The position numbers and the translations under genes are program-made. The notes below the pieces were generated by a model. That model was not told the DNA's origin. It saw nothing but the letters and a program-made list of their open reading frames with translations, and did not search any database. A DNA stretch of 64,000 bases from Syntrophaceae bacterium (GTDB lineage: Bacteria > Desulfobacterota > Syntrophia > Syntrophales > PHBD01): contig JABLXX010000002.1 of the NCBI GenBank assembly GCA_013177825.1, positions 1-64,000 on the forward strand. The letters run 5' to 3'. Below are positions 1 to 64,000 of this stretch, piece after piece (within the stretch, counting starts at the first letter, position 1; each line of letters begins with the position of its first letter).

Positions 1-334
1 AGCCCATCGAATGGCTCAGTGACAATGGACCTGCCTATATTGCCAGAGAGACCGTTGCGTTTGCCGAATCCGTCGGATTCATCGTCTGTACGACACCGTT
101 TTACAGCCCCGAATCCAACGGGATGGCGGAGGCTTTCGTCAAGACATTTAAACGCGATTATGTTCACGTCAACCCTCTGCACGATGCCCGGTTCGTCCTG
201 GCGCAGTTGCCGAAATGGTTTGAGGATTACAACGAGTTCCACCCCCACAAGGGCCTGAAGATGAAGTCTCCCCGCGAATATCGGAGACTTGCGGCTAAGT
301 TAGAGACGTGTCCGGTCAATTAGGGGCAACTCCA
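1..334 (+). mobile_element. Right end of an IS3-family (IS2-group) insertion sequence
   Basis: The window opens inside an insertion sequence. The end of its transposase runs to 323. A few bases later the sequence TAGGGGCAACTCCA (321-334) resembles, in reverse, the TGGA-starting terminal repeats of IS2-group elements, so I place the element end near 334. The left end lies outside the window. The element abuts, and supplies the last codons of, the gene on the opposite strand at 316-618. Confidence 0.7.
3..323 (+). CDS. IS3-family transposase OrfB, C-terminal part (cut by window start)
   Basis: This is the catalytic end of a DDE transposase that inserts the IS3-type element. The frame is open from base 3. 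It shows the second Asp in the SDNGPAY motif, the catalytic Glu in SNGMAEAFVKTFKRDY, and the typical ending YNEFHPHKGLKMKSPREY. These match the integrase core of IS3-family OrfB proteins and look most like the IS2 group. About 105 residues are visible, roughly the last third of a normal OrfB. Only the first catalytic Asp and the start lie outside the window, so nothing here shows whether the gene is intact. Confidence 0.9.
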   Translation, partial: PIEWLSDNGPAYIARETVAFAESVGFIVCTTPFYSPESNGMAEAFVKTFKRDYVHVNPLHDARFVLAQLPKWFEDYNEFHPHKGLKMKSPREYRRLAAKLETCPVN

Positions 335-618
335 CGTTCGATCAGATCACGAATGGCTCGCGCTTCGTTTTTGTGATGTCCGTGGCTCGCAATGGGGTTG
401 CTTCCTCCCGCCGAATCCATTCTAATGTCGGACCAGATTAAACCCGTATGGATATTGACCGAAGCCACTTTAGAGATCGCAATGCTCTCTTCATTGGAAC
501 CGAAGAGTCGCGGCTTAATCCGAGTAACCTGGTTTTGATTTACTTCTATACGCGCCGGGAAAAGTAGATTGCCCGAAGTCAACCGACTGGCGGTGAATAC
601 ATGATTGTCGTCAACCAT
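316..618 (-). CDS. Small PH-domain-like hypothetical protein, 3' end altered by the IS
   Basis: This codes for about 100 residues with no signal peptide. The alternating strand pattern (FTASRLTSGNLLFPARIEVN, then RLFGSNEESIAISKVASVNI) and the 'SHGHHKNEARAIRDLIE' helix resemble small bacterial PH-like proteins. Such proteins carry a short beta domain and a closing helix, and their function is unknown. ATG at 618 is preferred over the in-frame GTG at 621 because GGAG lies six bases before the ATG. The last residues (GVAPN) and the stop are read from the terminal repeat of the adjacent insertion sequence, so the native C-terminus has been replaced. The family call is tentative. Confidence 0.6.
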   Translation of the reverse strand: MVDDNHVFTASRLTSGNLLFPARIEVNQNQVTRIKPRLFGSNEESIAISKVASVNIHTGLIWSDIRMDSAGGSNPIASHGHHKNEARAIRDLIERGVAPN

Positions 619-709
619 CACGTTCTCCTTCGATCCGATAATATATTTTCTTTTAGGTGGATCATCGTCACGCTAGATCCCATTAACACAGGGAGAAGAT
701 CACTCAACA

Positions 710-895
710 TCAGCCGCCGGATCGGGCTCGAAACGCCAGGTACCCGAAGATGATGAGGACCGCCAGAAGAGCGAGCCGTGCCATCCACATCAAGCTCGTG
801 TGGGCTACGTGTCGCGTACCAGTCGGTTTGATGCCGGTTACGGCCAAAATGCCTGTGATGATTACTGCGAGACCGAGCCATCCTAACCAACTCAT
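710..895 (-). CDS. Small membrane protein with two predicted TM segments
   Basis: A 61-residue protein beginning MSWLGWLGLAVIITGILAV. It has a hydrophobic segment at about residues 4-19, a short polar loop containing GTRHVAHTS, and a second hydrophobic segment at about 37-54 ending in basic residues. It resembles the small inner-membrane proteins often found among BON and CsbD stress genes, but I do not recognise a named family. The frame is open further upstream, but this Met is preferred because the hydrophobic segment starts right after it. The ribosome binding site is weak. Confidence 0.5.
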   Translation of the reverse strand: MSWLGWLGLAVIITGILAVTGIKPTGTRHVAHTSLMWMARLALLAVLIIFGYLAFRARSGG

Positions 896-1095
896 ATCGT
901 TCAGTCCTGCATCAGTCCGTGAAAACTCTGGGCGTCGCTCTTTCAGCATGTCGCAATCGCGGCGTGTCAAAAACATGCGTGATGACGAGTTCGTTTGTTG
1001 TTTCGGGCATCATGCCTTTCGAGGTCCTGATTGTGGTTTCATGCAACCGCAGCCTGAAACTCAAGCATGCTGCGGTGCATGATATGCCACTCTTC

Positions 1096-1275
1096 CTACT
1101 TTCCTAGAACCGACTTGACCTGCCCGATTTTCTCCTGAACCTGGCCGGCTATCTTTTCACCGGTGCCTTCAGTTTCCAACTTTTGATTATCTGTTAGTTC
1201 TCCCGTAACCTCCTTGATTTTACCTTTTACTTGATGAAACGTGCCTTCCGCCTTGTCCCTAATGCTCGATTTCAT
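1096..1275 (-). CDS. CsbD family stress protein
   Basis: A 59-residue hydrophilic protein of the CsbD family (small general-stress proteins of unknown biochemical role, sigma-B controlled in Bacillus). Family marks are the early GTFHQVKGKIKEVTGELT, the LETEGTGEKIAGQVQEKIGQ repeat-like helix pair, and a short Lys-rich end. It starts at ATG 1275 with GGAGG upstream. It lies downstream of the damaged BON gene on the same strand, as the close paralogue at 13815-13994 follows its own BON gene. BON-CsbD is therefore a duplicated unit. Confidence 0.9.
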   Translation of the reverse strand: MKSSIRDKAEGTFHQVKGKIKEVTGELTDNQKLETEGTGEKIAGQVQEKIGQVKSVLGK

Positions 1276-1291
1276 GGTATTCCTCCTTCGC

Positions 1292-1606
1292 CTATTTTAC
1301 GATGAGATCATTCCTGACGGATTTGACCCCTTCAACGCTGCGAGCGATATGCCCTGCCTTATCGACGGCATTCGCGGAATCAACGAAACCGCTCAGTTGA
1401 ACGATGCCTTTGCGTGATTCGACGCCGATCTCAAATGATTTGAGAAAATCATCACTTGCGAGCAGAGATTTTACCTTGGTCGTGATGACCGTATCGTCAA
1501 CGTAGTTGCCCACACTTTCACTTGTCCCTGCCAACGAATAGGTTGCAAAGGTGGTGAACAACATCAGAAGCACTAAAAAGTGAATAACAATATTTCTCTA
1601 TTTCAT
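1292..1606 (-). pseudogene. BON-domain exported protein with a stop at codon 3
   Basis: This encodes a periplasmic single-BON protein (OsmY-like; BON domains are thought to bind phospholipid or envelope surfaces). Compared with its paralogues at 3626-3940 and 13485-13799, the ATG at 1604-1606 is conserved and preceded by the same GAGGAGTAA, but the third codon is TAG (1598-1600) where the others have AAG. The rest of the frame is intact, including the signal peptide and the BON core VITTKVKSLLASDDFLKSF and GIVQLSGFVDS, and ends in NDLIVK. Translation might restart at a later GTG or ATG and lose part of the signal peptide. Unless the stop is a sequencing error or is read through, the gene is impaired. 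Encoded length would be 104 aa. Confidence 0.8.
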
Positions 1607-1678
1607 AGCGTTTACTCCTCCTTGCTTGTTTTTGGTGAAATGATCGGTTGTGAGTTGCGAGACCTTTTCTCACGATGT
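1607..1678 (-). promoter_or_regulatory. Leader of BON gene, copy A of a conserved 5' segment
   Basis: About 70 bases before the BON start resemble the leaders at 3941-4014 and 13420-13484. They share a GAGAAAAG-type stretch, CTCGCAAC, then TCATTTCAC or its variants, and a GAGGAGTAA ribosome site. This shows that the 5' untranslated part was duplicated together with the gene. No firm promoter boxes were assigned. Confidence 0.45.
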
Positions 1679-1837
1679 GATAGCAAGCTTTTATAAGCTC
1701 TTCCCGGACATGCCGACCACCTTCCAAATCTTCTCTGTCCACACCCGATGGAGATGGTGCGGAACATCACTTCATAGGGCTCTCTGAGAAGGAGGTTTAT
1801 CTCTCCCAAGAATGCCTTGAAGAGTTACACGCACACT

Positions 1838-1990
1838 TCAGAGCCGGCCCATCAGCACCAGAATGATCACAATCAGAAGAACCAATCCAAGTCCACCGCT
1901 GGGATAGTATCCCCAGCTTTTACTGTGAGGCCAGGTGGGCAGTGCGCCGACTAAGATGAGAATCAAAATAACGATCAGTATCGTTCCCAT
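1838..1990 (-). CDS. DUF3309 family small membrane protein
   Basis: A 50-residue protein, MGTILIVILILILVGALP..., with the DUF3309 signature LPTWPHSKSWGYYPSGGLGL between two hydrophobic segments and a short MGRL end. Function is unknown. The family is common in environmental proteobacteria beside BON, CsbD and other stress genes. It starts at ATG 1990 behind a strong AAAGGAGG. It is probably transcribed toward the BON-CsbD pair. Confidence 0.9.
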   Translation of the reverse strand: MGTILIVILILILVGALPTWPHSKSWGYYPSGGLGLVLLIVIILVLMGRL

Positions 1991-2099
1991 GTTTTTCCTC
2001 CTTTCCCTTTATTTGACGATCTTGTTTCTTAGCTTACTACCCATTCCCCTTTTTCTGATTCGGAAGTTCTCTTGCTTTATGTCTTCTCCTCAATCTTCA

Positions 2100-2290
2100 A
2101 GTTGATCTTGGGTGGGATGAGCAGGATCATGAGGATAACAATTGCAAAAGGCTGGCCAACAGCCGAAGGGAGTGAGATATTTGGATTGATGCTTTAACAA
2201 CAGGGGATTAGGTCAATAAGAGAGAATAGCAGAAAAGCATGAAATGATTCGTTTAGCCTCAATATGCTATGGAACCGGAATATATTTAGG
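2100..2290. repeat. Hairpin-ABM module, copy 1 (degenerate)
   Basis: The stem half GATTCGTTTAGCCTCAATAT (2246-2265) matches the stem of the copy at 4381-4400, but the matching second half is degraded. Further left, CAAAAGGCTGGCCAACAGCCGA (2147-2168) and an ATGATCCTG-like remnant on the reverse strand (near 2130) align with the spacer and ABM gene start of the other copies. The remainder of 1991-2509 holds no gene that I can support. Confidence 0.6.
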
Positions 2291-2509
2291 GATATACTGA
2301 GAAGAGTTAGTCACTTTGTTAACCTGCCTTTCTTTTTTATCACGCTGCCGGGCGGCCCTGAACGAATGTGTGCTTGCTCTCAGGGTGTTCGGGTTGAGGC
2401 ATAAGATCGTTGCAACCCCGCTCAGATTAGACAACTGCCGGCAGCGCATGCACCTACAGGGCTGTCATGATAACCGCATTGCAGTCTTCTTTGACGTTAC
2501 CCCCTTCCA

Positions 2510-3465
2510 TTAAAAACGGTAGGTCAATCCGCCAAGAAAGATATCCGTGTCTCGGTTGTAATTGGTGACAATCCGGTGAAAGGAGCCGCGGACTGCGAAC
2601 TGTGGATGAAATCGCCAGGAGGCCGTGAAGCTGACAGCGCCCGCGACCTTTGTTTTCTCCTCATTGTCACCACTATATTTGTCGCGAGCAAGATAGGGAC
2701 CGGCCCCGATCCCAAGGGCCAAATGATCCTCGAAGAATGCTCGGACGGCCCAGAGCTCAGTAATAATGCCGTAACGGCCGAAGGGGTTGGTATCGCCTTC
2801 ATTGAGCCACGCAATCGTCCAATCGACATAGCGCAGGAGACCGCGCCGGTACTCGGCACTCAACGCGGTATCCTTCTCCGATTTGGCGCTGTTCAGGACG
2901 GATTGACCGAGAAAAAGTGTGATTTCGTCGTCCGTTCGCGATCAGCCGGTTTGCAGGACGATTCCGGCGATGCAGAGGCTCCCAGCAGGTAGCCGATCCC
3001 GAAGGTTCCCGACAAGGTATCAAAACTTCTCTCGGTCGCAATGTAGTTGAAGCGCACTTGTAACAGCAGCGGGCGCAGCCCGTACCAGGTCGCAGTCGCA
3101 CTGGATATAACGCCGAAACCGTGCCTGTCTTGGAATGTTTCTGTAATGGGGACAACCTGCGTATCCGCATATGCAAAAGGCCCGATGCCGAGAGCCAGGG
3201 ACAACCGCGAATCGATTAGATCTGTGTGCCCCCAGATCTGGGCGGCAAGTCCGTCGCGATAGTGGTTTATCTGATGCCCCTCGTTGATATAAGAAAAGCT
3301 GAATGCTGCATGATCTCCCAAGTCCTGCCTGTAAGTGACTGACCACTGGTTTCTCGCATTGCGCGTATTCGTATCATATGTGCCCCCAACGTTGACGAAC
3401 ATCTCCTGGGCCATGACCGGACAGGATAGCGTAACAAAAAGTAAAACAAGAACGATCTTTTTCAT
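2510..3465 (-). pseudogene. Two-repeat outer-membrane beta-barrel protein, frameshifted
   Basis: The gene starts at ATG 3465 with GGGAG upstream and a signal peptide cut after PVMA. The first half (to about 2950) has barrel strands such as WSVTYRQDLGDHAAFSFSYI and LSLALGIGPFAYAD. The second half (2510 to about 2930) repeats the layout: AEYRRGLLRYVDWTIAWLNE, LALGIGAGPYLARD, ending in the aromatic LTYRF typical of outer-membrane barrels. The halves are in different frames. The first stops at 2893, while the second is open from the TGA near 2945, so a one-base shift lies between about 2895 and 2945. Joined, they give roughly 318 residues with an acyloxyacyl-hydrolase/PagL-like appearance, but no catalytic residues were identified. 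Confidence 0.7.
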
Positions 3466-3625
3466 GCAGATCTCCCGATGAAAGAGCTCCTTCAGATTGA
3501 TTCCATATCTCCCTTGTGCACCTCCCCAACGAAACTCTAAAAAATCCGGTACTCAGGGCCCAAATATTAAGAAGTTGTGGCGTGTTACCCGCTACGGTTC
3601 AGATGGATGCCGAAATATGAATAAC

Positions 3626-3940
3626 CTATTTCACAATCAAATTATTATTTACAGATTTGACCCCCCTAACGCTATGTGCGATTTGACCTGCTATGTTAAC
3701 GGCTTTTTCTGAATCAACGAAGCCGCTCAGTTGAACGGTGCCTTTGTAGGTTTCAACACTGATCTGAAACGACTTGAGAAAATCGTCCTCGGAAAGAAGA
3801 GATTTTACCTTGGTTGTGATGACCGAATCGTCAATATATTCACCAGTACTTTCCTTTATGGGTGTCGATGCACAGGCCGCAAAGGTAACAATCAGCATAA
3901 GCAGCACTAAAAAGCTGATAATGATATTTCTCTTTTTCAT
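3626..3940 (-). CDS. BON-domain lipoprotein
   Basis: A 104-residue paralogue of the two other single-BON proteins here. Its hydrophobic leader ends in a lipobox (TFAAC, Cys at about 23), so unlike the paralogues it should be lipid-anchored. The BON domain fills residues 35-104 (YIDDSVITTKVKSLLSEDDF, GTVQLSGFVDSEKAV, ending NNNLIVK). A periplasmic stress role is inferred from the OsmY family. It starts at ATG 3940 behind AGAGGAGTAA. No CsbD gene follows this copy. Confidence 0.88.
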   Translation of the reverse strand: MKKRNIIISFLVLLMLIVTFAACASTPIKESTGEYIDDSVITTKVKSLLSEDDFLKSFQISVETYKGTVQLSGFVDSEKAVNIAGQIAHSVRGVKSVNNNLIVK

Positions 3941-4014
3941 AGCAGTTACTCCTCTCTGTAAGTTTGCAGTGAGCTGTAAAAATAACTGGTTGCGAGATCT
4001 TTTCTCCTGAACGT
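3941..4014 (-). promoter_or_regulatory. Leader of BON gene, copy B of a conserved 5' segment
   Basis: It matches the leader at 13420-13484 closely: ACGTTCAGG, then a diverged AT-rich block, then CTTACAGAGAGGAGTAAC before the start codon. Copy A at 1607-1678 is more diverged. Confidence 0.5.
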
Positions 4015-4249
4015 ATTGTATTGATTAAAAGGTCTTTCTTAAGCTGCCGACTACCCTCCCGATAAACGGCCTCCACTTTTCCAGCAAGGATGCAAGTTGC
4101 AGCAAGAACGCCTTCGATATACGGCCTTGTTACCTCCTTGCGCTTCGTAATTGTTATATACCGATCTGCTCTCATCCATGAAGAGAGACTGGTGCATCAT
4201 TTCAAATGTCTTACCATGCAATCAAGGACAAGAACTCGCATTGGGGCGA

Positions 4250-4549
4250 GATGAGCAGAATCATAATACGTGCAACAGCAAATGCCCTGCCAATAACCGG
4301 AGGAAGGCCAGAAGATTTGATTTATCCCTTAATGTCAATGGATTAGATTCGTAGGAGGGAACAGCAGAAAAGTACGAAATGATTCGTTAGGCCTCAATAT
4401 ATTCAGGTTCCACAGCATATTGAGGCCTAACGAATCAATTCATCCTTCTCCACTTTTCTTTCATTAATCTAATCCATTGACATTACAGGATGAATCATAA
4501 TGGCTGTCTTCCCGCCGGTTATTGGCCGGCCATTTGCTATGACATTTTC
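4250..4549. repeat. Large palindrome made of two inverted hairpin-ABM modules
   Basis: The centre is a perfect 20-bp stem (4381-4400 with 4417-4436) around a 16-base loop. Outside it lie further matched arms: TAATGTCAATGGATTAGATT (4330-4349) pairs exactly with 4466-4485, and CCAATAACCGG (4290-4300) pairs with 4515-4525. The left arm has the orientation of copy 1 and the right arm that of copies 3 and 4. The right arm runs straight into a relic of the ABM gene, as copy 4 runs into the intact ABM gene. The rest of 4015-4743 has no supported gene apart from that relic. Confidence 0.8.
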
Positions 4550-4675
4550 AAGGTTCTGGTAATCAGATGGATGAAGGTCCTTCTGAGAAGCGCATGGACT
4601 TATCACAGAGGATTGCTTCACTGTCCGGCTCCATCAGAATGAAGAGGGGATAACAGCACTGCGACTCCTCTCAAA
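4550..4675 (+). pseudogene. Relic of an ABM-domain gene
   Basis: This stretch aligns base for base with the 5' part of the intact gene at 12805-13110. Shared pieces include GTAATCA, ATGAAGGT, GGACTTATCACAGA (versus GGAGTTGTCACAGA), TCACTGTCCG, CCATCAG and CACTGCGACT. The start codon position reads AAG (4550-4552) and a base has been lost after CTTC/CTTCT, so the frame is broken. Homology fades after about 4675. It is a dead partial copy carried with the repeat module. Confidence 0.75.
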
Positions 4676-4743
4676 GTATTGTGGCTGGGAGGCGAGCAAA
4701 TTGCTGTCTGAACCTGCCCTAACGATAAATTGGGGGAATGGAA

Positions 4744-4908
4744 ATGGATCATAATCACGCAGATCAAGAGTGGAGCAGACTAGAGGCCTATATCGATCAT
4801 ATGTTTGGCAGATATCTCAGGAACAGTCAGGACCTGCTTGAATACAAACCCCGTCAGGCAATCTATCTGCTGGAAACATCAAGGGATGACAGGAAGGACT
4901 ATCCGTAG
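4744..4908 (+). CDS. Small hypothetical protein (54 aa)
   Basis: The frame MDHNHADQEWSRLEAYIDHM... ends in SRDDRKDYP. It is hydrophilic, with no signal peptide and no recognisable domain. A GGGGG run six bases upstream can serve as ribosome site. It lies between the ABM relic and a zinc-ribbon gene, and support is limited to the start context and plausible composition. It could be a chance frame or the remnant of a larger gene. Confidence 0.35.
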   Translation: MDHNHADQEWSRLEAYIDHMFGRYLRNSQDLLEYKPRQAIYLLETSRDDRKDYP

Positions 4909-5025
4909 GCATTCTGAGCCAAGTAGAGCTCCGAATGCGATATCGCCTATGGCGCTGCACAAAGACTGTTTCGATCGTCGAACCGTCATGAAGGCATCAT
5001 TTGATATTCATGGCAATTCGGAGAG

Positions 5026-5388
5026 GTGAATGAAATGCTGGCATCTCAGATAATCTGCATGGAATGCGGATATCAGGGTTTGTTCGATATACAGGAAGTA
5101 TCTGTTGAAAAAGCGAAGCCAAACTCTTTCAGATACTTGGGACATAACGCTTTTACGGGTGCCATGCACTATCAGTGCCCTGAGTGCAATTCATATCTGA
5201 ATGTCAATCCGATGGATATTTTCAAGACGTATCCCGTGAGAGGACAACCGAGGCCGGGCCAACCGGTAAAAGATCCTTACAGCGTCCCGGCAGAGATGGA
5301 TTTTCTCTGGAAGTTGCCCGGTATCATCAAGAACCGGGTACTTGGGTTGACAAGATATATCAGCAAGAGTCTTGGCGCTATTATTTAG
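5026..5388 (+). CDS. Zinc-ribbon hypothetical protein
   Basis: A 120-residue soluble protein with two CxxC knuckles, CMECGYQG at about residues 11-18 and CPECNSY at about 51-57, as expected for a single zinc ribbon over the first 60 residues. A basic, hydrophobic tail (KNRVLGLTRYISKSLGAII) follows and may form an amphipathic helix. It starts at ATG 5026 immediately after GGAGAGGTGA. I do not recognise the family and no function can be assigned. Confidence 0.6.
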   Translation: MNEMLASQIICMECGYQGLFDIQEVSVEKAKPNSFRYLGHNAFTGAMHYQCPECNSYLNVNPMDIFKTYPVRGQPRPGQPVKDPYSVPAEMDFLWKLPGIIKNRVLGLTRYISKSLGAII

Positions 5389-5421
5389 AGACGCCTATTT
5401 GCTTCTGGATCAATCCCATAG

Positions 5422-5589
5422 GATCGCAGGGCCTTGATTAAGAAGCGCTTCCATGCGGACCGGACCGATCCGGTCAATTACGATCCGACCCTCAACACAG
5501 CCCGATACAGTGTTGAGACAGCCGGCAAGATTTTCAAAGAAGCGTTCAACACAGGTTCCTCGTACGGTTATTCAATAACAAAACGGTAA
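5422..5589 (+). pseudogene. C-terminal relic of a cytidylate-kinase-like protein
   Basis: Between a TAG at 5419-5421 and a TAA at 5587-5589, one frame reads DRRALIKKRFHADRTDPVNY, then DPTLNTARYSVETAGKIF. This matches the usual ending of cytidylate-kinase-like (AAK-type P-loop) proteins, where a 'DR..lIKr.f..D..DP..YD..iNT...s.e.Aa.ii' pattern closes the fold. The P-loop part is absent upstream, so this is a truncated remnant. The identification is from memory of the family and is moderate. Confidence 0.45.
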
Positions 5590-5600
5590 AGAGCATCCCC

Positions 5601-7472
5601 ATGTATCAGGAAAAATGGCAACAAAAGCACCCCGATAAATATGCCCCGGAAGACGTTGTCTTCGGCCGAATCCACCGAGGAGATACGATATTCATCGGCT
5701 CGGCTTGTGCAGAACCGCAGCATCTGGTCCGGAATCTGATTCACTATGTGGAGTCTCACCCCAAGGCATTTGTCGATGCCGAGGTTCTCCATATCCGATC
5801 CCTTGGTGTTGCCCCTTATGCGACGGAAAAGTTCAAGCAAAATTTCCGTCATAACTCTTTTTTTGTTGGTGACAGTACCCGTGACGCCGTCAACAGCGGT
5901 GTCGCCGACTACACGCCCATCTTTCTCTCGGAGGCCCCGGGGCTCTTCATAAGCGGCCTCGCGCTTATCGATATTGCATTGGTCCAGGCAACACCGCCGG
6001 ATGAATACGGGTTTATGAGTCTGGGTATCAGCGTAGATGTCGTCAAGGCGGCCGTTCAGCAGGCAACGGTTGTTATTGTCCAGGTCAACCGCTCCATGCC
6101 TCGAGTTCTCGGCGATGCTTTCATCCATATCGACGACGTGGACTATATCGTCCCCCATGATGAAGACCTCCTGGAGTACAGTCCGAACGCCCCTGAAGAA
6201 ACAAGCCAGCAGATCGGCCGGTATGTGTCACGTCTGATTGAAGACGGGGATACCCTTCAGGTGGGTTACGGCAAAATCCCGAATGCCGTCCTGGGGAATC
6301 TTTCCGGCAAGAAGCATCTCGGGATCCACACGGAACTTATCAGCGACGGTATTGTAGAACTCATGAGGCAGGGCGTAATCGACAATTCCCGCAAAACACT
6401 CGACCCCGGGAAAACCGTAACAACCTTCTGCATGGGCCAAAAGTCGACCTACAAATATCTTCACGACAATCCGGCCTTTGAATTCCGGACCATCGATTAT
6501 ACCAACAACCCTATGAATATTGCCCGCCAGGATAACATGGTCGCCATCAACAGTGCGCTGGAAATCGATCTGACGGGCCAGGCGACGGCAGAATCGATCG
6601 GGAGGATCTCTCACAGCGGAGTTGGAGGGCAGGCAGACTTCATGCGGGGCGCGGTCCTCTCCAGGGGAGGAAAGTCAATCCTGGCTATGCAATCCACTGC
6701 AGCCGGGGAGAGCGTTTCCAGAATCGTCCCGACACTCCAGGAAGGAGCTGGCGTAACCCTGACCAGGGGTGATGTCCATTATGTGGTGACGGAGCACGGC
6801 ATCGCATATCTTCATGGGAAAAGTCTCCGGGAGAGAGCCATGGAACTCATTGGCATCGCCCACCCGAAATTCCAGTTGTCACTCATCGAGAAGGCAAAGA
6901 AACTGGGACTCATCTACCGGGATCAAGCTTTTATCCCCGGCATCCGGGGCGAGTATCCCGAGCAGTTCGAATCGTATCGGGTGACCGCCAAAGGCTTCAA
7001 CATCCTCTTCCGTCCCATTAAGATCAGTGATGAACCAAGGCTAAAGGATTTCGTCTATTCCTTGTCCGATCAGAGTCTCTACCGGCGTTTCATGTCCGTA
7101 CGGAAGGATGTCCCCCACGAAGTCCTGCAGGACATGGTCATCATCGACTACACTGTGGAGATGGCCATCCTTGCCATTGTCCCCAGGGAAGAAGAAGAGG
7201 AAATTGTCGGTGTCGGCAGATATTACATGGATGATGTGAAACACTCGGCAGAGGTGGCCTTTGCCGTGAAGGATGCCTACCACAACAAAGGCATCGGCTC
7301 AGAGCTGCTTTCCTATCTGACGTACCTTGCCAAACGTCAGGGCTTGCTGGGTTTCAACGCCGAAGTCCTTTCGGATAACCAGCCCATGATGCACGTCTTC
7401 GAAAAGGGCGGCTTCGATCTGAAAAAGAGTAGTGCCGCCGGGATCTGGGAGTTGAAGATGACATTCCGGTAA
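5601..7472 (+). CDS. Acetyl-CoA hydrolase/CoA-transferase fused to a GNAT domain
   Basis: A 623-residue cytoplasmic fusion. Residues 1 to about 440 are a class I CoA-transferase of the acetyl-CoA hydrolase / 4-hydroxybutyrate CoA-transferase type. The acceptor Glu is at about 245 in GIHTELISDG, and conserved GVGGQADFMRGA and EHGIAYLHGKSLRERA follow. Residues from about 470 to the end are a GNAT acetyltransferase (FRPIKISDEPRLKDFVYSL, with acetyl-CoA loop YHNKGIGSELL). Fusions of this kind are known in anaerobic deltaproteobacteria and may join acyl-CoA handling with lysine or small-molecule acetylation; that role is inferred. The ribosome site before ATG 5601 is weak. It stands alone between accessory genes. 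Confidence 0.9.
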   Translation: MYQEKWQQKHPDKYAPEDVVFGRIHRGDTIFIGSACAEPQHLVRNLIHYVESHPKAFVDAEVLHIRSLGVAPYATEKFKQNFRHNSFFVGDSTRDAVNSGVADYTPIFLSEAPGLFISGLALIDIALVQATPPDEYGFMSLGISVDVVKAAVQQATVVIVQVNRSMPRVLGDAFIHIDDVDYIVPHDEDLLEYSPNAPEETSQQIGRYVSRLIEDGDTLQVGYGKIPNAVLGNLSGKKHLGIHTELISDGIVELMRQGVIDNSRKTLDPGKTVTTFCMGQKSTYKYLHDNPAFEFRTIDYTNNPMNIARQDNMVAINSALEIDLTGQATAESIGRISHSGVGGQADFMRGAVLSRGGKSILAMQSTAAGESVSRIVPTLQEGAGVTLTRGDVHYVVTEHGIAYLHGKSLRERAMELIGIAHPKFQLSLIEKAKKLGLIYRDQAFIPGIRGEYPEQFESYRVTAKGFNILFRPIKISDEPRLKDFVYSLSDQSLYRRFMSVRKDVPHEVLQDMVIIDYTVEMAILAIVPREEEEEIVGVGRYYMDDVKHSAEVAFAVKDAYHNKGIGSELLSYLTYLAKRQGLLGFNAEVLSDNQPMMHVFEKGGFDLKKSSAAGIWELKMTFR

Positions 7473-7639
7473 GTCCCTACTTTCTCTACGGAAACGGGTG
7501 CGTTGAATAAGCCTCTCGGGGAGAAGGACACTCAATGATTCGTATTGGGAAGTGAAGAGTTTGAACATGATCCAAACAGAGTGAGAATGGAACGACTTTG
7601 TGTATGCAAATGAAGGATTTCCCTGAGGAGGCATGAATC

Positions 7640-7777
7640 ATGAAAAATTGTAAGGGTGTCATCGCTGTGTTGATGATGTTCGCTTTAATTGTCGGGGTAG
7701 CGGGCTGCTCGAAAGAAGGCCCGATGGAGCGCGCCGGCAAGAAAGTCGATAAGGTAGTAGAGGACATCAAGAAATAA
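7640..7777 (+). CDS. Entericidin-like small lipoprotein
   Basis: A 45-residue lipoprotein. Its signal peptide ends in the lipobox VAGC (Cys at 23), followed by a short charged tail SKEGPMERAGKKVDKVVEDI predicted to form one amphipathic helix. Size and layout match entericidin-type lipoproteins, often linked with stress or antidote functions, but a generic small outer-membrane lipoprotein is equally possible. It starts at ATG 7640 behind GAGGAGG. Confidence 0.7.
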   Translation: MKNCKGVIAVLMMFALIVGVAGCSKEGPMERAGKKVDKVVEDIKK

Positions 7778-7893
7778 TGAAACTAGAAATTATTTATACA
7801 CTTCCACCCTGAAAAAGAGCTTCTTATCAATGCTTCCCCGTCTGTGCGAACCATCAGCCCAAAGGATTGGAGGCACTTGCCAAGGGATAAATC

Positions 7894-9183
7894 ATGTTAA
7901 GCCTGTTCTTAAAAATTTCTTCTTTTTTAATGGTAATTTTATTACTTGCCGGTTGTGCTGCACAGAAATCCATAACCTCCTCGAACGTCACAACGTTGAA
8001 TTCAGAATTGAATTCAGGCCAGCCTGCCCAGAAGATCACCATAGCCGAAAAACCGGCAGTTGTTCCCCTATCCCAACCTGATGAGGTTGAAAAAGAAGTG
8101 AAACCTGCAAAAGAAACTGGCTCAGCAACAGAGCAGACACCCGTTTCCATAGCGGAACCTATGCCAGAAATGGTTTCCATTTCACTGAATGTAGAATTTG
8201 ACACCGGTAGAGCAAACATCAAACCAAAATTTCACAATGACATCAGGAGAATTGCCGATTTTATGAATAAATATTCCTCAACGTCGGCGGTCATAGAAGG
8301 ACATACAGACAATATTGGCAAAAAAGTGGTCAATGTTGAACTATCCCTGCTTCGTGCCACTACAATAAAAGCATATCTTGTTGACAAGTTTGGTATCGTC
8401 AGTTCTCGCATCAAAGTGGTTGGTTATGATTACCAAAAACCCATTGCAAGCAACAAGACGGTGGAAGGAAGACAAAAAAACCGTAGAGGTGAAGCGCATA
8501 TTGTAGCGGATGGAATCCAGAATAAAGTATACTCTTTTTTTGAAGATTCAGATCTACCAAAAGGAGGTTTTCCTATAGTTAATCAAGAATATATTGATGA
8601 GAAAATCAAATCATTCAAGGAATTACAGGGGGATGCATCTTATTCTTCAAAGGCAGTTAAAGGGACGGCACTGGAAATTTATGCAATGTGGGGAGGGATC
8701 TTTTCTCACTGTGCCATTCGAATCAAAACAAATCCAGATTCATTTTATCAGCTTGAGTTGCAATCTTTGCCAGATTTAAAAAAAGCCGGCATGACAGATT
8801 TTCGAAAAATTGGGGCGGCGATAAGTTTATTCGGTGCGACTGAAAATCAGTTTGATGTTGTAGAATTTACCGACAAGGATGAACGAACAAAATTGGATAA
8901 TTTTGAACCCCATTATGCAACCATGCCAATATGTATTGGCAAAAAAGCGACTAGGAAAAGATCTCAATGGTATAGAGCTTGCCTGAGTCACTATGCCAGA
9001 AGTTACAATCCCGAAAATGCGCGAAAAGCCGGTAATCAAACAAAAGTATTCGACTATAATCCGACGATCCACAATTGCTGTAACTTCGCAGAAGAGGCTT
9101 TAGAAGCTTGCGGACTCGCAAATTGTTTCGATTTGGGAAAAAGCACAGGGCTTCATCACAAAACTGGCTCGCTTGAAGAATAA
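7894..9183 (+). CDS. OmpA-domain lipoprotein with a cysteine-peptidase-like C-terminal domain
   Basis: A 429-residue envelope lipoprotein (lipobox LLAGC, Cys21). A Pro/Glu/Ala-rich linker runs to about 90. An OmpA peptidoglycan-binding domain fills about 97-205 (VEFDTGRANIKPKF, GHTDN at 136-140, PIASNKTVEGRQKNRR). The last 220 residues are unusual: a SHCAIRI strand (His272) and, far downstream, HNCCNFAEEALEACGL (Cys395/396). The His-first, Cys-last order and the NCxNFA-like motif recall circularly permuted papain-fold peptidases (PPPDE or permuted NlpC/P60 type). That assignment is inference. The gene is clearly more AT-rich than most of the window. Hairpin module copy 3 follows 45 bp after the stop. 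Confidence 0.8.
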   Translation: MLSLFLKISSFLMVILLLAGCAAQKSITSSNVTTLNSELNSGQPAQKITIAEKPAVVPLSQPDEVEKEVKPAKETGSATEQTPVSIAEPMPEMVSISLNVEFDTGRANIKPKFHNDIRRIADFMNKYSSTSAVIEGHTDNIGKKVVNVELSLLRATTIKAYLVDKFGIVSSRIKVVGYDYQKPIASNKTVEGRQKNRRGEAHIVADGIQNKVYSFFEDSDLPKGGFPIVNQEYIDEKIKSFKELQGDASYSSKAVKGTALEIYAMWGGIFSHCAIRIKTNPDSFYQLELQSLPDLKKAGMTDFRKIGAAISLFGATENQFDVVEFTDKDERTKLDNFEPHYATMPICIGKKATRKRSQWYRACLSHYARSYNPENARKAGNQTKVFDYNPTIHNCCNFAEEALEACGLANCFDLGKSTGLHHKTGSLEE

Positions 9184-9227
9184 CCAGCGATGATGCTATT
9201 ATGTTGTGTAACTCTCCACAACCTATT

Positions 9228-9400
9228 CCTCAATATATTCAGGCTCCACAGCATATTGAGGCTAAACGAATCATTTCATCCGTTTTCCCGTCCACTCCAG
9301 TCGATCTAACTATCTGTATTTAAAGGATTAATCAAAGACTTTGGTTTTCCTTCGGCTAATGGCCGGTGATTTGCAACTACCTATCAATCATCGACATCAT
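9228..9400. repeat. Hairpin-ABM module, copy 3
   Basis: CCTCAATAT (9228-9236), the loop ATTCAGGCTCCACAGC, and ATATTGAGGCTAAACGAATC (9253-9272) match the 4395-4436 core, with only the inner 9 bp of the stem kept on the left. The spacer continues with CGATCTAAC and CTTCGGCTAATGGCCGGTGA, parallel to copies 2 and 4, but no ABM coding sequence remains. Placed 45 bp after the OmpA-lipoprotein stop, it could also act as a transcript end. Confidence 0.7.
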
Positions 9401-9437
9401 ATCACCCTAGGATAAGTTCATATCAAAGGAGGAGGCA

Positions 9438-9599
9438 ATGAAGAGAATCATGATACTGACCATGGTTTTCGTGATGCTGCTTGTTTCTATGGGAGGATGT
9501 TGGATGAGGTGGGATAGAGATGGCAGGGGTGGAGGATATGAAGGGCATGGCGGGCAAGACAGACAAGACAGACAAGACAGGCAAGATGAACGGCGTTAG
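9438..9599 (+). CDS. Small lipoprotein with a QDR repeat tail
   Basis: A 53-residue protein. The signal peptide MKRIMILTMVFVMLLVSMGG leads to a lipobox Cys at 21, followed by a Gly/Asp/Arg-rich tail that ends in three QDR-type repeats encoded by a tandem GACAGACAA motif (about 9557-9582). The tail is predicted to be disordered. Function is unknown. It starts at ATG 9438 with GGAGGAGG upstream and precedes the Spy-like gene. Confidence 0.7.
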   Translation: MKRIMILTMVFVMLLVSMGGCWMRWDRDGRGGGYEGHGGQDRQDRQDRQDERR

Positions 9600-9682
9600 G
9601 AAAGAAATTGTGCTCACTACCGGCACAGTATTGTGCTGTTATCGTTGGTAGTGGAAACCATTCAATGAAAGGGAGACAGATC

Positions 9683-10165
9683 ATGAAACGAAAAGTTTAT
9701 CGGGTTGCTTTTTCAGCTACGCTCGTTGTTGCAATGGTGGCGTTTCTATCCACGATTTTTTTCGTCAATGCAAATTCTTCTTTTGCGGCCTCTGTGAAGA
9801 AGAAATCGTCAGCATTGGGTAGAACCTCTGCTGTCGAGTATACGGAGGCGCAGATCAAACAGCTTCAAGGCGCATTAAAGATCACCGCAGCCCAGGAAGA
9901 ATTGTGGAAGAACCTTACTCAGGTGATGCGGGAAAACGCGAAAGACATGGACGCCCTGACCAAGGACAGGAGAGAACAAACCAGCACCATGAACGCTGTT
10001 GAGCGGATGAAATTTCACAAACAAATTACACAAACCCATTTAGATCAACAGAACAAGCTTATCCCTCCTTTTGAGGCGCTCTATGCCAGTATGTCGGATG
10101 AACAGAAAGAGAGTACCGACACAATATTCCGGACAGGGAAACATGGAAGAAGCAAGAGGAAATGA
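9683..10165 (+). CDS. Spy/CpxP-like periplasmic protein
   Basis: A 160-residue exported protein. The signal peptide (about residues 1-34) ends near SSFAAS. The mature part is all-helical and carries LTxxQ-like motifs of the Spy/CpxP family (YTEAQIKQLQGAL near 53-65; SDEQKESTDTIF near 136-147), although the canonical LTxxQ spelling is degenerate. Spy/CpxP proteins act as periplasmic chaperones or stress sensors. ATG 9683 is preferred over upstream in-frame starts because AAGGGAGAC lies just before it and the signal peptide follows directly. Confidence 0.75.
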   Translation: MKRKVYRVAFSATLVVAMVAFLSTIFFVNANSSFAASVKKKSSALGRTSAVEYTEAQIKQLQGALKITAAQEELWKNLTQVMRENAKDMDALTKDRREQTSTMNAVERMKFHKQITQTHLDQQNKLIPPFEALYASMSDEQKESTDTIFRTGKHGRSKRK

Positions 10166-10235
10166 TCGGTTGTAATAAAAATGAAGATTGATGCCAGACA
10201 GGAGATTGGAATCGATCAAGGAAAGGAGTGACTTT

Positions 10236-10550
10236 ATGAAAACATCAGGGACATGGAATATCAGCTCCGTGGCGGGCAAGATGTTGATAGGGCTTGTTCT
10301 GGCTGCAATGATCAGCAGTGTAGATGTATTGCCGGCCTTCGGCAGAGATGACCATAAACGTCAGGGAAGACATGACAATAGACGTTACGAAGAGAGAGGA
10401 CGCGAGCACGACCGTGACTACCGCTATGTGAAAGGAAAGCGTGTTTATTACTACAGGGAACGAGTTTATGCCCCGCCGCCGGTTGTCTATGCACCGCCTC
10501 CTCCGCCGGGCATCAGCATATTTTTCCCACCCATCTTTATCCATCCCTAG
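10236..10550 (+). CDS. Exported basic protein with proline-rich C-terminus
   Basis: A 104-residue protein with a signal peptide (cut after about residue 35, near LPAFG). A strongly charged Arg/His/Asp stretch follows (RRYEERGREHDRDYRYVKG), then a Tyr/Pro-rich end (YAPPPVVYAPPPPP) and a hydrophobic tip. Similar RcnB-like or low-complexity exported proteins occur in proteobacteria. No function can be stated. It starts at ATG 10236 behind AAAGGAG and lies 70 bp after the Spy-like gene, so the two may be co-transcribed. Confidence 0.65.
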   Translation: MKTSGTWNISSVAGKMLIGLVLAAMISSVDVLPAFGRDDHKRQGRHDNRRYEERGREHDRDYRYVKGKRVYYYRERVYAPPPVVYAPPPPPGISIFFPPIFIHP

Positions 10551-10703
10551 ACTGAATTTGAACAAGGATGGAATGTCAGGTTCCAAATGGCCGGTGCAAT
10601 GATGCATAAGCTGGAAACGAATATGAACCGCCGGACAAGCGACCAGAGGTGTTGCAGAGGATCATCGATCTCTCTCCTTACCGGGCAGAGGGGAGGATCG
10701 CCA

Positions 10704-10743
10704 CTGGAGGGGAGCCTGACTCCTCCTAAAGCCTCCCCTCCAG
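10704..10743. terminator. Perfect 11-bp hairpin without T tail
   Basis: CTGGAGGGGAG (10704-10714) pairs exactly with CTCCCCTCCAG (10733-10743) around an 18-base loop. There is no T run, so it may be a transcript-processing or stabilising stem and not an intrinsic terminator. It sits between the proline-rich protein gene and the YtxH gene. Confidence 0.4.
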
Positions 10744-10834
10744 GCTAGTTCGGGAATATGCCTTCGGTTAAGGACCGCTGCAACGACTCCGTACATCATC
10801 AGCAAAGGAGCACAACAAAAAGGAGAGAAGAAAA

Positions 10835-11101
10835 ATGGCAGCAAACGATTGGCTCAAAGGATTGTTGGTAGGTGGCATAATCGGGGCGGTTCTCGGGATT
10901 CTCTACGCCCCGAAAAGCGGGAAAGAGACACGGGAAGATATATCGAAATCCGCCGAGGAATTGTGCTATAAGAGCAAGGAGAAGTATGAGTGGGCAATTC
11001 AGAAAATAGAGAAACTGGTGGATGAGGGAAAGGATAAATTCGCGACGAAAAAGGGGGGGCTGAAGAAGGTCATTGATGAGGACATGGAAACCATCAAGTG
11101 A
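10835..11101 (+). CDS. YtxH-domain small protein
   Basis: An 88-residue protein with the YtxH signature: a glycine-rich membrane helix (LLVGGIIGAVLGILYAPKSG, about residues 10-29) followed by KETREDISKSAEEL and a Lys/Glu-rich helix. YtxH proteins are general-stress proteins of unknown activity, anchored by the N-terminal helix. It starts at ATG 10835 behind GGAGAGAAG. Confidence 0.88.
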   Translation: MAANDWLKGLLVGGIIGAVLGILYAPKSGKETREDISKSAEELCYKSKEKYEWAIQKIEKLVDEGKDKFATKKGGLKKVIDEDMETIK

Positions 11102-11138
11102 GAGTACAGACAGAAAACGATCCTGGAGAAAAGAATCA

Positions 11139-11450
11139 ATGCATATTTCTGACTGGCTTGATAAAGAGGAAACAAAAGGCGTTGATGTATCTCAAATCAC
11201 GTTGCCTGATGACATGTCTTATGACGAAGTCCCAGACGAAACTATTTTTTTCAAGGAAATTAATCCCTGCGGAATTCTCTGTCCAAATAAACATCCATTT
11301 TCTACAGTCGAGCGCTTTGGTCGCTGGTATTTTTGCAGAGGTCGAAACAAGGAAGACAGCATTCATCCGTCAGGAATAGAATGGAAATTTTTTACAAGAA
11401 ATAGAGATCTCGCCGTAAAAACAGCTAAATCACACATCAAAAACACATAA
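11139..11450 (+). CDS. Hypothetical protein (103 aa)
   Basis: A soluble protein MHISDWLDKEETKG... containing two Cys pairs (CGILC near 45-49 and a lone Cys in WYFCRGR near 67). Its Phe/Trp-rich centre (ERFGRWYFCRGRNKEDSIHP) might bind metal or nucleic acid. I do not recognise the family. ATG 11139 is chosen for GGAGAAAAG upstream. Its TAA overlaps the ATG of the next gene by one base, which implies coupled translation with the exported protein downstream. Confidence 0.6.
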   Translation: MHISDWLDKEETKGVDVSQITLPDDMSYDEVPDETIFFKEINPCGILCPNKHPFSTVERFGRWYFCRGRNKEDSIHPSGIEWKFFTRNRDLAVKTAKSHIKNT

Positions 11451-12622
11451 TGAAAATCTGGCCAATGATCTTCTCTTCCGGCGGTCGATGTTTGGCTACG
11501 GTAGTGATGCTTTTACTGATAGCACTATTTCAGCATCAACCAGCCTTGGCTCTTTCTCCCTCGGACATTTCCAGCCCTATCCCCCCCGCCGCAGCAGTGA
11601 AGCTTGTTCAGTTCTGCGCTGATCCCAAAGTTGGGCTCGATAACCAGGCCGTTGCCACCCTCGTAGATTACGTCCTTGAGCCTAAGTCGAAGAAAGAAGC
11701 GGATCTCCCAAAACATCAGGAGTCTCCCGGGGCATATTATGAATTCGATACAAAGATCACCTTCCCCCGTTTTCTGAACTACGCCTATAGCCCCCAAATT
11801 CCAGCGGCCCTCACAAGACCATCTTCCATGCGGTACTCTTTATGGATTGCCCCCCAGGGGAAATTACATAATATGCCGATTCACTGGAGATCAGCCTCTC
11901 CAGCCGGTGAGCCTGTCATCATTCGCGGATTACAACGCGACTCGAACACTCCGGACGTGACCACGGGCGTTTACTATGAATACGATCTGAAAAGAACTCT
12001 CATCCTTCTCAACCATAAGGGTAGACAGGTTCTTATTTCCGTTTCCAAACAGATCAATAACTCCGGCGTCGGTAAAAAGGGGATCATCCTGGGGAATGAT
12101 GACGATTGGAATTACTATTATTCTGGCGAACCCGGCTCATTCAAGGAAGGTATAGGTTGGGCTAAGTCCTACATCTATGACTTTATTTCCGTGGGAGTCT
12201 ATGTTGAATCAGGCGCTATGGTGAGAACCGGTACTTTTCAATGGATTCGGGCTGGATGGTCTGGGATCAACTTTGTCCAAACGACTCATATAACGAATGG
12301 CATGAAACGATTTGCCCGAAATTTTAAGACAATCCTCGAATCGCCTAACTTGCCCACTCCAAACCAGATGATTTCCACTTATCATCGACTTTCCGCATTG
12401 CCAAAGCCAGATCTGATTGAAAAGTATAACGCACTGCAGAGGTCACAACAATCCTTGGCCATCCAGACCGGTAAAATCGGCACAACTGAAGCAAATAAAC
12501 AGCGCTCCTATGCTCAAATCCCCAAAGAGCAAATCGTTGGAGAATTGATGCTGGAATATCTCAAGATGGCCCTTGGCAAGTCATCACTGGTAGAAAAAAA
12601 GGTCGTTTTGGGCAGCAAATAA
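11450..12622 (+). CDS. Exported hypothetical protein (390 aa)
   Basis: A signal peptide (about residues 1-35, cut after ALA) is followed by a 355-residue mature protein without further membrane segments. It is rich in Tyr/Trp strands (GAYYEFDTKITFPRFLNYAY, GVYYEYDLKRTLILLNHKG), suggesting a beta-rich periplasmic or surface fold, and ends in a charged helix. I do not recognise a family. It is translationally coupled to the small upstream gene, and hairpin module copy 4 lies 23 bp after its stop. Confidence 0.7.
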   Translation: MKIWPMIFSSGGRCLATVVMLLLIALFQHQPALALSPSDISSPIPPAAAVKLVQFCADPKVGLDNQAVATLVDYVLEPKSKKEADLPKHQESPGAYYEFDTKITFPRFLNYAYSPQIPAALTRPSSMRYSLWIAPQGKLHNMPIHWRSASPAGEPVIIRGLQRDSNTPDVTTGVYYEYDLKRTLILLNHKGRQVLISVSKQINNSGVGKKGIILGNDDDWNYYYSGEPGSFKEGIGWAKSYIYDFISVGVYVESGAMVRTGTFQWIRAGWSGINFVQTTHITNGMKRFARNFKTILESPNLPTPNQMISTYHRLSALPKPDLIEKYNALQRSQQSLAIQTGKIGTTEANKQRSYAQIPKEQIVGELMLEYLKMALGKSSLVEKKVVLGSK

Positions 12623-12645
12623 GATTTGTCCTTCCTCAAGAACTC

Positions 12646-12804
12646 CCTCAATATACTGAAGTTCCGCCGCATATTGAGGCCAAAAGAATCCTTTCATACT
12701 TCTAAGCCATTCTCTCATCAATCTAATCCACCGACAATAAAGGAAAAATCAAAGTTTCTGCCGTTCCTCCGGCTATTGGCAGGCTACTTGCTGTTATATC
12801 TTCC
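12646..12804. repeat. Hairpin-ABM module, copy 4 (upstream of the intact ABM gene)
   Basis: CCTCAATAT (12646-12654) pairs with ATATTGAGG (12671-12679) around a 16-base loop. The downstream spacer (CAATCTAATCC, CCTCCGGCTATTGGCAGGC) parallels the right arm of copy 2. The module ends at the ABM start codon, so this is probably the ancestral arrangement. The hairpin could end transcription of the gene before it or lie in the ABM leader. Confidence 0.75.
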
Positions 12805-13110
12805 ATGATCCTCGTAATCATACGAATGAAGGTGCTTCCTAATAAGCGTATGGAGTTGTCACAGACATTTCCATCACTGTCCGATTCCATCAGGATGGAG
12901 AAGGGATGTCAGCGCTGCGACTTCTGCCAGCATATTACGGATGAAAATGGGCTCTTTCTTCTAGAAGAATGGGACACTCAGGAGAACCTTAAGAACCACC
13001 TGAAATCGGATAATTTTCAAGTACTCAGGGGGGCAGAGAACCTCCTCGCGGAACCCTATACGATGACATTCCACAACCTTATTCATCCAGTGGGAATGGA
13101 GGACAATTAG
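12805..13110 (+). CDS. ABM-domain (antibiotic biosynthesis monooxygenase-like) protein
   Basis: A 101-residue ferredoxin-like-fold protein: MILVIIRMKVLPNKRMELSQ at the start, a central GCQRCDFCQHI stretch with three Cys, then LFLLEEWDTQENLKNHLKSD and AEPYTMTFHNL. The layout fits small ABM/quinol-monooxygenase-type proteins (one-domain dimers). The substrate is unknown, and the Cys cluster is not typical of catalytic family members. The stop overlaps the next gene by one base. A broken copy lies at 4550-4675. Confidence 0.75.
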   Translation: MILVIIRMKVLPNKRMELSQTFPSLSDSIRMEKGCQRCDFCQHITDENGLFLLEEWDTQENLKNHLKSDNFQVLRGAENLLAEPYTMTFHNLIHPVGMEDN

Positions 13111-13304
13111 TGGACGAATTGCTTCTTAGAAAGTGTCTTCGCTGCGGGGGTGCCATGATCCATGACAGATTTTACGGTCCCTATGAGCAGTTTTGGGGAT
13201 GGAAATGTTTAATCTGCGGAGAGATTATTGACCCGGTGATACTGGAGAATCGGAAAATGATGAGAGTTGGTCAAAGCGCAAGCGTTCAAAATGCGAGGAG
13301 GTAA
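13110..13304 (+). CDS. Small zinc-ribbon protein, GTG start
   Basis: A 64-residue protein with CLRCGGAMI (residues 9-17) and CLICGEII (residues 33-40), forming one zinc knuckle pair, and a basic C-terminus. It starts at GTG 13110, whose G is the last base of the ABM stop codon, so translation is coupled to the ABM gene. It resembles short zinc-ribbon proteins that follow stress genes in deltaproteobacteria. Function is unknown. Confidence 0.65.
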   Translation: MDELLLRKCLRCGGAMIHDRFYGPYEQFWGWKCLICGEIIDPVILENRKMMRVGQSASVQNARR

Positions 13305-13419
13305 TGAGGTGACATACGGACGCCTTAATTGCAGCAAGTTGAAACTCTTCCGGAGGAGGTGATGTATCCGGAAAGGAGGGTGCTTGGCAGATTCAGGTAA
13401 ATTCCGTAAAATTTAACAT

Positions 13420-13484
13420 ACGTTCAGGCGATAAGTTCTATCAACCGACCATTTCACTACAACCTTACAGAGAGGAGTAACACC
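13420..13484 (+). promoter_or_regulatory. Leader of BON gene, copy C of a conserved 5' segment
   Basis: It shares ACGTTCAGG, CATTTCAC-type and CTTACAGAGAGGAGTAAC blocks with the leader at 3941-4014 and less strongly with 1607-1678. The block ends at the ATG of the BON gene. It is possibly a shared regulatory leader. No protein-coding capacity is seen in 13305-13484. Confidence 0.5.
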
Positions 13485-13799
13485 ATGAAAAAGAGAAACG
13501 TCGTTATCCACGTACTCGTGATTCTTATGCTGATGGCCACCTTTGCTACCTATTCGTTGGCGGGGACGAGCGAAAGTGCAGGCAACTACATTGATGATAC
13601 GGTCATCACGACCAAGGTAAAATCTCTGCTCGCAAGTGATGATTTTCTCAAATCATTTCAGATCAGTGTGGAATCACGCAAAGGCATCGTCCAGTTGAGC
13701 GGCTTCGTTGATTCTCAAAAGGCTGTCGATAAGGCGGGCCAAATCGCACGCAGCGTTGAAGGGGTCAATTCCGTCAGAAATGATCTCATCGTGAAATAG
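13485..13799 (+). CDS. BON-domain exported protein
   Basis: A 104-residue OsmY-like protein. The signal peptide (MKKRNVVIHVLVILMLMATF, cut near YSLAG) is followed by one BON domain (YIDDTVITTKVKSLLASDDF; GIVQLSGFVDSQKAVDKAG; ending RNDLIVK). It is nearly identical in the mature part to the damaged copy at 1292-1606, and like that copy is followed within 20 bp by a CsbD gene. It starts at ATG 13485 behind AGAGGAGTAA. A role in envelope stress is inferred from the family. Confidence 0.9.
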   Translation: MKKRNVVIHVLVILMLMATFATYSLAGTSESAGNYIDDTVITTKVKSLLASDDFLKSFQISVESRKGIVQLSGFVDSQKAVDKAGQIARSVEGVNSVRNDLIVK

Positions 13800-13814
13800 G
13801 CAAAGGGGAATTCC

Positions 13815-13994
13815 ATGAAAGCCAGCACAGAGGACCAACTAGAAGGCAAGTTTCACAAAATAAAGGGTCAGTTCAAGGAAATCGCCGGGGAACTGAGCGA
13901 TAATCAAAAGTTGGAAGCTGAAGGAACCGGTGAAAAGATCGCCGGCCAGGTCCAGGAAAAGATCGGTCAGGTTAAGAAGGTTTGGGGGAAGTAA
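13815..13994 (+). CDS. CsbD family stress protein
   Basis: A 59-residue paralogue of the protein at 1096-1275: QLEGKFHKIKGQFKEIAGEL, LEAEGTGEKIAGQVQEKIGQ, ending VKKVWGK. It is hydrophilic and predicted helical. It starts at ATG 13815, 15 bp after the BON stop, with AAAGGGGAA upstream, so it is presumably co-transcribed with the BON gene. Confidence 0.9.
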   Translation: MKASTEDQLEGKFHKIKGQFKEIAGELSDNQKLEAEGTGEKIAGQVQEKIGQVKKVWGK

Positions 13995-13995
13995 G

Positions 13996-14118
13996 GAGCG
14001 CCTCTCCGCCAACGGTTTCGACCTGAGGAAACCTATCGCGAGCAACAAGACCGAGAAAGGCCGGCAGCAGACCCGTCGGGTGGAAGCCGTGGTTGAGTAC
14101 ATCGTCCAGAAGTGGATT
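13996..14118 (+). pseudogene. Relic of an OmpA C-terminal domain
   Basis: Directly after the CsbD stop, the frame reads ERLSANGFDLRKPIASNKTE, then KGRQQTRRVEAVVEYIV. This is the last third of an OmpA peptidoglycan-binding domain and resembles residues 170-205 of the lipoprotein at 7894-9183. There is no start or upstream half, so it is a decayed fragment left by rearrangement. The bases after it (to 14180) form a GC-rich stretch with a GCCGCCCTGCCGGCGGGGCGGC hairpin and no gene. Confidence 0.75.
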
Positions 14119-14180
14119 TCCCCTGAAGCCGCCCTGCCGGCGGGGCGGCTTCTGCAAACTCGAAAAAAAGGAAACATATC

Positions 14181-14936
14181 ATGAGAGTAATATCTTCAAT
14201 GTTTCTAATGTTGGTGACGGTGGCTATGCTGGCACTCAGTGTGCCTGCGTTCGCATCCGAGATGGATAACCGAATCGAATCAACCGCCAGAAGGTCGTAT
14301 GTGTTCAGGACCTACCTTCAGGCTGATGATATCAAAGTCAAGTCCATGGATGGTATTGTTGCCTTAACGGGAACTGTCTCTGAAGAATCCCACAAATCAT
14401 TGGCCCAGGAGACCATTGCGGGGCTGCCCGGCGTCAAAAGCGTGGACAACAGGCTGGAGGTCAAGGGTGCCGCCCCCACCGCAAACTCGGATGCGTGGAT
14501 CCGGGATAAAGTGAAGGCCACGCTCTTGTTTCATCGCAGTGTGATCGGCTCTAAAACGGAAATTAACGTGAAAGATGGAATTGTTACCTTGGGGGGTGAA
14601 GCGACCAGCCAGGCGCAAAAGGATCTGACAACCGAATACGTCAAGGATGTCGAAGGGGTGAAAGACGTAAGTAATGAGATGACCGTGATAAGGACTTCTA
14701 CAAAGACGCGAACTGTCGGCGAAAAGATTGATGACGCTTCAATTACAGCCCAGGTCAAGATGACGTTGTTATATCACCGCTCGACAAGTGCACTGCATAC
14801 CTCGGTCACCACGAAGAGGGGTGTGGTTACATTGAGTGGCAAAGCCAGCAACGCAGCAGAATTGAACTTGGCCACCAGATTCGCCAACGATGTGAACGGC
14901 GTGAAGGCTGTAAAAAACCAGATGACCATCGAGTAG
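14181..14936 (+). CDS. OsmY-like protein with three BON domains
   Basis: A 251-residue periplasmic protein. The signal peptide ends near VPAFAS (about residue 26). Three BON domains follow at about 28-95 (IKVKSMDGIVALTGTVSEES), 105-172 (INVKDGIVTLGGEATSQAQK) and 182-251 (SVTTKRGVVTLSGKASNAAE). Each has the strand-helix pattern and a VKxVxNxMxV-type ending. Multi-BON proteins of the OsmY family help protect the envelope in osmotic or folding stress. It starts at ATG 14181 behind AAAAAAAGGAAAC. Confidence 0.93.
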   Translation: MRVISSMFLMLVTVAMLALSVPAFASEMDNRIESTARRSYVFRTYLQADDIKVKSMDGIVALTGTVSEESHKSLAQETIAGLPGVKSVDNRLEVKGAAPTANSDAWIRDKVKATLLFHRSVIGSKTEINVKDGIVTLGGEATSQAQKDLTTEYVKDVEGVKDVSNEMTVIRTSTKTRTVGEKIDDASITAQVKMTLLYHRSTSALHTSVTTKRGVVTLSGKASNAAELNLATRFANDVNGVKAVKNQMTIE

Positions 14937-15033
14937 ACCGATTCCAAGACCAGAGGGACAGTATGATCACTTCCGGTTGGTATGGCAGCGCAATAGCCGG
15001 CAGCGGGAAAGAGTGATCAGGAAGGAGGAACCG

Positions 15034-15183
15034 ATGTTGTGGACGATTGCTGTTGTACTTGTAATTTTGTGGCTGCTGGGGCTGGTGAGTGGCTATACGA
15101 TTGGCAATTTTATTCATATCCTGCTGGTTGTTGCCATCATCATTGTGCTGGTCAGAGTCATTCAGGGGCGGAGGCCCGTTTAG
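15034..15183 (+). CDS. lmo0937-type small membrane protein
   Basis: A 49-residue protein, MLWTIAVVLVILWLLGLVSG..., with two hydrophobic segments separated by GYTIGNFIH and a short basic end (RVIQGRRPV). It matches the lmo0937/DUF5670 family, which is found with stress genes and has no known activity. ATG 15034 is chosen over the longer frame because GGAAGGAGGAACCG lies directly upstream. Confidence 0.88.
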   Translation: MLWTIAVVLVILWLLGLVSGYTIGNFIHILLVVAIIIVLVRVIQGRRPV

Positions 15184-15281
15184 AAAGGAGGATCCTTGGC
15201 ACATGAAAACTTCGTGCAAGATTAAGTATATGCAGAAGGGAAAACTGAATCTGAACAACAAAAGCTAAAGGAGATCGTGAA

Positions 15282-16466
15282 ATGAAAAGATTCGGCTATG
15301 GATCAACATTATTGTTGATGTTTTGCATACTGTTTGCCGGTTGTGCGTCATTTAAACCGGTTGATCTTAACCCGCAGATTCGATCGGGTAAATTGGTTCA
15401 GAAAGCGGATAATATGGTTGTCCTCTTTGACAAATCCTCCTCCATGGGCAAGCTGCACGGTAAGCCGATGGTCAATGAGGCCACTCGCTTGATACATGGA
15501 AAAAATGCTGCAAAAAACATGATCGCAACAATTCCAGAAATCAAGCTGAATGCAGGGCTCAGGACCTTCTGGTCCAACGAAACGGCTCTGATTTATGGAA
15601 TGAAGCCCCTTGTTAAGGAAGATTATACGAAAGCAATAAACTCTATCGAATTTGTCACCGGTAGAACTCCTTTGGCTGACGCTATAACAGGAGCAGGCGC
15701 TGATCTCCGAGGAGCACGGGGCAATTCGGCCATGCTCATTGTCAGTGATTTCTCCGAAACTCCGGGCATTGATGACATCAGGCCCGAAGCTGTTATGAGC
15801 GCCATAACGAGAGTCAACGGAGAGTATGGCGACAAGCTCTGCGTTTATGCCATTCAGGTAGGATACGCTCGTGATGGGAAAGAGCTTTCAGAGCAGATTG
15901 TTCAAAACGTGAAAGGCGGATACACCGTAAATGCCGATAAACTGGCAACTCCGGAAGCTATGGCCGCCTTTGTCGAAAAAGTTATCACTGGAGATTGTCT
16001 GCGCTATCAGGAGCTGATTGCAAAGACGGAGGAGAAGGTCGTTATTGCTGCGGCTGAACCGATCGTCGAGGAGAAGGTCAAGGCTGCCGCAGCTGAGCCG
16101 AAGATCATTGTCCTTGCGTTTGAAGACGTCCATTTCGATTTCGATAAGTCGACCCTGAAGCCGGAAGCACAGGAGATCCTGAAAAGGAACATCAAGCTTC
16201 TGAAAGATAACCCGAAAGCCAAAGTCCGCATTGCGGGGTATACCTCTGCTTCCGGCACGGATGCTTACAACCAGAGGTTAAGCGAAAGAAGGGCCAACGC
16301 TGTCCAGGAATACCTCATTAACGAAGGCCTCATTACACCGGCCAAGCTTTCCACGATCGGTTACGGCGAGGCAAACCCGGCTATGTACGAAGCCGCGCCC
16401 AAAGAGCTTTACTCTAAAGCGGCAAAGGCAAACATGAGGGTTCTCTTTGAAATAATTGTGCAGTAG
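15282..16466 (+). CDS. Lipoprotein with vWA and OmpA domains
   Basis: A 394-residue envelope lipoprotein (lipobox LFAGC, Cys21). Residues about 44-240 form a von Willebrand A domain with a MIDAS motif (LFDKSSSMG, DxSxS at 50-54; TGRTPLADAI; LIVSDFSETPG). An Ala/Glu/Lys linker follows, then an OmpA domain at about 275-394 (VHFDFDKSTLKPEAQEIL; NQRLSERRANAVQEYLI; GYGEANP). It probably holds a metal-dependent partner-binding module against peptidoglycan, but the partner is unknown. It starts at ATG 15282 behind AAAGGAG and is followed by an intrinsic terminator. Confidence 0.92.
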   Translation: MKRFGYGSTLLLMFCILFAGCASFKPVDLNPQIRSGKLVQKADNMVVLFDKSSSMGKLHGKPMVNEATRLIHGKNAAKNMIATIPEIKLNAGLRTFWSNETALIYGMKPLVKEDYTKAINSIEFVTGRTPLADAITGAGADLRGARGNSAMLIVSDFSETPGIDDIRPEAVMSAITRVNGEYGDKLCVYAIQVGYARDGKELSEQIVQNVKGGYTVNADKLATPEAMAAFVEKVITGDCLRYQELIAKTEEKVVIAAAEPIVEEKVKAAAAEPKIIVLAFEDVHFDFDKSTLKPEAQEILKRNIKLLKDNPKAKVRIAGYTSASGTDAYNQRLSERRANAVQEYLINEGLITPAKLSTIGYGEANPAMYEAAPKELYSKAAKANMRVLFEIIVQ

Positions 16467-16478
16467 GAACATCAGATG

Positions 16479-16522
16479 AAAGGTCCGGAAAGGTGTTATC
16501 CATCGATCCGGACCTTTATTTT
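16479..16522 (+). terminator. Rho-independent terminator after the vWA-OmpA gene
   Basis: AAAGGTCCGGA (16479-16489) pairs perfectly with TCCGGACCTTT (16507-16517), followed by ATTTT. It lies 12 bp after the stop at 16466. Its position also argues against any LpxR start before about 16,520. Confidence 0.85.
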
Positions 16523-16552
16523 GGAACGAAATCGCCCGGAAAAGGCTACGGT

Positions 16553-17671
16553 ATGGAATGGTCAATGTCGAATCAAGCTGATAGTGCCGGCCCGTTCTAT
16601 AAGATGATCAGATTTGTGATTTCCCGATTCCCAAGATGCCTGGGATGCATCATGCTCATCCTTCTGTCGAACGTTTCCATTGTTTACGGCGCGACACCCG
16701 ACCTGCAGCAGGAAAATCCGTGGACGTTCAGTCTCTATTTTGAAAACGATCTTTTCTTCAACACGGATCAACATTACACGAATGGGGTCAAGCTGACCTG
16801 GATCTCACCCGACCTGACGAGTTATGCGGAAAGCAAGAAGCTGCCGGCCTGGAGCCACCGCTATATCCAGATGCTGCCCTTCATCAATGAACCAGGGATG
16901 AAACGCAATGTGGCCTTTTCTGTCGGCCAGGCAATGTACACGCCGGCGGACACCAAGAGGGCGGATCTTATCGCAAATGACAGACCATATGCGGGATGGC
17001 TCTATTCTGCCGTCGCCTTTCACAGCAAGAATGAACGACGTCTGGATTCCATGGAAATTCAGGTGGGCCTTGTTGGACCGCAATCCTACGCCCAATTCAC
17101 ACAAAAAGCTGTTCATGATCTCAGGGGTTTCGAGAGTCCCGAAGGATGGGACCATCAGTTGAAGAATGAGCCGGGATTGAACTTCATTTATGCGCGAAAA
17201 TGGCGTGCATTCGATATCGACCTCGGGAACGGCCTGGGGGGCGATGTGCTCACTCTGCTGGGAGGCGCGTTGGGAAACATATACACTTATGCCAATGCCG
17301 GGATAGAAGCCCGCTTCGGTTTGAACGTTCCGCTGGACTTCGGAGAATCGCAAATCCAGCCGGCAAGCAGCGCCAATGCCCCTGTCACGGCAGAATATTC
17401 CCGCCTTTCCGGCTTTGAAGGCTATAGCCTTTATCTTTATGCAACCGCAAATGGCCGGGCCGTGCTCAGGGATATCTTCCTTGATGGCAATACCTTTGCC
17501 CGCAGTCACAGTGTCGACAAGGAATACTTCGTCGGCAATGTGGCTATCGGCGTCGGTATAATCATTTACCGGTTTAAACTCTCGATAGCCGAAGTGATAC
17601 GAACCAGAGAGTTTCATGACCAGCAAGGGGCACAGAAATTTGCATCGATTACCCTTTCCTTCACCTATTGA
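16553..17671 (+). CDS. lpxR: LpxR-type lipid A deacylase (DUF2219)
   Basis: A 372-residue outer-membrane barrel. It has a hydrophobic signal region (about 18-46), then the LpxR/DUF2219 hallmarks WTFSLYFENDLFFNTDQHYT (about 57-76, with the conserved Asn-Asp pair at 65-66), the ANDRPYAGWLY block (141-151), and an aromatic ending LSFTY. LpxR removes the 3'-acyloxyacyl chain of lipid A in a calcium-dependent reaction on the cell surface. The ATG at 16553 has AAAAGG upstream. The Met at residue 19 would also leave a signal peptide. The gene follows the terminator, so it needs its own promoter. Confidence 0.85.
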   Translation: MEWSMSNQADSAGPFYKMIRFVISRFPRCLGCIMLILLSNVSIVYGATPDLQQENPWTFSLYFENDLFFNTDQHYTNGVKLTWISPDLTSYAESKKLPAWSHRYIQMLPFINEPGMKRNVAFSVGQAMYTPADTKRADLIANDRPYAGWLYSAVAFHSKNERRLDSMEIQVGLVGPQSYAQFTQKAVHDLRGFESPEGWDHQLKNEPGLNFIYARKWRAFDIDLGNGLGGDVLTLLGGALGNIYTYANAGIEARFGLNVPLDFGESQIQPASSANAPVTAEYSRLSGFEGYSLYLYATANGRAVLRDIFLDGNTFARSHSVDKEYFVGNVAIGVGIIIYRFKLSIAEVIRTREFHDQQGAQKFASITLSFTY

Positions 17672-17804
17672 TAACCTGCACCATCATGAGAATGACGGTC
17701 CCCCAACAAGTGATCCAGTCAGGCGGTTAGTTTTCCGGCCTCAAAAATTGTTAATGGTCACCGAAAAATGACCCTTTGTGGTCATCGAAAAATGACCCCT
17801 TGGT

Positions 17805-19674
<1,870 letters not shown>

Positions 19675-19722
19675 TTTTCAGTGACCGTAGGGGGTCATTA
19701 TTGCATGACCGCTGACAAAAAT

Positions 19723-19950
19723 CCCCGATCCGGCATAATCTCGGGGCGTTCTGTTTCCAGGGGAACTGTGAGGGCGGTACTCATTATAATCCGTCCGCCA
19801 TGCCTCGATCTTGTCACGGGCATCCTCCAGGGATAAGAACCGGTTTACATTCAAACACTCGTCCCGGAAGCTGCCCGATGAATGATTCCTCAAAGGCATT
19901 GTCCGTCGGCTTCCCTGGATTGGTGAAACCCCTGAATTTTCATGCTCCTT
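19723..19950 (-). pseudogene. IS3-family transposase OrfB fragment
   Basis: The reverse strand reads GFTNPGKPTDNAFEESF in one frame (about 19885-19935), then SFRDECLNVNRFLSLEDARD and KIEAWRTDYNEYRPHSS in another, ending at the IS21 insertion. These are the Glu-containing end and tail of an IS3-family OrfB. The frame change and the missing upstream catalytic part show that it was already dead or became so. The stretch 19951-20320 gives no convincing coding sequence. Confidence 0.8.
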
Positions 19951-20322
19951 TGCTTCAATTGACTCTCGAAGTGTCTTCTTCAGCATCGGAGACACTTTGA
20001 ACATAACCACCTTCCGACCTGTGGTCGTTATAGCCCCGCCCGTCTGCGGATTCCGCCCACGCCGAGGTCTTTTCGCCACTGTGGCCGATACAACAGCCCA
20101 AAAGCGGGCAAGGTGCTCACAAGTAGTTACCACCACAACCCACATGTCGAGTACCTTGACGCCACTCCAATTTCCGGCAAAATGCTCGAAATAGTCCAGG
20201 CGAAGGAGATTGGTCTTGAACAGTATCACATGGCACTTATTCGGAGGCCACCAATGATACGAACCAACATGGAGTTTGCTAGATCAATCACAGCCATTTC
20301 GCCCTTGTTCCTGTCGCGGAGG

Positions 20323-20414
20323 TGACCTGCCCCCCAAGAACATATCCAGACTCTGGCGTACACTCAAGGTATCAGAAAACGAACTCCGGACATGGTACAT
20401 CTTGGGGCAGGTCA
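20323..20414. repeat. 92-bp mini-element with inverted terminal repeats
   Basis: TGACCTGCCCCCCAAGA (20323-20339) is mirrored by TCTTGGGGCAGGTCA (20400-20414), apart from two extra C. The inner 60 bp have no gene. It may be an IS3 end pair with an internal deletion, or a small non-autonomous element moved by such a transposase. No clear flanking duplication is seen. Confidence 0.5.
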
Positions 20415-20555
20415 TGTGGAGCAATTTCCAAACAGGCTGCAAGGGCACGAAGTGGGAATGAAACCAGCCCGCGCACAACTGAGTCGTTCTGCTGAGTCGT
20501 TCTGCAACGCTCCAGCCAGGTGACATTCAGAAAAGTTTTAGGATATTGGCGGGAA

Positions 20556-21203
20556 TTATCCCGTTATGATTTTTTCCCGCATGATGGCCGCGACGGCCTG
20601 CGGTTTTGTGCTGACGCCCAGCTTCTGAAAGATATTCTTGATGTGGGATCGGACCGTATGTGCCGAGATGTTCAATGATTCGGCAATGTCTCGGTCCTTC
20701 TGGCCGGCGACAAGTCCGCTCATGACCTCCAGTTCCCGTTTTGTGAATACCGGCTTTTCGGCTTTCTCCACCACCTTTCCATCTCTCTTGATCTCGTCGA
20801 TCACGGAGGAGGTTACCAGGGGGTCGATGAACGCATGGTTGTCCATGACATGGCGGATGATCTTGTGCAGTTCGTCCTTTCCGACCGTCTTCAGCACGTA
20901 CCCGATGGCACCCGCCTGGATCGCCTCCGTCACAAATTCGGCATCCTGATAAATGGTCAGGATGATAACCCGCACGCCGGGCTTCTTCTTGCGTGCAAGC
21001 CTGGTGGTTTCTATTCCGCTGATGCCCGGCATCTGGATGTCCATGAAAATGATGTCGGGGGAGAGTCGGTCGAGCTGTTCCAGGCATTCCAGTCCGTTTC
21101 TGGCTTCGCCGATCACCTTCACATCATCCGAGATTTCCAGAATCTGCCTCAGGCCTTCCCTGACGACATCGTGGTCGTCAACAACCATAACCTTGATGCT
21201 CAT
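20556..21203 (-). CDS. NarL/LuxR-type response regulator
   Basis: A 215-residue DNA-binding response regulator. The receiver domain (about 1-120) has the acidic pocket DD at 9-10, the phospho-acceptor Asp55 in FMDIQMPG and the switch Lys in GYVLKTVG. The LuxR-type HTH (about 147-210) reads FTKRELEVMSGLVAGQKDRD and HTVRSHIKNIFQKLGV. It starts at ATG 21203, whose ATGA overlaps the kinase stop, so kinase and regulator are translationally coupled. It probably controls the divergent MFS carrier/acyl-CoA ligase/thiolase genes, which is inferred from position. Confidence 0.93.
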   Translation of the reverse strand: MSIKVMVVDDHDVVREGLRQILEISDDVKVIGEARNGLECLEQLDRLSPDIIFMDIQMPGISGIETTRLARKKKPGVRVIILTIYQDAEFVTEAIQAGAIGYVLKTVGKDELHKIIRHVMDNHAFIDPLVTSSVIDEIKRDGKVVEKAEKPVFTKRELEVMSGLVAGQKDRDIAESLNISAHTVRSHIKNIFQKLGVSTKPQAVAAIMREKIITG

Positions 21204-22768
21204 GATGCTTTTCTCTTCTCCAGGGGGACCGATATTTCGATTCGGCACCCCTTGTTGTGCATGGTTTCAATGGCGCATTTCCCGCCGCAGGCCTCGACCC
21301 GCTCCTTCATGAACACCAGGCCGAGCTTGTTCTGGCTGGCCATTTTCAGGAGTCCCGAGGAAAGGTCGAAACCCCTGCCGTTGTCCGACACGACCAGAGA
21401 GATGCTCCTGCCTTTTTTCCTCAGGGTAACGTGGGCGGTTGTTGCCAGAGAATGCTTGCTGATATTCGTCAACGCTTCCTGCAGCACGCGGTATATGCAG
21501 ATGCTGGCGGACGCCTGCACGTCAACCCGGGTGGGCAGGTCGGAATGGACGCGAATACCTGTTTTCGTCTCGAAATCGTCGAGGAGACGGCGAATCGCCG
21601 CCATCAGGCCGATGGTGTCGATCAGCTCGGGCCGCAGCTCCGACATGAGGCTGCGCGACTGGAAGATTGCATTCTTGACGATCCCCGTCAGGAGATCGAG
21701 CTGGCTTGACAGCTGTTCGGGATGATGGATGTGCTCTTTGCAGAATTCGATCTTGTAGCCGATCGAGGCCAGTGTCTGGGCCAGGCTGTCGTGGATGTCA
21801 ACCGCGATCTGTTTTCGTTCTTCTTCCTGGATGGTGATGATCTTTTCCGTAAGAAACCTCAATTGCTGATGGTTTTGTTCGATCTGCCTGAACATCAGGG
21901 CATTGTCCAGCGCGATGACGGCGATATAAAGAAACTGGTTGAGAAGATGGAGCTCCCTGGCTGTGAATTCAAAGGGCGTTTTCCTGTTCACAAGCGAAAT
22001 CACGCCATAAGACTGGCCGCGGAGGTAAACGGGTATGGCTACAAACGTCTTTCTTTTTATCTTCTGGATTTGATTCGTGATCCACCCTGATTTGCTTTCA
22101 AATAAAATGGAGCGGTTGCTGTAGGATTTCTCCATGAGTTTGATTACGTTTTTTAACGGGCGTCCCGACGGCTGATTATAAACATAATGGCCCTTTCCGT
22201 TTTGGGAAACCAGAAAATAGCATGTTCCTCTTTCCATTAATCGGTGGATCTTTTTAAGCAGGATTTCGATGATGCTTTCTATGTCCTGCGTGATGATGAT
22301 TTCCTTTGTGAAGTCGTATAGTTCTTCCAGATGAAAAATCTTTTCATGAATGATATCCTCACGGGTATGGATGTACGATTCGGAGATCATTTGATAGCCG
22401 TGGAGATAATACTCCATCAGCCTGCCGTAGTCGCAAAAGTAATTCCGCGTTACCCTCCTGTCAGCCTCTATCAATGATTTATTCAATGTTTTCAGGGCAG
22501 TCGGATAGAATGGGGACGTTTGGGAAAACTCGTACCCCTGGGTGGCTCGAATGTAACCAATGTTTTTCTGATCGTCGAACAAAGCCTGCTCATTTCCCTC
22601 CAAAGCCTGAACAAGCAAGTCCAGCCAAAGACTGATCCGGCGCTGTCCTTCGGAAGAGCGGATGAGATGGTCTAGGTAAGGCGTGGGCGGCAGCTCATCC
22701 AGGCTTTCGATGATGCCTTTCAGCAAATCTTCTTTCCTCTGCTTCAGGAAATTATTTAAGGACGGCAT
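21200..22768 (-). CDS. Cytoplasmic NarX/DegS-type sensor histidine kinase
   Basis: A 522-residue protein with no membrane segment. Residues 1-150 are an unassigned helical input region. A GAF domain lies at about 155-290 (IITQDIESIIEILLKKIHRL ... GVISLVNRKTPF). The HisKA_3 dimerisation helix has the phospho-acceptor His326 in RKQIAVDIHDSLAQTLASIG. The ATPase has ALTNISKHS (N box) and VVSDNGRGFDLSSG (G1 box). It is partner to the response regulator it overlaps. The lack of a membrane anchor suggests that it senses an internal ligand, perhaps a pathway acyl-CoA or acid, which is inference. Confidence 0.92.
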   Translation of the reverse strand: MPSLNNFLKQRKEDLLKGIIESLDELPPTPYLDHLIRSSEGQRRISLWLDLLVQALEGNEQALFDDQKNIGYIRATQGYEFSQTSPFYPTALKTLNKSLIEADRRVTRNYFCDYGRLMEYYLHGYQMISESYIHTREDIIHEKIFHLEELYDFTKEIIITQDIESIIEILLKKIHRLMERGTCYFLVSQNGKGHYVYNQPSGRPLKNVIKLMEKSYSNRSILFESKSGWITNQIQKIKRKTFVAIPVYLRGQSYGVISLVNRKTPFEFTARELHLLNQFLYIAVIALDNALMFRQIEQNHQQLRFLTEKIITIQEEERKQIAVDIHDSLAQTLASIGYKIEFCKEHIHHPEQLSSQLDLLTGIVKNAIFQSRSLMSELRPELIDTIGLMAAIRRLLDDFETKTGIRVHSDLPTRVDVQASASICIYRVLQEALTNISKHSLATTAHVTLRKKGRSISLVVSDNGRGFDLSSGLLKMASQNKLGLVFMKERVEACGGKCAIETMHNKGCRIEISVPLEKRKAS

Positions 22769-23071
22769 GGAGCTCCCCTAAATTAGTGATACGAAAATCC
22801 CTATTTTTAAGGATTATAATTCCCATATTTTGCGGATTGCCAAATTTACTCAGTTGTTATCTAAGACTCTCCAACATTTTCCGTTTCTCATTATCGGATG
22901 TTTCAGAAGTTGTCAAATCCATTTTGTTGATTTTGTTTAAGTTACGTTAATAAGCGAAGGAGAGCCGGATTTTTTATAATTTAAAGAAAACAACAACCAA
23001 TTATGTCATGGTCGATAGAATCAAATAGGTATTTCATCTGTAAATAAATATTATAACAAGGAGGTAAATTT
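22769..23071. other. AT-rich divergent intergenic region
   Basis: This 303-bp gap separates the kinase operon (leftward) from the MFS carrier (rightward). It is much more AT-rich than the genes on both sides, as expected for facing promoters and regulator sites. I could not assign specific -35/-10 boxes or a clear LuxR-type operator. AAGGAGGT just before 23072 is the MFS ribosome site. Confidence 0.4.
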
Positions 23072-24349
23072 ATGAAAATGATGAGTTATCGCTGGGAAGT
23101 TGTATTCTGGGTGTTCGTTGTAACAATGCTCTCCTATTTTGATCGTTTTAATTTCTCCGTTGCAGCACCTCTCATTATTAAAGAATTAACGATCGATGTC
23201 GCTCTCATGGGAATTATCATGAGCGGCTTCAATATCGGATACACAATCATGAATTTTTCGGGTGGATATCTCGCCCAGAAATATTCAGCACGTAAATTCC
23301 TGGCGGTAATTATAGTCCTCTGGTCCATCATGACAATATTCACCGGTTTTGGATGGTCGTTTATCAGTCTTCTGGTGATCCGGATCCTGTTCGGGATGTG
23401 CGAGGGGCCGATGTTCCTGATCTGTACGAAGCTCCTGAACCACTGGATGCTTCCCAATGAAAGGGCCTTCTCCATCGGGGTCATGTCTTCCGCCATGAAC
23501 GTGGGCGCCATCATCGGGATCCCGCTGGCGGGCCTCATCGTGGCGTCTTACGGCTGGCACTCGGTTTTCTATATCTTCGGTGTCCTGGGCTTTGCCCTGG
23601 TCGGCCTGGTTCTGCTGCGCCTGCGGGACAATCCGGCTTCCCATCCGCATATCTCGAAAGACGAACGTGAAAAGATCGAATCGGCCATTGCCAAGGCGGA
23701 CGGTGCTGCGGCGCTGACGGCACCCGGAGCGACCCTGTCCGAATACCTCAAGAACCCGATCGTCTGGATGCTCTGCTTTGTCTACTTCTCCGACCTGATG
23801 TTCGTCTGGGCCAACATCAACTGGATCCCGACGTATTTTCTGAAGGCCAGGGGGCTTTCCCTCGTGAAGAGCGGCTTCCTGTCCTCGCTTCCGTTTGTGG
23901 GCGCTGCTCTCGGCGCCCTCATTCTGGGCTGGCTTTCGGATCGGGGGTTCCCCTTCAAGCACCGGTCCAGCTGGGTCTCTTTCAACATGTTCTGCTCCGT
24001 GCCGCTGATCGTCTACGCGGTCATCACGCCATCCATCGAGGTGAGCCTGGCCTGTTTCTTCATGGCCTCGTTCTTCGCGTACGGCACGATGAACATCATG
24101 TTCTCCCTGGTCATGGGGGTCTTCAACCGGGCCGATGTTCCCAAGGTCACCGGCTTCATGCTCGGCAGCGGATCGTTCTCGGGCATCCTGGCCCCCATGG
24201 TGGTCGGATTCATCCTCAAGGCAACCAATTCGTTCAATTACGCCTATTATGCCTTTGCCGCCCTCACCCTGGTCGGCGGTTTCCTGGCCCTGATCCTCCT
24301 CCGGCAGGAAAAGGCCGTCAGCATTCAGAGAGCCGGGAAAGCGGCGTAA
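23072..24349 (+). CDS. MFS transporter, anion:cation symporter (ACS) type
   Basis: A 425-residue inner-membrane carrier with about 12 hydrophobic segments and a charged central loop (about 190-225). Family marks are LSYFDRFNFSVAAPLI in TM1 (the ACS 'YxDR.N.s.A' motif), GGYLAQKYSARKFL between TM2 and TM3, and ILGWLSDRGFPFKHRS in the second half. ACS carriers import organic anions such as hexuronates, phthalate or other carboxylates with a cation. It starts at ATG 23072 behind a near-perfect AAGGAGGT. With the following CoA ligase and thiolase it suggests uptake of a carboxylic acid. The substrate is unknown. Confidence 0.9.
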   Translation: MKMMSYRWEVVFWVFVVTMLSYFDRFNFSVAAPLIIKELTIDVALMGIIMSGFNIGYTIMNFSGGYLAQKYSARKFLAVIIVLWSIMTIFTGFGWSFISLLVIRILFGMCEGPMFLICTKLLNHWMLPNERAFSIGVMSSAMNVGAIIGIPLAGLIVASYGWHSVFYIFGVLGFALVGLVLLRLRDNPASHPHISKDEREKIESAIAKADGAAALTAPGATLSEYLKNPIVWMLCFVYFSDLMFVWANINWIPTYFLKARGLSLVKSGFLSSLPFVGAALGALILGWLSDRGFPFKHRSSWVSFNMFCSVPLIVYAVITPSIEVSLACFFMASFFAYGTMNIMFSLVMGVFNRADVPKVTGFMLGSGSFSGILAPMVVGFILKATNSFNYAYYAFAALTLVGGFLALILLRQEKAVSIQRAGKAA

Positions 24350-24477
24350 TCATCATCGAGACGACGATCCCGTCAAGGTGGATCACTGCAGGGCGGCCAG
24401 GAAGCCGGCAAGCGCGATCGACAGGGCCGGGCTCAAAAGAGAAAAGACTCATTAATTTGCAGATAGGGAGGACAGTC

Positions 24478-26061
24478 ATGGCAACGATGTTTCACGGCAT
24501 TACCTGTGCGGATCTGTACGACCGGTCGGTTGCGGCTTTTCGGCAGAACACCGCCATTCTCTTCAACGACGAACGGTACACCTACGACGAGATGCAGAAG
24601 AAGGCCTATTCGCTGGCCCATGCCCTGAACAAACTGGGACTGAAGAAGGGCGACCGGGTGGCGTTCCTCATGGCGAACTGCCCCGAATACATCTTCTGCG
24701 AGTATGCCCTGGGAAAGCTCGGGCTGGTCCGCGTTCCGCTGGCCGTGCTTCTCAATTCCAAGGATCACGTCTACATGATGAATCAGTCCGAATGCAAAGC
24801 GCTGATCTATCATGAGAAGATGGCCGGGCGCGTCAAGGAGATGATTCCCTCCCTGGAGACGGTCAGGCACTGCATCTGCGTGGCCGGGGACGGGGCTTCG
24901 GTGGCTCCGGGCCACGAGCACCTGCAGGGGCTCATCGACAACAGTCCGCCGGAGGTGCCGAAGGTCGACCTGGATTGCGAGGACCTGGTGGGTATCTTCT
25001 ACACCGGCGGAACGACGGGTCTCCCCAAGGGGGTGATGCTCTCCCAGAACACTTGGGTGGGAACCTTCATCAGCGAGATGTTGCACCTCGGACTGGACTG
25101 GGATGAGGTGTTCGCCTTCGCGACGCCGTTGACCCACGCGGGGGGCTGTCTGATCCTGCCGGTCCTGCTGAAGCGGGGGACCTGTGAGATCCAGGACCAT
25201 TTCGACCCGAAACTGTTTCTGGAGCGAGTGCAAAAGGTGAAGGTCACGTCAACCTTCATCGTACCGACGATGATCTATGTCCTGCTGGATACCCCGGACC
25301 TCAAGCAATACGACCTGGGCAGCCTGCGCAACATCATTTACGGGGCGTCCGCCATCGCCCCGGCGCGCCTCGCCCAGGCGGTGGACACCCTGGGGCCGAT
25401 CTTCACCCAGCTCTTCGGACAGACGGAGACGCCCATGATGATCAGCTGCCTGTCCCGGCAGGAACACGTCATCGCCGACCCGGAGAAGCGCATGCGGGTC
25501 TACAAGTCCTGCGGCCGGCCGGTGATGACGGCGGACGTGCGCATCATCGGGGAGGACGGCAGGGAAGTGCCTCTGGGAGAATCGGGCGACATCGTCTGCC
25601 GGACGATCAACATGATGACGGGCTATCTCAAGAAGCCCGAAGAAACGGCGGAGACGATCCGGGACGGCTGGCTGTGGACCGGAGACGTGGGCAAGTTCGA
25701 CGAGGAGGGGTATCTCTATATCGTCGATCGTTCCAAGGACATGATCGTCAGTGGCGGCTTCAACATCTTCCCCCGGGAGATCGAGGACGTGCTTCATGAA
25801 CACCCGGCGGTGAAGAGCGCCGCCGTCATCGGTGTGCCGCATGAGAAGTGGGGTGAGCTGGTCAAGGCGGTCGTTGTTCTTCACGAGGGAAAGGCAGCCT
25901 CGGAAGAGGAGCTGATCCGCTTCGTGAAGGACAAAAAGGGAAGCCTCGTCACCCCCAAAAGCGTCGAATTCTGGGATGCGATCCCCCTGACGAATCTGGG
26001 CAAGATCGACAAGAAAAAGATGCGGGAACGTTACTGGGCCGGCTCCGAGCGGCGCGTGTGA
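24478..26061 (+). CDS. AMP-forming acyl-CoA ligase
   Basis: A 527-residue ANL-superfamily enzyme that activates a carboxylic acid to its CoA thioester with ATP. Motifs in order: P-loop-like FYTGGTTGLPKGVMLS (174-189), IYGASAIAPARL, FGQTET, LWTGDVGKFDEEGYLYIVDR, SKDMIVSGGFNIFPREIEDV, and the catalytic Lys region NLGKIDKKKMRERYW near the end. Length is typical of medium/long-chain or aromatic acyl-CoA ligases, and the substrate cannot be read from sequence. ATG 24478 is chosen for GGGAGGAC upstream. It lies 128 bp after the carrier and 67 bp before the thiolase. Confidence 0.92.
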   Translation: MATMFHGITCADLYDRSVAAFRQNTAILFNDERYTYDEMQKKAYSLAHALNKLGLKKGDRVAFLMANCPEYIFCEYALGKLGLVRVPLAVLLNSKDHVYMMNQSECKALIYHEKMAGRVKEMIPSLETVRHCICVAGDGASVAPGHEHLQGLIDNSPPEVPKVDLDCEDLVGIFYTGGTTGLPKGVMLSQNTWVGTFISEMLHLGLDWDEVFAFATPLTHAGGCLILPVLLKRGTCEIQDHFDPKLFLERVQKVKVTSTFIVPTMIYVLLDTPDLKQYDLGSLRNIIYGASAIAPARLAQAVDTLGPIFTQLFGQTETPMMISCLSRQEHVIADPEKRMRVYKSCGRPVMTADVRIIGEDGREVPLGESGDIVCRTINMMTGYLKKPEETAETIRDGWLWTGDVGKFDEEGYLYIVDRSKDMIVSGGFNIFPREIEDVLHEHPAVKSAAVIGVPHEKWGELVKAVVVLHEGKAASEEELIRFVKDKKGSLVTPKSVEFWDAIPLTNLGKIDKKKMRERYWAGSERRV

Positions 26062-26128
26062 CACCGGCTTTCGAGCAGGACCGGACGCCAGGCAGGCATA
26101 TGGAAATCAACCTTCAAAGGAGGAATAA

Positions 26129-27382
26129 ATGAGGGACGTCTATATCATCGGGGCGTATTCGACGGAATTCAAAAAGTATCCGGACCGTTCGTTCCGGGAC
26201 CTGGTCCGGGAGGCCTATCTCGGTGCGATCAATGACGCCGGGATGTCCGACGGAAACGAGATCCAGTTCGGCTATTTCGGCAACTGCGCCATGCACCTGT
26301 TCGGCCAGTCCAGCATCCGGGGGCAGATCTGCTTTGTACCCCTGGTAAGGGAGAAGCTCTTTCCCGAACGGGTGCCGATCATCAACGTGGAAGGGGCGTG
26401 CGCCACGGGGTCCATGGCGGCCCATTGCGCCTGGAAGGATATCCTGAGCGGTCAGAACGATGTCATCCTGGCTTTGGGGGTCGAGAAGCTTTTCATTCCC
26501 GACGACCCGACGACCATGTTCAAGATTTTCGAGGCGGGCATCGACAATTTTACAACCGAAGAGACGATCGACGTCTATCGGCAGATCGGCGCGCTGGTCG
26601 GCCGGGAGTTCAAGACCGGGGGCAACCGCAGCCTCTTCATGGATACGTATGGGATGCAGGCCCTGTATCACATGTGGAAGTACGGCACGACCCAGCGCCA
26701 GATCGCCTGCGCAGCGGCTTTTACCCACGACTACGGGGCCAAGAACCCGAAGGCCCAGTACAAGTTTTCGCTGGACGTGGATCAGGTTCTCCAGGACCGG
26801 ATCGTGACCTATCCCCTGACGCGTTCCATGTGCTCTCCCATCGGGGACGGGGCGGCGGCGGCGGTCCTGTGCTCCGGTGATTATCTGAAAGGCCTTCCCC
26901 CGGCGGTCCGGGACCGGGCCGTCAAGATCCGGGCGAGCGTCATGACGGGCGGGAAGTACAAGGGGCTCGATGAACCCAGCCTGAGCAAGGTTGCCGCGGA
27001 CAAGGCCTATGCCATGGCCGGCATCGGCGCTTCCGATATCGATGTGGCCGAAGTCCACGATGCCACGTCGTTCAGCATCATTCTTCAGTCCGAGATGATG
27101 GGATTCTGCCCGATCGGGGAAGGGGGCCGTTTCGTCGAGTCCGGCGGAACCACGCTGGAAGGCACAACGCCCGTGAATACAAGCGGAGGCCTCGTTTCCA
27201 AGGGGCATCCCGTCGGCGCCACGGGCATCTCCATGCTCTATGAGCTGGCGACACAGCTGCGCCGGGAGGCGGGTCCCCGCCAGGTAAAAGACGCAAAGCT
27301 GGCCCTGCAGGAAAACGGCGGCGGTGTGATCGGGACGGAAGAGGCCGCCTGCTCCGTCTTCATCCTGGAGAAGGATCGCTGA
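26129..27382 (+). CDS. Thiolase, SCP-x/acetoacetyl-CoA thiolase type
   Basis: A 417-residue thiolase-fold enzyme. The nucleophilic Cys91 is in NVEGACATGSMA, the acyl-CoA-handling VAEVHDATSFSII block follows, and GGLVSKGHPVGATG carries the second catalytic His. A TEEAACSVFILE segment near the end resembles the usual closing region. The sequence is of the SCP-x branch, which often works with a DUF35 zinc-ribbon/OB-fold partner, but no such partner gene is present here. It would cleave a 3-ketoacyl-CoA or condense acyl-CoAs. It is last in the carrier-ligase-thiolase unit and is followed by a strong terminator. RBS AAAGGAGG. Confidence 0.9.
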   Translation: MRDVYIIGAYSTEFKKYPDRSFRDLVREAYLGAINDAGMSDGNEIQFGYFGNCAMHLFGQSSIRGQICFVPLVREKLFPERVPIINVEGACATGSMAAHCAWKDILSGQNDVILALGVEKLFIPDDPTTMFKIFEAGIDNFTTEETIDVYRQIGALVGREFKTGGNRSLFMDTYGMQALYHMWKYGTTQRQIACAAAFTHDYGAKNPKAQYKFSLDVDQVLQDRIVTYPLTRSMCSPIGDGAAAAVLCSGDYLKGLPPAVRDRAVKIRASVMTGGKYKGLDEPSLSKVAADKAYAMAGIGASDIDVAEVHDATSFSIILQSEMMGFCPIGEGGRFVESGGTTLEGTTPVNTSGGLVSKGHPVGATGISMLYELATQLRREAGPRQVKDAKLALQENGGGVIGTEEAACSVFILEKDR

Positions 27383-27525
27383 AAAAGAAAGAGGGCATGA
27401 TCCGCCGGGTAACAGGCGACCGCTTCCGTGCCCGCTTGCAAGGGGTGTATCGCTGTCAACCCGGTCGGGCAAAAGGCCGATCGGGTTCGTCCTGCCCTTG
27501 ATCCTGTCAAAAACATTCGAAATCG

Positions 27526-27558
27526 AACCGCCCCGGGACAAAACCGGGGCGGTTTTTT
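27526..27558 (+). terminator. Rho-independent terminator of the ligase-thiolase operon
   Basis: AACCGCCCCGG (27526-27536) pairs with CCGGGGCGGTT (27544-27554) around a 7-base loop, and the 3' arm runs into six T (27553-27558). It lies 144 bp after the thiolase stop and before the convergent gene at 27584. Confidence 0.9.
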
Positions 27559-27583
27559 ATGATCCGAGCGCGTACGTCCGCCG

Positions 27584-27982
27584 TTATCCGGCCGTACCGT
27601 GCCTGTCCAGGAGAATGCTCAGAAAGCCCCGGTCAAGGGCGCGCGGGAGACCGACGAAATAAACGAGGGCAACGGCCAGATCGACAATCCCCAGGAGCGC
27701 CACCATGTTGCCCATGCCGGCGCACAGGCCGAACCACAGGAAAACGAAGAAGGCCGTGACGCGCGAGAATCCGTCCCAGAACACGATCGTCGCGCGGTTC
27801 GCCAGGTCCCTGGAAGAGAAGATCAGGATGACCCCGAGAAAAGCGAGGAACAGAGCCGGCAGCAGGAGCCAGAACCTGTTTGCCGGCGCCTCGATGCCGA
27901 CCAGCAGGAGGGCATCCGGCACGGCAAAGAGGATTCCTCCCAGAACGTTCATCAACCCGGTTGCAAAAACGAATCTCTTCAC
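27584..27982 (-). CDS. Four-helix membrane protein, GTG start
   Basis: A 132-residue integral membrane protein with four hydrophobic segments (about 5-25, 38-57, 70-90, 95-115) and few polar residues. GTG 27982 is preferred because AAGGAGAA lies eight bases upstream and the first helix begins at once (VKRFVFATGLMNVLGG). It follows the aldehyde oxidoreductase gene by about 100 bp on the same strand and may be in its operon. Family not recognised. Confidence 0.65.
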   Translation of the reverse strand: MKRFVFATGLMNVLGGILFAVPDALLLVGIEAPANRFWLLLPALFLAFLGVILIFSSRDLANRATIVFWDGFSRVTAFFVFLWFGLCAGMGNMVALLGIVDLAVALVYFVGLPRALDRGFLSILLDRHGTAG

Positions 27983-28079
27983 GGCGATTTCTTCTCCTTG
28001 AACATTTTCTCCCGGCAAGTCCGGAGATCCCTTTTACGGCCGCAGAAAAGGCGTCGATGTTTCCATCGGCATGACGATC

Positions 28080-30083
28080 CTATGCTTTCGCCTTCCCACC
28101 TGCATGGATGTCCGCGACCGGAAATCCGCCGGTTTCCCCTTCGGCCCGCTCCCGGCGCTCCCTGCCGGGGGCTTTCATGAAATCCAGGTCGAGCTTCTCG
28201 ATCGTCCGGGGAGTCGGAATGCCGTTTTCATCCCATCCCCGGAGACGATAGTACCTGGGCAGCATCTTCGCCAGGGGGACCACGGTCTTCTTCTTCCCGG
28301 GGATCTGCTCCTCGTGGGTGAACCGCCTGGCCAGCCGGTCGTCCTTTGCGGTGAACCCCTCGCGGATGTTGTAGAGCCGCTCCATGGTGAAGCCCCGTTC
28401 CCCCATCCGGATGAACCGTCCGAAGTCCATTTCCATGCCCGTGGCCAGTTCCAGGGCCTTCGTGTGGGGAAGCATGGGGAGGTGGTAGCGCATGAGGGAC
28501 GGAGGCAGTTTCAGGGTGAACTCGATGGCGGCCCAGGAATAGGTCAGGATCTGCGTAACCAGCCAGCTCACGACCCTGGAATTCGCAATCTTGAAGAGAA
28601 AGGCGGGAAGGATCGTCCAGCTCGTGAACAGGCAGTTACCCCCGGCGCTGATGGATGCCAGGAGGTTCTGATCGAGGATGGTGTATCCGGGCTTGGAGCG
28701 GTAGTCGTAGGGATTGAGGATGGCGGGGCCGGTGGCCTCGAAATAGATCATGTAGCCGCCGTCCAGATGGCAGGCGCCGCGGTTCGCCGTCGCATAGCCG
28801 AGACCGTGGCCCACGGCGCCCCGGGGCTCGTAGGCGGCCATCTCCATGCCCTTGGAGTGGGGGGCGAAGTCTTCCCCCCCGTATTTCTGCGACAGGTACC
28901 GGACGCCTTCCGCCAGATCATTCCCGATGCCCTCTCGGTAGGCGATATCCCGCAGGATCCGGGAAATGTTGTCCTTTTTCCCGAACTCGATCCCGTTCCT
29001 CCACAGGCCCTTCTCGTTCAGCTCCGCGGCGAATCCCAGGACCGTGCCTGAAGAGATCGTGTCGAGACCGAGGAGGTCCAGCTCATAGTTCCAGCGGATG
29101 ATGGCGTCCATGTCGTTGATGAGCAGGTTGGATCCCAGCAGGCACAGGACCTCGTACTCCGGCCCCTTGATCTCGCGGCCGTCGAGATTGACCACCCGGG
29201 CGCAGCGGATCGGACACGACTGGCAGCCGGCGTTTTTCACGAGCCGGGTCTCCGCCAGCGTCTGGCCCGTGAGCATATGGGCATCCTTGAAGGTCCCGGA
29301 GGAAAAGTTCTTCGTCGGGAGGGCGTTGTGATCGGAGATCGATTTCAGGAAGCCTGAAGTTCCGTAGCGGGGGGCGAAATCCCCCGTCGCCGGATGTCCC
29401 TTCAGCATGTCGATCCACTGCTTGATGAGCGCCTTGAACGCCTCCGGGTCATGGAGCTCGATCTTCCGGTTCCCCCTGGCGACGATTCCCTTGAGGTTCT
29501 TCGACCCCATGACGGCGCCCATGCCCGAGCGGCCGTGACTGCGGTCCTGGGAGATGACGATGGCGTACTTGACAAGATTTTCTCCGGCGGGACCGATGAC
29601 CATCTTGCCGGCCCTCCGATCGCCCATCTTCTCCTTGGTCTCTTCCGTGTCCATTCCCCAGAGATGCGATGCGTCCTGGATCGTCACCCTGTCTTCGTCG
29701 ATGTCGAGATAGACCGGGCTCTCGGCCCTGCCGCGGACGATGATGCCGTCCCACCCCGCCCGCTTCAGGTGGATCCCGAAATGACCGCCGCTGTTGGAAT
29801 GGCCGATGGTCCCGGTCTGGGGGCTCTTGGCGGAGATGTCGTACCGGCTGGTGGACGGCGCCCCCGTCCCGGTCAGGGGGGATGTCATGACGATCAGGAT
29901 ATTGTCGGGAGACAGGGGATCCACGCCCGGCTTCAGCTCGTCCCAGAGGATCTTTGTGGAGATGAACCGGCCGCCGACGAAGCGCTCCCTGTCCCGGTCG
30001 GACAGGTCGTAGCTGCCGATCTTTCCCGAGGAAAGGTCGATATCCAGAATCCTGCCCATGTAACCCTTATATTTGCTTGCCAT
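28080..30083 (-). CDS. Aldehyde:ferredoxin oxidoreductase (tungsten/molybdopterin)
   Basis: A 667-residue enzyme of the AOR family, which interconverts aldehydes and carboxylic acids using ferredoxin and a bis-tungstopterin. The N-terminal domain has the pterin-binding GPAGENLVKYAIVISQDRSH. The [4Fe-4S] ligands are Cys287, 290 and 294 (NAGCQSCPIRCARV) and probably Cys484 (GGNCLFTSW). The length fits the family (about 600-670). Start ATG 30083 with GGAGGTC. Divergent from a GntR/FCD regulator. In a syntroph it could detoxify aldehydes or reduce acids with low-potential electrons. The substrate is not known. Confidence 0.93.
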   Translation of the reverse strand: MASKYKGYMGRILDIDLSSGKIGSYDLSDRDRERFVGGRFISTKILWDELKPGVDPLSPDNILIVMTSPLTGTGAPSTSRYDISAKSPQTGTIGHSNSGGHFGIHLKRAGWDGIIVRGRAESPVYLDIDEDRVTIQDASHLWGMDTEETKEKMGDRRAGKMVIGPAGENLVKYAIVISQDRSHGRSGMGAVMGSKNLKGIVARGNRKIELHDPEAFKALIKQWIDMLKGHPATGDFAPRYGTSGFLKSISDHNALPTKNFSSGTFKDAHMLTGQTLAETRLVKNAGCQSCPIRCARVVNLDGREIKGPEYEVLCLLGSNLLINDMDAIIRWNYELDLLGLDTISSGTVLGFAAELNEKGLWRNGIEFGKKDNISRILRDIAYREGIGNDLAEGVRYLSQKYGGEDFAPHSKGMEMAAYEPRGAVGHGLGYATANRGACHLDGGYMIYFEATGPAILNPYDYRSKPGYTILDQNLLASISAGGNCLFTSWTILPAFLFKIANSRVVSWLVTQILTYSWAAIEFTLKLPPSLMRYHLPMLPHTKALELATGMEMDFGRFIRMGERGFTMERLYNIREGFTAKDDRLARRFTHEEQIPGKKKTVVPLAKMLPRYYRLRGWDENGIPTPRTIEKLDLDFMKAPGRERRERAEGETGGFPVADIHAGGKAKA

Positions 30084-30339
30084 CGATGACCTCCAGTCTG
30101 TACATTACGGCTGTTCCCGGGCCGGGATCCAGCTCCCCGGGGCGGCCGGAATCCGTCGTTTTTCTTGCAGGAGAGCGCCGGGATCTTATATTCCTGCACG
30201 TTGCAAAAGCATCTTCTTGACAGACGACGGATTGCCTGCTAGGTAACGCTTATCGATTATCAATAATAAATAATCCTGTCAAGGGGTATTCCCCTCAGTG
30301 CACCGTGCCGGTACCGGAAGATGGGAGGGTAAGGCGTAC

Positions 30340-31014
30340 ATGTACAAGATCAAAGCGGAAAATTTATCCCAGAAGGCGGCCGAAATCATCAGCGGACGGA
30401 TTATCCGCAAGGAGTTTCTCCCGGGAGAGCGCCTGATCGAGACCAGGATCGCCGGCGAGCTTGGGGTCAGCCAGGGAACGGTCCGCGAGGCCTTCCGGAT
30501 CCTGGAAAAGAAGAAGCTCGTGGCGATCGAGCCGCGCCGGGGGACCGTCGTCACCCAGATCAACAGCGACTACATCGAATCCCTCTACGACATCCTGGCG
30601 GAGCTTTACGGTCTGATGATCCGCAAGGTCATCGTCAGGATGACTCCCGCCGACAAGGAAGAAATTCTCGGGGGAATCGAAAGAATCAAGGCCTGCGCGA
30701 ATACGGAGGACGGTCTTGGATACGGCGAGGCCATGTTCGATATCATCTCGATCCTGCTTCGCATTGCCGGGGATTCCCTCCTGGAGCACACGATTACGGA
30801 GCTCTGGCAGGTCAAGCGGTGGGTCGAATACGAGGCGCTGATTTTCCGGAAAAAGGAGCTCGCAGACAGTTACAGGGAATTGCTGAAGATCCTGGAGACG
30901 GCCGAAGAAGGCAACGCGGACGAGGCCGTCCGGAAAATCCGGGAATATGCAAAGTATGAAAAAGAGATCGCCCTGAAGGTCATGGGCGGTGAGTCGGGCA
31001 CCGAACCGGTCTGA
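30340..31014 (+). CDS. GntR/FCD-family transcriptional regulator
   Basis: A 224-residue FadR/VanR-like regulator. The winged HTH covers about 5-70 (GERLIETRIAGELGVSQGTV, REAFRILEKKKLVAIEPRRG), and the helical FCD ligand-binding domain about 80-215. The FCD metal-binding residues are not conserved in an obvious way. ATG 30340 is chosen for GGGAGGGTAAGG upstream. It is divergent from the aldehyde oxidoreductase, whose promoter lies in the AT-rich 30200-30290 stretch, so control of that gene is the likely role. FCD ligands are usually small organic acids or acyl-CoAs. Confidence 0.9.
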   Translation: MYKIKAENLSQKAAEIISGRIIRKEFLPGERLIETRIAGELGVSQGTVREAFRILEKKKLVAIEPRRGTVVTQINSDYIESLYDILAELYGLMIRKVIVRMTPADKEEILGGIERIKACANTEDGLGYGEAMFDIISILLRIAGDSLLEHTITELWQVKRWVEYEALIFRKKELADSYRELLKILETAEEGNADEAVRKIREYAKYEKEIALKVMGGESGTEPV

Positions 31015-31101
31015 ACGATGGAAAGGCAGACGGTGGGGCGCTCGGAACGCAAAGGCGTCCTGTAACCGATGAATCACCCCCTTCGCTCCGCTTCCCAAAA
31101 A

Positions 31102-31599
31102 TCACTCGACCTTGAAGCCCTTGACGATCTGCCGGAATGTTTTTTGAACAGCCTCGAACGTGCCTGCGTTCTCGCATGCTTTTATGTCGAAGATCCGGCT
31201 TCCCTTCCTGGCGATGACGGAACATGCGTGCAATGCGGTTCCACGGCTGGTGAATGCGAACTCGTAGACGACGGCGCTTTCGGCCTTCGGCACGTCGTTG
31301 CCGATGTGGTTGAGCACCCTGTAATCTTCATAGATGTTGCTCCTCGCGCGGAGAACGTCTTTCGCCTCTCCGCCGTCTCTTCCTGAAGCATCCCGAACGG
31401 CGATATGGACGCCGGGGGTCGGAATCTCGACGCCCAGTTCTGGTTCCATGGCCATATGGAAGTCGGGCGGATGGATATCGATGCCGTCTTCCCTTTCCCG
31501 GACGGACCATTCCTTCGGATAGGAAACCTGGAAGCCATGTTTCCCGCTGACATACGTTTCCCAGTCTTTTTGCCCGAAAAGCCTGTCAAGAAATCCCAT
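31102..31599 (-). CDS. PsbP/DcrB-like hypothetical protein
   Basis: A 165-residue soluble protein MGFLDRLFGQKDWETYVSGK.... The pattern HGFQVSYPKEWSVRERED, then GVHIAVRDASG, SAVVYEFAFTSRG and FEAVQKTFRQIVKGFKV fits the PsbP/DcrB-like alpha-beta-alpha fold used by many small bacterial proteins, usually lipoproteins. No signal peptide is seen here, so it may be cytoplasmic. It is convergent with the GntR gene. No function can be assigned. Confidence 0.65.
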   Translation of the reverse strand: MGFLDRLFGQKDWETYVSGKHGFQVSYPKEWSVREREDGIDIHPPDFHMAMEPELGVEIPTPGVHIAVRDASGRDGGEAKDVLRARSNIYEDYRVLNHIGNDVPKAESAVVYEFAFTSRGTALHACSVIARKGSRIFDIKACENAGTFEAVQKTFRQIVKGFKVE

Positions 31600-31952
31600 G
31601 ATTTAACCTCCTTTCTCCGTCCCGATCCTCCGGGGGAAGAGGAACGGGACCGTCCAAGGCATCCTTCCATGAGGATGGATATTCCCAAGGCAAAGGCCTT
31701 TTTCCGTGCGAGCTTCAGGAGCGATGATCCAGGGAGCAGCCAGGCCGCGGAGTTCGATCGCTAAATGGGTCAACAGCCGATTCAGGACGAGATGGACAGG
31801 GTGACGTGATCTGCTGAGGAGGCCGGAGACCACCGCTATTGAGAATGCAAAGGGTAATAATGAAGTCTCGCCTTCTTTATAGGGGAAAAGACCTCTTTTA
31901 CGCAACCCCGAAGAGGTGCACATTGCGTTTGTCGTCGAGGCGGGCTGTGCGT
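31600..31952. other. Intergenic stretch, no gene seen
   Basis: The gap runs from the hypothetical gene (leftward) to the end of iorB (also leftward). I found no supported gene here and no clear terminator. It presumably holds the iorB 3' end and the promoter of the hypothetical gene. Confidence 0.4.
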
Positions 31953-32573
31953 CTATGCCCTCGTTGCGTCCGTTCCCGAGGCAAACGCCTTCAGGTTGGC
32001 GTCCAGCTTGTCTCCCGAAAGGGTCTGCTCCATGACCGCCCTGAAATCCTCCGGGGTCAGGTCGAGATCGCCGAGGCCCGCCAGGGCACCGATCATGACA
32101 ATATTCGCAAGAATGGGATTCCCCAGCCGGACGGCCGCATCGGTGGCGTCGATCAGCCACAGGCGCGCCGAGAGCCCCTCCAGGGACGTCCGGATCTCAT
32201 CCAGGGAAGGGTAGTTCAGTTCCCCGGTGATGACGCCCACCGGATAGACCGGCCGGGTGTTCGAGAGGACGATCACGCCGGGATGCCCGTAGGCCGCCAG
32301 TACGCGGACAGCCTCCGCCGGCTCCAGGGCGACCACGACGTCGGCTTTTCCCTTCGGGATCTGGGGGCTCCACGTTCCCTGCACGGAGACGCGGATATGG
32401 CTCATCACGGAGCCGCCCCGCTGGGAGGCGCCGAAGGTCTCACCGATCGTCACCGTCAGGCCCCTGTTCACCAGCATGCCTGAAAGGACGCGCGAGGCCA
32501 TGACGTTTCCCTGGCCGCCGACGCCGGTGATGATGATATTGTAAGGATCCCTGGGCAGTTGCGGAGTTCCCAT
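31953..32573 (-). CDS. iorB: Indolepyruvate:ferredoxin oxidoreductase, beta subunit
   Basis: A 206-residue gamma-domain subunit of the 2-oxoacid:ferredoxin oxidoreductase family. Marks are NIIITGVGGQGNVMASRVLS, the IGETFGASQRGGSVMSHIRV block, and a central ADVVVALEPAEAVRVL. With IorA it oxidatively decarboxylates aryl pyruvates to aryl-acetyl-CoA, reducing ferredoxin. It starts at ATG 32573, two bases after the iorA stop, using AAGGAGGT inside the iorA end. It is last gene of the frhB-like/iorA/iorB operon. Confidence 0.93.
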   Translation of the reverse strand: MGTPQLPRDPYNIIITGVGGQGNVMASRVLSGMLVNRGLTVTIGETFGASQRGGSVMSHIRVSVQGTWSPQIPKGKADVVVALEPAEAVRVLAAYGHPGVIVLSNTRPVYPVGVITGELNYPSLDEIRTSLEGLSARLWLIDATDAAVRLGNPILANIVMIGALAGLGDLDLTPEDFRAVMEQTLSGDKLDANLKAFASGTDATRA

Positions 32574-32575
32574 GG

Positions 32576-34510
32576 TTACGCCACCTCCTTGGTGATGGCC
32601 GAGCGGGGGCAGACCTGCGTGCAGACGCCGCAGCCCGCGCAGAGGACTTCGTCCACGCGGGCCCGACGGTTCTCCTTGTCCCACACCAGGGCGGGGCAGC
32701 GGAAAATGCGGGTGCACAGGCGGTTGCAGCCGCAGTCTTCTCCGATGCAGAGGGTTTCGTCCACCCGGACGTTGAATTTGCGGATCCCTCTCTTCTCCGG
32801 GGAGAGGGCGCATATCTGCTTCAGGATCAGGACTTTGACCCCCTCTTTTTCCTCCATCAGCCGGTTGAGCGTTTTCCGGGTTTCGGCAAAATCGAAAGGA
32901 TCGCAGATCTCGACCCTGGCGCCGATGGCGGTGCAGATTTTCGCGATGTCCACGTCCGGCGCCTCCCGGCCCATGGCGTTGACGCAGAGGCCCGGGTGTG
33001 ACTGGAATCCCGTCATGGCCGTCCCGCTGTTGTTGAGGATGATCATGGTGATGTCGGACTGGTGGTGAACGGCGTTGACCAGGGCGGGCATGGCGGCGTG
33101 GAAGAAGGTGGAGTCCCCGCACACCGACAGCACCGGCCTGTCCATGCCGAAGGGGCCGAGTTTTCCGAAGCCGCTGGCCACGCCCGTTCCGGAGCCCATG
33201 GAATGGAGGGTCTTGAGCGTGCCCGCGCCGCCGGGAAAAACGTCCAGGGTGTAGCAGCCGATGTCGCCGCAGACGAACCCCCCGCGGTCGTCCAGCTTCA
33301 GGGCCGTGCGGATGCTCCAGTAGGAGGCCCGGTGAGGGCAGCCGGGGCAGAAGGCGAGACCCCGCTGGGGCGCATTGGCCAATGCCGCCGCCTGCGCTTT
33401 CTTCTCGTACTCCGGGTCGACGGCAGGGGAGGGGATGCCCAGGATCCGGCAAAGCGCACCGGTCACCAGGTCCGGCGAAAGCTCGCCCCGCATGGGGATC
33501 GTCCCGTCGTTCTTCCCGTAGAAGGTCTTGATCCCGATTTCCTTTGCTTCTTCGGCGGCGATGACCTTGACGTTCTCCTCCAGGAAGGGCAGCACCTCCT
33601 CCACGATCAGGATCCTGTCCGACCGTACAAGGTACTTCTTCAGCAGGTTGGGCGGCAGGGGCCAGGTCGTTCCCAGTTTCAGGATTGCGACCCGGTCGCG
33701 GAGGCCCAGCGCATGGACGGCCTCGCGACTGTAGAGGGTGCAGGCGCTGCTCGTGATGATGAGGACCTCCGGCCGTTCCGGCCCTTCGTACGTGTTGAAG
33801 GGACTTGTCTCGAAAAGGTCCCGGGCTTTCCGGATCCTCTCCTGCTGGAGGCCGTGCCTGTAGGCGACGGGCATGCTCAGGACCGGGCCCTCGAGCGGAT
33901 CCAGCATGGCCCCGTCGCACCGGAACGCGGCGCAGGCCGTCCGGTCCGAAAGGGCTCCCAGGCGGACGTTGCCGCTGGCGTGGGACATCCGGGTGACGCT
34001 GCGCAGCATGACCAGGGTCCCGAGGTCCTCCGAGAGATCGAAGGCCCAGCGAGTCATGTCCTTGGCTTCCTGAAAGTCTCCCGGTTCCAGGAGGGGGATC
34101 TCGATCATGCGGGCGAAGTGCCGCGACTCCCCTTCGTTCACGCTGGACAGGGCGCCCGGGTCGTCGCAGGTGACCAGGATCATCCCGCCCCGGGTGCCGG
34201 AGCCGGCGAGGTGGAGCAGAAAGTCGGAGGCCACGTTCACGCCGTTTTGCTTCATGACGCAGAGGCTTCGAAGGCCGGCGAAGGATGCGGCGGCGGCGAC
34301 CTCCAGGGCCACCTTTTCGTTGGTGGACCACTCCACGTACAGGTTTCGCTCTTCGGCGACCCGGGCCAGATTCTCCAGGATTTCCGAGGACGGAGTCCCG
34401 GGATAGCCCGCCGCCACAGCCATCCCCGCTTCCAGGGCGCCCCGGGCGATGGCCTCGTTTCCCATCATGAGATGGCTGCTTCCTTCTCCCGTATGGAGCA
34501 ATGCCGTCAT
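32576..34510 (-). CDS. iorA: Indolepyruvate:ferredoxin oxidoreductase, alpha subunit
   Basis: A 644-residue subunit. The N-terminal pyrimidine-binding region includes GNEAIARGALEAGMAVAAGY and PGTPSSEILENLARVAEERN. The central TPP-binding domain includes AFCPGCPHRASYWSIRTAL and GDIGCYTLDVFPGGAGT. The C-terminal ferredoxin-like domain has CIGEDCGCNRLC and CAGCGVCTQVCPRSAI, enough for two [4Fe-4S] clusters. Length is normal for the family. Start at ATG 34510, ten bases after the FrhB-like stop. It works with IorB in aromatic amino-acid breakdown or its reversal. Confidence 0.94.
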   Translation of the reverse strand: MTALLHTGEGSSHLMMGNEAIARGALEAGMAVAAGYPGTPSSEILENLARVAEERNLYVEWSTNEKVALEVAAAASFAGLRSLCVMKQNGVNVASDFLLHLAGSGTRGGMILVTCDDPGALSSVNEGESRHFARMIEIPLLEPGDFQEAKDMTRWAFDLSEDLGTLVMLRSVTRMSHASGNVRLGALSDRTACAAFRCDGAMLDPLEGPVLSMPVAYRHGLQQERIRKARDLFETSPFNTYEGPERPEVLIITSSACTLYSREAVHALGLRDRVAILKLGTTWPLPPNLLKKYLVRSDRILIVEEVLPFLEENVKVIAAEEAKEIGIKTFYGKNDGTIPMRGELSPDLVTGALCRILGIPSPAVDPEYEKKAQAAALANAPQRGLAFCPGCPHRASYWSIRTALKLDDRGGFVCGDIGCYTLDVFPGGAGTLKTLHSMGSGTGVASGFGKLGPFGMDRPVLSVCGDSTFFHAAMPALVNAVHHQSDITMIILNNSGTAMTGFQSHPGLCVNAMGREAPDVDIAKICTAIGARVEICDPFDFAETRKTLNRLMEEKEGVKVLILKQICALSPEKRGIRKFNVRVDETLCIGEDCGCNRLCTRIFRCPALVWDKENRRARVDEVLCAGCGVCTQVCPRSAITKEVA

Positions 34511-34520
34511 GTCGATCCCC

Positions 34521-35654
34521 CTATGACCGGAGCGCGGCCAGCATGCGATCCTGCGCGTCGAGGTAGAGCAGGTCGCCGGCGCGGCCGCTTTTCTCCGCCA
34601 GGTTTTTCAGCGCTTCCTTCTTCTTGGCCTGTGCGGCCTCTTTCAGCATCTCCAGGCTCCCGGCGGGGACGTCGTGAAATTCGAGGACCCCCCTTGCTTT
34701 CGCCAGGTCCAGGAGCGCCGCGCCGGCGTTGGACCGGACGATGACCTGATTCCAGGACCGCGTCTCCTCCCAGCTTCCGCCCAGGCGCGCCGAGCCGACG
34801 GAAAGATCGGAGAATTCGGCGGTTGTATCGACACAGTATCGGCAGGACTCCCGGATGCAGTCCCGGATTTCCTCTATCGGAAACGTCCGCTTGCCGTCGT
34901 CGAGATAGACCTCGAGGACGCCTTCCCCCGGGGGAATCTCCATCCCCCGCACCCGGTCGAGGCCGACGCTTCCTTCCAGGAGGCCCGTCAGCTTCGACCA
35001 GGAAAGGGTGAAGCCGCAGAAAAGGCCGATGGTCAGCTTCAGCTTGTCGATCGGGTTTGCGCCGCTGTCCAGTTTCGGCTTGAGGCGCATTTTGGCCAGG
35101 GCGAAGGCCTGGCAGGGCGTGGCGACGACGCCGATCTTTTCGCTTTTGCCGGCGGCCGTCCGGTTGAATTCGGCCACCGTCGGGGAGACGATGAACTTGC
35201 TCTTCCCCCGCTTCCAGACCTCCGCGGGTTCTTGGACGGTGGTGCCGGAATGGAGGAACCGCTCCCGGCCCTCGGCGACGACGGCGACGTCGATCAGGCC
35301 TTCCGTGAGGGCCAGCGACATCAGCGCCGAGACCGTCCCGCCGTGCTGGGCCTGTCGGCGGAGGCCGGCGTCGGCGGCGCGGACGATGTGGAAGGATCGG
35401 ACGGGTCCGATTTCCCGGGTGAGGTCGGCTTCCGGGGAGAGGAGCCGGCGCATCCGGTCGAGATCCACCGGCGTCCGGGGACAGAAGGCATAGCAGCGGC
35501 CCGCCTGGATGTCGCATGGATTCAGGACGATCGTCCGGTCGCGGTAAAAGGTCTGATAAGGGCAGAGGTTGACGCAGGCCCCGCATCCCGTGCAGAGCCC
35601 GGCGTCCTGGACCTGTTCCTGGAGCTCCTTCTGTCCTCCGATTTCGCGCGGCAT
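34521..35654 (-). CDS. FrhB-like ferredoxin/flavin oxidoreductase subunit
   Basis: A 377-residue member of the coenzyme F420 hydrogenase/dehydrogenase beta-subunit family. The N-terminal cluster-binding region has CTGCGACVNLCPYQTF and further Cys in CDIQAGRCYAFCP. The FrhB domains follow (GGTVSALMSLALTEGLIDVA; VVATPCQAFALAKM; CRYCVDTTAEFSDLSVGS). FrhB proteins move electrons between ferredoxin and flavin or F420. In non-methanogens the acceptor is usually unknown. ATG 35654 is preferred for AGGGAGGG upstream. It is first gene of the unit with iorA and iorB, so it may supply or take electrons from the IOR reaction. Confidence 0.87.
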   Translation of the reverse strand: MPREIGGQKELQEQVQDAGLCTGCGACVNLCPYQTFYRDRTIVLNPCDIQAGRCYAFCPRTPVDLDRMRRLLSPEADLTREIGPVRSFHIVRAADAGLRRQAQHGGTVSALMSLALTEGLIDVAVVAEGRERFLHSGTTVQEPAEVWKRGKSKFIVSPTVAEFNRTAAGKSEKIGVVATPCQAFALAKMRLKPKLDSGANPIDKLKLTIGLFCGFTLSWSKLTGLLEGSVGLDRVRGMEIPPGEGVLEVYLDDGKRTFPIEEIRDCIRESCRYCVDTTAEFSDLSVGSARLGGSWEETRSWNQVIVRSNAGAALLDLAKARGVLEFHDVPAGSLEMLKEAAQAKKKEALKNLAEKSGRAGDLLYLDAQDRMLAALRS

Positions 35655-35763
35655 TGATGCAGCCCTCCCTGATTTGTGCGTTCCCTGATGTGTCGACGGA
35701 TCATCCGTTATCACACTCGGTGGAGCGGGAACAACGCACAAAGTTCGATTTTCGGGAGTCCGC

Positions 35764-37368
35764 TCAGGTTTGCGGGAGCTTCCTGGGCAGGGAGAGGATG
35801 AAGGTGATCAGTTCGCCGGAATCGGCGTCGAGGCGGAGGGATCCCCCGTGGGCGTGGATGATTTCCCGGGCGAGGCTCAGGCCGAGGCCGGACCCGGGGA
35901 CGGTGCGGCTGCGCGACTTGTCGACCCGGTAGAAGCGGTGGAAGATCTTTTCATGGTCGGCCTCCGGGATCGGGGCGCCGGAGTTGGAGATCGTGAAGAG
36001 CACCCGGTCCACGCGCTCCTCCAGCCGGAACCGGATCAGGCCGCCTTCCGTGTTGAACTTGACGGCATTGGAGGTGAGGTTCTGGATCACCTGCCGGAAG
36101 AGATCCGGATCGGCCTGTACCATAACGTGCGGAGCGATTTCCGGCTCCAGGCGCAGGCCGGGCGCGATGGCGCCGACGTCCTCGATGGCCGACTCGATGA
36201 CGGTGCTGATATCGAGGGGCTCCAGGTTCAGGGCCAGCTGCCCCGCATCGGCGTGGGCGAGGATCAGAAGCTTCTGAACGATCGCCTTCAGCCTCTGCAC
36301 CTCTTCGATGAGCGTGCCGTAGGAGCGCTGTTCATCCGAGCCGTCGGGCGCGTGCTGCACGGCGTCGTCGAGCATCCCCTGGAGGATCGTCAGCGGCGTC
36401 TTCAGCTCATGGGCGGCGTCGGCGCTGAAGCGCACCGCCTGCTTGAAGCTGTTTTCGAGCCGGTCCAGCATGTCGTTGATCACGTCCACCAGCCGGGAAA
36501 ATTCGTCCCGGGCTCCGGTTGACGGAGGAATCCTCCGGTCCAGGCCCTGCGCCGTGATGGATTCCGCCGTCCGGGTGATGTCCGCGACGGGTCCGAGCGC
36601 CCTTCTGGTGATGAGCCATCCTCCCGCGGCGAGCAGGAGCAGCGCAATCGGCAATGCGATGAAGAATGTCTTCCTGAAGCGGGCGGCCTCCGAATGGAAC
36701 CCCGCCATGTCCATGCCGATCAGGATCGTGATGAACGGATTGCCCATGATCCCGATCCGCCATGTCTTCCCGTCGGCCTTCAGGGTCTTGAAGAAAGGCT
36801 GCTTTGCGCGGATCGGGACGGGTGGACCGGGAGGCGGCCTGTCGGGGATGATGTCCGCGTGAGAAGGACCCGGCGGCCTGCCCGGCAGGATACCGGAGGG
36901 GGGAGGCATCGCGGTTCCCGTGCGATCGTCCGGGGGTTCCTGTCCCGCCGGATCGACCGCGCCGGCATTGCGGCCGGAATGTTCAAGGCGCTGCCTGCTT
37001 TCCGGGAAATGGGCGGGAAGGGGCGGCGGTGTTTCCATCCTTCGGTCATATTCGGGGAAGGAGTCCTCCGAAATCCCTTCGGGCCAGTGGGGGGATCGGT
37101 ACAGGACCTCGTTCTTTCCGGTCCTGACCTGAACGATGATGTCTTTCCAGCGTTTTTCGCCGTAGATGAACTGGAGCGACCGGTCCATCTCCTCCCAGCG
37201 CCTCGCGAGCCGCCAGGCATGGAAGGGACGCTGTCCCAGCGAACGGATCTCCAAATCGATCCGGTCAAGGCTTACGTCATGGATCACGTTGAGAAAATAC
37301 AGGCCGAAGGCGATGAGAACGGAACCCGAGATCAGAATGGAAAGCAGGATGATCCTGATGCGAAACAA
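35764..37368 (-). CDS. Membrane sensor histidine kinase (OmpR-system partner), TTG start
   Basis: A 534-residue kinase. TM1 is at about 5-27. The periplasmic sensor region (28-235) contains a long Pro-rich segment (about 112-186, many PPP runs). TM2 is at about 236-254, HAMP at about 255-308, the HisKA His320 in FSADAAHELKTPLTIL, and the ATPase has NLTSNAVKFNTEGG and VPGSGLGLSLAREII. The frame begins at TTG 37368 with GGAG nine bases upstream, six bases after the response regulator stop. The Pro-rich loop is unusual and may be an extended spacer. The signal is unknown. Confidence 0.9.
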   Translation of the reverse strand: MFRIRIILLSILISGSVLIAFGLYFLNVIHDVSLDRIDLEIRSLGQRPFHAWRLARRWEEMDRSLQFIYGEKRWKDIIVQVRTGKNEVLYRSPHWPEGISEDSFPEYDRRMETPPPLPAHFPESRQRLEHSGRNAGAVDPAGQEPPDDRTGTAMPPPSGILPGRPPGPSHADIIPDRPPPGPPVPIRAKQPFFKTLKADGKTWRIGIMGNPFITILIGMDMAGFHSEAARFRKTFFIALPIALLLLAAGGWLITRRALGPVADITRTAESITAQGLDRRIPPSTGARDEFSRLVDVINDMLDRLENSFKQAVRFSADAAHELKTPLTILQGMLDDAVQHAPDGSDEQRSYGTLIEEVQRLKAIVQKLLILAHADAGQLALNLEPLDISTVIESAIEDVGAIAPGLRLEPEIAPHVMVQADPDLFRQVIQNLTSNAVKFNTEGGLIRFRLEERVDRVLFTISNSGAPIPEADHEKIFHRFYRVDKSRSRTVPGSGLGLSLAREIIHAHGGSLRLDADSGELITFILSLPRKLPQT

Positions 37369-37374
37369 TCTCGT

Positions 37375-38055
37375 CTACTCCCCGCCGATCCTGTTGAACC
37401 GGTATCCGACCCCCCGGACGGTTTCGATGCGCTGTCGGTCGGGGGCCCCATCCATCTTGCTGCGAAGCCGGCGGATATAGACGTCCACCACATTGGTCTG
37501 CGGGTCGAAAAAATAGCCCCAGACGTGTTCCAGGATCTGCATCCGGGTATATACGCGTCCCGGAGAGCGCATCAGCAGCGACAGCAGGTTGAATTCACGG
37601 GCCGTCAGCTCGACGATCCCCTTGTCCGTCATGACCTCCCGCGTGATCAGGTTGACGACCAGGTCCCCGTCCTGGAGCAGGCTGAGCTGCTGGCCCGTTC
37701 CCCTCCGGGTGACGGCATGGATTCGCGCGAACAGTTCTTCGATGTAGAACGGCTTGCTGAGGTAGTCGTCCGCCCCCAGGTTCAGGCCTTCGACCCGCTC
37801 GTTCAGCGCCGACCGCGCCGTCAGGAGGATCACCGGGACGGTGTTCTTCATTTCCCGGAGCTGCCGCAGGATCGTCAGGCCGTCGCGTCCCGGGAGCATG
37901 ATATCCAGCAGGATGACGTCGTAGGCCTGCCCGGTGGCCATGGTAAAGCCTTCATCGCCGTCTTCGCAGACGTCGACGACGAAGCCCTGTTCCTTGAGTC
38001 CCTTTTTCACAAAGGAGATGATCTTCCTGTCGTCCTCGACGAAAAGCACCCGCAT
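37375..38055 (-). CDS. OmpR-family response regulator
   Basis: A 226-residue regulator. The receiver has acidic residues E7/D8/D9, the acceptor Asp51 (ILLDIMLPGRDG) and the Lys in DYLSKPFYIEEL. The C-terminal winged helix (about 125-222) includes LTAREFNLLSLLMRSPGRVY, the DVYIRRLRSKMD recognition helix and GVGYRF. ATG 38055 is chosen because the receiver begins there (MRVLFVEDD), although the frame is open further upstream. It is paired with the kinase downstream. The exported proteins at 38322 and 38896 are divergent and are candidate targets. Confidence 0.93.
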   Translation of the reverse strand: MRVLFVEDDRKIISFVKKGLKEQGFVVDVCEDGDEGFTMATGQAYDVILLDIMLPGRDGLTILRQLREMKNTVPVILLTARSALNERVEGLNLGADDYLSKPFYIEELFARIHAVTRRGTGQQLSLLQDGDLVVNLITREVMTDKGIVELTAREFNLLSLLMRSPGRVYTRMQILEHVWGYFFDPQTNVVDVYIRRLRSKMDGAPDRQRIETVRGVGYRFNRIGGE

Positions 38056-38321
38056 GGCGCTACTGTACCCATAATCGGATTTATTGCAACGGGTCATGAG
38101 ATTAAAAAACCGTAACCTTTTCTGTCCCATCGCAGCAGGGGGGCGCCGCCTGGCGCCTGTCCGACCGCACCCGGGGACGATTCCTTCCCGTCCGCTTTCC
38201 GCAACCTCCAGCCATGACATTCTTTTCATGATTTCCCCCGGCAATTCGTCATCCGGCGGGCGTATGAAACGACACGACCTGCGAGGTGCGGGTGAGGTCG
38301 GAAAAAGCCGGAGGACGTACC

Positions 38322-38795
38322 ATGAAAAAGGAAATCATGAAGGATGCCGCGTTGGTAGGTGTGATTCTCGCGCTGGTTCTGCTGTTCGTGTTCGAGATTG
38401 CCTGGGGGCAGACCCCCGGTCTGCGGGAACCGGACTGTCTCGCCGGGGAGAACGGCCCCTGTCCCGATGAGGCGGACGATGGAATGCCCTGCGACTTCAC
38501 GGCCGGGCCTCCACCGGAGGCTTATCAGGCCTGCAAGGGTACGGAATCCGGAAGCATCTCCGGCTTCACGGCCCTGTGGGGGGAGACGATCACGGGTGTC
38601 TGCCGGAGGGATGAAAACGGCCGGCTCGTGCTGATCCCTGATCCGCCGGAGGACGCGGAACTGGCCGAAGCCCCGCATCCGTCGGCCTGCTGCGAAGAGG
38701 AGCCGGAGGCCATTCCCGGGGAATGGGAAGACATGTGCCCCTTCCCGCCGCCTTGGAGTGAAAGGGGCTTCGGACGCATGGGGTTCATGGATTGA
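38322..38795 (+). CDS. Exported cysteine-containing hypothetical protein
   Basis: A 157-residue protein with an N-terminal hydrophobic segment (about 9-28, AALVGVILALVLLFVFEIAW) that may be a signal peptide or anchor. The acidic mature part has eight Cys, including PDCLAGENGPCPDE and PSACCEEEPEA, and ends in a Pro/Gly-rich tail. No family is recognised. ATG 38322 follows GGAGGACG. It lies about 270 bp from the divergent response regulator. The stop at 38795 precedes the next exported gene by 100 bp. Confidence 0.6.
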   Translation: MKKEIMKDAALVGVILALVLLFVFEIAWGQTPGLREPDCLAGENGPCPDEADDGMPCDFTAGPPPEAYQACKGTESGSISGFTALWGETITGVCRRDENGRLVLIPDPPEDAELAEAPHPSACCEEEPEAIPGEWEDMCPFPPPWSERGFGRMGFMD

Positions 38796-38895
38796 GGATC
38801 GGGGAATGGGGGCCATAATACCGGCCGGATGCCCGCCTGCGCATGCCGCGTCCGGGGCAGGCCGAACATCGGAACAGGCAAGGGAAGGAGAGGCG

Positions 38896-39777
38896 ATGAA
38901 AAACATGCGGATGCCCTTTCTGGCCACCGTTGCCGTGCTGCTGTTTTCGGCGGTTTTCATCGGATGCGTCATGAAAGAGCTGCACAGTGCGTGGCATGAT
39001 CGACCGGTCGCCGGTGGCGCGGAAGACGAATGGCTGGAATGGAATCGGGCGCTTCACTGGCTACCGGGGGAAGAGGTCACGATCGGGCTTCTGAACGATG
39101 ACAGGATGCTGTACCTGCGCCTTTCTACGCGGAACAAGGCCATCCAGCGGCAGGTTATGACCGTCGGCCTGACGGTATGGCTCGATGAGACGGGCGGCCG
39201 GAACGAGGCCTACGGGATTCGATTTCCGCTTCCGAACCGCGGGAAGGAGCCGGGGGCCGAACGCCCGCCCGCCCTGGAAGGAGACGGCGAAGGGCGGATG
39301 GATCCCTCCGGCGGGCCCGATCGGTTCCGGGACGTATCGCGGGGTGATATGGAAATCACGCGCCCCGGCAGAAACGAGTACAGCGTGATTCTAGCGGACA
39401 ATTCCGATCCGAACGGCATCCGGTGCCGGATCAGGGACGTACAGGGCTCTCTTGTATATGAACTTCGGGTGCCCCTGATCCGGGATGAAGCATCACCCCT
39501 GGGCATTGCGGCGAGAAAGCCGAAAATAGTCGGCATCGGCCTGCTGACCGGGGAGGATTCGGGACCGTCGCCGCGTTGGGGAGTCGAAGGCGGCGGCCGC
39601 GGGGGCGGAAGGGGCCCGGGCGGTGCCGGTCCGGGCGGATCCGGCGGAGAGCCGGGAGGAAGAGGGGGCGGGACGGGACCGCCCCAGGGGCCGCCCGGCG
39701 GTATGGGCGGCGGAGGGCGGGAGAAGACGAAGTCGATCGATCTGTGGCTGAAGATTCATCTGGCCGAGCATCCATGA
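38896..39777 (+). CDS. Lipoprotein with DOMON/CBM9-like domain and Gly-rich tail
   Basis: A 293-residue lipoprotein (lipobox VFIGC, Cys at about 24). Residues about 45-225 look like a beta-sandwich ligand domain (EEVTIGLLNDDRMLYLRLST; VGLTVWLDETGGRNEAYGIR), similar to DOMON/CBM9-type domains. A roughly 45-residue Gly/Arg/Pro tail (about 234-279) follows, then a closing strand KSIDLWLKIHLAEHP. The substrate or ligand is unknown. ATG 38896 follows GAAGGAGAGG. It is probably co-transcribed with the upstream exported protein. Confidence 0.7.
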   Translation: MKNMRMPFLATVAVLLFSAVFIGCVMKELHSAWHDRPVAGGAEDEWLEWNRALHWLPGEEVTIGLLNDDRMLYLRLSTRNKAIQRQVMTVGLTVWLDETGGRNEAYGIRFPLPNRGKEPGAERPPALEGDGEGRMDPSGGPDRFRDVSRGDMEITRPGRNEYSVILADNSDPNGIRCRIRDVQGSLVYELRVPLIRDEASPLGIAARKPKIVGIGLLTGEDSGPSPRWGVEGGGRGGGRGPGGAGPGGSGGEPGGRGGGTGPPQGPPGGMGGGGREKTKSIDLWLKIHLAEHP

Positions 39778-40048
39778 GAGGGAGGGGGGGATGAAAAAAA
39801 TACTGCTGGCGGCCCGCCGCGGTGTTAAACGGAAAAGCCTGCGGCGGCTGCCCTGTCGGCGGCCGATCCATCTGTTTCCCCTCCGTGCATTTGATTCAGA
39901 GTCATGACATCACCCTATCTGAACTTTACAAACCGATCCATCCTCCTTAAGGGAATGGAGACGGACTGAAATCCGTCCCAATTCACCGTCCTGTTTTTTT
40001 GTCACAAACCATGCCCCGGAATTGTCTAACAGGGAAAGGGTGAAACAG

Positions 40049-40918
40049 ATGCCGGCGAAAACGCACATTGCAGAGGGGACCATCGAGGATCTGGTCGAGC
40101 GGGCCAGCAAGGGAGACCGGGAGGTCCTTGAAGAAATCGTCCGGCGGATCCAGGACGGGATTTACGGGCTGGCGATCCGGATGCTCTACATCCCCGCCGA
40201 TGCGGAAGACGCCACCCAGGAGATCCTCGTCAAGGTCATCACCCACTTGAGCACATTCAAAGGGGAGAGCCGCTTTGAGACATGGGTCTACCGCATTGCC
40301 TCCAATCACCTGCTGACCGAGTGCAGGGGGCGGGCCGAGCGCTGGCGCATGACCTTCGACGTCTGCCGGCAGGCCATCGAGGAATCGGGACCGGAGGGTC
40401 TGTATGACCCGTCCGCAGGTGCCGAGCAGAGCCTCATCTGTGAGGAGATGAAGCGGGCCTGCGTCCATTATCTCCTCCTGTGCCTCAACCGGGAGCTCCG
40501 CCTGGCTTTCATCCTCGGTGAGATCATCGGTGTCAGCAGCACGGAGGGGGCCCATATCCTGGGGCTGACACCGGCGGCATACCGCCAGCGTGTCTCCCGC
40601 GGGAAAAGGCAAGTCCTGGGTTTCCTGGCCAGTCAGTGCGGCCTGGCTAACGAGGGCAACCCCTGCCGGTGCGAAACGCTGTCTGCCTGGCACGTGCGGA
40701 AGGGGTACCTCGATCCGGAAAATCCGCTCTTTGCCAACCACCCCTGCCGTCCCCGGCGGGAAGGCGATGCGAAGGGCCTCGTACGTGAGATGGGCCGGAT
40801 GGCAAAGGCGGCCAGGGTCATCCGGAATCACCCGGACTATGCGGCCCCGGGCGCCTTTGTGGAGTCCATGAAACGGATGATCGAATCAAACCGGTTTCGT
40901 CTGCTGGAACATTCGTAG
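40049..40918 (+). CDS. ECF-type RNA polymerase sigma factor with C-terminal extension
   Basis: A 289-residue protein. Sigma region 2 lies at about 12-100 (DAEDATQEILVKVITHLSTF; SRFETWVYRIASNHLL), and region 4 at about 128-190 (LRLAFILGEIIGVSSTEGAH; TPAAYRQRVSRGKRQV). The 90-residue extension begins SQCGLANEGNPCRC and contains another Cys in FANHPCRP, so it may bind zinc. ECF factors with such extensions often lack a separate anti-sigma factor, and none is seen here. ATG 40049 is preferred over an upstream TTG because GGGAAAGGGTG lies before it. Confidence 0.88.
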   Translation: MPAKTHIAEGTIEDLVERASKGDREVLEEIVRRIQDGIYGLAIRMLYIPADAEDATQEILVKVITHLSTFKGESRFETWVYRIASNHLLTECRGRAERWRMTFDVCRQAIEESGPEGLYDPSAGAEQSLICEEMKRACVHYLLLCLNRELRLAFILGEIIGVSSTEGAHILGLTPAAYRQRVSRGKRQVLGFLASQCGLANEGNPCRCETLSAWHVRKGYLDPENPLFANHPCRPRREGDAKGLVREMGRMAKAARVIRNHPDYAAPGAFVESMKRMIESNRFRLLEHS

Positions 40919-40968
40919 GCGGCCGCGTTCGAGTCCGGTCCGGAAACCATAAACAGGGAGGCGTTTTC

Positions 40969-42111
40969 ATGTCGCTGACGGAAGAAATCAGGAGCTACGC
41001 CCTGGACCTCGGCTACAGCCGTGTGGGCATCACGACGGCGGAACCGTTTCCCCTATACGCCCAAGCTATCGAAGAGCGTTTGCCCGACTATGACTGGGCG
41101 GCCGACAGCGGGCTTCGCCTTCGGCGCGCGGTCCGTCCCCAGGACCGCCTGCCCGGTGCGCGGTCCATCGTCGTCGCGGTGTATGACTATTTCCGCGAGC
41201 GTTTCCCGGCGAACCTGGTGGGCAGGATCGGCCGCCTCTACCAGTCGCGCTCGTACATCGAGCCGACGACGCGCCTCGGCGGCGCCCGGGTCGAACTTAT
41301 GCGCCGCTTCCTGGAATCGAAGGAGATGCAGGTCGGGCGCTGGTACATGATCTCCTCCGGTGTTCCCGACCGCCTCGCCGCCGTCCGGGCCGGGCTCGGC
41401 ACGATCGGCCGTAACACCTTCTTCTCTGCCCCGGGCATCGGAACCTTCGTGATCATCCACACCTTCATTGTGGACGCCGAGCTGGAATATGATTCGCCCA
41501 CCGAGGGGACGCACTGCCCACCTGACTGCCGGCTGTGCCTCGATGCCTGCCCGACGGGGGCCATCGTCGCCGATTTTCGCCTGAATCCACGCCGGTGCCT
41601 CACCTTCAGCCACGTCGTCAACGTCCACGGCTTCCAGAACACCTCCCCATACATCGATCCGGAGATCCGGCCGAAGATGGGAAGCTGGATCCACGGCTGC
41701 GACCTCTGCCAGGAGGCCTGCCCGCGCAACCGGGAGAAGCTCCGCGCGGAACTGCCGGAGAACGCTTTTCTGGAAGAGGCGGCGAAGCACTTCAGCCTGA
41801 CGGGACTTCTGAGAATGGACGATGGGTTCGAGAAGAAGGCTGTTGCGCCGTTCCTCTACACATACATGCGGGACCGCCGGTTCTTCCAGCGGAACGCTGC
41901 CGTGGCGCTCGGCAACAGCGGCGATCAGGAGATGGTGCCTCATCTGGCGAGGGCCCTGGAGGATCCGGAGGAGCTGGTGCGGGCGCATGCGGCCTGGGCG
42001 CTCGGGCGGATCGGAGGCGCGGAAGCGCGGCGAGCCCTTGAATCCAGCCTGCCGCATGAGAACGGCGTCCGCGCGGCCGGGGAGATCCGGACGGCCCTGG
42101 CGTCGGCCTGA
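40969..42111 (+). CDS. QueG-like iron-sulfur protein with HEAT repeats
   Basis: A 380-residue relative of epoxyqueuosine reductase and corrinoid/4Fe-4S reductases. It has the N-terminal DUF1730-like part (about 1-150), RAGLGTIGRNTFFSAPGIG, two [4Fe-4S] motifs (CRLCLDACPTGAI and CDLCQEACPRN), and C-terminal HEAT-like helices (FFQRNAAVALGNSGDQEMVP; RAHAAWALGRIGGAEA). In QueG, as I recall, an Asp follows in a DSAPVLEK-like block before RAGLG. Here the aligned block reads ISSGVPDRLAAV, without that Asp. It is therefore more likely a QueG-like reductase of other function. SD GGAGG before ATG. Confidence 0.8.
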   Translation: MSLTEEIRSYALDLGYSRVGITTAEPFPLYAQAIEERLPDYDWAADSGLRLRRAVRPQDRLPGARSIVVAVYDYFRERFPANLVGRIGRLYQSRSYIEPTTRLGGARVELMRRFLESKEMQVGRWYMISSGVPDRLAAVRAGLGTIGRNTFFSAPGIGTFVIIHTFIVDAELEYDSPTEGTHCPPDCRLCLDACPTGAIVADFRLNPRRCLTFSHVVNVHGFQNTSPYIDPEIRPKMGSWIHGCDLCQEACPRNREKLRAELPENAFLEEAAKHFSLTGLLRMDDGFEKKAVAPFLYTYMRDRRFFQRNAAVALGNSGDQEMVPHLARALEDPEELVRAHAAWALGRIGGAEARRALESSLPHENGVRAAGEIRTALASA

Positions 42112-42298
42112 GGGAACTGCGCGAGAGTCGGGATCCCCGCTTGCGAGGGTCTTGTCTTTGTGAATGGATTGATAACATGCCGCTTTTCATTGCCCGTTGA
42201 CACCCGAAACCATCCGCAGTATACACTCGACTCGCATTATCTGGTTTTTATTCAAGAAATCCGCCTGAAGCGGAGTGCAACGGAGAAACGCAACAGCC

Positions 42299-42937
42299 AT
42301 GGACGAATCGAATTTCGGGATGACGACCAGGCGTGTCGAATCGCTGTCGGACAACGTATTCTCGGTCGCCATGACCCTCCTGGTGTTCAATCTGACGATC
42401 CCCGAGGTCTTGAGACTCTCGGACACCGAACTGCATGTGCTGCTGATGAACCAATGGCGGAAGTTCCTGAATTACTTTATCAGCTTTTTGCTTCTGTCCG
42501 TCCTGTGGTCCATCCATCACCAGCAGTTCCGGTACATCATGAAGACAAACCGGGTCCATCTCTGGATCAACATCTTCATCCTCATGTTCGTCGTTCTCGT
42601 GCCCTTTTCAACCTCGCTGATCGGCGATTACAGCGGAACGGTGACGGCCAACGTTTTCTTCTCCGCCAACATGGTCGTCCTGGCCGCACTGTTTCATGTG
42701 AACTGGGTTTATGCCATCAAGGATTATCGGCTTGTCCATCATGACCTGGCCATGGGTTCCCTGCGCAAGGGGACAAAGCGGAGCATCCTTTTTCTGACGG
42801 TGTCGCTCCTGGCATTGTCCCTGTCTTTTTTTGCCGCCCAGTGGAGTCCCATGTGCTTTGTCCTCATTCCCGTTGTCTTTTCCCTGAAAACGTTCCGGAC
42901 GAGCGGGGATGTACCGGATCATCCGGGGGGCGACTGA
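42299..42937 (+). CDS. TMEM175-like (DUF1211) potassium-channel-type protein
   Basis: A 212-residue membrane protein with about six hydrophobic segments. The N-terminal motif RVESLSDNVFSVAMTLLVFN corresponds to the TMEM175 signature RxxxFSDxVxAxxxTLLV, with Leu in place of the usual Phe. The following segment WSIHHQQFRYI is also typical. Bacterial TMEM175 proteins form weakly selective K+ channels as tetramers. The ATG at 42299 is chosen because the motif starts soon after it. An in-frame GTG at 42275 is a less likely start. Confidence 0.82.
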   Translation: MDESNFGMTTRRVESLSDNVFSVAMTLLVFNLTIPEVLRLSDTELHVLLMNQWRKFLNYFISFLLLSVLWSIHHQQFRYIMKTNRVHLWINIFILMFVVLVPFSTSLIGDYSGTVTANVFFSANMVVLAALFHVNWVYAIKDYRLVHHDLAMGSLRKGTKRSILFLTVSLLALSLSFFAAQWSPMCFVLIPVVFSLKTFRTSGDVPDHPGGD

Positions 42938-43022
42938 GCGGAGCGGCCCGGAGACGGGAACCCAGGCTGCCTGACGACGGGACGATGTCCCGTACCATGC
43001 GGTTTCGTTTTTCCCGCGGCCT

Positions 43023-44624
43023 TCAGACGGTCAGGTTATGGTATCGATATGTTTCCCAGGGGCTGTCATCGGCATGTTCCCTGTTCTTTTTCGTGATGCC
43101 CAGTTTCTTCATCCGGCTTCTCAGCGTGTTGGGATTTACCTTCAATCGTCTCGCCGCGCCGTCGGGCCCGTAAATTTTCCCTTTCGTCAGGCCTAATGCT
43201 TCCTGGATGTGTCTGGACATCGCTTCATCAAGTGTCAGGAGCGTGTTCCTTCCCTCCGCCGGCCTCCATGTATCCTGCGGATGATCAGGCCACCGGAACT
43301 GCTCGAAGGTCAGTGCATGGTTCCCTTCGGGAGTCCTGCTTCGGATCAGCTCGCGTTCCACGAGATTCTCGAGTTCCCGGACGTTGCCCGGCCAGTGATA
43401 ACTCCGGAGGCGATCGATCACGGCGGCGGACAGGGGCGGCGGGGTGTGAATTTTCAGCTCCCTGGATTTTTTCTGGATAAAGTGATGGAGCAGTGCGGGA
43501 ATGTCGTCTTTACGATGTCTCAGAGGAGGAATCATGACGGGAAAGATATTGAGCCGGAACCAGAGATCTTCCCGGAATTTCCCGACGCGGACCATTTCTT
43601 CCAGATTTCTGTGCGTGGCGGCAATGATGCGGATATCGACGGAGATCGTCTCCGCGCCGCCCACCCGTTCGATCTGTTTGTTCTGCAGGACCCTGAGCAG
43701 CCTTACCTGAGCGGAGGGCGGAAGCTCGGCCACCTCGTCGAGGAAGATGCTCCCCCTGTCGGCCCTTTCGAAGCGGCCTTTCTTCTGGGCAATGGCACCG
43801 GTAAACGCACCCCGCTCATGCCCGAAAAGCTCGCTGTCCATCAGGCTCTCCGGGATGGCTCCGCAGTTGACCGTTACAAACGGCTTGTCCTTCCGAGGAG
43901 ATGCGTAATGAATGGCATTGGCAACGACCTCCTTCCCGACGCCGGTCTCTCCCAGGAGAAGGACGGGGCTGTTGAGGGACGCCACCTTCCTCACCATTTC
44001 CATCACTTCTTTGAGACCGCCGTCGGAGCCGACGATTTCGTCCTCCGTCGTGTATCGCAGCTCCCGGGTGAGGTTCCGGTTCTCCGCATCCACCATGTCC
44101 TTGAGCCTCATCACCTCCCGGTAGCGCAGCGCGTTCGAGACGGCGATATTGAAAGGCTCCCTCAGCTGGGAGACGAGAGCGGCGTGTTCTTTCCGGAACA
44201 CTCCTTTCCCCTCGGCCAGGAAAACGACGGATCCCAGGAATTTTCCTTCGATGACCAGGCTCATGTACATGATCGATGTCTTTGACAGATCGATGTTGCT
44301 GGAAAGTGTCCAGGCCGCCGGATGCAGCTCGGCCCGTTCCAGGATCTTGATCTCGTGCCAGGCGCCGGCGTCCCGGTTGATCCGGTCGATGGCCTCCTCC
44401 GACAGAGGTTTCGAGGGGAAGGGCTGTTTGATGCCTTCCAGGTCCACCATGGCAATATTGTGGATCAGGTGCGTGTTCGGATCGAAGATGGTCAGCAGCA
44501 TTTCCCAGGCGGGAATATGCTGGTGAAGGTAGGAAAGACAGCTTGACATCGCTTTCTCGATGTCAAGGCTGCTGCATAGCCGTACGGTCGCCTGCCGGAA
44601 AAAGTCCTGACCGCCTCCTCTCAT
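43023..44624 (-). CDS. Sigma-54-dependent activator (GAF-AAA+-Fis)
   Basis: A 533-residue enhancer-binding protein. An N-terminal GAF-like sensor lies at about 10-175. The AAA+ domain is at about 205-440, with Walker A GETGVGKE (225-232), the sigma-54 contact loop GAFTGA (272-277) and Walker B-like RGSIFLDEVAELPPSAQ. A Fis-type HTH closes the protein (GPDGAARRLKVNPNTLRSRM). ATG 44624 is chosen for GGGGGGTGACG upstream. It is divergent from the acetate transporter, with a candidate -24/-12 promoter and inverted repeat between them, so control of acetate or small-acid uptake is the natural inference. Confidence 0.93.
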   Translation of the reverse strand: MRGGGQDFFRQATVRLCSSLDIEKAMSSCLSYLHQHIPAWEMLLTIFDPNTHLIHNIAMVDLEGIKQPFPSKPLSEEAIDRINRDAGAWHEIKILERAELHPAAWTLSSNIDLSKTSIMYMSLVIEGKFLGSVVFLAEGKGVFRKEHAALVSQLREPFNIAVSNALRYREVMRLKDMVDAENRNLTRELRYTTEDEIVGSDGGLKEVMEMVRKVASLNSPVLLLGETGVGKEVVANAIHYASPRKDKPFVTVNCGAIPESLMDSELFGHERGAFTGAIAQKKGRFERADRGSIFLDEVAELPPSAQVRLLRVLQNKQIERVGGAETISVDIRIIAATHRNLEEMVRVGKFREDLWFRLNIFPVMIPPLRHRKDDIPALLHHFIQKKSRELKIHTPPPLSAAVIDRLRSYHWPGNVRELENLVERELIRSRTPEGNHALTFEQFRWPDHPQDTWRPAEGRNTLLTLDEAMSRHIQEALGLTKGKIYGPDGAARRLKVNPNTLRSRMKKLGITKKNREHADDSPWETYRYHNLTV

Positions 44625-44692
44625 GGCGTCACCCCCCCTGACTTTTATCGTGCAACCTTCAAAATCCGGCAATCTATATCAAAAATGACGAT

Positions 44693-44716
44693 ATATCGCA
44701 ATTATCAGCGCGATAT
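44693..44716. promoter_or_regulatory. Inverted repeat, candidate activator site
   Basis: ATATCGC (44693-44699) and GCGATAT (44710-44716) form a perfect 7-bp inverted repeat with a 10-base spacer. It is 56 bp upstream of the candidate -24/-12 promoter and 69 bp upstream of the activator gene on the other strand, a typical place for an upstream activating sequence. Confidence 0.45.
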
Positions 44717-44771
44717 TTCACCATATTTCATCCTTGTTCGGCAATCCTTTGATATTGCAAGGAATAAAGTA

Positions 44772-44787
44772 TGGCATGGTTTCGGCT
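44772..44787 (+). promoter_or_regulatory. Candidate sigma-54 (-24/-12) promoter
   Basis: TGGCATGGTTTCGGCT has GG and GC separated by the required 10 bases and matches the TGGCAYG half well. The -12 half reads CGGCT and not TTGCT, so it is imperfect. It points toward the acetate transporter, leaving a leader of about 178 bp. The sigma-54 activator next door makes it plausible. Confidence 0.45.
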
Positions 44788-44975
44788 AATCAATTTTTCC
44801 GGATGCGCATGTCTGTCTTGCCATGCCGCCGGTACGGCTGGCTCCTCACGATTACACAATAGGAAAGACAATTCGACGGGAAAGGGGGGATGTCGAGCGG
44901 GGGTAATTTCGCGGCGAGTTTATCAGGTTTTCATGCAGGACTAATTCTAAAACGAGTGAAAAGGAGGAGGGTTTT

Positions 44976-45704
44976 ATGGCACACGAGCATACATTTGCGT
45001 CTCCCGGCCCCGGTGGGCTGGCGGCCCTTGCCGTTGCGTGTTTCGGTTTCGGGGCGGTATTTCTGGGCAAGGTGGATATATCGGGATTTCCCCTGCTGGC
45101 CGCCTGGCTGGTCGGCGGCTGTCTCGTTCAGTACACCACCGCGGTGATGGAACTGAAAGACCACAACATCCTCGGTGGCAACGTGTTTCTTTTCTTCTCG
45201 GCATTCTTCATGCTCGCAGCGGCGATCAGCGTCTTTTCGAAGTGGTATCTGATCAGTTTCGTATTCGGACCCAAGGCCGCCAAGGAAGCCATGGATGCAG
45301 CCGTGGCGGCGGCCGGAGTGGCGGACGTCAAAATGCTCACCCCGGAGCAGCTCGCTGCGGCCAAAGCCGGGATCGGCAAGGCCGTCGGCGCGATGATGGG
45401 AAAGGCGGTCCATGTCGAGGGATGGATGTGGATGGCGGGAGCGGGTTTCCTGACCGCTGTGACGCCGGGTTACGCCAAAAGCAACCTGCTCCTTTTCATT
45501 CTCGTTCTCCTGGTCGATGTCGCTTTATGGTTGATCGTCGGCCTCGACAGCGGCTGGTATGGAACGCCGGCGACCGCCAAGCCCATCGTGGGATGGAGCC
45601 TGATCATCGCCGGCTGGATCGGCATTTACCTGGCCGGGGCGGTCGTGTGCAATACCGTATACGGCAAGGCGGTTTATTTTGTGCCGAAACCGTTGGTGAA
45701 GTAA
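44976..45704 (+). CDS. Acetate uptake transporter (AceTr/SatP/YaaH family)
   Basis: A 242-residue inner-membrane protein with six hydrophobic segments. The family mark is the N-terminal PGPGGLAALAVACFGFGAVF region (the NPAPLGL-like motif is changed), with a SKSNLLLF-like GYAKSNLLLFILVLLVDVAL further on. Compared with SatP (about 190 aa) it has an extra Ala/Lys-rich stretch of about 45 residues (about 98-145) between the third and fourth segments. It imports acetate or succinate with a proton in known members. Start ATG 44976 with AAAAGGAGG. Probably sigma-54 controlled. Confidence 0.87.
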   Translation: MAHEHTFASPGPGGLAALAVACFGFGAVFLGKVDISGFPLLAAWLVGGCLVQYTTAVMELKDHNILGGNVFLFFSAFFMLAAAISVFSKWYLISFVFGPKAAKEAMDAAVAAAGVADVKMLTPEQLAAAKAGIGKAVGAMMGKAVHVEGWMWMAGAGFLTAVTPGYAKSNLLLFILVLLVDVALWLIVGLDSGWYGTPATAKPIVGWSLIIAGWIGIYLAGAVVCNTVYGKAVYFVPKPLVK

Positions 45705-45794
45705 GCGCGTGAGAAAGAGCATCACCGAAACAGCCGCATTTTGCTGAACAGGTGTGAATGATCACCGGGGATAACGTGCATCCCCGGCTTTTCA

Positions 45795-45824
45795 GAGACC
45801 GGGGGAGCGCCATCCCCCGGTCTC
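45795..45824 (+). terminator. GC-rich hairpin after the acetate transporter
   Basis: GAGACCGGGGGA (45795-45806) pairs fully with TCCCCCGGTCTC (45813-45824) around a 6-base loop. No T run follows, so termination may be Rho-assisted. The remainder of 45825-46150 has no supported gene. Confidence 0.55.
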
Positions 45825-46150
45825 CTCCTTCGATTTCCGCTGATTCGCTGAGTCTGATTCAATCTGGCCGGCTGCCGGCGGCGGCCGGTTCCGTACACAA
45901 TCCCGATCCTTCACAACTCCCGATGCCTCCCTCCATGCTTCTTTCATCCCGCTCGCCACTTCACCAGAGGCGGTTTTCCTGGATCCCGCAACACATCGCC
46001 GGCATTGATATGGGTGGTCATGCCGTCTGTTCGTTCCCTGTTTCCGGCAACGAAGGGCGTCATCCGCCGCTTCAACGTCGCTTCGGAAACCGATTTCATT
46101 GAAGAAAATTGAATTGCAGGGCATTGCCGGACCGGCCGCCGGAAAAAGGA

Positions 46151-46179
46151 TTGACAGATTTTTTTTTCCGGCCTAGATT
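46151..46179 (+). promoter_or_regulatory. Sigma-70-type promoter of the MerR operon
   Basis: TTGACA (46151-46156) and TAGATT (46174-46179) are separated by 17 bases. The expected start is near 46186, 25 bases before the ATG at 46211. AAGTATAACTT (46181-46191), a 4-3-4 inverted repeat, overlaps the start and could be an operator. Confidence 0.65.
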
Positions 46180-46210
46180 AAAGTATAACTTCAATGTTTA
46201 CTTGGAGCAC

Positions 46211-46954
46211 ATGAACGTAAAAATCGGCGACATCTCAAAACAGAGCGGTGTTCCCGCCTCCACCATCCGCTATTACGTCCGGGAAGGACTGCTTCCCGCT
46301 CCGGTTAAAATCAACAAGAAGATGTCCCATTATGACGATGTCTGTGTCGAACGCCTGAAGGTCATTCAGTATCTCCAGGAAAGACGATACTTTCCCCTGT
46401 ATCTCATCAAGAATATCCTGCGCAGGATGGACGAGGGCCTGAGCCTGCAGGAGGCCGAGGCCGTCGAGAACGCCGTTTTCAGTCCCGCGGAAGGCAAGGC
46501 CGGGAATCTCGTGGAGCGGGGCATCCTCATGGCCGAGACCGGATTGACCGACGCCGAGGTGAAGCAGGCTGAAAAAATCGGGATTCTGATCCCTTTTGCC
46601 GTCAAGGGAGGGAAGCCCCTTTACAATGAAGACGACGTCCGGTTCTGCCGGGATGTCCTGAAAAGAATTGTCGATTTCGGCCTGGATCTTCAGTCGCTGG
46701 CCTTTTACGTGGATCTGGGCAAGTCCATCGTGACGCGGGAAATGGAACTTCGCCGGCAGATCGTCTCCGACAAGACCGCCCGGGAAAACATCCGGATCAC
46801 CGTGGAATTGTCCAAAGTGGGCGACTTCCTCCGCGACTACGTCATGCAGAGACTCTTCAGACAGCAGGTCCAGGAGAATATCCGGAAAAGCCTCACCAAG
46901 CGCAAGAGCGTGAATTCAGGACGCCGCACAATAAAAAAACAGCAGGAGGTGTAG
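46211..46954 (+). CDS. MerR-family transcriptional regulator
   Basis: A 247-residue regulator. The MerR winged HTH lies at about 1-70 (IGDISKQSGVPASTIRYYVR, EGLLPAPVKINKKMSHYDD), and a second HTH-like repeat at about 100-160 (AETGLTDAEVKQAEKIGILI, YNEDDVRFCRDVLKRI). A helical effector region without Cys metal ligands follows, so a metal or mercury role is unlikely. ATG 46211 has GGAG six bases upstream and fits the mapped promoter. Its TAG is one base from the next ATG, so it is co-translated with the nitronate-monooxygenase-like gene and probably autoregulates the operon. Confidence 0.9.
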   Translation: MNVKIGDISKQSGVPASTIRYYVREGLLPAPVKINKKMSHYDDVCVERLKVIQYLQERRYFPLYLIKNILRRMDEGLSLQEAEAVENAVFSPAEGKAGNLVERGILMAETGLTDAEVKQAEKIGILIPFAVKGGKPLYNEDDVRFCRDVLKRIVDFGLDLQSLAFYVDLGKSIVTREMELRRQIVSDKTARENIRITVELSKVGDFLRDYVMQRLFRQQVQENIRKSLTKRKSVNSGRRTIKKQQEV

Positions 46955-46955
46955 G

Positions 46956-47945
46956 ATGTTCAAGACAGCGATTACGGAGATGTTCGGGGTGAAGTATCCG
47001 ATTATCTGCGGGGCAATGATGTGGCTCTGCAAGCCGAAGTTCTGCGCCGCCATTTCCAACGCCGGCGGACTGGGCAACCTGACGGCGGGCAACTACGACA
47101 CGGATGCGGACTTCCGGGAGGCCATCCGGGAGACGCGGAAGCTGACGGACAAGCCGTTCATGGTGAACATCACGATGCTGCCGTCCGTCCGGATCACCGC
47201 CGACCACCACAAGATGTACATCCGCGTCTGCGCGGAGGAGAAGGTGGACGGTATCGAATTCTCCGGCACGCCCGCCGACAAGGCAGCGGGTATGGAATAC
47301 ATCGAGATGCTGAAGAAGGCCGGCGTGAAGATCTTTCACAAGGTCGGCTCCGTCCGCCACGCGGTCCACGCGGAGAAGGTCGGCTACGACGGGATCTATG
47401 CGGCCGGCATCGAGGAGGGCGGACATCCCCTCAACGACGACGTGACGACGATGGTGCTGACGCCCCGGATTGCGGAGAGCGTGAAGATTCCCGTCGTGAC
47501 GGTGGGAGGGATTGCGGACGGGCGCGGCCTGGCCGCGGCGCTGGCCCTCGGGGCCTCCGGCGTGATGATGGCAAGCCGCTTCGTGGCGACGAAGGAATGC
47601 GAGGTTCACGAGAACATCAAGCAGGAGCTGGTGCGGCGCCAGGAGTTCGAGACGGTCATCTACGGGAAGTCCATCGGCCTGCAGGGACGGGGCTTGAACA
47701 CCAAGATCCTCCAGGAAGTGCTCGCCATCGAGGAGCGGGGGGGCGCCTTCGAGGAGTTGATCCCGCTTCTGTCGGGTCAGAAGGTGAAGGAGGCCTGGGA
47801 AACGGGCAAGGTCGATTATGCGCCCCTCATGGTGGGCCAGTCCATCGGCCTGATCAACGATGTGCCGACTTGTGCCGAGCTTCTGGACGGGATGGCGAAA
47901 CAGGCCCGGGAGTATGCCCAGAGGGCTCTTGCGTGCTGCGGGTGA
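46956..47945 (+). CDS. Nitronate monooxygenase / enoyl reductase-like FMN protein
   Basis: A 329-residue FMN TIM barrel of the NMO/2-nitropropane dioxygenase family. Marks are YPIICGAMMWLCKPKFCAAI, NAGGLGNLTAG, the flavin region GIEEGGHPL, VVTVGGIADGRGLAAALALG and GASGVMMASRF. The family includes true nitronate oxidases and FabK-like enoyl-ACP reductases. In anaerobes with acyl-CoA ligase neighbours, an acyl-CoA-related reductase role is possible but unproven. It is coupled to the MerR gene (1-bp gap), and 128 bp separate it from the acyl-CoA ligase. Confidence 0.87.
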   Translation: MFKTAITEMFGVKYPIICGAMMWLCKPKFCAAISNAGGLGNLTAGNYDTDADFREAIRETRKLTDKPFMVNITMLPSVRITADHHKMYIRVCAEEKVDGIEFSGTPADKAAGMEYIEMLKKAGVKIFHKVGSVRHAVHAEKVGYDGIYAAGIEEGGHPLNDDVTTMVLTPRIAESVKIPVVTVGGIADGRGLAAALALGASGVMMASRFVATKECEVHENIKQELVRRQEFETVIYGKSIGLQGRGLNTKILQEVLAIEERGGAFEELIPLLSGQKVKEAWETGKVDYAPLMVGQSIGLINDVPTCAELLDGMAKQAREYAQRALACCG

Positions 47946-48073
47946 GAGGGGTTCCCGATGACTTGGAAATGACAGGGAAGACCCCCGAACACGGGATTCG
48001 AGGAGCCTTCCGATATGGAATGCCGCCTGGGTCGAGCGACCGGCGGCCGGATCGGTAAGGAGGTTTCAGCAGC

Positions 48074-49858
48074 ATGGTTCAACAGGAACAGATCGACAAC
48101 CTCGTCGTGCTTTGGGAAAAAGCCGCCTCGCGGCATGCAGACCGTCCCTATATCGGGACGCGGAATCCTTCCGGCACGTATGACTGGGTAACATTCAGGG
48201 AAGTGGACGCACGGATCCGCAATCTCCGCGGCGGTCTCAGCAAGATCGGAGTCAAACGGGGAGACGCCGTGGGAATCATCGCCAACAACCGCCTGGAATG
48301 GGTCATTGCGGCCTTCGCCACCTACAGCCTGGGCGCCCGCTACGTGACCATGTACGAGTCGGAGTTGATCCAGACGTGCCGGTATATCGTCAACGACTCA
48401 TCCGTAAAGGTCCTGTTCGTCTCCAAGCGGGAGATTTTCGAAAAGGTGAAGGACTTCCCGAGCGGGATCCCAAGCCTCGAAAAGATTGTCCTCATCGAAG
48501 GACAGGGGAAAGACTCCATGGCGGAACTGGAGAAGACCGGCGCCTCGAACCCGGTGGACGCCGTGCATCCCGACCGGGACGAAATCGCCGGCCTCATCTA
48601 CACGTCGGGAACGACCGGGGACCCCAAGGGCGTGCTCATCTCCCACTGGAATTTCTGCAGCAACGTCATGGCCTGCCTGGACCGCTACCCCCACCTGTCC
48701 GGCAGCGACCGGTGCATCAACATCCTTCCCTGGGCCCACTCCTATGCCCAGACCGTCGAGCTCTACGTGTTCACCATCAACGGGGGATCCATCGGCATCA
48801 TGGGAAGCACGGCGACGATTGTGCAGGACATGGCCCAGATCCGGCCGACGTTCGTCGTGGCGGTGCCACGGGTGTTCAACAAGATTTACGAAAATCTGCA
48901 TGCGGCCATGAACGAAAAGGGAGGCCTGGCGAAGGCCCTTTTCTTCGCGGGACTGAAAAGCGCCAAGGCCCGCCGCAACGGCGGGTCCGGGGTCATGGAC
49001 GGGATCGTCTATGCCCTCGCCGACCGGATCGTCTTCCAGAAGATCCGGGACCGCTTCGGCGGCCGCCTGAGGGAGGCCCTCACGGGGGCCGCGGCCATCA
49101 GTCCGGAGATTTCCTATTTCTTTGACGATATCGGCATCAATCTCTATGAGTCATACGGCATGACGGAGCTGTCGCCGGGTATCACGGCCAATGCCCCGAC
49201 GGCCAACAAGAAGGGAAGCGTGGGACGCCCCCTCATGGGAGTCAAGGTGGTCATCGACAAATCCGTTGTCGAGGAAGGCGCCCGGGACGGCGAGATTGTC
49301 GTTTACGGGCCGAACGTCATGCGGGGATATCACAACAAGCCCGAGCTGACACAGGCGGCGATGACGCCCGACGGCGGCATCCGGACAGGCGACCGGGGCC
49401 GCCTCGATGAGGACGGCTTCCTCTACATCACGGGCCGGATCAAGGAGCAATTCAAGCTGGAGAACGCAAAGTTCGTCTTTCCCGCCGCCATGGAGGAAGA
49501 CATCACCCTGAATCCCCTGATTCAGAACGCCCTGATCTACGGAGACAACCGGCCGTACACCGTGTGCCTGGTGGTGCCCGATCCGATCGCCCTGAAGAAG
49601 TACGCCGAGGCGCACAATCTGTCCGGTGACCCCGGAACACTTTCCAGGAACAGGGCGGTGCAGGAGATGATCGGGAAGGAAATCAGCCGCTCCCTGGCGG
49701 GGAAATACGGCGGCTATGAAATCCCGAAGAAATTCGTCTTTATCCATGAACCCTTCTCGGTGGACAACGGCATGATCACCCAGACAATGAAGATGAAGCG
49801 GAAGGTGATTCTGGACAAACACATGCCCGAGATCGAGGCGCTCTACGGAGAGGCGTGA
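48074..49858 (+). CDS. Long-chain-type AMP-forming acyl-CoA synthetase
   Basis: A 594-residue ANL enzyme of the FadD15/long-chain type. It shows IYTSGTTGDPKGVLISHWN (about 176-194), INILPWAHSYAQTVELY, YESYGMTELSPGITANAP, GDRGRLDEDGFLYITGRIKE and the C-terminal Lys region. The distance to the C-terminus and the DKHMPEIEALYGEA ending match that branch. It forms fatty acyl-CoA from acid, ATP and CoA. It follows the NMO-like gene in the same direction with its own AAGGAGGTTTCAGCAGC. A strong hairpin at 49923 ends the unit. Confidence 0.92.
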   Translation: MVQQEQIDNLVVLWEKAASRHADRPYIGTRNPSGTYDWVTFREVDARIRNLRGGLSKIGVKRGDAVGIIANNRLEWVIAAFATYSLGARYVTMYESELIQTCRYIVNDSSVKVLFVSKREIFEKVKDFPSGIPSLEKIVLIEGQGKDSMAELEKTGASNPVDAVHPDRDEIAGLIYTSGTTGDPKGVLISHWNFCSNVMACLDRYPHLSGSDRCINILPWAHSYAQTVELYVFTINGGSIGIMGSTATIVQDMAQIRPTFVVAVPRVFNKIYENLHAAMNEKGGLAKALFFAGLKSAKARRNGGSGVMDGIVYALADRIVFQKIRDRFGGRLREALTGAAAISPEISYFFDDIGINLYESYGMTELSPGITANAPTANKKGSVGRPLMGVKVVIDKSVVEEGARDGEIVVYGPNVMRGYHNKPELTQAAMTPDGGIRTGDRGRLDEDGFLYITGRIKEQFKLENAKFVFPAAMEEDITLNPLIQNALIYGDNRPYTVCLVVPDPIALKKYAEAHNLSGDPGTLSRNRAVQEMIGKEISRSLAGKYGGYEIPKKFVFIHEPFSVDNGMITQTMKMKRKVILDKHMPEIEALYGEA

Positions 49859-49922
49859 GTCCGGCGAGGCTTCGATATCAGGGCAAAGGGGGGCGGCTTG
49901 GGGCCGTCCTCGGGAATCGCCG

Positions 49923-49951
49923 GGGGGACAGACGAAAATCTGTCCCCCTTT
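49923..49951 (+). terminator. Rho-independent terminator after the acyl-CoA synthetase
   Basis: GGGGGACAGA (49923-49932) pairs exactly with TCTGTCCCCC (49939-49948), followed by TTT. It lies 65 bp after the stop. Confidence 0.8.
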
Positions 49952-50416
49952 GCGTTCCGGGGTGCGGGGGCTGTCACGGGGGCGTGCCGCCGTCGCGGAA
50001 ACGTTTCCGGACGTGCTGTTGAAAAATACCCGTCTGCGGCGTTTCCCTCATCCTTCGCCATTCGACGTACCGAAAAGGGTACGACTCATGGCTCAGGATT
50101 TCGGGGGTCTTGCATCCGGGCATTTTTGAACAGCCCGCCCCATACTTCCGGCAGGGGCGTCCCAATTGCTCCTCTGGAACCCCCTGGCCGCGCCCCCGCG
50201 GTTGTAGGGGTGAGATATACCGAAACGAACTCCCGGGACGTTCACCCGTGGCCGGCGGCGGCATGGCCGGTGAGACTCGAACCCGCTGACCAGGTTGTCG
50301 GCGAGGCGGCTTTTTTCTTGCCCGGGACCGGTCGGTCTGGCACACTGAAAGGACGGATTCCGGTGGCGCGATCCGTTCACGTCCGAGAACAATCATCCTG
50401 CGCGAAAGGAGTGTAC
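49952..50416. other. Intergenic stretch without a supported gene
   Basis: The 465 bp before the thioesterase are GC-rich, with several short inverted repeats. No frame with a convincing start and family match was found. The open frame that reaches upstream from the thioesterase is not supported before 50417. Confidence 0.5.
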
Positions 50417-50878
50417 ATGGCCGATATTCTCAAGGGTTATCCGGTCAGCCTGGAGGTGCCCATTGCCTGGGGCGAGATGGATGCCATGGGGCACGTCAAC
50501 AACATCGTCTATTTCCGCTATTTCGAGAGCGCGCGGATTGCCTACTTCGAGAAGATGGGTTTGATCGACTACATGAAAGAGACGGGCATCGGACCGATTC
50601 TCGCCACGACGTCCTGCCGTTTCCGGATCCCCCTGACCTACCCGGACAGCGTCCTGATCGGGGCAAAGGTCGTTTCCGTCGAAGACGACCGGTTCGTCAT
50701 GAACTACATCGTTGTGAGCAAAAAGCACCGGAAGCCGGCCGCAGAGGGGGAGGGCGTGATCGTGGCCTTCGACTACCGGGGAGGGAAGAAGGTGCCCGTT
50801 CCGGAGGTGCTGAAGCAGAAGGTTCTGGAAATCGAGCGGTCGGGAACGGCTACTCCGGCGCGCCGGCTCAACAGTTGA
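50417..50878 (+). CDS. Acyl-CoA thioesterase (hotdog fold, 4HBT type)
   Basis: A 153-residue hotdog-fold protein with the 4-hydroxybenzoyl-CoA thioesterase pattern: VPIAWGEMDAMGHVNNIVYF (catalytic Asp at about 23 and the HVNN block), RYFESARIAYFEKMGL, and a conserved FRIPLTYPDSVLIGAKVV strand. It hydrolyses an acyl-CoA. The substrate is not shown. ATG 50417 is selected because GAAAGGAGTG is directly upstream and the fold begins there. It may belong functionally with the acyl-CoA synthetase but is separated by a terminator. Confidence 0.9.
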   Translation: MADILKGYPVSLEVPIAWGEMDAMGHVNNIVYFRYFESARIAYFEKMGLIDYMKETGIGPILATTSCRFRIPLTYPDSVLIGAKVVSVEDDRFVMNYIVVSKKHRKPAAEGEGVIVAFDYRGGKKVPVPEVLKQKVLEIERSGTATPARRLNS

Positions 50879-51014
50879 TCCGGGAGAGGCGGGCCGTCTG
50901 CCGAAAATATTAGTTTCGGCCGGCCTGATCCGGGTGGCCGTTCTCCTCCGGGGTGTCGTACAGGTGAGGGCTTCCGTCACTGTATCCGGGAACAGGGCCT
51001 CGGGATGATCCGGA

Positions 51015-51251
51015 TCAGATGTGCAGGATGTGGAGGCAGAAGGGGATGAAGTAGAGAAGCGAAAGGCCGATGACGCCCCAGCAGACCGGTCCCGCCGCTC
51101 GTTCGAGACGTGACAGTTCCCTCTCCCAGCCGGTCGTCTCGACGAGATGCCGGACCCTTTTCAGAAGGCTTCCGCCATCGGTGCATGCGCGAAGCCGGAA
51201 CAATTCCTCGGACCTCAGATAATCGGGAACATATGCCTGCATTTCGAACAT
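51015..51251 (-). CDS. Small C-terminally anchored protein in the lexA operon
   Basis: A 78-residue protein. The charged N-terminal part (YLRSEELFRLRACTDGGSLL) is followed by one hydrophobic segment near the C-terminus (PVCWGVIGLSLLYFIPFCLH). No family is recognised. GGAGAAGGAG precedes ATG 51251; the in-frame ATG at 51242 would have equally good spacing. It lies 24 bp after lexA on the same strand and so may be SOS-controlled, for example as a membrane-located cell-division factor. That is speculation from position. Confidence 0.6.
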   Translation of the reverse strand: MFEMQAYVPDYLRSEELFRLRACTDGGSLLKRVRHLVETTGWERELSRLERAAGPVCWGVIGLSLLYFIPFCLHILHI

Positions 51252-51275
51252 CTCCTTCTCCCTGAAACGGACATT

Positions 51276-51863
51276 CTATGAACTGTATTTCCTGACCACC
51301 GCCGTCACGACACCTCCCAGCCTGAGCTCGTTCCGCGGTGCAATCGGCGGGTATTTCGGATTGGCGGCCTCCAGGAAGATCTCTTTTCCCTGCCGGCGGA
51401 AGTGCTTGAGCGTCCAGTCCCCGTCCACTTCCGCGACGACGATGTCCCCGTTCCGGGGCTCCCGGCCTTTCTCGACGACGACCATGTCTCCCTCCATGAT
51501 CCCGGCGCCGGTCATCGAATCTCCGCTCACCTGGAGCAGGAACGAGGATTCCGGGCGCGCCACCAGAAATTCGTCGAGAGACAGGATGTCGCAGAGCCCT
51601 TCCTCTTCCGGGGTGGGGAAGCCCGCCTGGACGGAACCGGCCATGGGGATGCCGAAGGTTATCCGGGTGGGTTTCAGGAAACCTTTCCCGTCCTTTTCCA
51701 GAAAGCCGCTCTGGATGAGCTTGTTCACCCAGAAGTGGACGACGCTCTTGGAGCGGACCTCCAGGATCTCGATCATCTCGGTATAGGTGGGCATCCGCCG
51801 GTGCTGGCGGTAAAAGGAGCCGATGGTCTGTTCGACGCTCTGTATCGTTCGTTTGGCGGCCAT
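51276..51863 (-). CDS. lexA: LexA-type repressor/protease
   Basis: A 195-residue repressor. The winged HTH lies at about 5-65 (TYTEMIEILEVRSKSVVHFW). The self-cleavage site is Ala80-Gly81 in SVQAGFP. The S24 peptidase domain has the nucleophile Ser116 (SGDSMTGAGIMEGD) and the Lys153 base (GDWTLKHF). It represses DNA-repair genes until RecA stimulates its cleavage. ATG 51863 (MAAKRTIQSV) is chosen because it starts the HTH domain, although no Shine-Dalgarno is visible and the promoter lies so close that the message may be leaderless. A palindromic operator lies in its own promoter. Confidence 0.9.
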   Translation of the reverse strand: MAAKRTIQSVEQTIGSFYRQHRRMPTYTEMIEILEVRSKSVVHFWVNKLIQSGFLEKDGKGFLKPTRITFGIPMAGSVQAGFPTPEEEGLCDILSLDEFLVARPESSFLLQVSGDSMTGAGIMEGDMVVVEKGREPRNGDIVVAEVDGDWTLKHFRRQGKEIFLEAANPKYPPIAPRNELRLGGVVTAVVRKYSS

Positions 51864-51869
51864 GGGGCG

Positions 51870-51898
51870 ACCATATAGAACGAGCGTTCTATTGTCAA
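51870..51898 (-). promoter_or_regulatory. lexA promoter with embedded palindromic operator
   Basis: On the minus strand TTGACA (51898-51893) and TATGGT (51875-51870) are 17 bases apart. The spacer holds a perfect 7-2-7 palindrome TAGAACGCTCGTTCTA (51876-51891), containing GAAC-N4-GTTC, the form of Gram-positive-type SOS boxes. This is good evidence for LexA autorepression. Confidence 0.8.
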
Positions 51899-52607
51899 GA
51901 AAAAAAGCGGGGAGGACCCGCAGGACCTCCCGGAGGGCGAAAACGGAGATGCCGTTGCCCGCCAGGTGCCAGCATTTCCGAAGGCTCATTCCCTCGGGCC
52001 AGCGGAACTCCCCGGGAAAGTCCGGGAGCCGGACGATTTCAGTGGGCGAAAATTGAAGGACGTGCCGCAACGGTCAAGCTGCCGATTCCACAGGACAGTT
52101 CCGGGACGTTCAATGGCCGACGACCCTCCCGCCGCGAGGCGATGTTTTCTTTTCAGGGATGGTTATGATAGCATTCAACCCTGCACGGTGTCCCGAAAAG
52201 AGTCCGGAGGCCGCGTCCTTCCGGGAGAAGATCCATGGATCGCGGAAAGGCTCCGGGGCTGTACCCCGAAACGGATTTCCGGACTTCCGGTTCAACGGGC
52301 GGAGCGGGAAAGCGATGAGACCTCCCCCGGAGCCGCCCGCATTCTTGACAAACCCGGCCGGGATGGCCAAATTCCTGAGACAGCAAGCGGCGGGGGCGCG
52401 ATCTTTGCCCCCATTTCACAGTGTCATTCGGTTCACAATCGGGAATTTTGCATGAAGACGTACCCCGGAGTCGCCCCCATCTTCGATTCGGCGACGCAGG
52501 AGCGCAATGCCGGCGGGTGATGCACCGGCCCGCCCGGACCGTCATCGTTTCACCCTGCCCTCAGGGCAGGGCATCCCAGGAAAAAAATCCACAAGGAGGC
52601 TGAATCA
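51899..52607. other. Intergenic stretch before rubrerythrin
   Basis: This 709-bp gap holds no frame that I can support as a gene. It should contain the rubrerythrin promoter and the region upstream of lexA. AAGGAGGC before 52608 is the rubrerythrin ribosome site. Confidence 0.5.
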
Positions 52608-53186
52608 ATGTCCAAATCGCTGAAGGGAACCAGAACGGAGAAGAACCTGCTGGCCGCATTCGCCGGCGAGTCCCAGGCCAGGAACCGCTATACCTACTTC
52701 GCCAGCGCGGCCAGGAAGGAGGGCTTCGAGCAGATCGCCAACATCTTCCTGGAGACGGCGGAGAACGAGAAGGAGCACGCCAAGGTGTTCTTCAAGCACC
52801 TCGAAGGCGGCGACGTGGAGATCACGGCCATGTACCCCGCCGGTGCAATCGGCAATACGAAAGCCAACCTGGAGGCCTCCGCCGCCGGTGAAAACATGGA
52901 GTGGACCACCCTCTACCAGGACTTCGCCAAAACCGCCAAAGAGGAGGGATTCCCGGAAGTATCCCGTTCCTTCGAGCAGATCGCCAAGGTGGAGCGCTTC
53001 CATGAAGCCCGCTACCGGAAACTCATCAACAACGTGGCCAATGGGGAAGTCTTCAAGAAAAAGCAGTCCGTGAAGTGGCACTGCATCAACTGCGGCTATG
53101 TCCATGAAGGCGAGGAACCGCCGAAGAGCTGCCCCGCCTGCCTGCATCCCCAGTCTTATTACGAGGTCCTGGCGGAGAACTTCTAG
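52608..53186 (+). CDS. rbr: Rubrerythrin
   Basis: A 192-residue non-haem iron peroxidase. The erythrin four-helix domain shows paired diiron ligands: [12 protein letters not shown] (Glu20), [14 protein letters not shown], and [17 protein letters not shown]-terminal rubredoxin domain has two Cys pairs, [12 protein letters not shown] and [10 protein letters not shown]. Rubrerythrin reduces hydrogen peroxide in the cytoplasm of anaerobes with electrons from rubredoxin. Complete and of normal length. It starts at ATG 52608 behind AAGGAGG. A terminator follows. Confidence 0.96.
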
Positions 53187-53221
53187 GGAAAATAGGGGAA
53201 GTGTCCCTATCTTTCGAGCGG

Positions 53222-53258
53222 GCGGGAGGCCCGTGAGCCTCCCGCTCCGTTTCTTTGT
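53222..53258 (+). terminator. Rho-independent terminator after rubrerythrin
   Basis: GCGGGAGGC (53222-53230) pairs with GCCTCCCGC (53237-53245), followed by a T-rich run (TCCGTTTCTTTGTTTT). It lies 36 bp after the stop, and the next gene starts only 20 bp beyond, so that gene may have a promoter here or rely on readthrough. Confidence 0.8.
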
Positions 53259-53276
53259 TTTATTGCGGGGAAGCGG

Positions 53277-54137
53277 ATGCGGAATCTCTGGAAAAGCTTT
53301 TTCAACGAGCGCCTCCACATCGTCCTGAGCTCGCTGGCCCTGCTGTGGTGCTGGGACCGCATCCTTTCCATCGGCGTCCGGCCCGTGGACTATTTCATCG
53401 TGCCGCTCGCGGTGGCCTGCATCTGCCAGTGGAACCGCCTGACGGACCTCCGGGAAGACGCCGTCAACTGCCCGGAGGAACTGGAGGAGGCCCTGAAGCG
53501 GGAACCCCGCATCCGCTTCTTTTCCTATGCCGGCGGAGTGACGGCCATTGTGCTTGCCCTGGCCACCGATCCCACGTGGCCCGTGGCGGCCATCGTGGTA
53601 GCCGGGGCCGCCGTCGGATTCTTCTACAGCACCTCTCCCTGGCCGGGCCGCGCCACCCTGCGCATCAAGAATCTGTTCATCCTGAAAAACCTGAGCTCCG
53701 GCGTTGGCTGGACCCTGGGGCTCCTGGTGTACCCCGCCCTGCGGGCGGGCCATTCCCTGGACGGGCCTTTCTGGCTTGCCTCTGTCTACATGTTCCTGGC
53801 CGTTATGGCCCACGAGATCGTCTGGGACATGCGCGACGCGGCGGGAGACCGGGCGGCCGAGGTGCCGACTCTGCCCGTCGTGGCCGGCGTGGGGGCGACG
53901 AAGGCCATCGTCCTGGCGGCCATGATCGCTTTGGCGTCTCTCGTCGCGGTTTCCGTCGCGAGTCGTGTTGTTCCATCCTGGTGGCTTCTGCTGATTCCTC
54001 ACGCCGGCCTCTTGGCCGTCGTCACCGCCCAGTTCGACGGCTGGTTCCATTCGAGCCGTCTGGTCACATACCTTCTGGTCGTCATGACGACTGTCTTCAG
54101 CTTCGGGATGGGGCTTCTTGCGAGCCGCCTGTCCTGA
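53277..54137 (+). CDS. UbiA-superfamily prenyltransferase-like protein
   Basis: A 286-residue membrane protein with about eight hydrophobic segments. Two Asp-rich motifs typical of UbiA enzymes are present: NRLTDLREDAVN (about 53-64) in the first half and EIVWDMRDAAGDR (about 181-193) in the second. Family members transfer isoprenoid chains to aromatic or other acceptors. The acceptor here is unknown. The second motif is a good match, while the first is shifted from the usual NDxxD form. Start ATG 53277 with GGGGAAGCGG. No quinone-pathway neighbours are seen. Confidence 0.75.
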   Translation: MRNLWKSFFNERLHIVLSSLALLWCWDRILSIGVRPVDYFIVPLAVACICQWNRLTDLREDAVNCPEELEEALKREPRIRFFSYAGGVTAIVLALATDPTWPVAAIVVAGAAVGFFYSTSPWPGRATLRIKNLFILKNLSSGVGWTLGLLVYPALRAGHSLDGPFWLASVYMFLAVMAHEIVWDMRDAAGDRAAEVPTLPVVAGVGATKAIVLAAMIALASLVAVSVASRVVPSWWLLLIPHAGLLAVVTAQFDGWFHSSRLVTYLLVVMTTVFSFGMGLLASRLS

Positions 54138-54287
54138 GATTTTCCTTGTGGCCCCCCTGCGGATCTGTTAGGAATCACGCAATAAGTTCACGCCGTTCCG
54201 GCACTTCCGGGGTTTCCGGAACCACCCGTCTTCGATTCCCCGCCCGCCGGGAAGGCCGTCATTCCATGATCGTTCAAGGAGGTGCTC

Positions 54288-55100
54288 ATGTCGTCGCTTG
54301 TGTACGAAAAGGTAGGTGCCATTGCCAAGGTCGGACTGAACCGGCCGAAGGAAAAGAACGCCCTGGACCCCGGAATCCTGCTGGATCTGCACCGGACCTG
54401 GGAGGACATCAACCAGGATGCCTCCATCCGGGCGGTCATCCTCTATTCCTGCCTGGACGAGATCTTCTGCTCGGGCATGGACCTCAGGACGGCCATCCCC
54501 GTCCTCACCAAGGCCCGGGAACCGGAGAACGAGGCGGAGCGATGGCTCGTCCAGGTCGGGCCCCATGTCGGCGAGGCGATGCTGAAGCCCAGCATCGTCA
54601 AGAAGCCTGTCATCGCCGCCATCAACGGCTACTGCCTCACCGGGGGATTCGAGATGATCATGGGGGCGGACCTGCGCGTCGCCTCGGAGGACGCGATCTT
54701 CCAGATGCGGGAGGCGAGCCTGGGCATCATGCCGACCGGCGGCTCGAACGTCTACCTGCCCCGGATGCTGACGCCCTGCCGCGGCCTGGAGATCCTGCTG
54801 ACGGCGAACAACTTCAAGGCCCGGACCCTGTACGAATGGGGTTTCCTGAACCGCGTCGCCCCGGACCGCGACGGCATGATGAAGGACGCCATGGAGCTGG
54901 CGGAGCGCATCGCCGGAAACGGCCCTCTGGCCGTCCAGGGGATCATCCGCTGCTGGCGGGAGAGCCGGGACATCTCCTGGGCCGAGGCCTTCAAGAAGGA
55001 GCTGGACATCGGTATCCCCGTGTTTGGCAGCCAGGACGCCCGGGAGGGAATCCTGGCCCAGCGGGAGAAACGCAAACCGAATTTCCCCGGCAAGTATTGA
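54288..55100 (+). CDS. Enoyl-CoA hydratase/isomerase (crotonase) family protein
   Basis: A 270-residue crotonase-fold enzyme. The oxyanion-hole segments are seen in ILYSCLDEIFCSGMDLRTAI (about 48-67) and AINGYCLTGGFEMIMGADLR (about 109-128), with the Glu in GGFEMI in the usual catalytic place. A long PLAVQGIIRCWRES helix and a typical C-terminal segment follow. It hydrates or isomerises an enoyl-CoA, or uses another acyl-CoA. ATG 54288 is preferred over a GTG six bases upstream because AAGGAGG is correctly spaced from it. It does not sit in an obvious beta-oxidation operon. Confidence 0.9.
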   Translation: MSSLVYEKVGAIAKVGLNRPKEKNALDPGILLDLHRTWEDINQDASIRAVILYSCLDEIFCSGMDLRTAIPVLTKAREPENEAERWLVQVGPHVGEAMLKPSIVKKPVIAAINGYCLTGGFEMIMGADLRVASEDAIFQMREASLGIMPTGGSNVYLPRMLTPCRGLEILLTANNFKARTLYEWGFLNRVAPDRDGMMKDAMELAERIAGNGPLAVQGIIRCWRESRDISWAEAFKKELDIGIPVFGSQDAREGILAQREKRKPNFPGKY

Positions 55101-55255
55101 CCCTTTTCCCCGGCGGGGAGGGCGAATCCGGCCCCGATCTGTAATCCCGGCCCGGAGGCCGCCGTCAGGGCGGCTTCCGGGCTGCATTCTCCCTTTTCCC
55201 CTCCGGACCCGGACAGAGGCGGGGGGAAGGCTGTTCCCGTGCATACCCGTTTCCC

Positions 55256-56875
55256 ATGAAAGACCTCCTCTTCCTGGCTGCCGGCCTTCTGATCTTCCTT
55301 TACGGGATGCTGCGCCTCGGGGAGCAGGTGCAGCGGCTGTTCACGGTTCGCATCCGCCAGCTGATCCGCTACGCCGTCCGCCGGCCCCTCACGGGACTGC
55401 TGACGGGCATCACTGCGACGGTTTTCTTCCAGAGCAGCTCCGCCGTAACGGTTCTCACCATCGGCATGGTGAGCGCCGGCCTCATCACCTTCTACCAGTC
55501 TCTGGCCATCATTCTCGGCGCCGACATCGGGACGGTCCTGACGGTCCAGCTCGTTGTCTGGAAGGTGACGGACCTTTCGCCGATCCTCGTGATTATCGGA
55601 GGAACGCTCTGGTTTTCCGGGCGGGGCGGTTGGAAAACGGCAGGGGAGACGATTCTCTATTTCGGCCTGATCTTCTTCGGGCTCTACCTGGCCGGAATGG
55701 CGACGGCGCCGCTGAAGCAGGACGGGGATGTGGTCCGGTTCCTCCGGGAGGCGGAAAACCCGTTCCTGGGATTTGCCGTGGGCCTCGTCTTCACCGCCCT
55801 GGTCCACGCCTCCCTGATTCCCATCAGCCTTCTCGTCATCCTTGCCCAGCAGGACCTGGTGATCCTGGAAAACGCCCTGCCCATCGTCTTCGGTGCCAAC
55901 GTGGGAACCACCGCCACGGCCCTGCTGGCCGCCTGGGTGTCCTCCGTAAGCGGACGCCGGACAGCCGCCGCCCACTTCCTGTTCAAGCTCTGCGGCGCCG
56001 TGGTCTGCATGGCCGCCCTTCCGTGGGTGTCAGATCTGCTGAGGGCCGTCACGCCGCTGGTGGGCCAGCAGATCGTCTTCGGCCATCTCCTGTTCAACGT
56101 TTTCATCGTGGCGGTCTTCATCTTTTTCCTGAAGCCCTTTGCCGCCCTGGTGGAGCGGATCGTTCCCGGCCAGGAGGATGCGCTGCCCCTGTGGCCCGAA
56201 TTCCTTGACGAGCGGGATCTGGACAATCATGAAAAGGCCCTGGAGAATGTCCGCCGGGAACTGGGCCGGGAGGTCCTGCTGACGGAACGAATGGTGGAGC
56301 AGGTAAGCAGCCTCGTATTCGACTACCGGGAAGGGCTCCGGCGGGACATCGCTTACCTGGACGTTGTCGTAGACAACCTGCGCCGCGAGATCGTCGACTA
56401 TCTCCGGAGGCTCGCCGGCCGGGCCCTGGATCCCGGGCAGTCGAGGAAGGTTTTTGTCTACACCTCCGTGGCGGACGACATTGAGCGGATCGGGAATCAC
56501 GTTCTCATCATCGCCGACCTTTCCCGGGATAAGAGGGAGCGGGAGATCGCCTTCACGGAATTCGCCCGGCAGGAGCTGGACGGGATCGAGGGGCTGGTCA
56601 TGCAGAACCTGCAGGATGCGGCGGCCCTGATCGAGCATTTCGACCTCCCGCGGATTCAGGCCATGAGCCGGCGGGAGGATGAGATCGACGAAAAGGTCAA
56701 GCTGGCCCGCTTCCGCCACCTGGAGCGTTTCCACCGGGGGGTCTGCGTGGCCGAGGCGGGGCCGCTCTACATCGAGATGCTGATCCGGCTGGAGCGCATC
56801 AGCGATCACTGTGAAAATATCGCCGAGGCCGTGCAGGATCTGGCAAGCCCGGCTCCCCGTTCCTTCGAGCCATAG
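55256..56875 (+). CDS. Na+/phosphate cotransporter with PhoU-like C-terminal domain
   Basis: A 539-residue protein. The transporter part (about 1-310) has two PF02690 repeats, marked by FFQSSSAVTVLTIGMVSAG and GANVGTTATALLAAWVSSVS. The C-terminal part (about 320-530) is a PhoU-like helical bundle (IERIGNHVLIIADLSRDKRE; RLERISDHCENIAEAVQDL). It imports phosphate with sodium, and PhoU-like tails are thought to regulate it. Length is normal. It starts at ATG 55256 with weak ribosome-site sequence. Confidence 0.92.
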   Translation: MKDLLFLAAGLLIFLYGMLRLGEQVQRLFTVRIRQLIRYAVRRPLTGLLTGITATVFFQSSSAVTVLTIGMVSAGLITFYQSLAIILGADIGTVLTVQLVVWKVTDLSPILVIIGGTLWFSGRGGWKTAGETILYFGLIFFGLYLAGMATAPLKQDGDVVRFLREAENPFLGFAVGLVFTALVHASLIPISLLVILAQQDLVILENALPIVFGANVGTTATALLAAWVSSVSGRRTAAAHFLFKLCGAVVCMAALPWVSDLLRAVTPLVGQQIVFGHLLFNVFIVAVFIFFLKPFAALVERIVPGQEDALPLWPEFLDERDLDNHEKALENVRRELGREVLLTERMVEQVSSLVFDYREGLRRDIAYLDVVVDNLRREIVDYLRRLAGRALDPGQSRKVFVYTSVADDIERIGNHVLIIADLSRDKREREIAFTEFARQELDGIEGLVMQNLQDAAALIEHFDLPRIQAMSRREDEIDEKVKLARFRHLERFHRGVCVAEAGPLYIEMLIRLERISDHCENIAEAVQDLASPAPRSFEP

Positions 56876-56892
56876 AAAGAAAGGAGGTTCCC

Positions 56893-57498
56893 GTGAAGAT
56901 CACCAATCATCGGCTGGTGGGGGAGAGCGGGGAGGCGATCTCTTTCAGGAAGAGCCCGAATCAGTCCGGCAGCATATCACCACTGTACCTGATTCTGCAC
57001 TTCACCGCCGGCACGACGCTGGACGGAGCGGTCTCCTGGTTTCTGAATCCGGAGGCCCAGGCGTCCGCGCACCTGGTTGTCGGCCGCGACGGAGCCGTCG
57101 TACAGATGGTGTCCTTCAACCGGCGGGCGTGGCATGCCGGAAGAAGCGCCTGGGGCAACCTGGAGGGGCTGAATCAGTATTCCATCGGGATGGAGCTGGT
57201 GAACGCGGGCAAACTGAGGAAGCGGGCCGACGGGCAATGGGTGAACTGGGCGAATCGCGTGATTCCGGCCGATGAGGTGTCGACGGCGATGCACCGGCAT
57301 GAGAACGCCGAAGCGGGGTGGCATGAATACACCGAGGCGCAGATGGACGCCGCGCGCCGGGTCGCCGTCCTGCTGAACGCTTCCTATCGCTTCACGGACG
57401 TGTTGGGCCACGAGGACGTCAGCCCCGGCCGGAAGGTGGACCCGGGGCCGCTGTTCCCGCTGAACAGCTTTCGCTCCATCGTCCTCGGCCGGGCGTGA
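56893..57498 (+). CDS. N-acetylmuramoyl-L-alanine amidase (Amidase_2)
   Basis: A 201-residue AmpD/PGRP-type amidase. It shows zinc-ligand and substrate-site motifs LILHFTAGTT (His at about 36), SAHLVVGRDGAVVQMV, YSIGMELVNAG, and GHEDVSPGRKVDPGPLFPLN with a His and an Asp ligand. It cleaves the MurNAc-L-Ala bond of peptidoglycan fragments. No signal peptide is seen, so it may act in the cytoplasm like AmpD. It starts at ATG 56893 behind AAAGGAGG and lies 17 bp after the phosphate cotransporter, probably one transcript. Confidence 0.92.
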   Translation: MKITNHRLVGESGEAISFRKSPNQSGSISPLYLILHFTAGTTLDGAVSWFLNPEAQASAHLVVGRDGAVVQMVSFNRRAWHAGRSAWGNLEGLNQYSIGMELVNAGKLRKRADGQWVNWANRVIPADEVSTAMHRHENAEAGWHEYTEAQMDAARRVAVLLNASYRFTDVLGHEDVSPGRKVDPGPLFPLNSFRSIVLGRA

Positions 57499-57669
57499 CG
57501 GGCCGTTTCCCTGCTTCTGCCGGCTGCCGGTACGTCGTGCTCGTCTCCTCGGTAAAGCGGGAAAGCGCTTCCGGCTTCTATCGAGGGCTGGGATATGCTG
57601 CAGACCCGTACAGGGCCTTCAAGAGATACCTGGAACCAGGGCGATAGCAGCCGGTGCGGAAACCCAACC

Positions 57670-58779
57670 CTATTTCAGCCGTCCCGTTATGTCCTGAACG
57701 ACCTCGGCATCGCCGTAGAGCGGGATCATCTTCGTCCTGCCGCCGCTGAAATCGAGCTGCTTCAGGTCGATCTTCCGGAGGGTATAGCTGTCGTAGGTCC
57801 GGAAGTAGAAGATCCGGTTCGTGATGTCCCGGAAGGATGCCCACTGTGTCGTCGAGCTTGCCGTGATGCTTTTGTCGGGTCCCCTGGTTACGGACATTCC
57901 TTTTACGATATGGAGAGCGCTGACGATGTGCTCGGCGAGGTTGAGGGCCTGCATCGCGTTTTCCGGGGGATCGGCGAAACGGGTCATGACGGCCATGCGC
58001 ACGAAGCGGCTCGGCGGCGTGATGTCGCCGGGGAGCCCCAGCATCCCGGAGCCGCCCCCGGTAGGCCGGGTCTCGATGCCGGCAAAATTCTGCGTTGTCC
58101 GCTGATCGCTGGTCATGCCGACATAGTTCCGGAGGTTGGTCACCATCCAGGGAAAGTTCGGGGAGTTGGTCATGAAGCCCAGCGGGTTTTCGTAGATCCG
58201 GAGCTCGCCCCGCTCGTATTCGACCACGACGCAGCCCCCCTTCACGTCGTAAAGGATGAAGTGGCCCGGGGGCGCCTTTCCCATCTGCGGCACCTCCAGG
58301 GCAAAGACCCTGACGCTTCGGATTGCTTCGGTCGCTTCCCCCACCGTGGCGAAACGGCCGAGAATCCAGGAGCCGACCATCATGTGGGCCAGGGCCTTGT
58401 CCCGCTCCCGGGGACCCACATCCTGGTACCGGGTGTCGACCTCGAACCACAGGGCGCTGAAGGTGAGACCCGCCTCGTTCATGCCGTCCGTGACGGCCTC
58501 CTCGATGCCGAAAACGTTCGTCGCCACGTACCCGTAGCGCGACGTCCAGGTCAGTCCCGCTTTGGCGTCCGGCGCCGGGCTGACAAATTTCCGGCCGCGG
58601 GGAACCAGGATGAGTCCGGGTTTCAGGTCGCTGCCGAACTCCATCGTCCGGCCGCTCATGATCGTCCCGTCCTTCGCGGTGACGCGGAAAACGGAACAGG
58701 CTTCCGCGAGAGGGGCCGACAGGGCGGCCGTCAGCAGGGCCAGTCCGCAGATGAGGAACGCCTTCGCGATGGTTCGCAT
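57670..58779 (-). CDS. Exported choloylglycine hydrolase-family (Ntn) protein
   Basis: A 369-residue Ntn-hydrolase of the bile-salt hydrolase/penicillin V acylase family. The signal peptide ends AEA|CSVFRV, so cleavage after residue 27 would expose Cys28, the expected N-terminal nucleophile. Other active-site regions are present: GRTMEFGSDL (Arg), LTFSALWF, MTNSPNFPWM (Asn), and SITASSTTQWASFRD with the late Arg. It hydrolyses an amide bond. Signalling lactones or N-acyl amino acids are possible substrates. Start ATG 58779 with AAGGAGG. It is followed by no same-strand neighbour. Confidence 0.9.
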   Translation of the reverse strand: MRTIAKAFLICGLALLTAALSAPLAEACSVFRVTAKDGTIMSGRTMEFGSDLKPGLILVPRGRKFVSPAPDAKAGLTWTSRYGYVATNVFGIEEAVTDGMNEAGLTFSALWFEVDTRYQDVGPRERDKALAHMMVGSWILGRFATVGEATEAIRSVRVFALEVPQMGKAPPGHFILYDVKGGCVVVEYERGELRIYENPLGFMTNSPNFPWMVTNLRNYVGMTSDQRTTQNFAGIETRPTGGGSGMLGLPGDITPPSRFVRMAVMTRFADPPENAMQALNLAEHIVSALHIVKGMSVTRGPDKSITASSTTQWASFRDITNRIFYFRTYDSYTLRKIDLKQLDFSGGRTKMIPLYGDAEVVQDITGRLK

Positions 58780-59086
58780 GAAATCCTCCTTGAACGGTGC
58801 GATGGATTCGGCCGCCGGGACCTGCGGGCATCTTCCGCCGGGGGCATGAATGGCCGCCCCGCCCGTGGAATACGGTTCCGGTCCGGTCGCATCGGGTGAT
58901 GATGGACGATACCGACTTTCGGAACGATATGAGCCCTTTTTTTCCCCGTGTCAACAGCGGGCGCGTCCATTTCCAGCGATTTCTTCTGCATCGATGCCCG
59001 AATGCCGCATTTGTCCCATGCCCGGAGGATGGCGGGCCGTGAGGGGGCCGGGAAGGATTGGATTCATCCCGTCGGCTGGAACGTCT
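58780..59086. other. Intergenic stretch without a supported gene
   Basis: This is the gap between the end of the sensor kinase (59087, leftward) and the start of the choloylglycine hydrolase gene (58779, leftward). The hydrolase promoter should lie here. No gene or strong hairpin is seen. Confidence 0.5.
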
Positions 59087-60508
59087 TCAGGAGGTGCTTC
59101 TTCCGGGATCGGCGGCGCCGTTGCCGGCGGGAAGGGAGATTTCCACAAGAAGGCCGCCTCCCGGGGCGTTAGCGGCCCGAACGGTGCCGCCGTGAAGGCG
59201 GACGGCCTTCTCCGTGATGGCGAGGCCCAGGCCGGTCCCGCCGCTTTCCCTTTCCCGCCCCTCCCCGACGCGGTAGAAGGGCCGGAAGAGATTGGGGATC
59301 GCTTCCTCGGGCACCCCCTTTCCGTGGTCCCGGATGACGATGACGGCCTCGGTGCCGGAAGGAATCTCCGTGCAGCGGAGAGAGATCTCCACGTCGGTTC
59401 CTTCCCTGCTGTAGCGAACGGCATTTCTCACGACGTTGTCGATGGCCCGCCTGAGCAGGTTCCGGTGCCCGTTCACGAAACAGGGTTCAAGGGCTGTAAT
59501 CTTCAAGCCCCGCCTGATTCCCTCCGCCTCGAACGCAGCGTCTTCGGCGATCTCCCGGACCATCTCTACCATGTCGACGTCCGCCCTGTCCGCTTCCGTA
59601 ATCCCCGTTTCGGCCTGGTTCAGCGTCAGGATGTGGCCGATCATCTCGTTCAGGCGGCCCGCTTCAAGCTCGATCCGGTCGAGCCATTTGTCCGCTTCCC
59701 GATCCGCCTTTTCTCGGCAGAGTTCAAGGGCCAGATTGAGGCGTGCCAGGGGGGAGCGAAGCTCGTGGGATATGTCCCGGAGGAGCGTGCGCTGGGCGTT
59801 CAGCAGGGAGGCGATGCGCTCCGCCATGAGGTCGAAATCCCGGGCCAGCCGGGAGGTCTCGTCGCTTCTTTTCCCGAGGGCGGGGGCGACGCGAACCTCC
59901 AGGTTGCCGGCGGCGAATTCCCGGGCTGCTACGCCGATCTTCAGGATGGGCACGGTCAGGTAACGCGCCAGGAGATAACAGATGAAGCCCGATACCAGGA
60001 GGACCACCAGCAGCCGGACCGCGATTTCCGACCGGGACAGGGGACCGTTGGGACGGTGCGGCCGACCGGGCATGGTGGATTCCAGGGTGTACGTCCTGCC
60101 GTCCGATCCCCGCAGCGTGAAGGATTCGCGCCGTTCGCCGCCGGCGGCAACCGGGGTGTCCCGTCCGTCTATCCGCCCCGGGGCCGCCGCCGATTCCGAT
60201 CCGGTTGTTTCGAGCCCTTTCAGGAGGTCGCGGCCTCTCCCGTCGAGAAACCGAACCGGGGCGCCGGGGATTTCCCGGAGGCGGCCGGCGAATTCGCGAA
60301 GGGCCTTGAGTCCTTCCCGCTCATGGATCCAGGCCAGCGCCTGGGCATGCACGGCCAGGGGAGGGACGGGCATGGGGGGGTGGTCCTTGCGGAAAGGACC
60401 CGAACCGGTCATCCAGTCCACAGCCAGCACCGCCCCGACCATGATGACCGTCGTCACCCAGAAGGACAGGCAGATCTTGATAAACAGGCTGTTTCTAAAC
60501 TTGTTCAT
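59087..60508 (-). CDS. CpxA-like membrane sensor histidine kinase
   Basis: A 473-residue kinase. TM1 is at about 10-31, a periplasmic region at about 32-160, TM2 at about 162-182 and HAMP at about 183-235 (LTVPILKIGVAAREFAAGNL). HisKA has His248 in LLRDISHELRSPLARL, and the ATPase has NVVRNAVRYSREGTD and SGGTGLGLAITEKAVRLHGG. Layout and the RDISHELRSPL motif are those of CpxA-type kinases. It lies 20 bp after its response regulator. It probably senses envelope stress, but the signal is not shown. Confidence 0.9.
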   Translation of the reverse strand: MNKFRNSLFIKICLSFWVTTVIMVGAVLAVDWMTGSGPFRKDHPPMPVPPLAVHAQALAWIHEREGLKALREFAGRLREIPGAPVRFLDGRGRDLLKGLETTGSESAAAPGRIDGRDTPVAAGGERRESFTLRGSDGRTYTLESTMPGRPHRPNGPLSRSEIAVRLLVVLLVSGFICYLLARYLTVPILKIGVAAREFAAGNLEVRVAPALGKRSDETSRLARDFDLMAERIASLLNAQRTLLRDISHELRSPLARLNLALELCREKADREADKWLDRIELEAGRLNEMIGHILTLNQAETGITEADRADVDMVEMVREIAEDAAFEAEGIRRGLKITALEPCFVNGHRNLLRRAIDNVVRNAVRYSREGTDVEISLRCTEIPSGTEAVIVIRDHGKGVPEEAIPNLFRPFYRVGEGRERESGGTGLGLAITEKAVRLHGGTVRAANAPGGGLLVEISLPAGNGAADPGRSTS

Positions 60509-60528
60509 CCGTGCAGCTCCATGATCTT

Positions 60529-61263
60529 TCAGCCCTTCGATCCGGAATGCGCCGGCAGGACGTAAATGTAGCCTGAGCCACGGACGGATTTGATCCGGTC
60601 CCGGTTTCCGTTTTCCCGCCCCAGTTTTTTCCGGAGCTTGCTGACATGAACGTCGATGCTCCGGTCATACGGAGTCAGGGAACGGCCCAGGACCGTCTGG
60701 GTCAGCTCATCCCGCGTCACGATATGCCCCGCCCTGCCCAGCAGGATTTCAAGGAGGCTGAACTCGGCGGCGGTCAGGTTGACGGGCTCGCCGTCACGAA
60801 GCACGGTGCGCGTTCCCGTCTCCATTTCCACGTCTCCCACATGGTGCCGGATCGTTGCCGCGACCATCGAGGACTTTCCCGGCGGATCGCCCGAGCGTCG
60901 AAGAATGGCGCGGAGCCGGGCGACCAGTTCCCGCGGGTTGAACGGCTTGGGGAGATAGTCATCCGCTCCCATTTCCAGGCCGACGATCCGGTCGACGTCG
61001 TCGCCCCTTGCGGTCAGCATCAGGACCGGCGTGTCGGTGTGGGTGCGGATCCGCTTGAGCACGTCGAAACCGTTCTGCGCGCCCGGGAGCATGACATCGA
61101 GCACGATGATGCCGTATGATCCGGCCAGCACCCTTGCCAGTCCCGTTTCCCCGTCATATGCCGCCTCGACGAGGAATCCCTCGCGGGTGAGGTATTCGTC
61201 CAGCAGCTCGCACAGGTCCCTGTCGTCGTCGATCACCAGAATGAGCTTTTTCATGGGTGTCAT
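60529..61263 (-). CDS. CpxR-like OmpR-family response regulator
   Basis: A 244-residue regulator. The receiver (about 5-120) has the acidic DDD at 12-14, Asp56 (IIVLDVMLPGAQNG) and DYLPKPFNPREL. The winged helix has LTAAEFSLLEILLGRAGHIV, RSIDVHVSKLRKKLGR and VRGSGYIYV. ATG 61263 is chosen because GGAGGAATTCC is upstream and the receiver follows directly. It is operon partner of the kinase at 59087. A near-consensus CpxR-type box lies between this gene and the divergent EF-hand gene. Confidence 0.92.
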   Translation of the reverse strand: MTPMKKLILVIDDDRDLCELLDEYLTREGFLVEAAYDGETGLARVLAGSYGIIVLDVMLPGAQNGFDVLKRIRTHTDTPVLMLTARGDDVDRIVGLEMGADDYLPKPFNPRELVARLRAILRRSGDPPGKSSMVAATIRHHVGDVEMETGTRTVLRDGEPVNLTAAEFSLLEILLGRAGHIVTRDELTQTVLGRSLTPYDRSIDVHVSKLRKKLGRENGNRDRIKSVRGSGYIYVLPAHSGSKG

Positions 61264-61378
61264 GGAATTCCTCCTGCCCGGCAAGAATTGCCGTCCTCTT
61301 TTTCCGGCTGCGGAAGCAGTGTCCCTCCTCCCACGCTCCGGAGATAACGTCTCATGGCACAGATTGAGACTACGGATT

Positions 61379-61393
61379 GTTAAAAATTGTAAA
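61379..61393 (+). promoter_or_regulatory. Candidate CpxR-type binding site
   Basis: GTTAA-N5-GTAAA differs by one base from the CpxR consensus GTAAA-N5-GTAAA. It is about 115 bp upstream of the response-regulator start and 240 bp upstream of the EF-hand gene, so it could serve autoregulation. The AT-rich 61370-61410 patch stands out from the GC-rich surroundings. Confidence 0.5.
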
Positions 61394-61632
61394 GCAAAAT
61401 CTAAACCTATCTCCACAAACCGAAACTACGGATTTCGAAAAGGAGGGTGCCGCTGACTCCGGTCTGCCGATCCAGGTTGCCGTGCCTCCCCATTTTTCTG
61501 CGAGTCCGTGAACATTTGTAAAGTTGAGGAGTTCCGCTGCTGGTGCGACCAAAATCGGCATATCGGTTGCTCTTTCGAGCGTTCGGGCACGGCCGATACA
61601 AGAGCCCATTCAACCCTAGAAAGGAGGTTGCC

Positions 61633-62226
61633 ATGGTAAGTGGAATCAGCAGCAGCGGCAGCTCCTCAATTTACGAGTTGAGGCAGCAGATGTTCAGGAG
61701 GATTGGCAGCAACGAAGGCGGGTCGTCCGGCAAATCCGGGATGGCCGGCTATGCCGGGGAGAGTTCGTCCATGTCTGCGGGCGCGCTTTCTTCTTCCCTG
61801 GGAACAGACCAGAGCGGCCTGATCGGCATGCTGGAGAATGATTCGGGTCTGGCAAAGATGGATCAGCAGATGAAGGGTGGCGGCATGTCGGCACCGCCGC
61901 CTCCGCCCGGCGAGGTTTTCGACACGGCCGACGCGGATGGAGACGGTTACGTCACCGAGGATGAACTCACCGCCGTCCTGGGGGACGGTGGAGGGGACAT
62001 CAGCGAGCTGTTCAGCCGGGTCGACACGGACGGCGACGGACTCATCTCCGAGGCCGAGGATGAGGCGTTCCGGGAAAGCATGGCGTCAACGGAGAAGAAC
62101 GGTCTTGCCGACGGCGGCACGGGCGGCATCGGCGGCCAGGATTGGCGGGCCAGGATGTTCGAGACGATGCAGCAGGGTTTCAGCGCGGCTGCATCATCCG
62201 GCTTCTCGACGTCTTTTTACGCGTAG
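61633..62226 (+). CDS. EF-hand domain protein (XopAW-like)
   Basis: A 197-residue Ser/Gly-rich soluble protein. Two EF-hand loops are visible: DTADADGDGYVTEDELT (about 99-115) and RVDTDGDGLISEAEDEAF (about 130-147), both with the DxDxDG pattern for calcium binding. The first 90 residues are low-complexity, with a Pro run before the first loop. The end is Phe/Ser-rich. There is no signal peptide. Such proteins are widespread and functionally unknown. It starts at ATG 61633 behind AAAGGAGG and is divergent from the CpxR-like regulator. Confidence 0.88.
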   Translation: MVSGISSSGSSSIYELRQQMFRRIGSNEGGSSGKSGMAGYAGESSSMSAGALSSSLGTDQSGLIGMLENDSGLAKMDQQMKGGGMSAPPPPPGEVFDTADADGDGYVTEDELTAVLGDGGGDISELFSRVDTDGDGLISEAEDEAFRESMASTEKNGLADGGTGGIGGQDWRARMFETMQQGFSAAASSGFSTSFYA

Positions 62227-62290
62227 CGTTGCATTCACCGGCCGGCGGCCGGGGACGCCGCCGGCTCATCACCTTGGCTGTGCCTTACAG

Positions 62291-62317
62291 GGCCGCTGCT
62301 CAGAAAGAGCAGCGGCC
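62291..62317 (+). terminator. Hairpin after the EF-hand gene
   Basis: GGCCGCTGCT (62291-62300) pairs with AGCAGCGGCC (62308-62317) around a 7-base loop, followed by TCTGTCATTTG. It lies 65 bp after the stop. Confidence 0.7.
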
Positions 62318-62398
62318 TCTGTCATTTGTGTGCTGTCCGCGTGTTCCGGCGGACCCGTGCGGTCCGGGGGGGATGGGAGAGAGGCCCGGCGGCACCCC

Positions 62399-64000
62399 TC
62401 AGGGACGGGGTCCCCATAGGGCGCCCCGGAGGCCGGAGAATCTTGCCGTCCGGCGGGCGCAGGCGGCGGTGAAGACGTCCTGTCGCCCGCAGATCTCGAT
62501 CCGGTTGCGGGCGCGGGTAACGGCGGTGTAGAGAAGCTCCCGCGTCAGAACCGGCGTGTCCCGGTCCGGCAGGACCAGGAGGACCCGGTCGAACTCGGAT
62601 CCCTGGCTCTTGTGGACCGTCGTGGCCCAGACCGTCTCGTGCTCCGGAAGCCGGGACGGCGGCAGGGAACGGAGCGACCCGTCGGGGCTCCGGAAGAAGG
62701 CCCGCAACTCCCCTCCGGCGTCCCGGTCCGGGAGGATCATGCCCACGTCTCCGTTGAAAAGCCTGAGCGGATAGTCGTTTCGGGTGATCATGACGGGACG
62801 GCCTTGATACCATCGGCCTTCCGGCCGGATGAGCCCACGCCGGCGGAGAATCCGCTCCGCGAGGTCGTTGACGGCGGCCACTCCGTAGGGACCCTCCCGA
62901 AGGGCGCAGAGGACCCGGAACCGGTCCAGGAGCTTGAGGGCCGCCTCGGGATCGGCGGCGTCCCGGAAATCCGCCGGCATTTCCCCGAGGCGCTCCTCCA
63001 GGAGACGCGGAAGGACTTCGGGCCGCGGCAGGTCCAGCCAGCGGAGGTCGGCGAAGCGCCCGCTGCGGGCCGCTTCGAGGGCCCGCCGCCCATCCCCTTC
63101 GTTGACGGCGCGGCCGACCGCTCCGATGCCGCTGCCCTCTCCGAACCGCCAGCTCTTCCGGAGGGTCGCGATGCAGTCTCCCAGGACGGAGGTCTCTTCC
63201 CCCGGCTCCGCTGCGGGAAGCGTCTCTCCGGTCATCTTCTCGTATCGTATTCGGTGACTGGAGGAGTAGCCGTGGTCGCGGCCGGTGTCGCAGATGTCCC
63301 CCAGGACGGCCCCCGCCTCCACGGAGGCAAGCTGGTCCCGGTCGCCCAGGAGGATGAGGCGGGTCCGTGCCGGGAGGGCCTGGACGAGGCGGGAGAAGAG
63401 GGCCAGGTCCACCATGGACGCCTCGTCGACCACCACCGCGTCCGCCGCCAGGGGATGGGCGGCGTCGTGACGGAACGAGGCCGTCCCGGGAATGCTTCCC
63501 AGGAGCCGATGGACCGTCGAGGCCTCGTCGGGAATGCACGCCCGGACGGACTCGGGGCAGGGCAGGATGCGGGCGACTTCCCGGATGGACTCCTGAAGGC
63601 GGGCCGCCGCCTTGCCCGTCGGGGCGGCCAGGGCGATGCGGAATCCCGTGTCGCTCTGCTCGAGGAGGAGCGCCAGGATCTTGGCCACGGTGTAGGTCTT
63701 TCCCGTTCCCGGGCCGCCGGAGAGGACGCAGAGCCGCTTCGTCACCGCTGTGAAGGCGGCGGCCTTCTGCCAGTCCGTTTCGCCGCCGTTGAGCGGGAAG
63801 AGGCGGTTCAGGCCGTCCCGGAGCAACGCCTCGTCGATCTCCCCGGGATCGTCGGCGGCGCGGCCCCGGAGTCCCTCCGCCAGTTTCCGCTCGTAGTCCC
63901 AGTAGCGGTAGAGGTAGAGCCTCGTCCCGTCCAGGACCAGGGGCTTCCAGTCTCCGGGCCCGCCCACGACAGGGCTCTTCGCCAGGATCTCCAGCCAGCG
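62399..64000 (-). CDS. recD: RecD-like exodeoxyribonuclease V alpha subunit / helicase (cut by window end)
   Basis: The frame is open to the last base, so the N-terminus lies outside the window. At least 533 residues remain. SF1B helicase motifs appear in order: motif I SGGPGTGKTYTVAKIL, PTGKAAARLQESI, motif II VVVDEASMVDLAL, LLGDRDQLASVEAGAVLGD, TTVHKSQGSEFDRVLLVLP and the arginine motif LYTAVTRARNRIEIC. It would work with RecB and RecC in double-strand break repair. No recB or recC is seen because the operon would continue beyond the edge. A RecD2-type helicase is possible but less likely given the WQKAAAF/motif I layout. Confidence 0.9.
   Translation of the reverse strand, partial: RWLEILAKSPVVGGPGDWKPLVLDGTRLYLYRYWDYERKLAEGLRGRAADDPGEIDEALLRDGLNRLFPLNGGETDWQKAAAFTAVTKRLCVLSGGPGTGKTYTVAKILALLLEQSDTGFRIALAAPTGKAAARLQESIREVARILPCPESVRACIPDEASTVHRLLGSIPGTASFRHDAAHPLAADAVVVDEASMVDLALFSRLVQALPARTRLILLGDRDQLASVEAGAVLGDICDTGRDHGYSSSHRIRYEKMTGETLPAAEPGEETSVLGDCIATLRKSWRFGEGSGIGAVGRAVNEGDGRRALEAARSGRFADLRWLDLPRPEVLPRLLEERLGEMPADFRDAADPEAALKLLDRFRVLCALREGPYGVAAVNDLAERILRRRGLIRPEGRWYQGRPVMITRNDYPLRLFNGDVGMILPDRDAGGELRAFFRSPDGSLRSLPPSRLPEHETVWATTVHKSQGSEFDRVLLVLPDRDTPVLTRELLYTAVTRARNRIEICGRQDVFTAACARRTARFSGLRGALWGPRP

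Follow-up and report, generated by a model that had tools for sequence, protein, structure and literature searches.

A repeated operator–promoter unit

The window, i.e., the whole stretch of 64,000 nucleotides analysed here, carries within its first 14 kb several small genes encoding proteins with ABM, BON, CsbD, DUF3309 or LTXXQ domains. Sigma-54 promoters are characterised by −24/−12 elements, GG-N10-GC, with the consensus TGGC-N7-TTGC. Upstream of these genes, we observed a repeated unit composed of a 32-bp palindrome (hereafter the operator), a conserved spacer of 98–100 nt and a sigma-54-type promoter (Table 1). Five such promoters are present at four operator sites in the window, and a sixth cassette of the same genome (G000) lies on contig C19 (13429–13575). 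The operators of the window and of C19 follow the consensus CTCAATAT-N16-ATATTGAG with at most one mismatch, and GG-N10-GC (TGGC-N7-TTGC) is located at 98–100 nt from the operator in 6/6 cassettes of this genome (five directions in the window and one on C19). This promoter string occurs eight times on both strands of the window, five times inside cassettes; the probability of five such placements by chance is about 2e-19, the placements being taken as independent. With zero or one mismatch, the palindrome is found five times in the 4.24-Mb genome, in which the reversed pattern used as a control gave no occurrence at up to two mismatches and two at up to three. Scans for sigma-70 promoters and terminators were not clearly above shuffled sequences (11 versus 16.5; 16 versus 13.7, sd 4.0).

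Table 1. Predicted cassettes and associated genes in the window.
Feature	Position	Strand	Remarks
CsbD gene	1096–1275	−	After DUF3309 and BON genes
BON gene	1292–1573	−	After DUF3309 gene
Target: DUF3309 small membrane protein gene	1838–1990	−	Pfam PF11752; behind promoter 1
Sigma-54-type promoter 1, TGGCCAGCCTTTTGC	2144–2158	−	99 nt after operator 1; faces DUF3309-BON-CsbD genes
Operator 1, CTAAATAT-N16-ATATTGAG	2258–2289	−	One mismatch
Target: BON-domain protein gene	3626–3940	−	Pfam PF04972; behind promoter 2
Sigma-54-type promoter 2, TGGCAGGGCATTTGC	4278–4292	−	100 nt from operator 2/3; faces BON gene 3626–3940
Operator 2/3	4393–4424	none	Common to two divergent promoters; centre of 20-bp perfect stem 4381–4436
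Sigma-54-type promoter 3, TGGCCGGCCATTTGC	4523–4537	+	98 nt from operator 2/3
Decayed ABM 5′ end	4543–4625	+	Directly after promoter 3; score 103, reached by 0/1000 shuffles
Probable target: 56-aa protein gene	4738–4908	+	No Pfam family; behind promoter 3
Operator 4	9229–9260	+	
Sigma-54-type promoter 4, TGGCCGGTGATTTGC	9360–9374	+	99 nt from operator 4
Probable target: 53-aa lipoprotein-like protein gene	9438–9599	+	No Pfam family; behind promoter 4
LTXXQ gene	9683–10165	+	After 53-aa protein gene
Operator 5	12647–12678	+	
Sigma-54-type promoter 5, TGGCAGGCTACTTGC	12777–12791	+	98 nt from operator 5
Target: intact ABM-domain gene	12805–13110	+	Pfam PF03992; behind promoter 5
BON gene	13485–13799		Downstream of intact ABM gene
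CsbD gene	13815–13994		After the preceding BON gene

A first-pass annotation of this DNA had described a hairpin module recurring at four loci with a common spacer, and the four palindromes and the shared spacer of about 100 nt agree with this description. We also recovered the 20-bp perfect stem that it reported (4381–4400/4417–4436) and the inverted pair within 4250–4675, which corresponds to two divergent promoters with one operator between them. Its choice of the hairpin core as the repeat unit holds only for the arms of about 9 bp that are common to all copies; the full 20-bp stem was rejected as the unit, since the outer stem is only present at 4381–4436, where two opposed cassettes overlap. 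The sigma-54-type promoters and the linked activator gene described below had been overlooked, and the likely enhancer–promoter function had therefore gone unseen.

Genes located behind the cassettes

The gene families found downstream of cassettes include ABM, BON, CsbD, LTXXQ, DUF3309, OmpA and PAS/HD-GYP sensors; a Pfam scan detected 85 families, of which the 25 commonest were listed. The scan covered 127 proteins, namely the BON and ABM proteins of the window and 125 non-ABM ORFs from the 129 chosen; the four ORFs set aside were two of the window whose frame is doubtful, a short cut ORF and another of about 2,100 aa. A candidate ORF is lacking within 450 nt at 11 of the 168 cassette sites, and 12 of the 168 have less than 450 nt of downstream DNA. 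Coordinate comparison in ten genomes located 12 of the 18 CsbD genes over the cut-off less than 2 kb downstream of a cassette, on the same strand; three of these ten genomes carry no CsbD gene. In the window, the 56-aa protein shares 43% identity over 44 aa with an ORF located behind a cassette in another genome (G054, locus L092), and the 53-aa protein appears, by eye, to be entericidin-like. The ATG of the intact ABM gene lies 13 nt past the −12 element, and the ABM start codon is mostly found 12–14 nt past this element across cassettes, so that leaderless transcripts are predicted.

Distribution and spacing of the cassettes

The operator followed by N80–110 and the promoter was detected in 49 of the 155 genomes of the order (Syntrophales-type), with up to 15 copies per genome, and the reversed pattern was found in none of these 155 genomes. 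The observation that the first-pass annotation had named as refuting it, a lack of further copies and of a common spacer, is not borne out: copies are numerous and have the spacer in common. A search at the class level covers the same 155 genomes and brought nothing further. At the phylum level, with a stricter operator centre, matches were obtained in 11 of 395 genomes. The order itself accounts for 16 of the 395 genomes and for two of the matches (G000 and G072). Outside the order, 9 of 379 genomes match, six of them in a single family (f28), so that the cassette also occurs beyond the order.

Among the 169 distinct operator–promoter pairs spaced by 80–110 nt in the loci analysed, 160 are at 98–102 nt and three at 89–91 nt, i.e., one helical turn less. 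DNA looping alone requires a less strict spacing than this near-fixed distance of about 100 nt, which is partly a product of common descent. The set of 168 sites used here contains neither pairs outside 87–102 nt, nor sites whose centre is poor, nor operator 1 of the window, which has one mismatch. An IHF-like site (at most one mismatch) is present in 88 of the 168 spacers versus 27.9 in mononucleotide shuffles, the spacers being related and thus not independent. In a wider contig scan that gave at least 120 stretches, the matches listed include titles outside Syntrophales (Kiritimatiellae, Taylorbacteria), which may be mis-binned contigs.

A candidate activator encoded next to the operator

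The C19 cassette starts 26 nt past the last 66 codons of a gene encoding a bacterial enhancer-binding protein (bEBP); the gene is cut by the end of the contig and only these C-terminal codons are present in the assembly. Five full-length homologues from other genomes contain PAS, Sigma54_activat and Fis-type HTH (HTH_8) domains, together with a GAFTGA-type motif. An HTH match of at least 80 bits was obtained in 27 genomes, and 25 of these also carry a cassette with the exact pattern (Fisher 3e-13, for genomes that are not independent). For 21 of the 27 best-per-genome genes (loci L128–L154), an operator (score of at least 22 out of 28) is present within 300 nt past the bEBP stop codon, and 19 of these 21 loci also have a promoter match; no operator follows the six remaining genes of the 27. 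By comparison, none of 30 other activator loci of G000 (30 of its 40 activator hits) reaches an operator score of 20. A single rpoN gene is present in each of the 11 genomes searched, including G000. In the family f19, the operator is associated with a HTH that is about 63% identical, and the five sites examined exhibit GG-N10-GG instead of GG-N10-GC at 97–100 nt.

Remnants of the ABM gene in other cassettes

The first-pass annotation had placed an ABM start in every copy of the window, which is accurate for the intact gene at 12805 and for the clear remnant at 4543–4625; in the two copies on the minus strand (2130 and 4264), similarity is limited to the first five ABM codons (scores reached by 140 and 746 of 1000 shuffles), and no ABM start was detected in the 9229 copy (768 of 1000). 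The duplication of 5′ ABM DNA that it suggested is supported, in the window by the single copy at 4543–4625. Taking all genomes together, 40 of 136 scored non-ABM cassettes (140 sites minus four with short or N-filled DNA) contain a 5′ remnant of ABM whose score exceeds that attained by 0.1% of shuffles, suggesting that the regulon grew partly by copying of the enhancer, the promoter and the ABM start. In 103 non-ABM cassettes with 99–100-nt spacing, the spacer contains 0.85 bits of information per position versus 0.08 upstream and 0.04–0.13 further downstream; conservation thus extends over the spacer and the promoter, whereas the ABM piece carried along decays.

The ancestral unit was probably composed of the bEBP gene, the operator, the promoter and the ABM gene. 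We tentatively propose, at somewhat less than even odds, that the regulon expands by duplication of a ready-made enhancer–promoter cassette of about 175 bp, with the leaderless start codon of the donor, ahead of unrelated genes; selection would keep the unit while the carried gene piece decays, and leaderless translation of captured tails may start from the AUG kept at about +2/+3.

Interpretation and alternative explanations

Judging from the sequences, each copy most likely corresponds to a sigma-54 enhancer–promoter cassette of one regulon, activated by the PAS-AAA+-Fis-HTH bEBP (probability of about 0.88), and the hairpin probably does not belong to an RNA or to a transposon. The 20-bp stem at 4381–4436 and the folding of a 311-nt stretch as RNA at z = −12.45 would fit an RNA hairpin (small RNA, attenuator or terminator), but the palindrome is located upstream of the promoter and is therefore untranscribed by it, and the extreme fold stems from two opposed cassettes. 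Moreover, pairing at variable columns of the 168 sites is near that of shuffled partners, with an excess of about 2 sd at two columns and deficits at three others, and the compensatory changes expected of an RNA stem are thus not clearly visible. In positions 1–16000, the gathering score is attained by no Rfam family, and the microRNA matches below threshold are due to the long hairpin. The RNA reading, rejected on covariation, Rfam and folding, is thus highly improbable. Hardly more probable is a MITE- or REPIN-like element moved by a transposase, which could account for the many copies of one unit of about 175 bp, for the remnant of a neighbouring gene carried along and for the nearest relative by spacer being in the same genome (22 of 168 sites versus 3.3 expected). 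Against this stand the conservation pattern of spacer and promoter beside a decaying ABM piece, as for a selected switch, and the fact that the nearest relative by spacer also tends to have a downstream gene of the same family (33 of 168 versus 7.2 expected), i.e., inheritance with the gene. The mobile or recombination-prone unit evoked in the first-pass annotation finds support only if understood as a promoter that is copied.

The regulon could also be activated by another bEBP, the PAS-bEBP being merely a neighbour: 24 of the 49 cassette-bearing genomes (some of them incomplete) have no HTH match of at least 80 bits, and 37 of the 40 sigma-54 activator hits of G000 are strong. This explanation appears unlikely given that the operator adjoins the PAS-bEBP in most of the best loci, that gene and cassette co-occur, and that in the f19 lineage the operator centre and the HTH have both diverged and are still adjacent in G035 and G047.

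In the mechanism that we infer for the PAS-bEBP regulon, the activator would respond to a putative signal and bind the 32-bp palindrome, and the DNA would loop over the conserved spacer of about 100 nt, probably with the help of IHF. As expected from its class, the bEBP would open RNA polymerase-sigma54 at the TGGC-N7-TTGC promoter, inducing stress and cell-envelope genes (ABM, BON, CsbD, DUF3309, LTXXQ, OmpA and PAS/HD-GYP sensors); in the 4250–4675 palindrome, a single operator would serve two divergent promoters. Copying of operator, spacer, promoter and ABM start before other genes would explain part of the regulon growth. Under this proposal, Syntrophales-type bacteria would have a stress/envelope regulon for which regulator, operator and target genes can be named, and the natural series of donor genes (intact, truncated or gone) would document how a regulon acquires members through duplication of its switch instead of base-by-base evolution of sites. 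It is directly testable through the predicted leaderless sigma-54 message, the variants spaced by one helical turn and the altered f19 promoter.

Comparison with known systems

We read this sigma-54 regulon as new, with an unusual history of copied cassettes. The sigma-54 regulome of Desulfovibrio vulgaris is reported to include a bEBP with a ncRNA just downstream (DVU0653) and envelope-stress bEBPs (DVU1419 and DVU3381) (PMC4641369). Its regulons similarly combine a −24/−12 promoter, an upstream palindromic site and a bEBP gene beside the target, whereas the present system is one operator–spacer–promoter unit, with up to 15 copies per genome, a near-fixed conserved spacer and pieces of the ABM gene. 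No word beginning with CTCAA occurs in the main text of that paper, the part searched for this string (PMC4641369). Our literature search retrieved no paper on this regulon, which is weak evidence of absence, subscription papers being mostly outside its coverage; the queries on Syntrophus sigma54/enhancer and on Syntrophus aciditrophicus sigma-54 regulators returned only a tRNA splicing match and a Syntrophomonas proteome, respectively.

Divergent promoters around one site are known from zraP/zraSR. The control of envelope-stress genes by a bEBP resembles that exerted by ZraR/PspF-type proteins, from which the present activator differs by its own PAS domains. The copying of a promoter segment before unrelated genes recalls mobile promoters and promoter propagation in prokaryotes; here, in contrast, a complete enhancer–promoter is copied inside one regulon and the donor gene is still recognisable. 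Finally, REPIN-type repeats are also palindromes recurring in one genome, whereas G000 contains five operators, each located at promoters.

The repeats are probable operator–promoter cassettes

The first-pass annotation had described a 56-nt hairpin core with a 20-bp perfect stem and a spacer of about 110 bp, recurring at four places between 2100 and 13110 and accompanied by the start of an ABM gene. The stem is exact (4381-4400/4417-4436), and the recurrence was confirmed by direct and inverted repeat searches, which link 2220-2309, 4250-4556, 9209-9285 and 12635-12819. The association with ABM stood only in part: the gene start is present in the intact gene and in one long remnant (see table), but not at 2130 and 4264, where five codons match it no better than shuffles, nor after the 9360 promoter, where the same comparison gave no match. 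Run against all 25 contigs of the genome (4.24 Mb), a 100-nt query matched the four window places and one place on contig C19, with one further weak match elsewhere (E 0.69). Searched for alone and allowing 0-1 mismatch, the palindrome (CTCAATAT-N16-ATATTGAG) has five matches; its reversed-pattern control is absent from the genome at up to two mismatches and occurs twice at up to three.

Side-by-side alignment showed that all six cassettes of the genome consist of a 32-bp palindrome, hereafter the operator, followed 98-100 nt downstream by TGGC-N7-TTGC, which in every case separates GG from GC by ten bases. Sigma-54 promoters carry a -24/-12 signature with the consensus TGGC-N7-TTGC, and by its sequence the conserved element is a signature of this sigma-54 type. 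The TGGC-N7-TTGC string occurs eight times in the window, both strands counted, and five of these are cassette sites. The operator–promoter distance is nearly fixed despite the 80-110 nt allowed in searches of the fetched loci: it measures 98-102 nt in 160 of 169 distinct pairs, and three of the other nine, at 89-91 nt, are about one helical turn shorter. Information content rises around 18 nt before the palindrome and falls some 12 nt past the -12 element, the spacer holding 0.85 bits per position versus 0.04-0.13 in DNA further out (103 non-ABM cassettes with 99-100-nt spacing). IHF-like sites are commoner in spacers than in shuffles (88 of 168, versus 27.9), apparently in keeping with the IHF position at RpoN promoters described in PMC7962754.

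The large palindrome at 4250-4560 is no special hairpin but a single operator flanked by two divergent promoters, at distances of 98 and 100 nt; counting this case, there are four divergent pairs among the 168 sites. A role as an RNA stem was likewise rejected: the arms do not clearly covary, no Rfam family scored above its gathering score in 1-16000, and the position of the palindrome upstream of the promoter counts against an RNA reading.

A linked enhancer-binding protein

On C19, an ORF truncated by the contig end stops 26 nt before the cassette begins; its last 66 codons encode a Fis-type HTH. We read the cassettes as a sigma-54 regulon with this linked PAS-bEBP (bacterial enhancer-binding protein) as putative regulator; the literature searched yielded no description of this regulon. 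Five full-length homologues contain PAS, Sigma54_activat and HTH_8 domains. A 56-aa HTH query scored at least 80 bits in 27 of the order's 155 genomes; 25 of these 27 contain an exact-pattern cassette (Fisher 3e-13, ignoring kinship of genomes). The sister species G001, one of the two exceptions, has a slightly diverged cassette after the bEBP gene and then an ABM gene (PF03992), its ATG again at 13 nt; in the other, G151, one of the three HTH genes is followed by an operator but not by a promoter match. Of the best-scoring HTH genes, one per genome (27 loci, L128-L154), 21 are followed within 300 nt of the stop by an operator with a score of 22 or more out of 28, and 19 of these 21 also have a promoter match. 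In a wider gene set, biased because it came partly from cassette searches, the operator follows 35 of 46 HTH genes. None of 30 other sigma-54 activator loci of the window's own genome reaches an operator score of 20.

Against the link stand 24 cassette-bearing genomes without a strong HTH match and six loci among L128-L154 where the HTH gene lacks an operator. Family f19 is a further result against it: the operator is kept and, in G035 and G047, adjoins an HTH activator about 63% identical, but at the five sites looked at (see table) the element 97-100 nt downstream is GG-N10-GG (e.g., CTGGAATACTTTTTGG) instead of GG-N10-GC. The genomes searched for rpoN have one copy each.

A gapped search pattern (half-sites, 80-110 nt, TGG-N9-TGC) matched in 49 of the 155 genomes, with 15 matches in G073 and 14 in G072; its reversed control matched in 0 of 155. 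Among the matches listed, named contigs with a cassette are mostly Syntrophaceae, Smithella, Syntrophus or unplaced Deltaproteobacteria. Outside the order, a search with a stricter centre found the cassette in 9 of 379 genomes.

Predicted target genes and spread of the cassette

ORFs downstream of the 168 sites group in clusters, the largest being ABM (28 sites). Pfam matches (E <= 1e-4) in 127 proteins, namely 125 non-ABM targets and two window proteins, include PAS (8), DUF932, BON and CsbD (6 each), OmpA (5), LTXXQ (4) and ice-binding (3). In ten genomes, coordinate comparison showed a same-strand cassette less than 2 kb upstream of 12 of the 18 CsbD genes. Because of these family names, we call the regulon one of stress/envelope type.

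Features of the cassettes and their surroundings (window positions unless a fetched locus is named)
Feature	Position	Strand
Intact ABM gene	12805-13110	
Long ABM remnant	4543-4625	
Operator shared by divergent promoters	4393-4424	
Window cassette target: DUF3309-BON-CsbD genes		
Window cassette target: BON gene		
Window cassette target: 56-aa protein		
Window cassette target: 53-aa protein with LTXXQ gene		
Window cassette target: ABM-BON-CsbD genes		
BON-CsbD pair, cassette 1	1092-1612	minus
BON-CsbD pair, cassette 5	13479-13998	plus
PAS-HD-GYP gene (C19)	L049:5094-7367	
f19 site	L095:4754-4900	
f19 site	L095:12176-12320	
f19 site	L063:1501-1640	
f19 site	L096:2146-2177	minus
f19 site	L096:13584-13720	
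Recurring non-ABM tails	4264 and 2130 (minus)	
Recurring non-ABM tails	L126, L164, L165, L199, L223, L239	

Of the 28 ABM sites, 23 had a start codon placed by the rule and 5 did not; in 22 of the 23 the codon follows TTGC by 12-14 nt. Since a sigma-54 start is expected at about this ATG, the message is predicted to be leaderless. Of the 136 non-ABM cassettes scored, 40 hold a 5' remnant of ABM that outscores 99.9% of shuffles, versus 3 of 130 control stretches 150-260 nt further down. In cassettes without a scored remnant, ATG is over-frequent at 12-13 nt (24 in 96 sites versus about 2.3 per offset). We take bEBP-operator-promoter-ABM as the probable ancestral order because it is present in G001, G020 and G026. 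Spacer likeness between unrelated sites is 0.68 (shuffled, 0.565). The nearest spacer relative lies in the same genome for 22 of 168 sites (3.3 expected) and beside the same gene family for 33 of 168 (7.2 expected), so that cassettes seem both to have been passed down together with their gene and to have been copied inside a genome.

Two other tails, ATCTCACCCCAAAGCGAGTTCTT.. and ATCTCACCCAAGATCAACTTGAAG.., recur after the -12 element, most beginning with ATGATYCTG or close to it; a donor gene was looked for and not found. Duplication also took in whole operon parts, since the BON-CsbD pairs following cassettes 1 and 5 are inverted copies, 76-86% alike. The N-terminus of the PAS-HD-GYP protein encoded after the C19 cassette is 49% identical to residues 7-314 of the G028 bEBP, its PAS half, so regulator and target seem to have a sensor part in common. 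The window also encodes an acetyl-CoA hydrolase/transferase fused to a GNAT domain (5601-7472); at two other sites (cluster s160) a similar protein is encoded after a cassette. The contig starts with what we take to be the 3' end of an IS3-type integrase-like ORF (1-323), and the assembly may therefore break at an insertion sequence.
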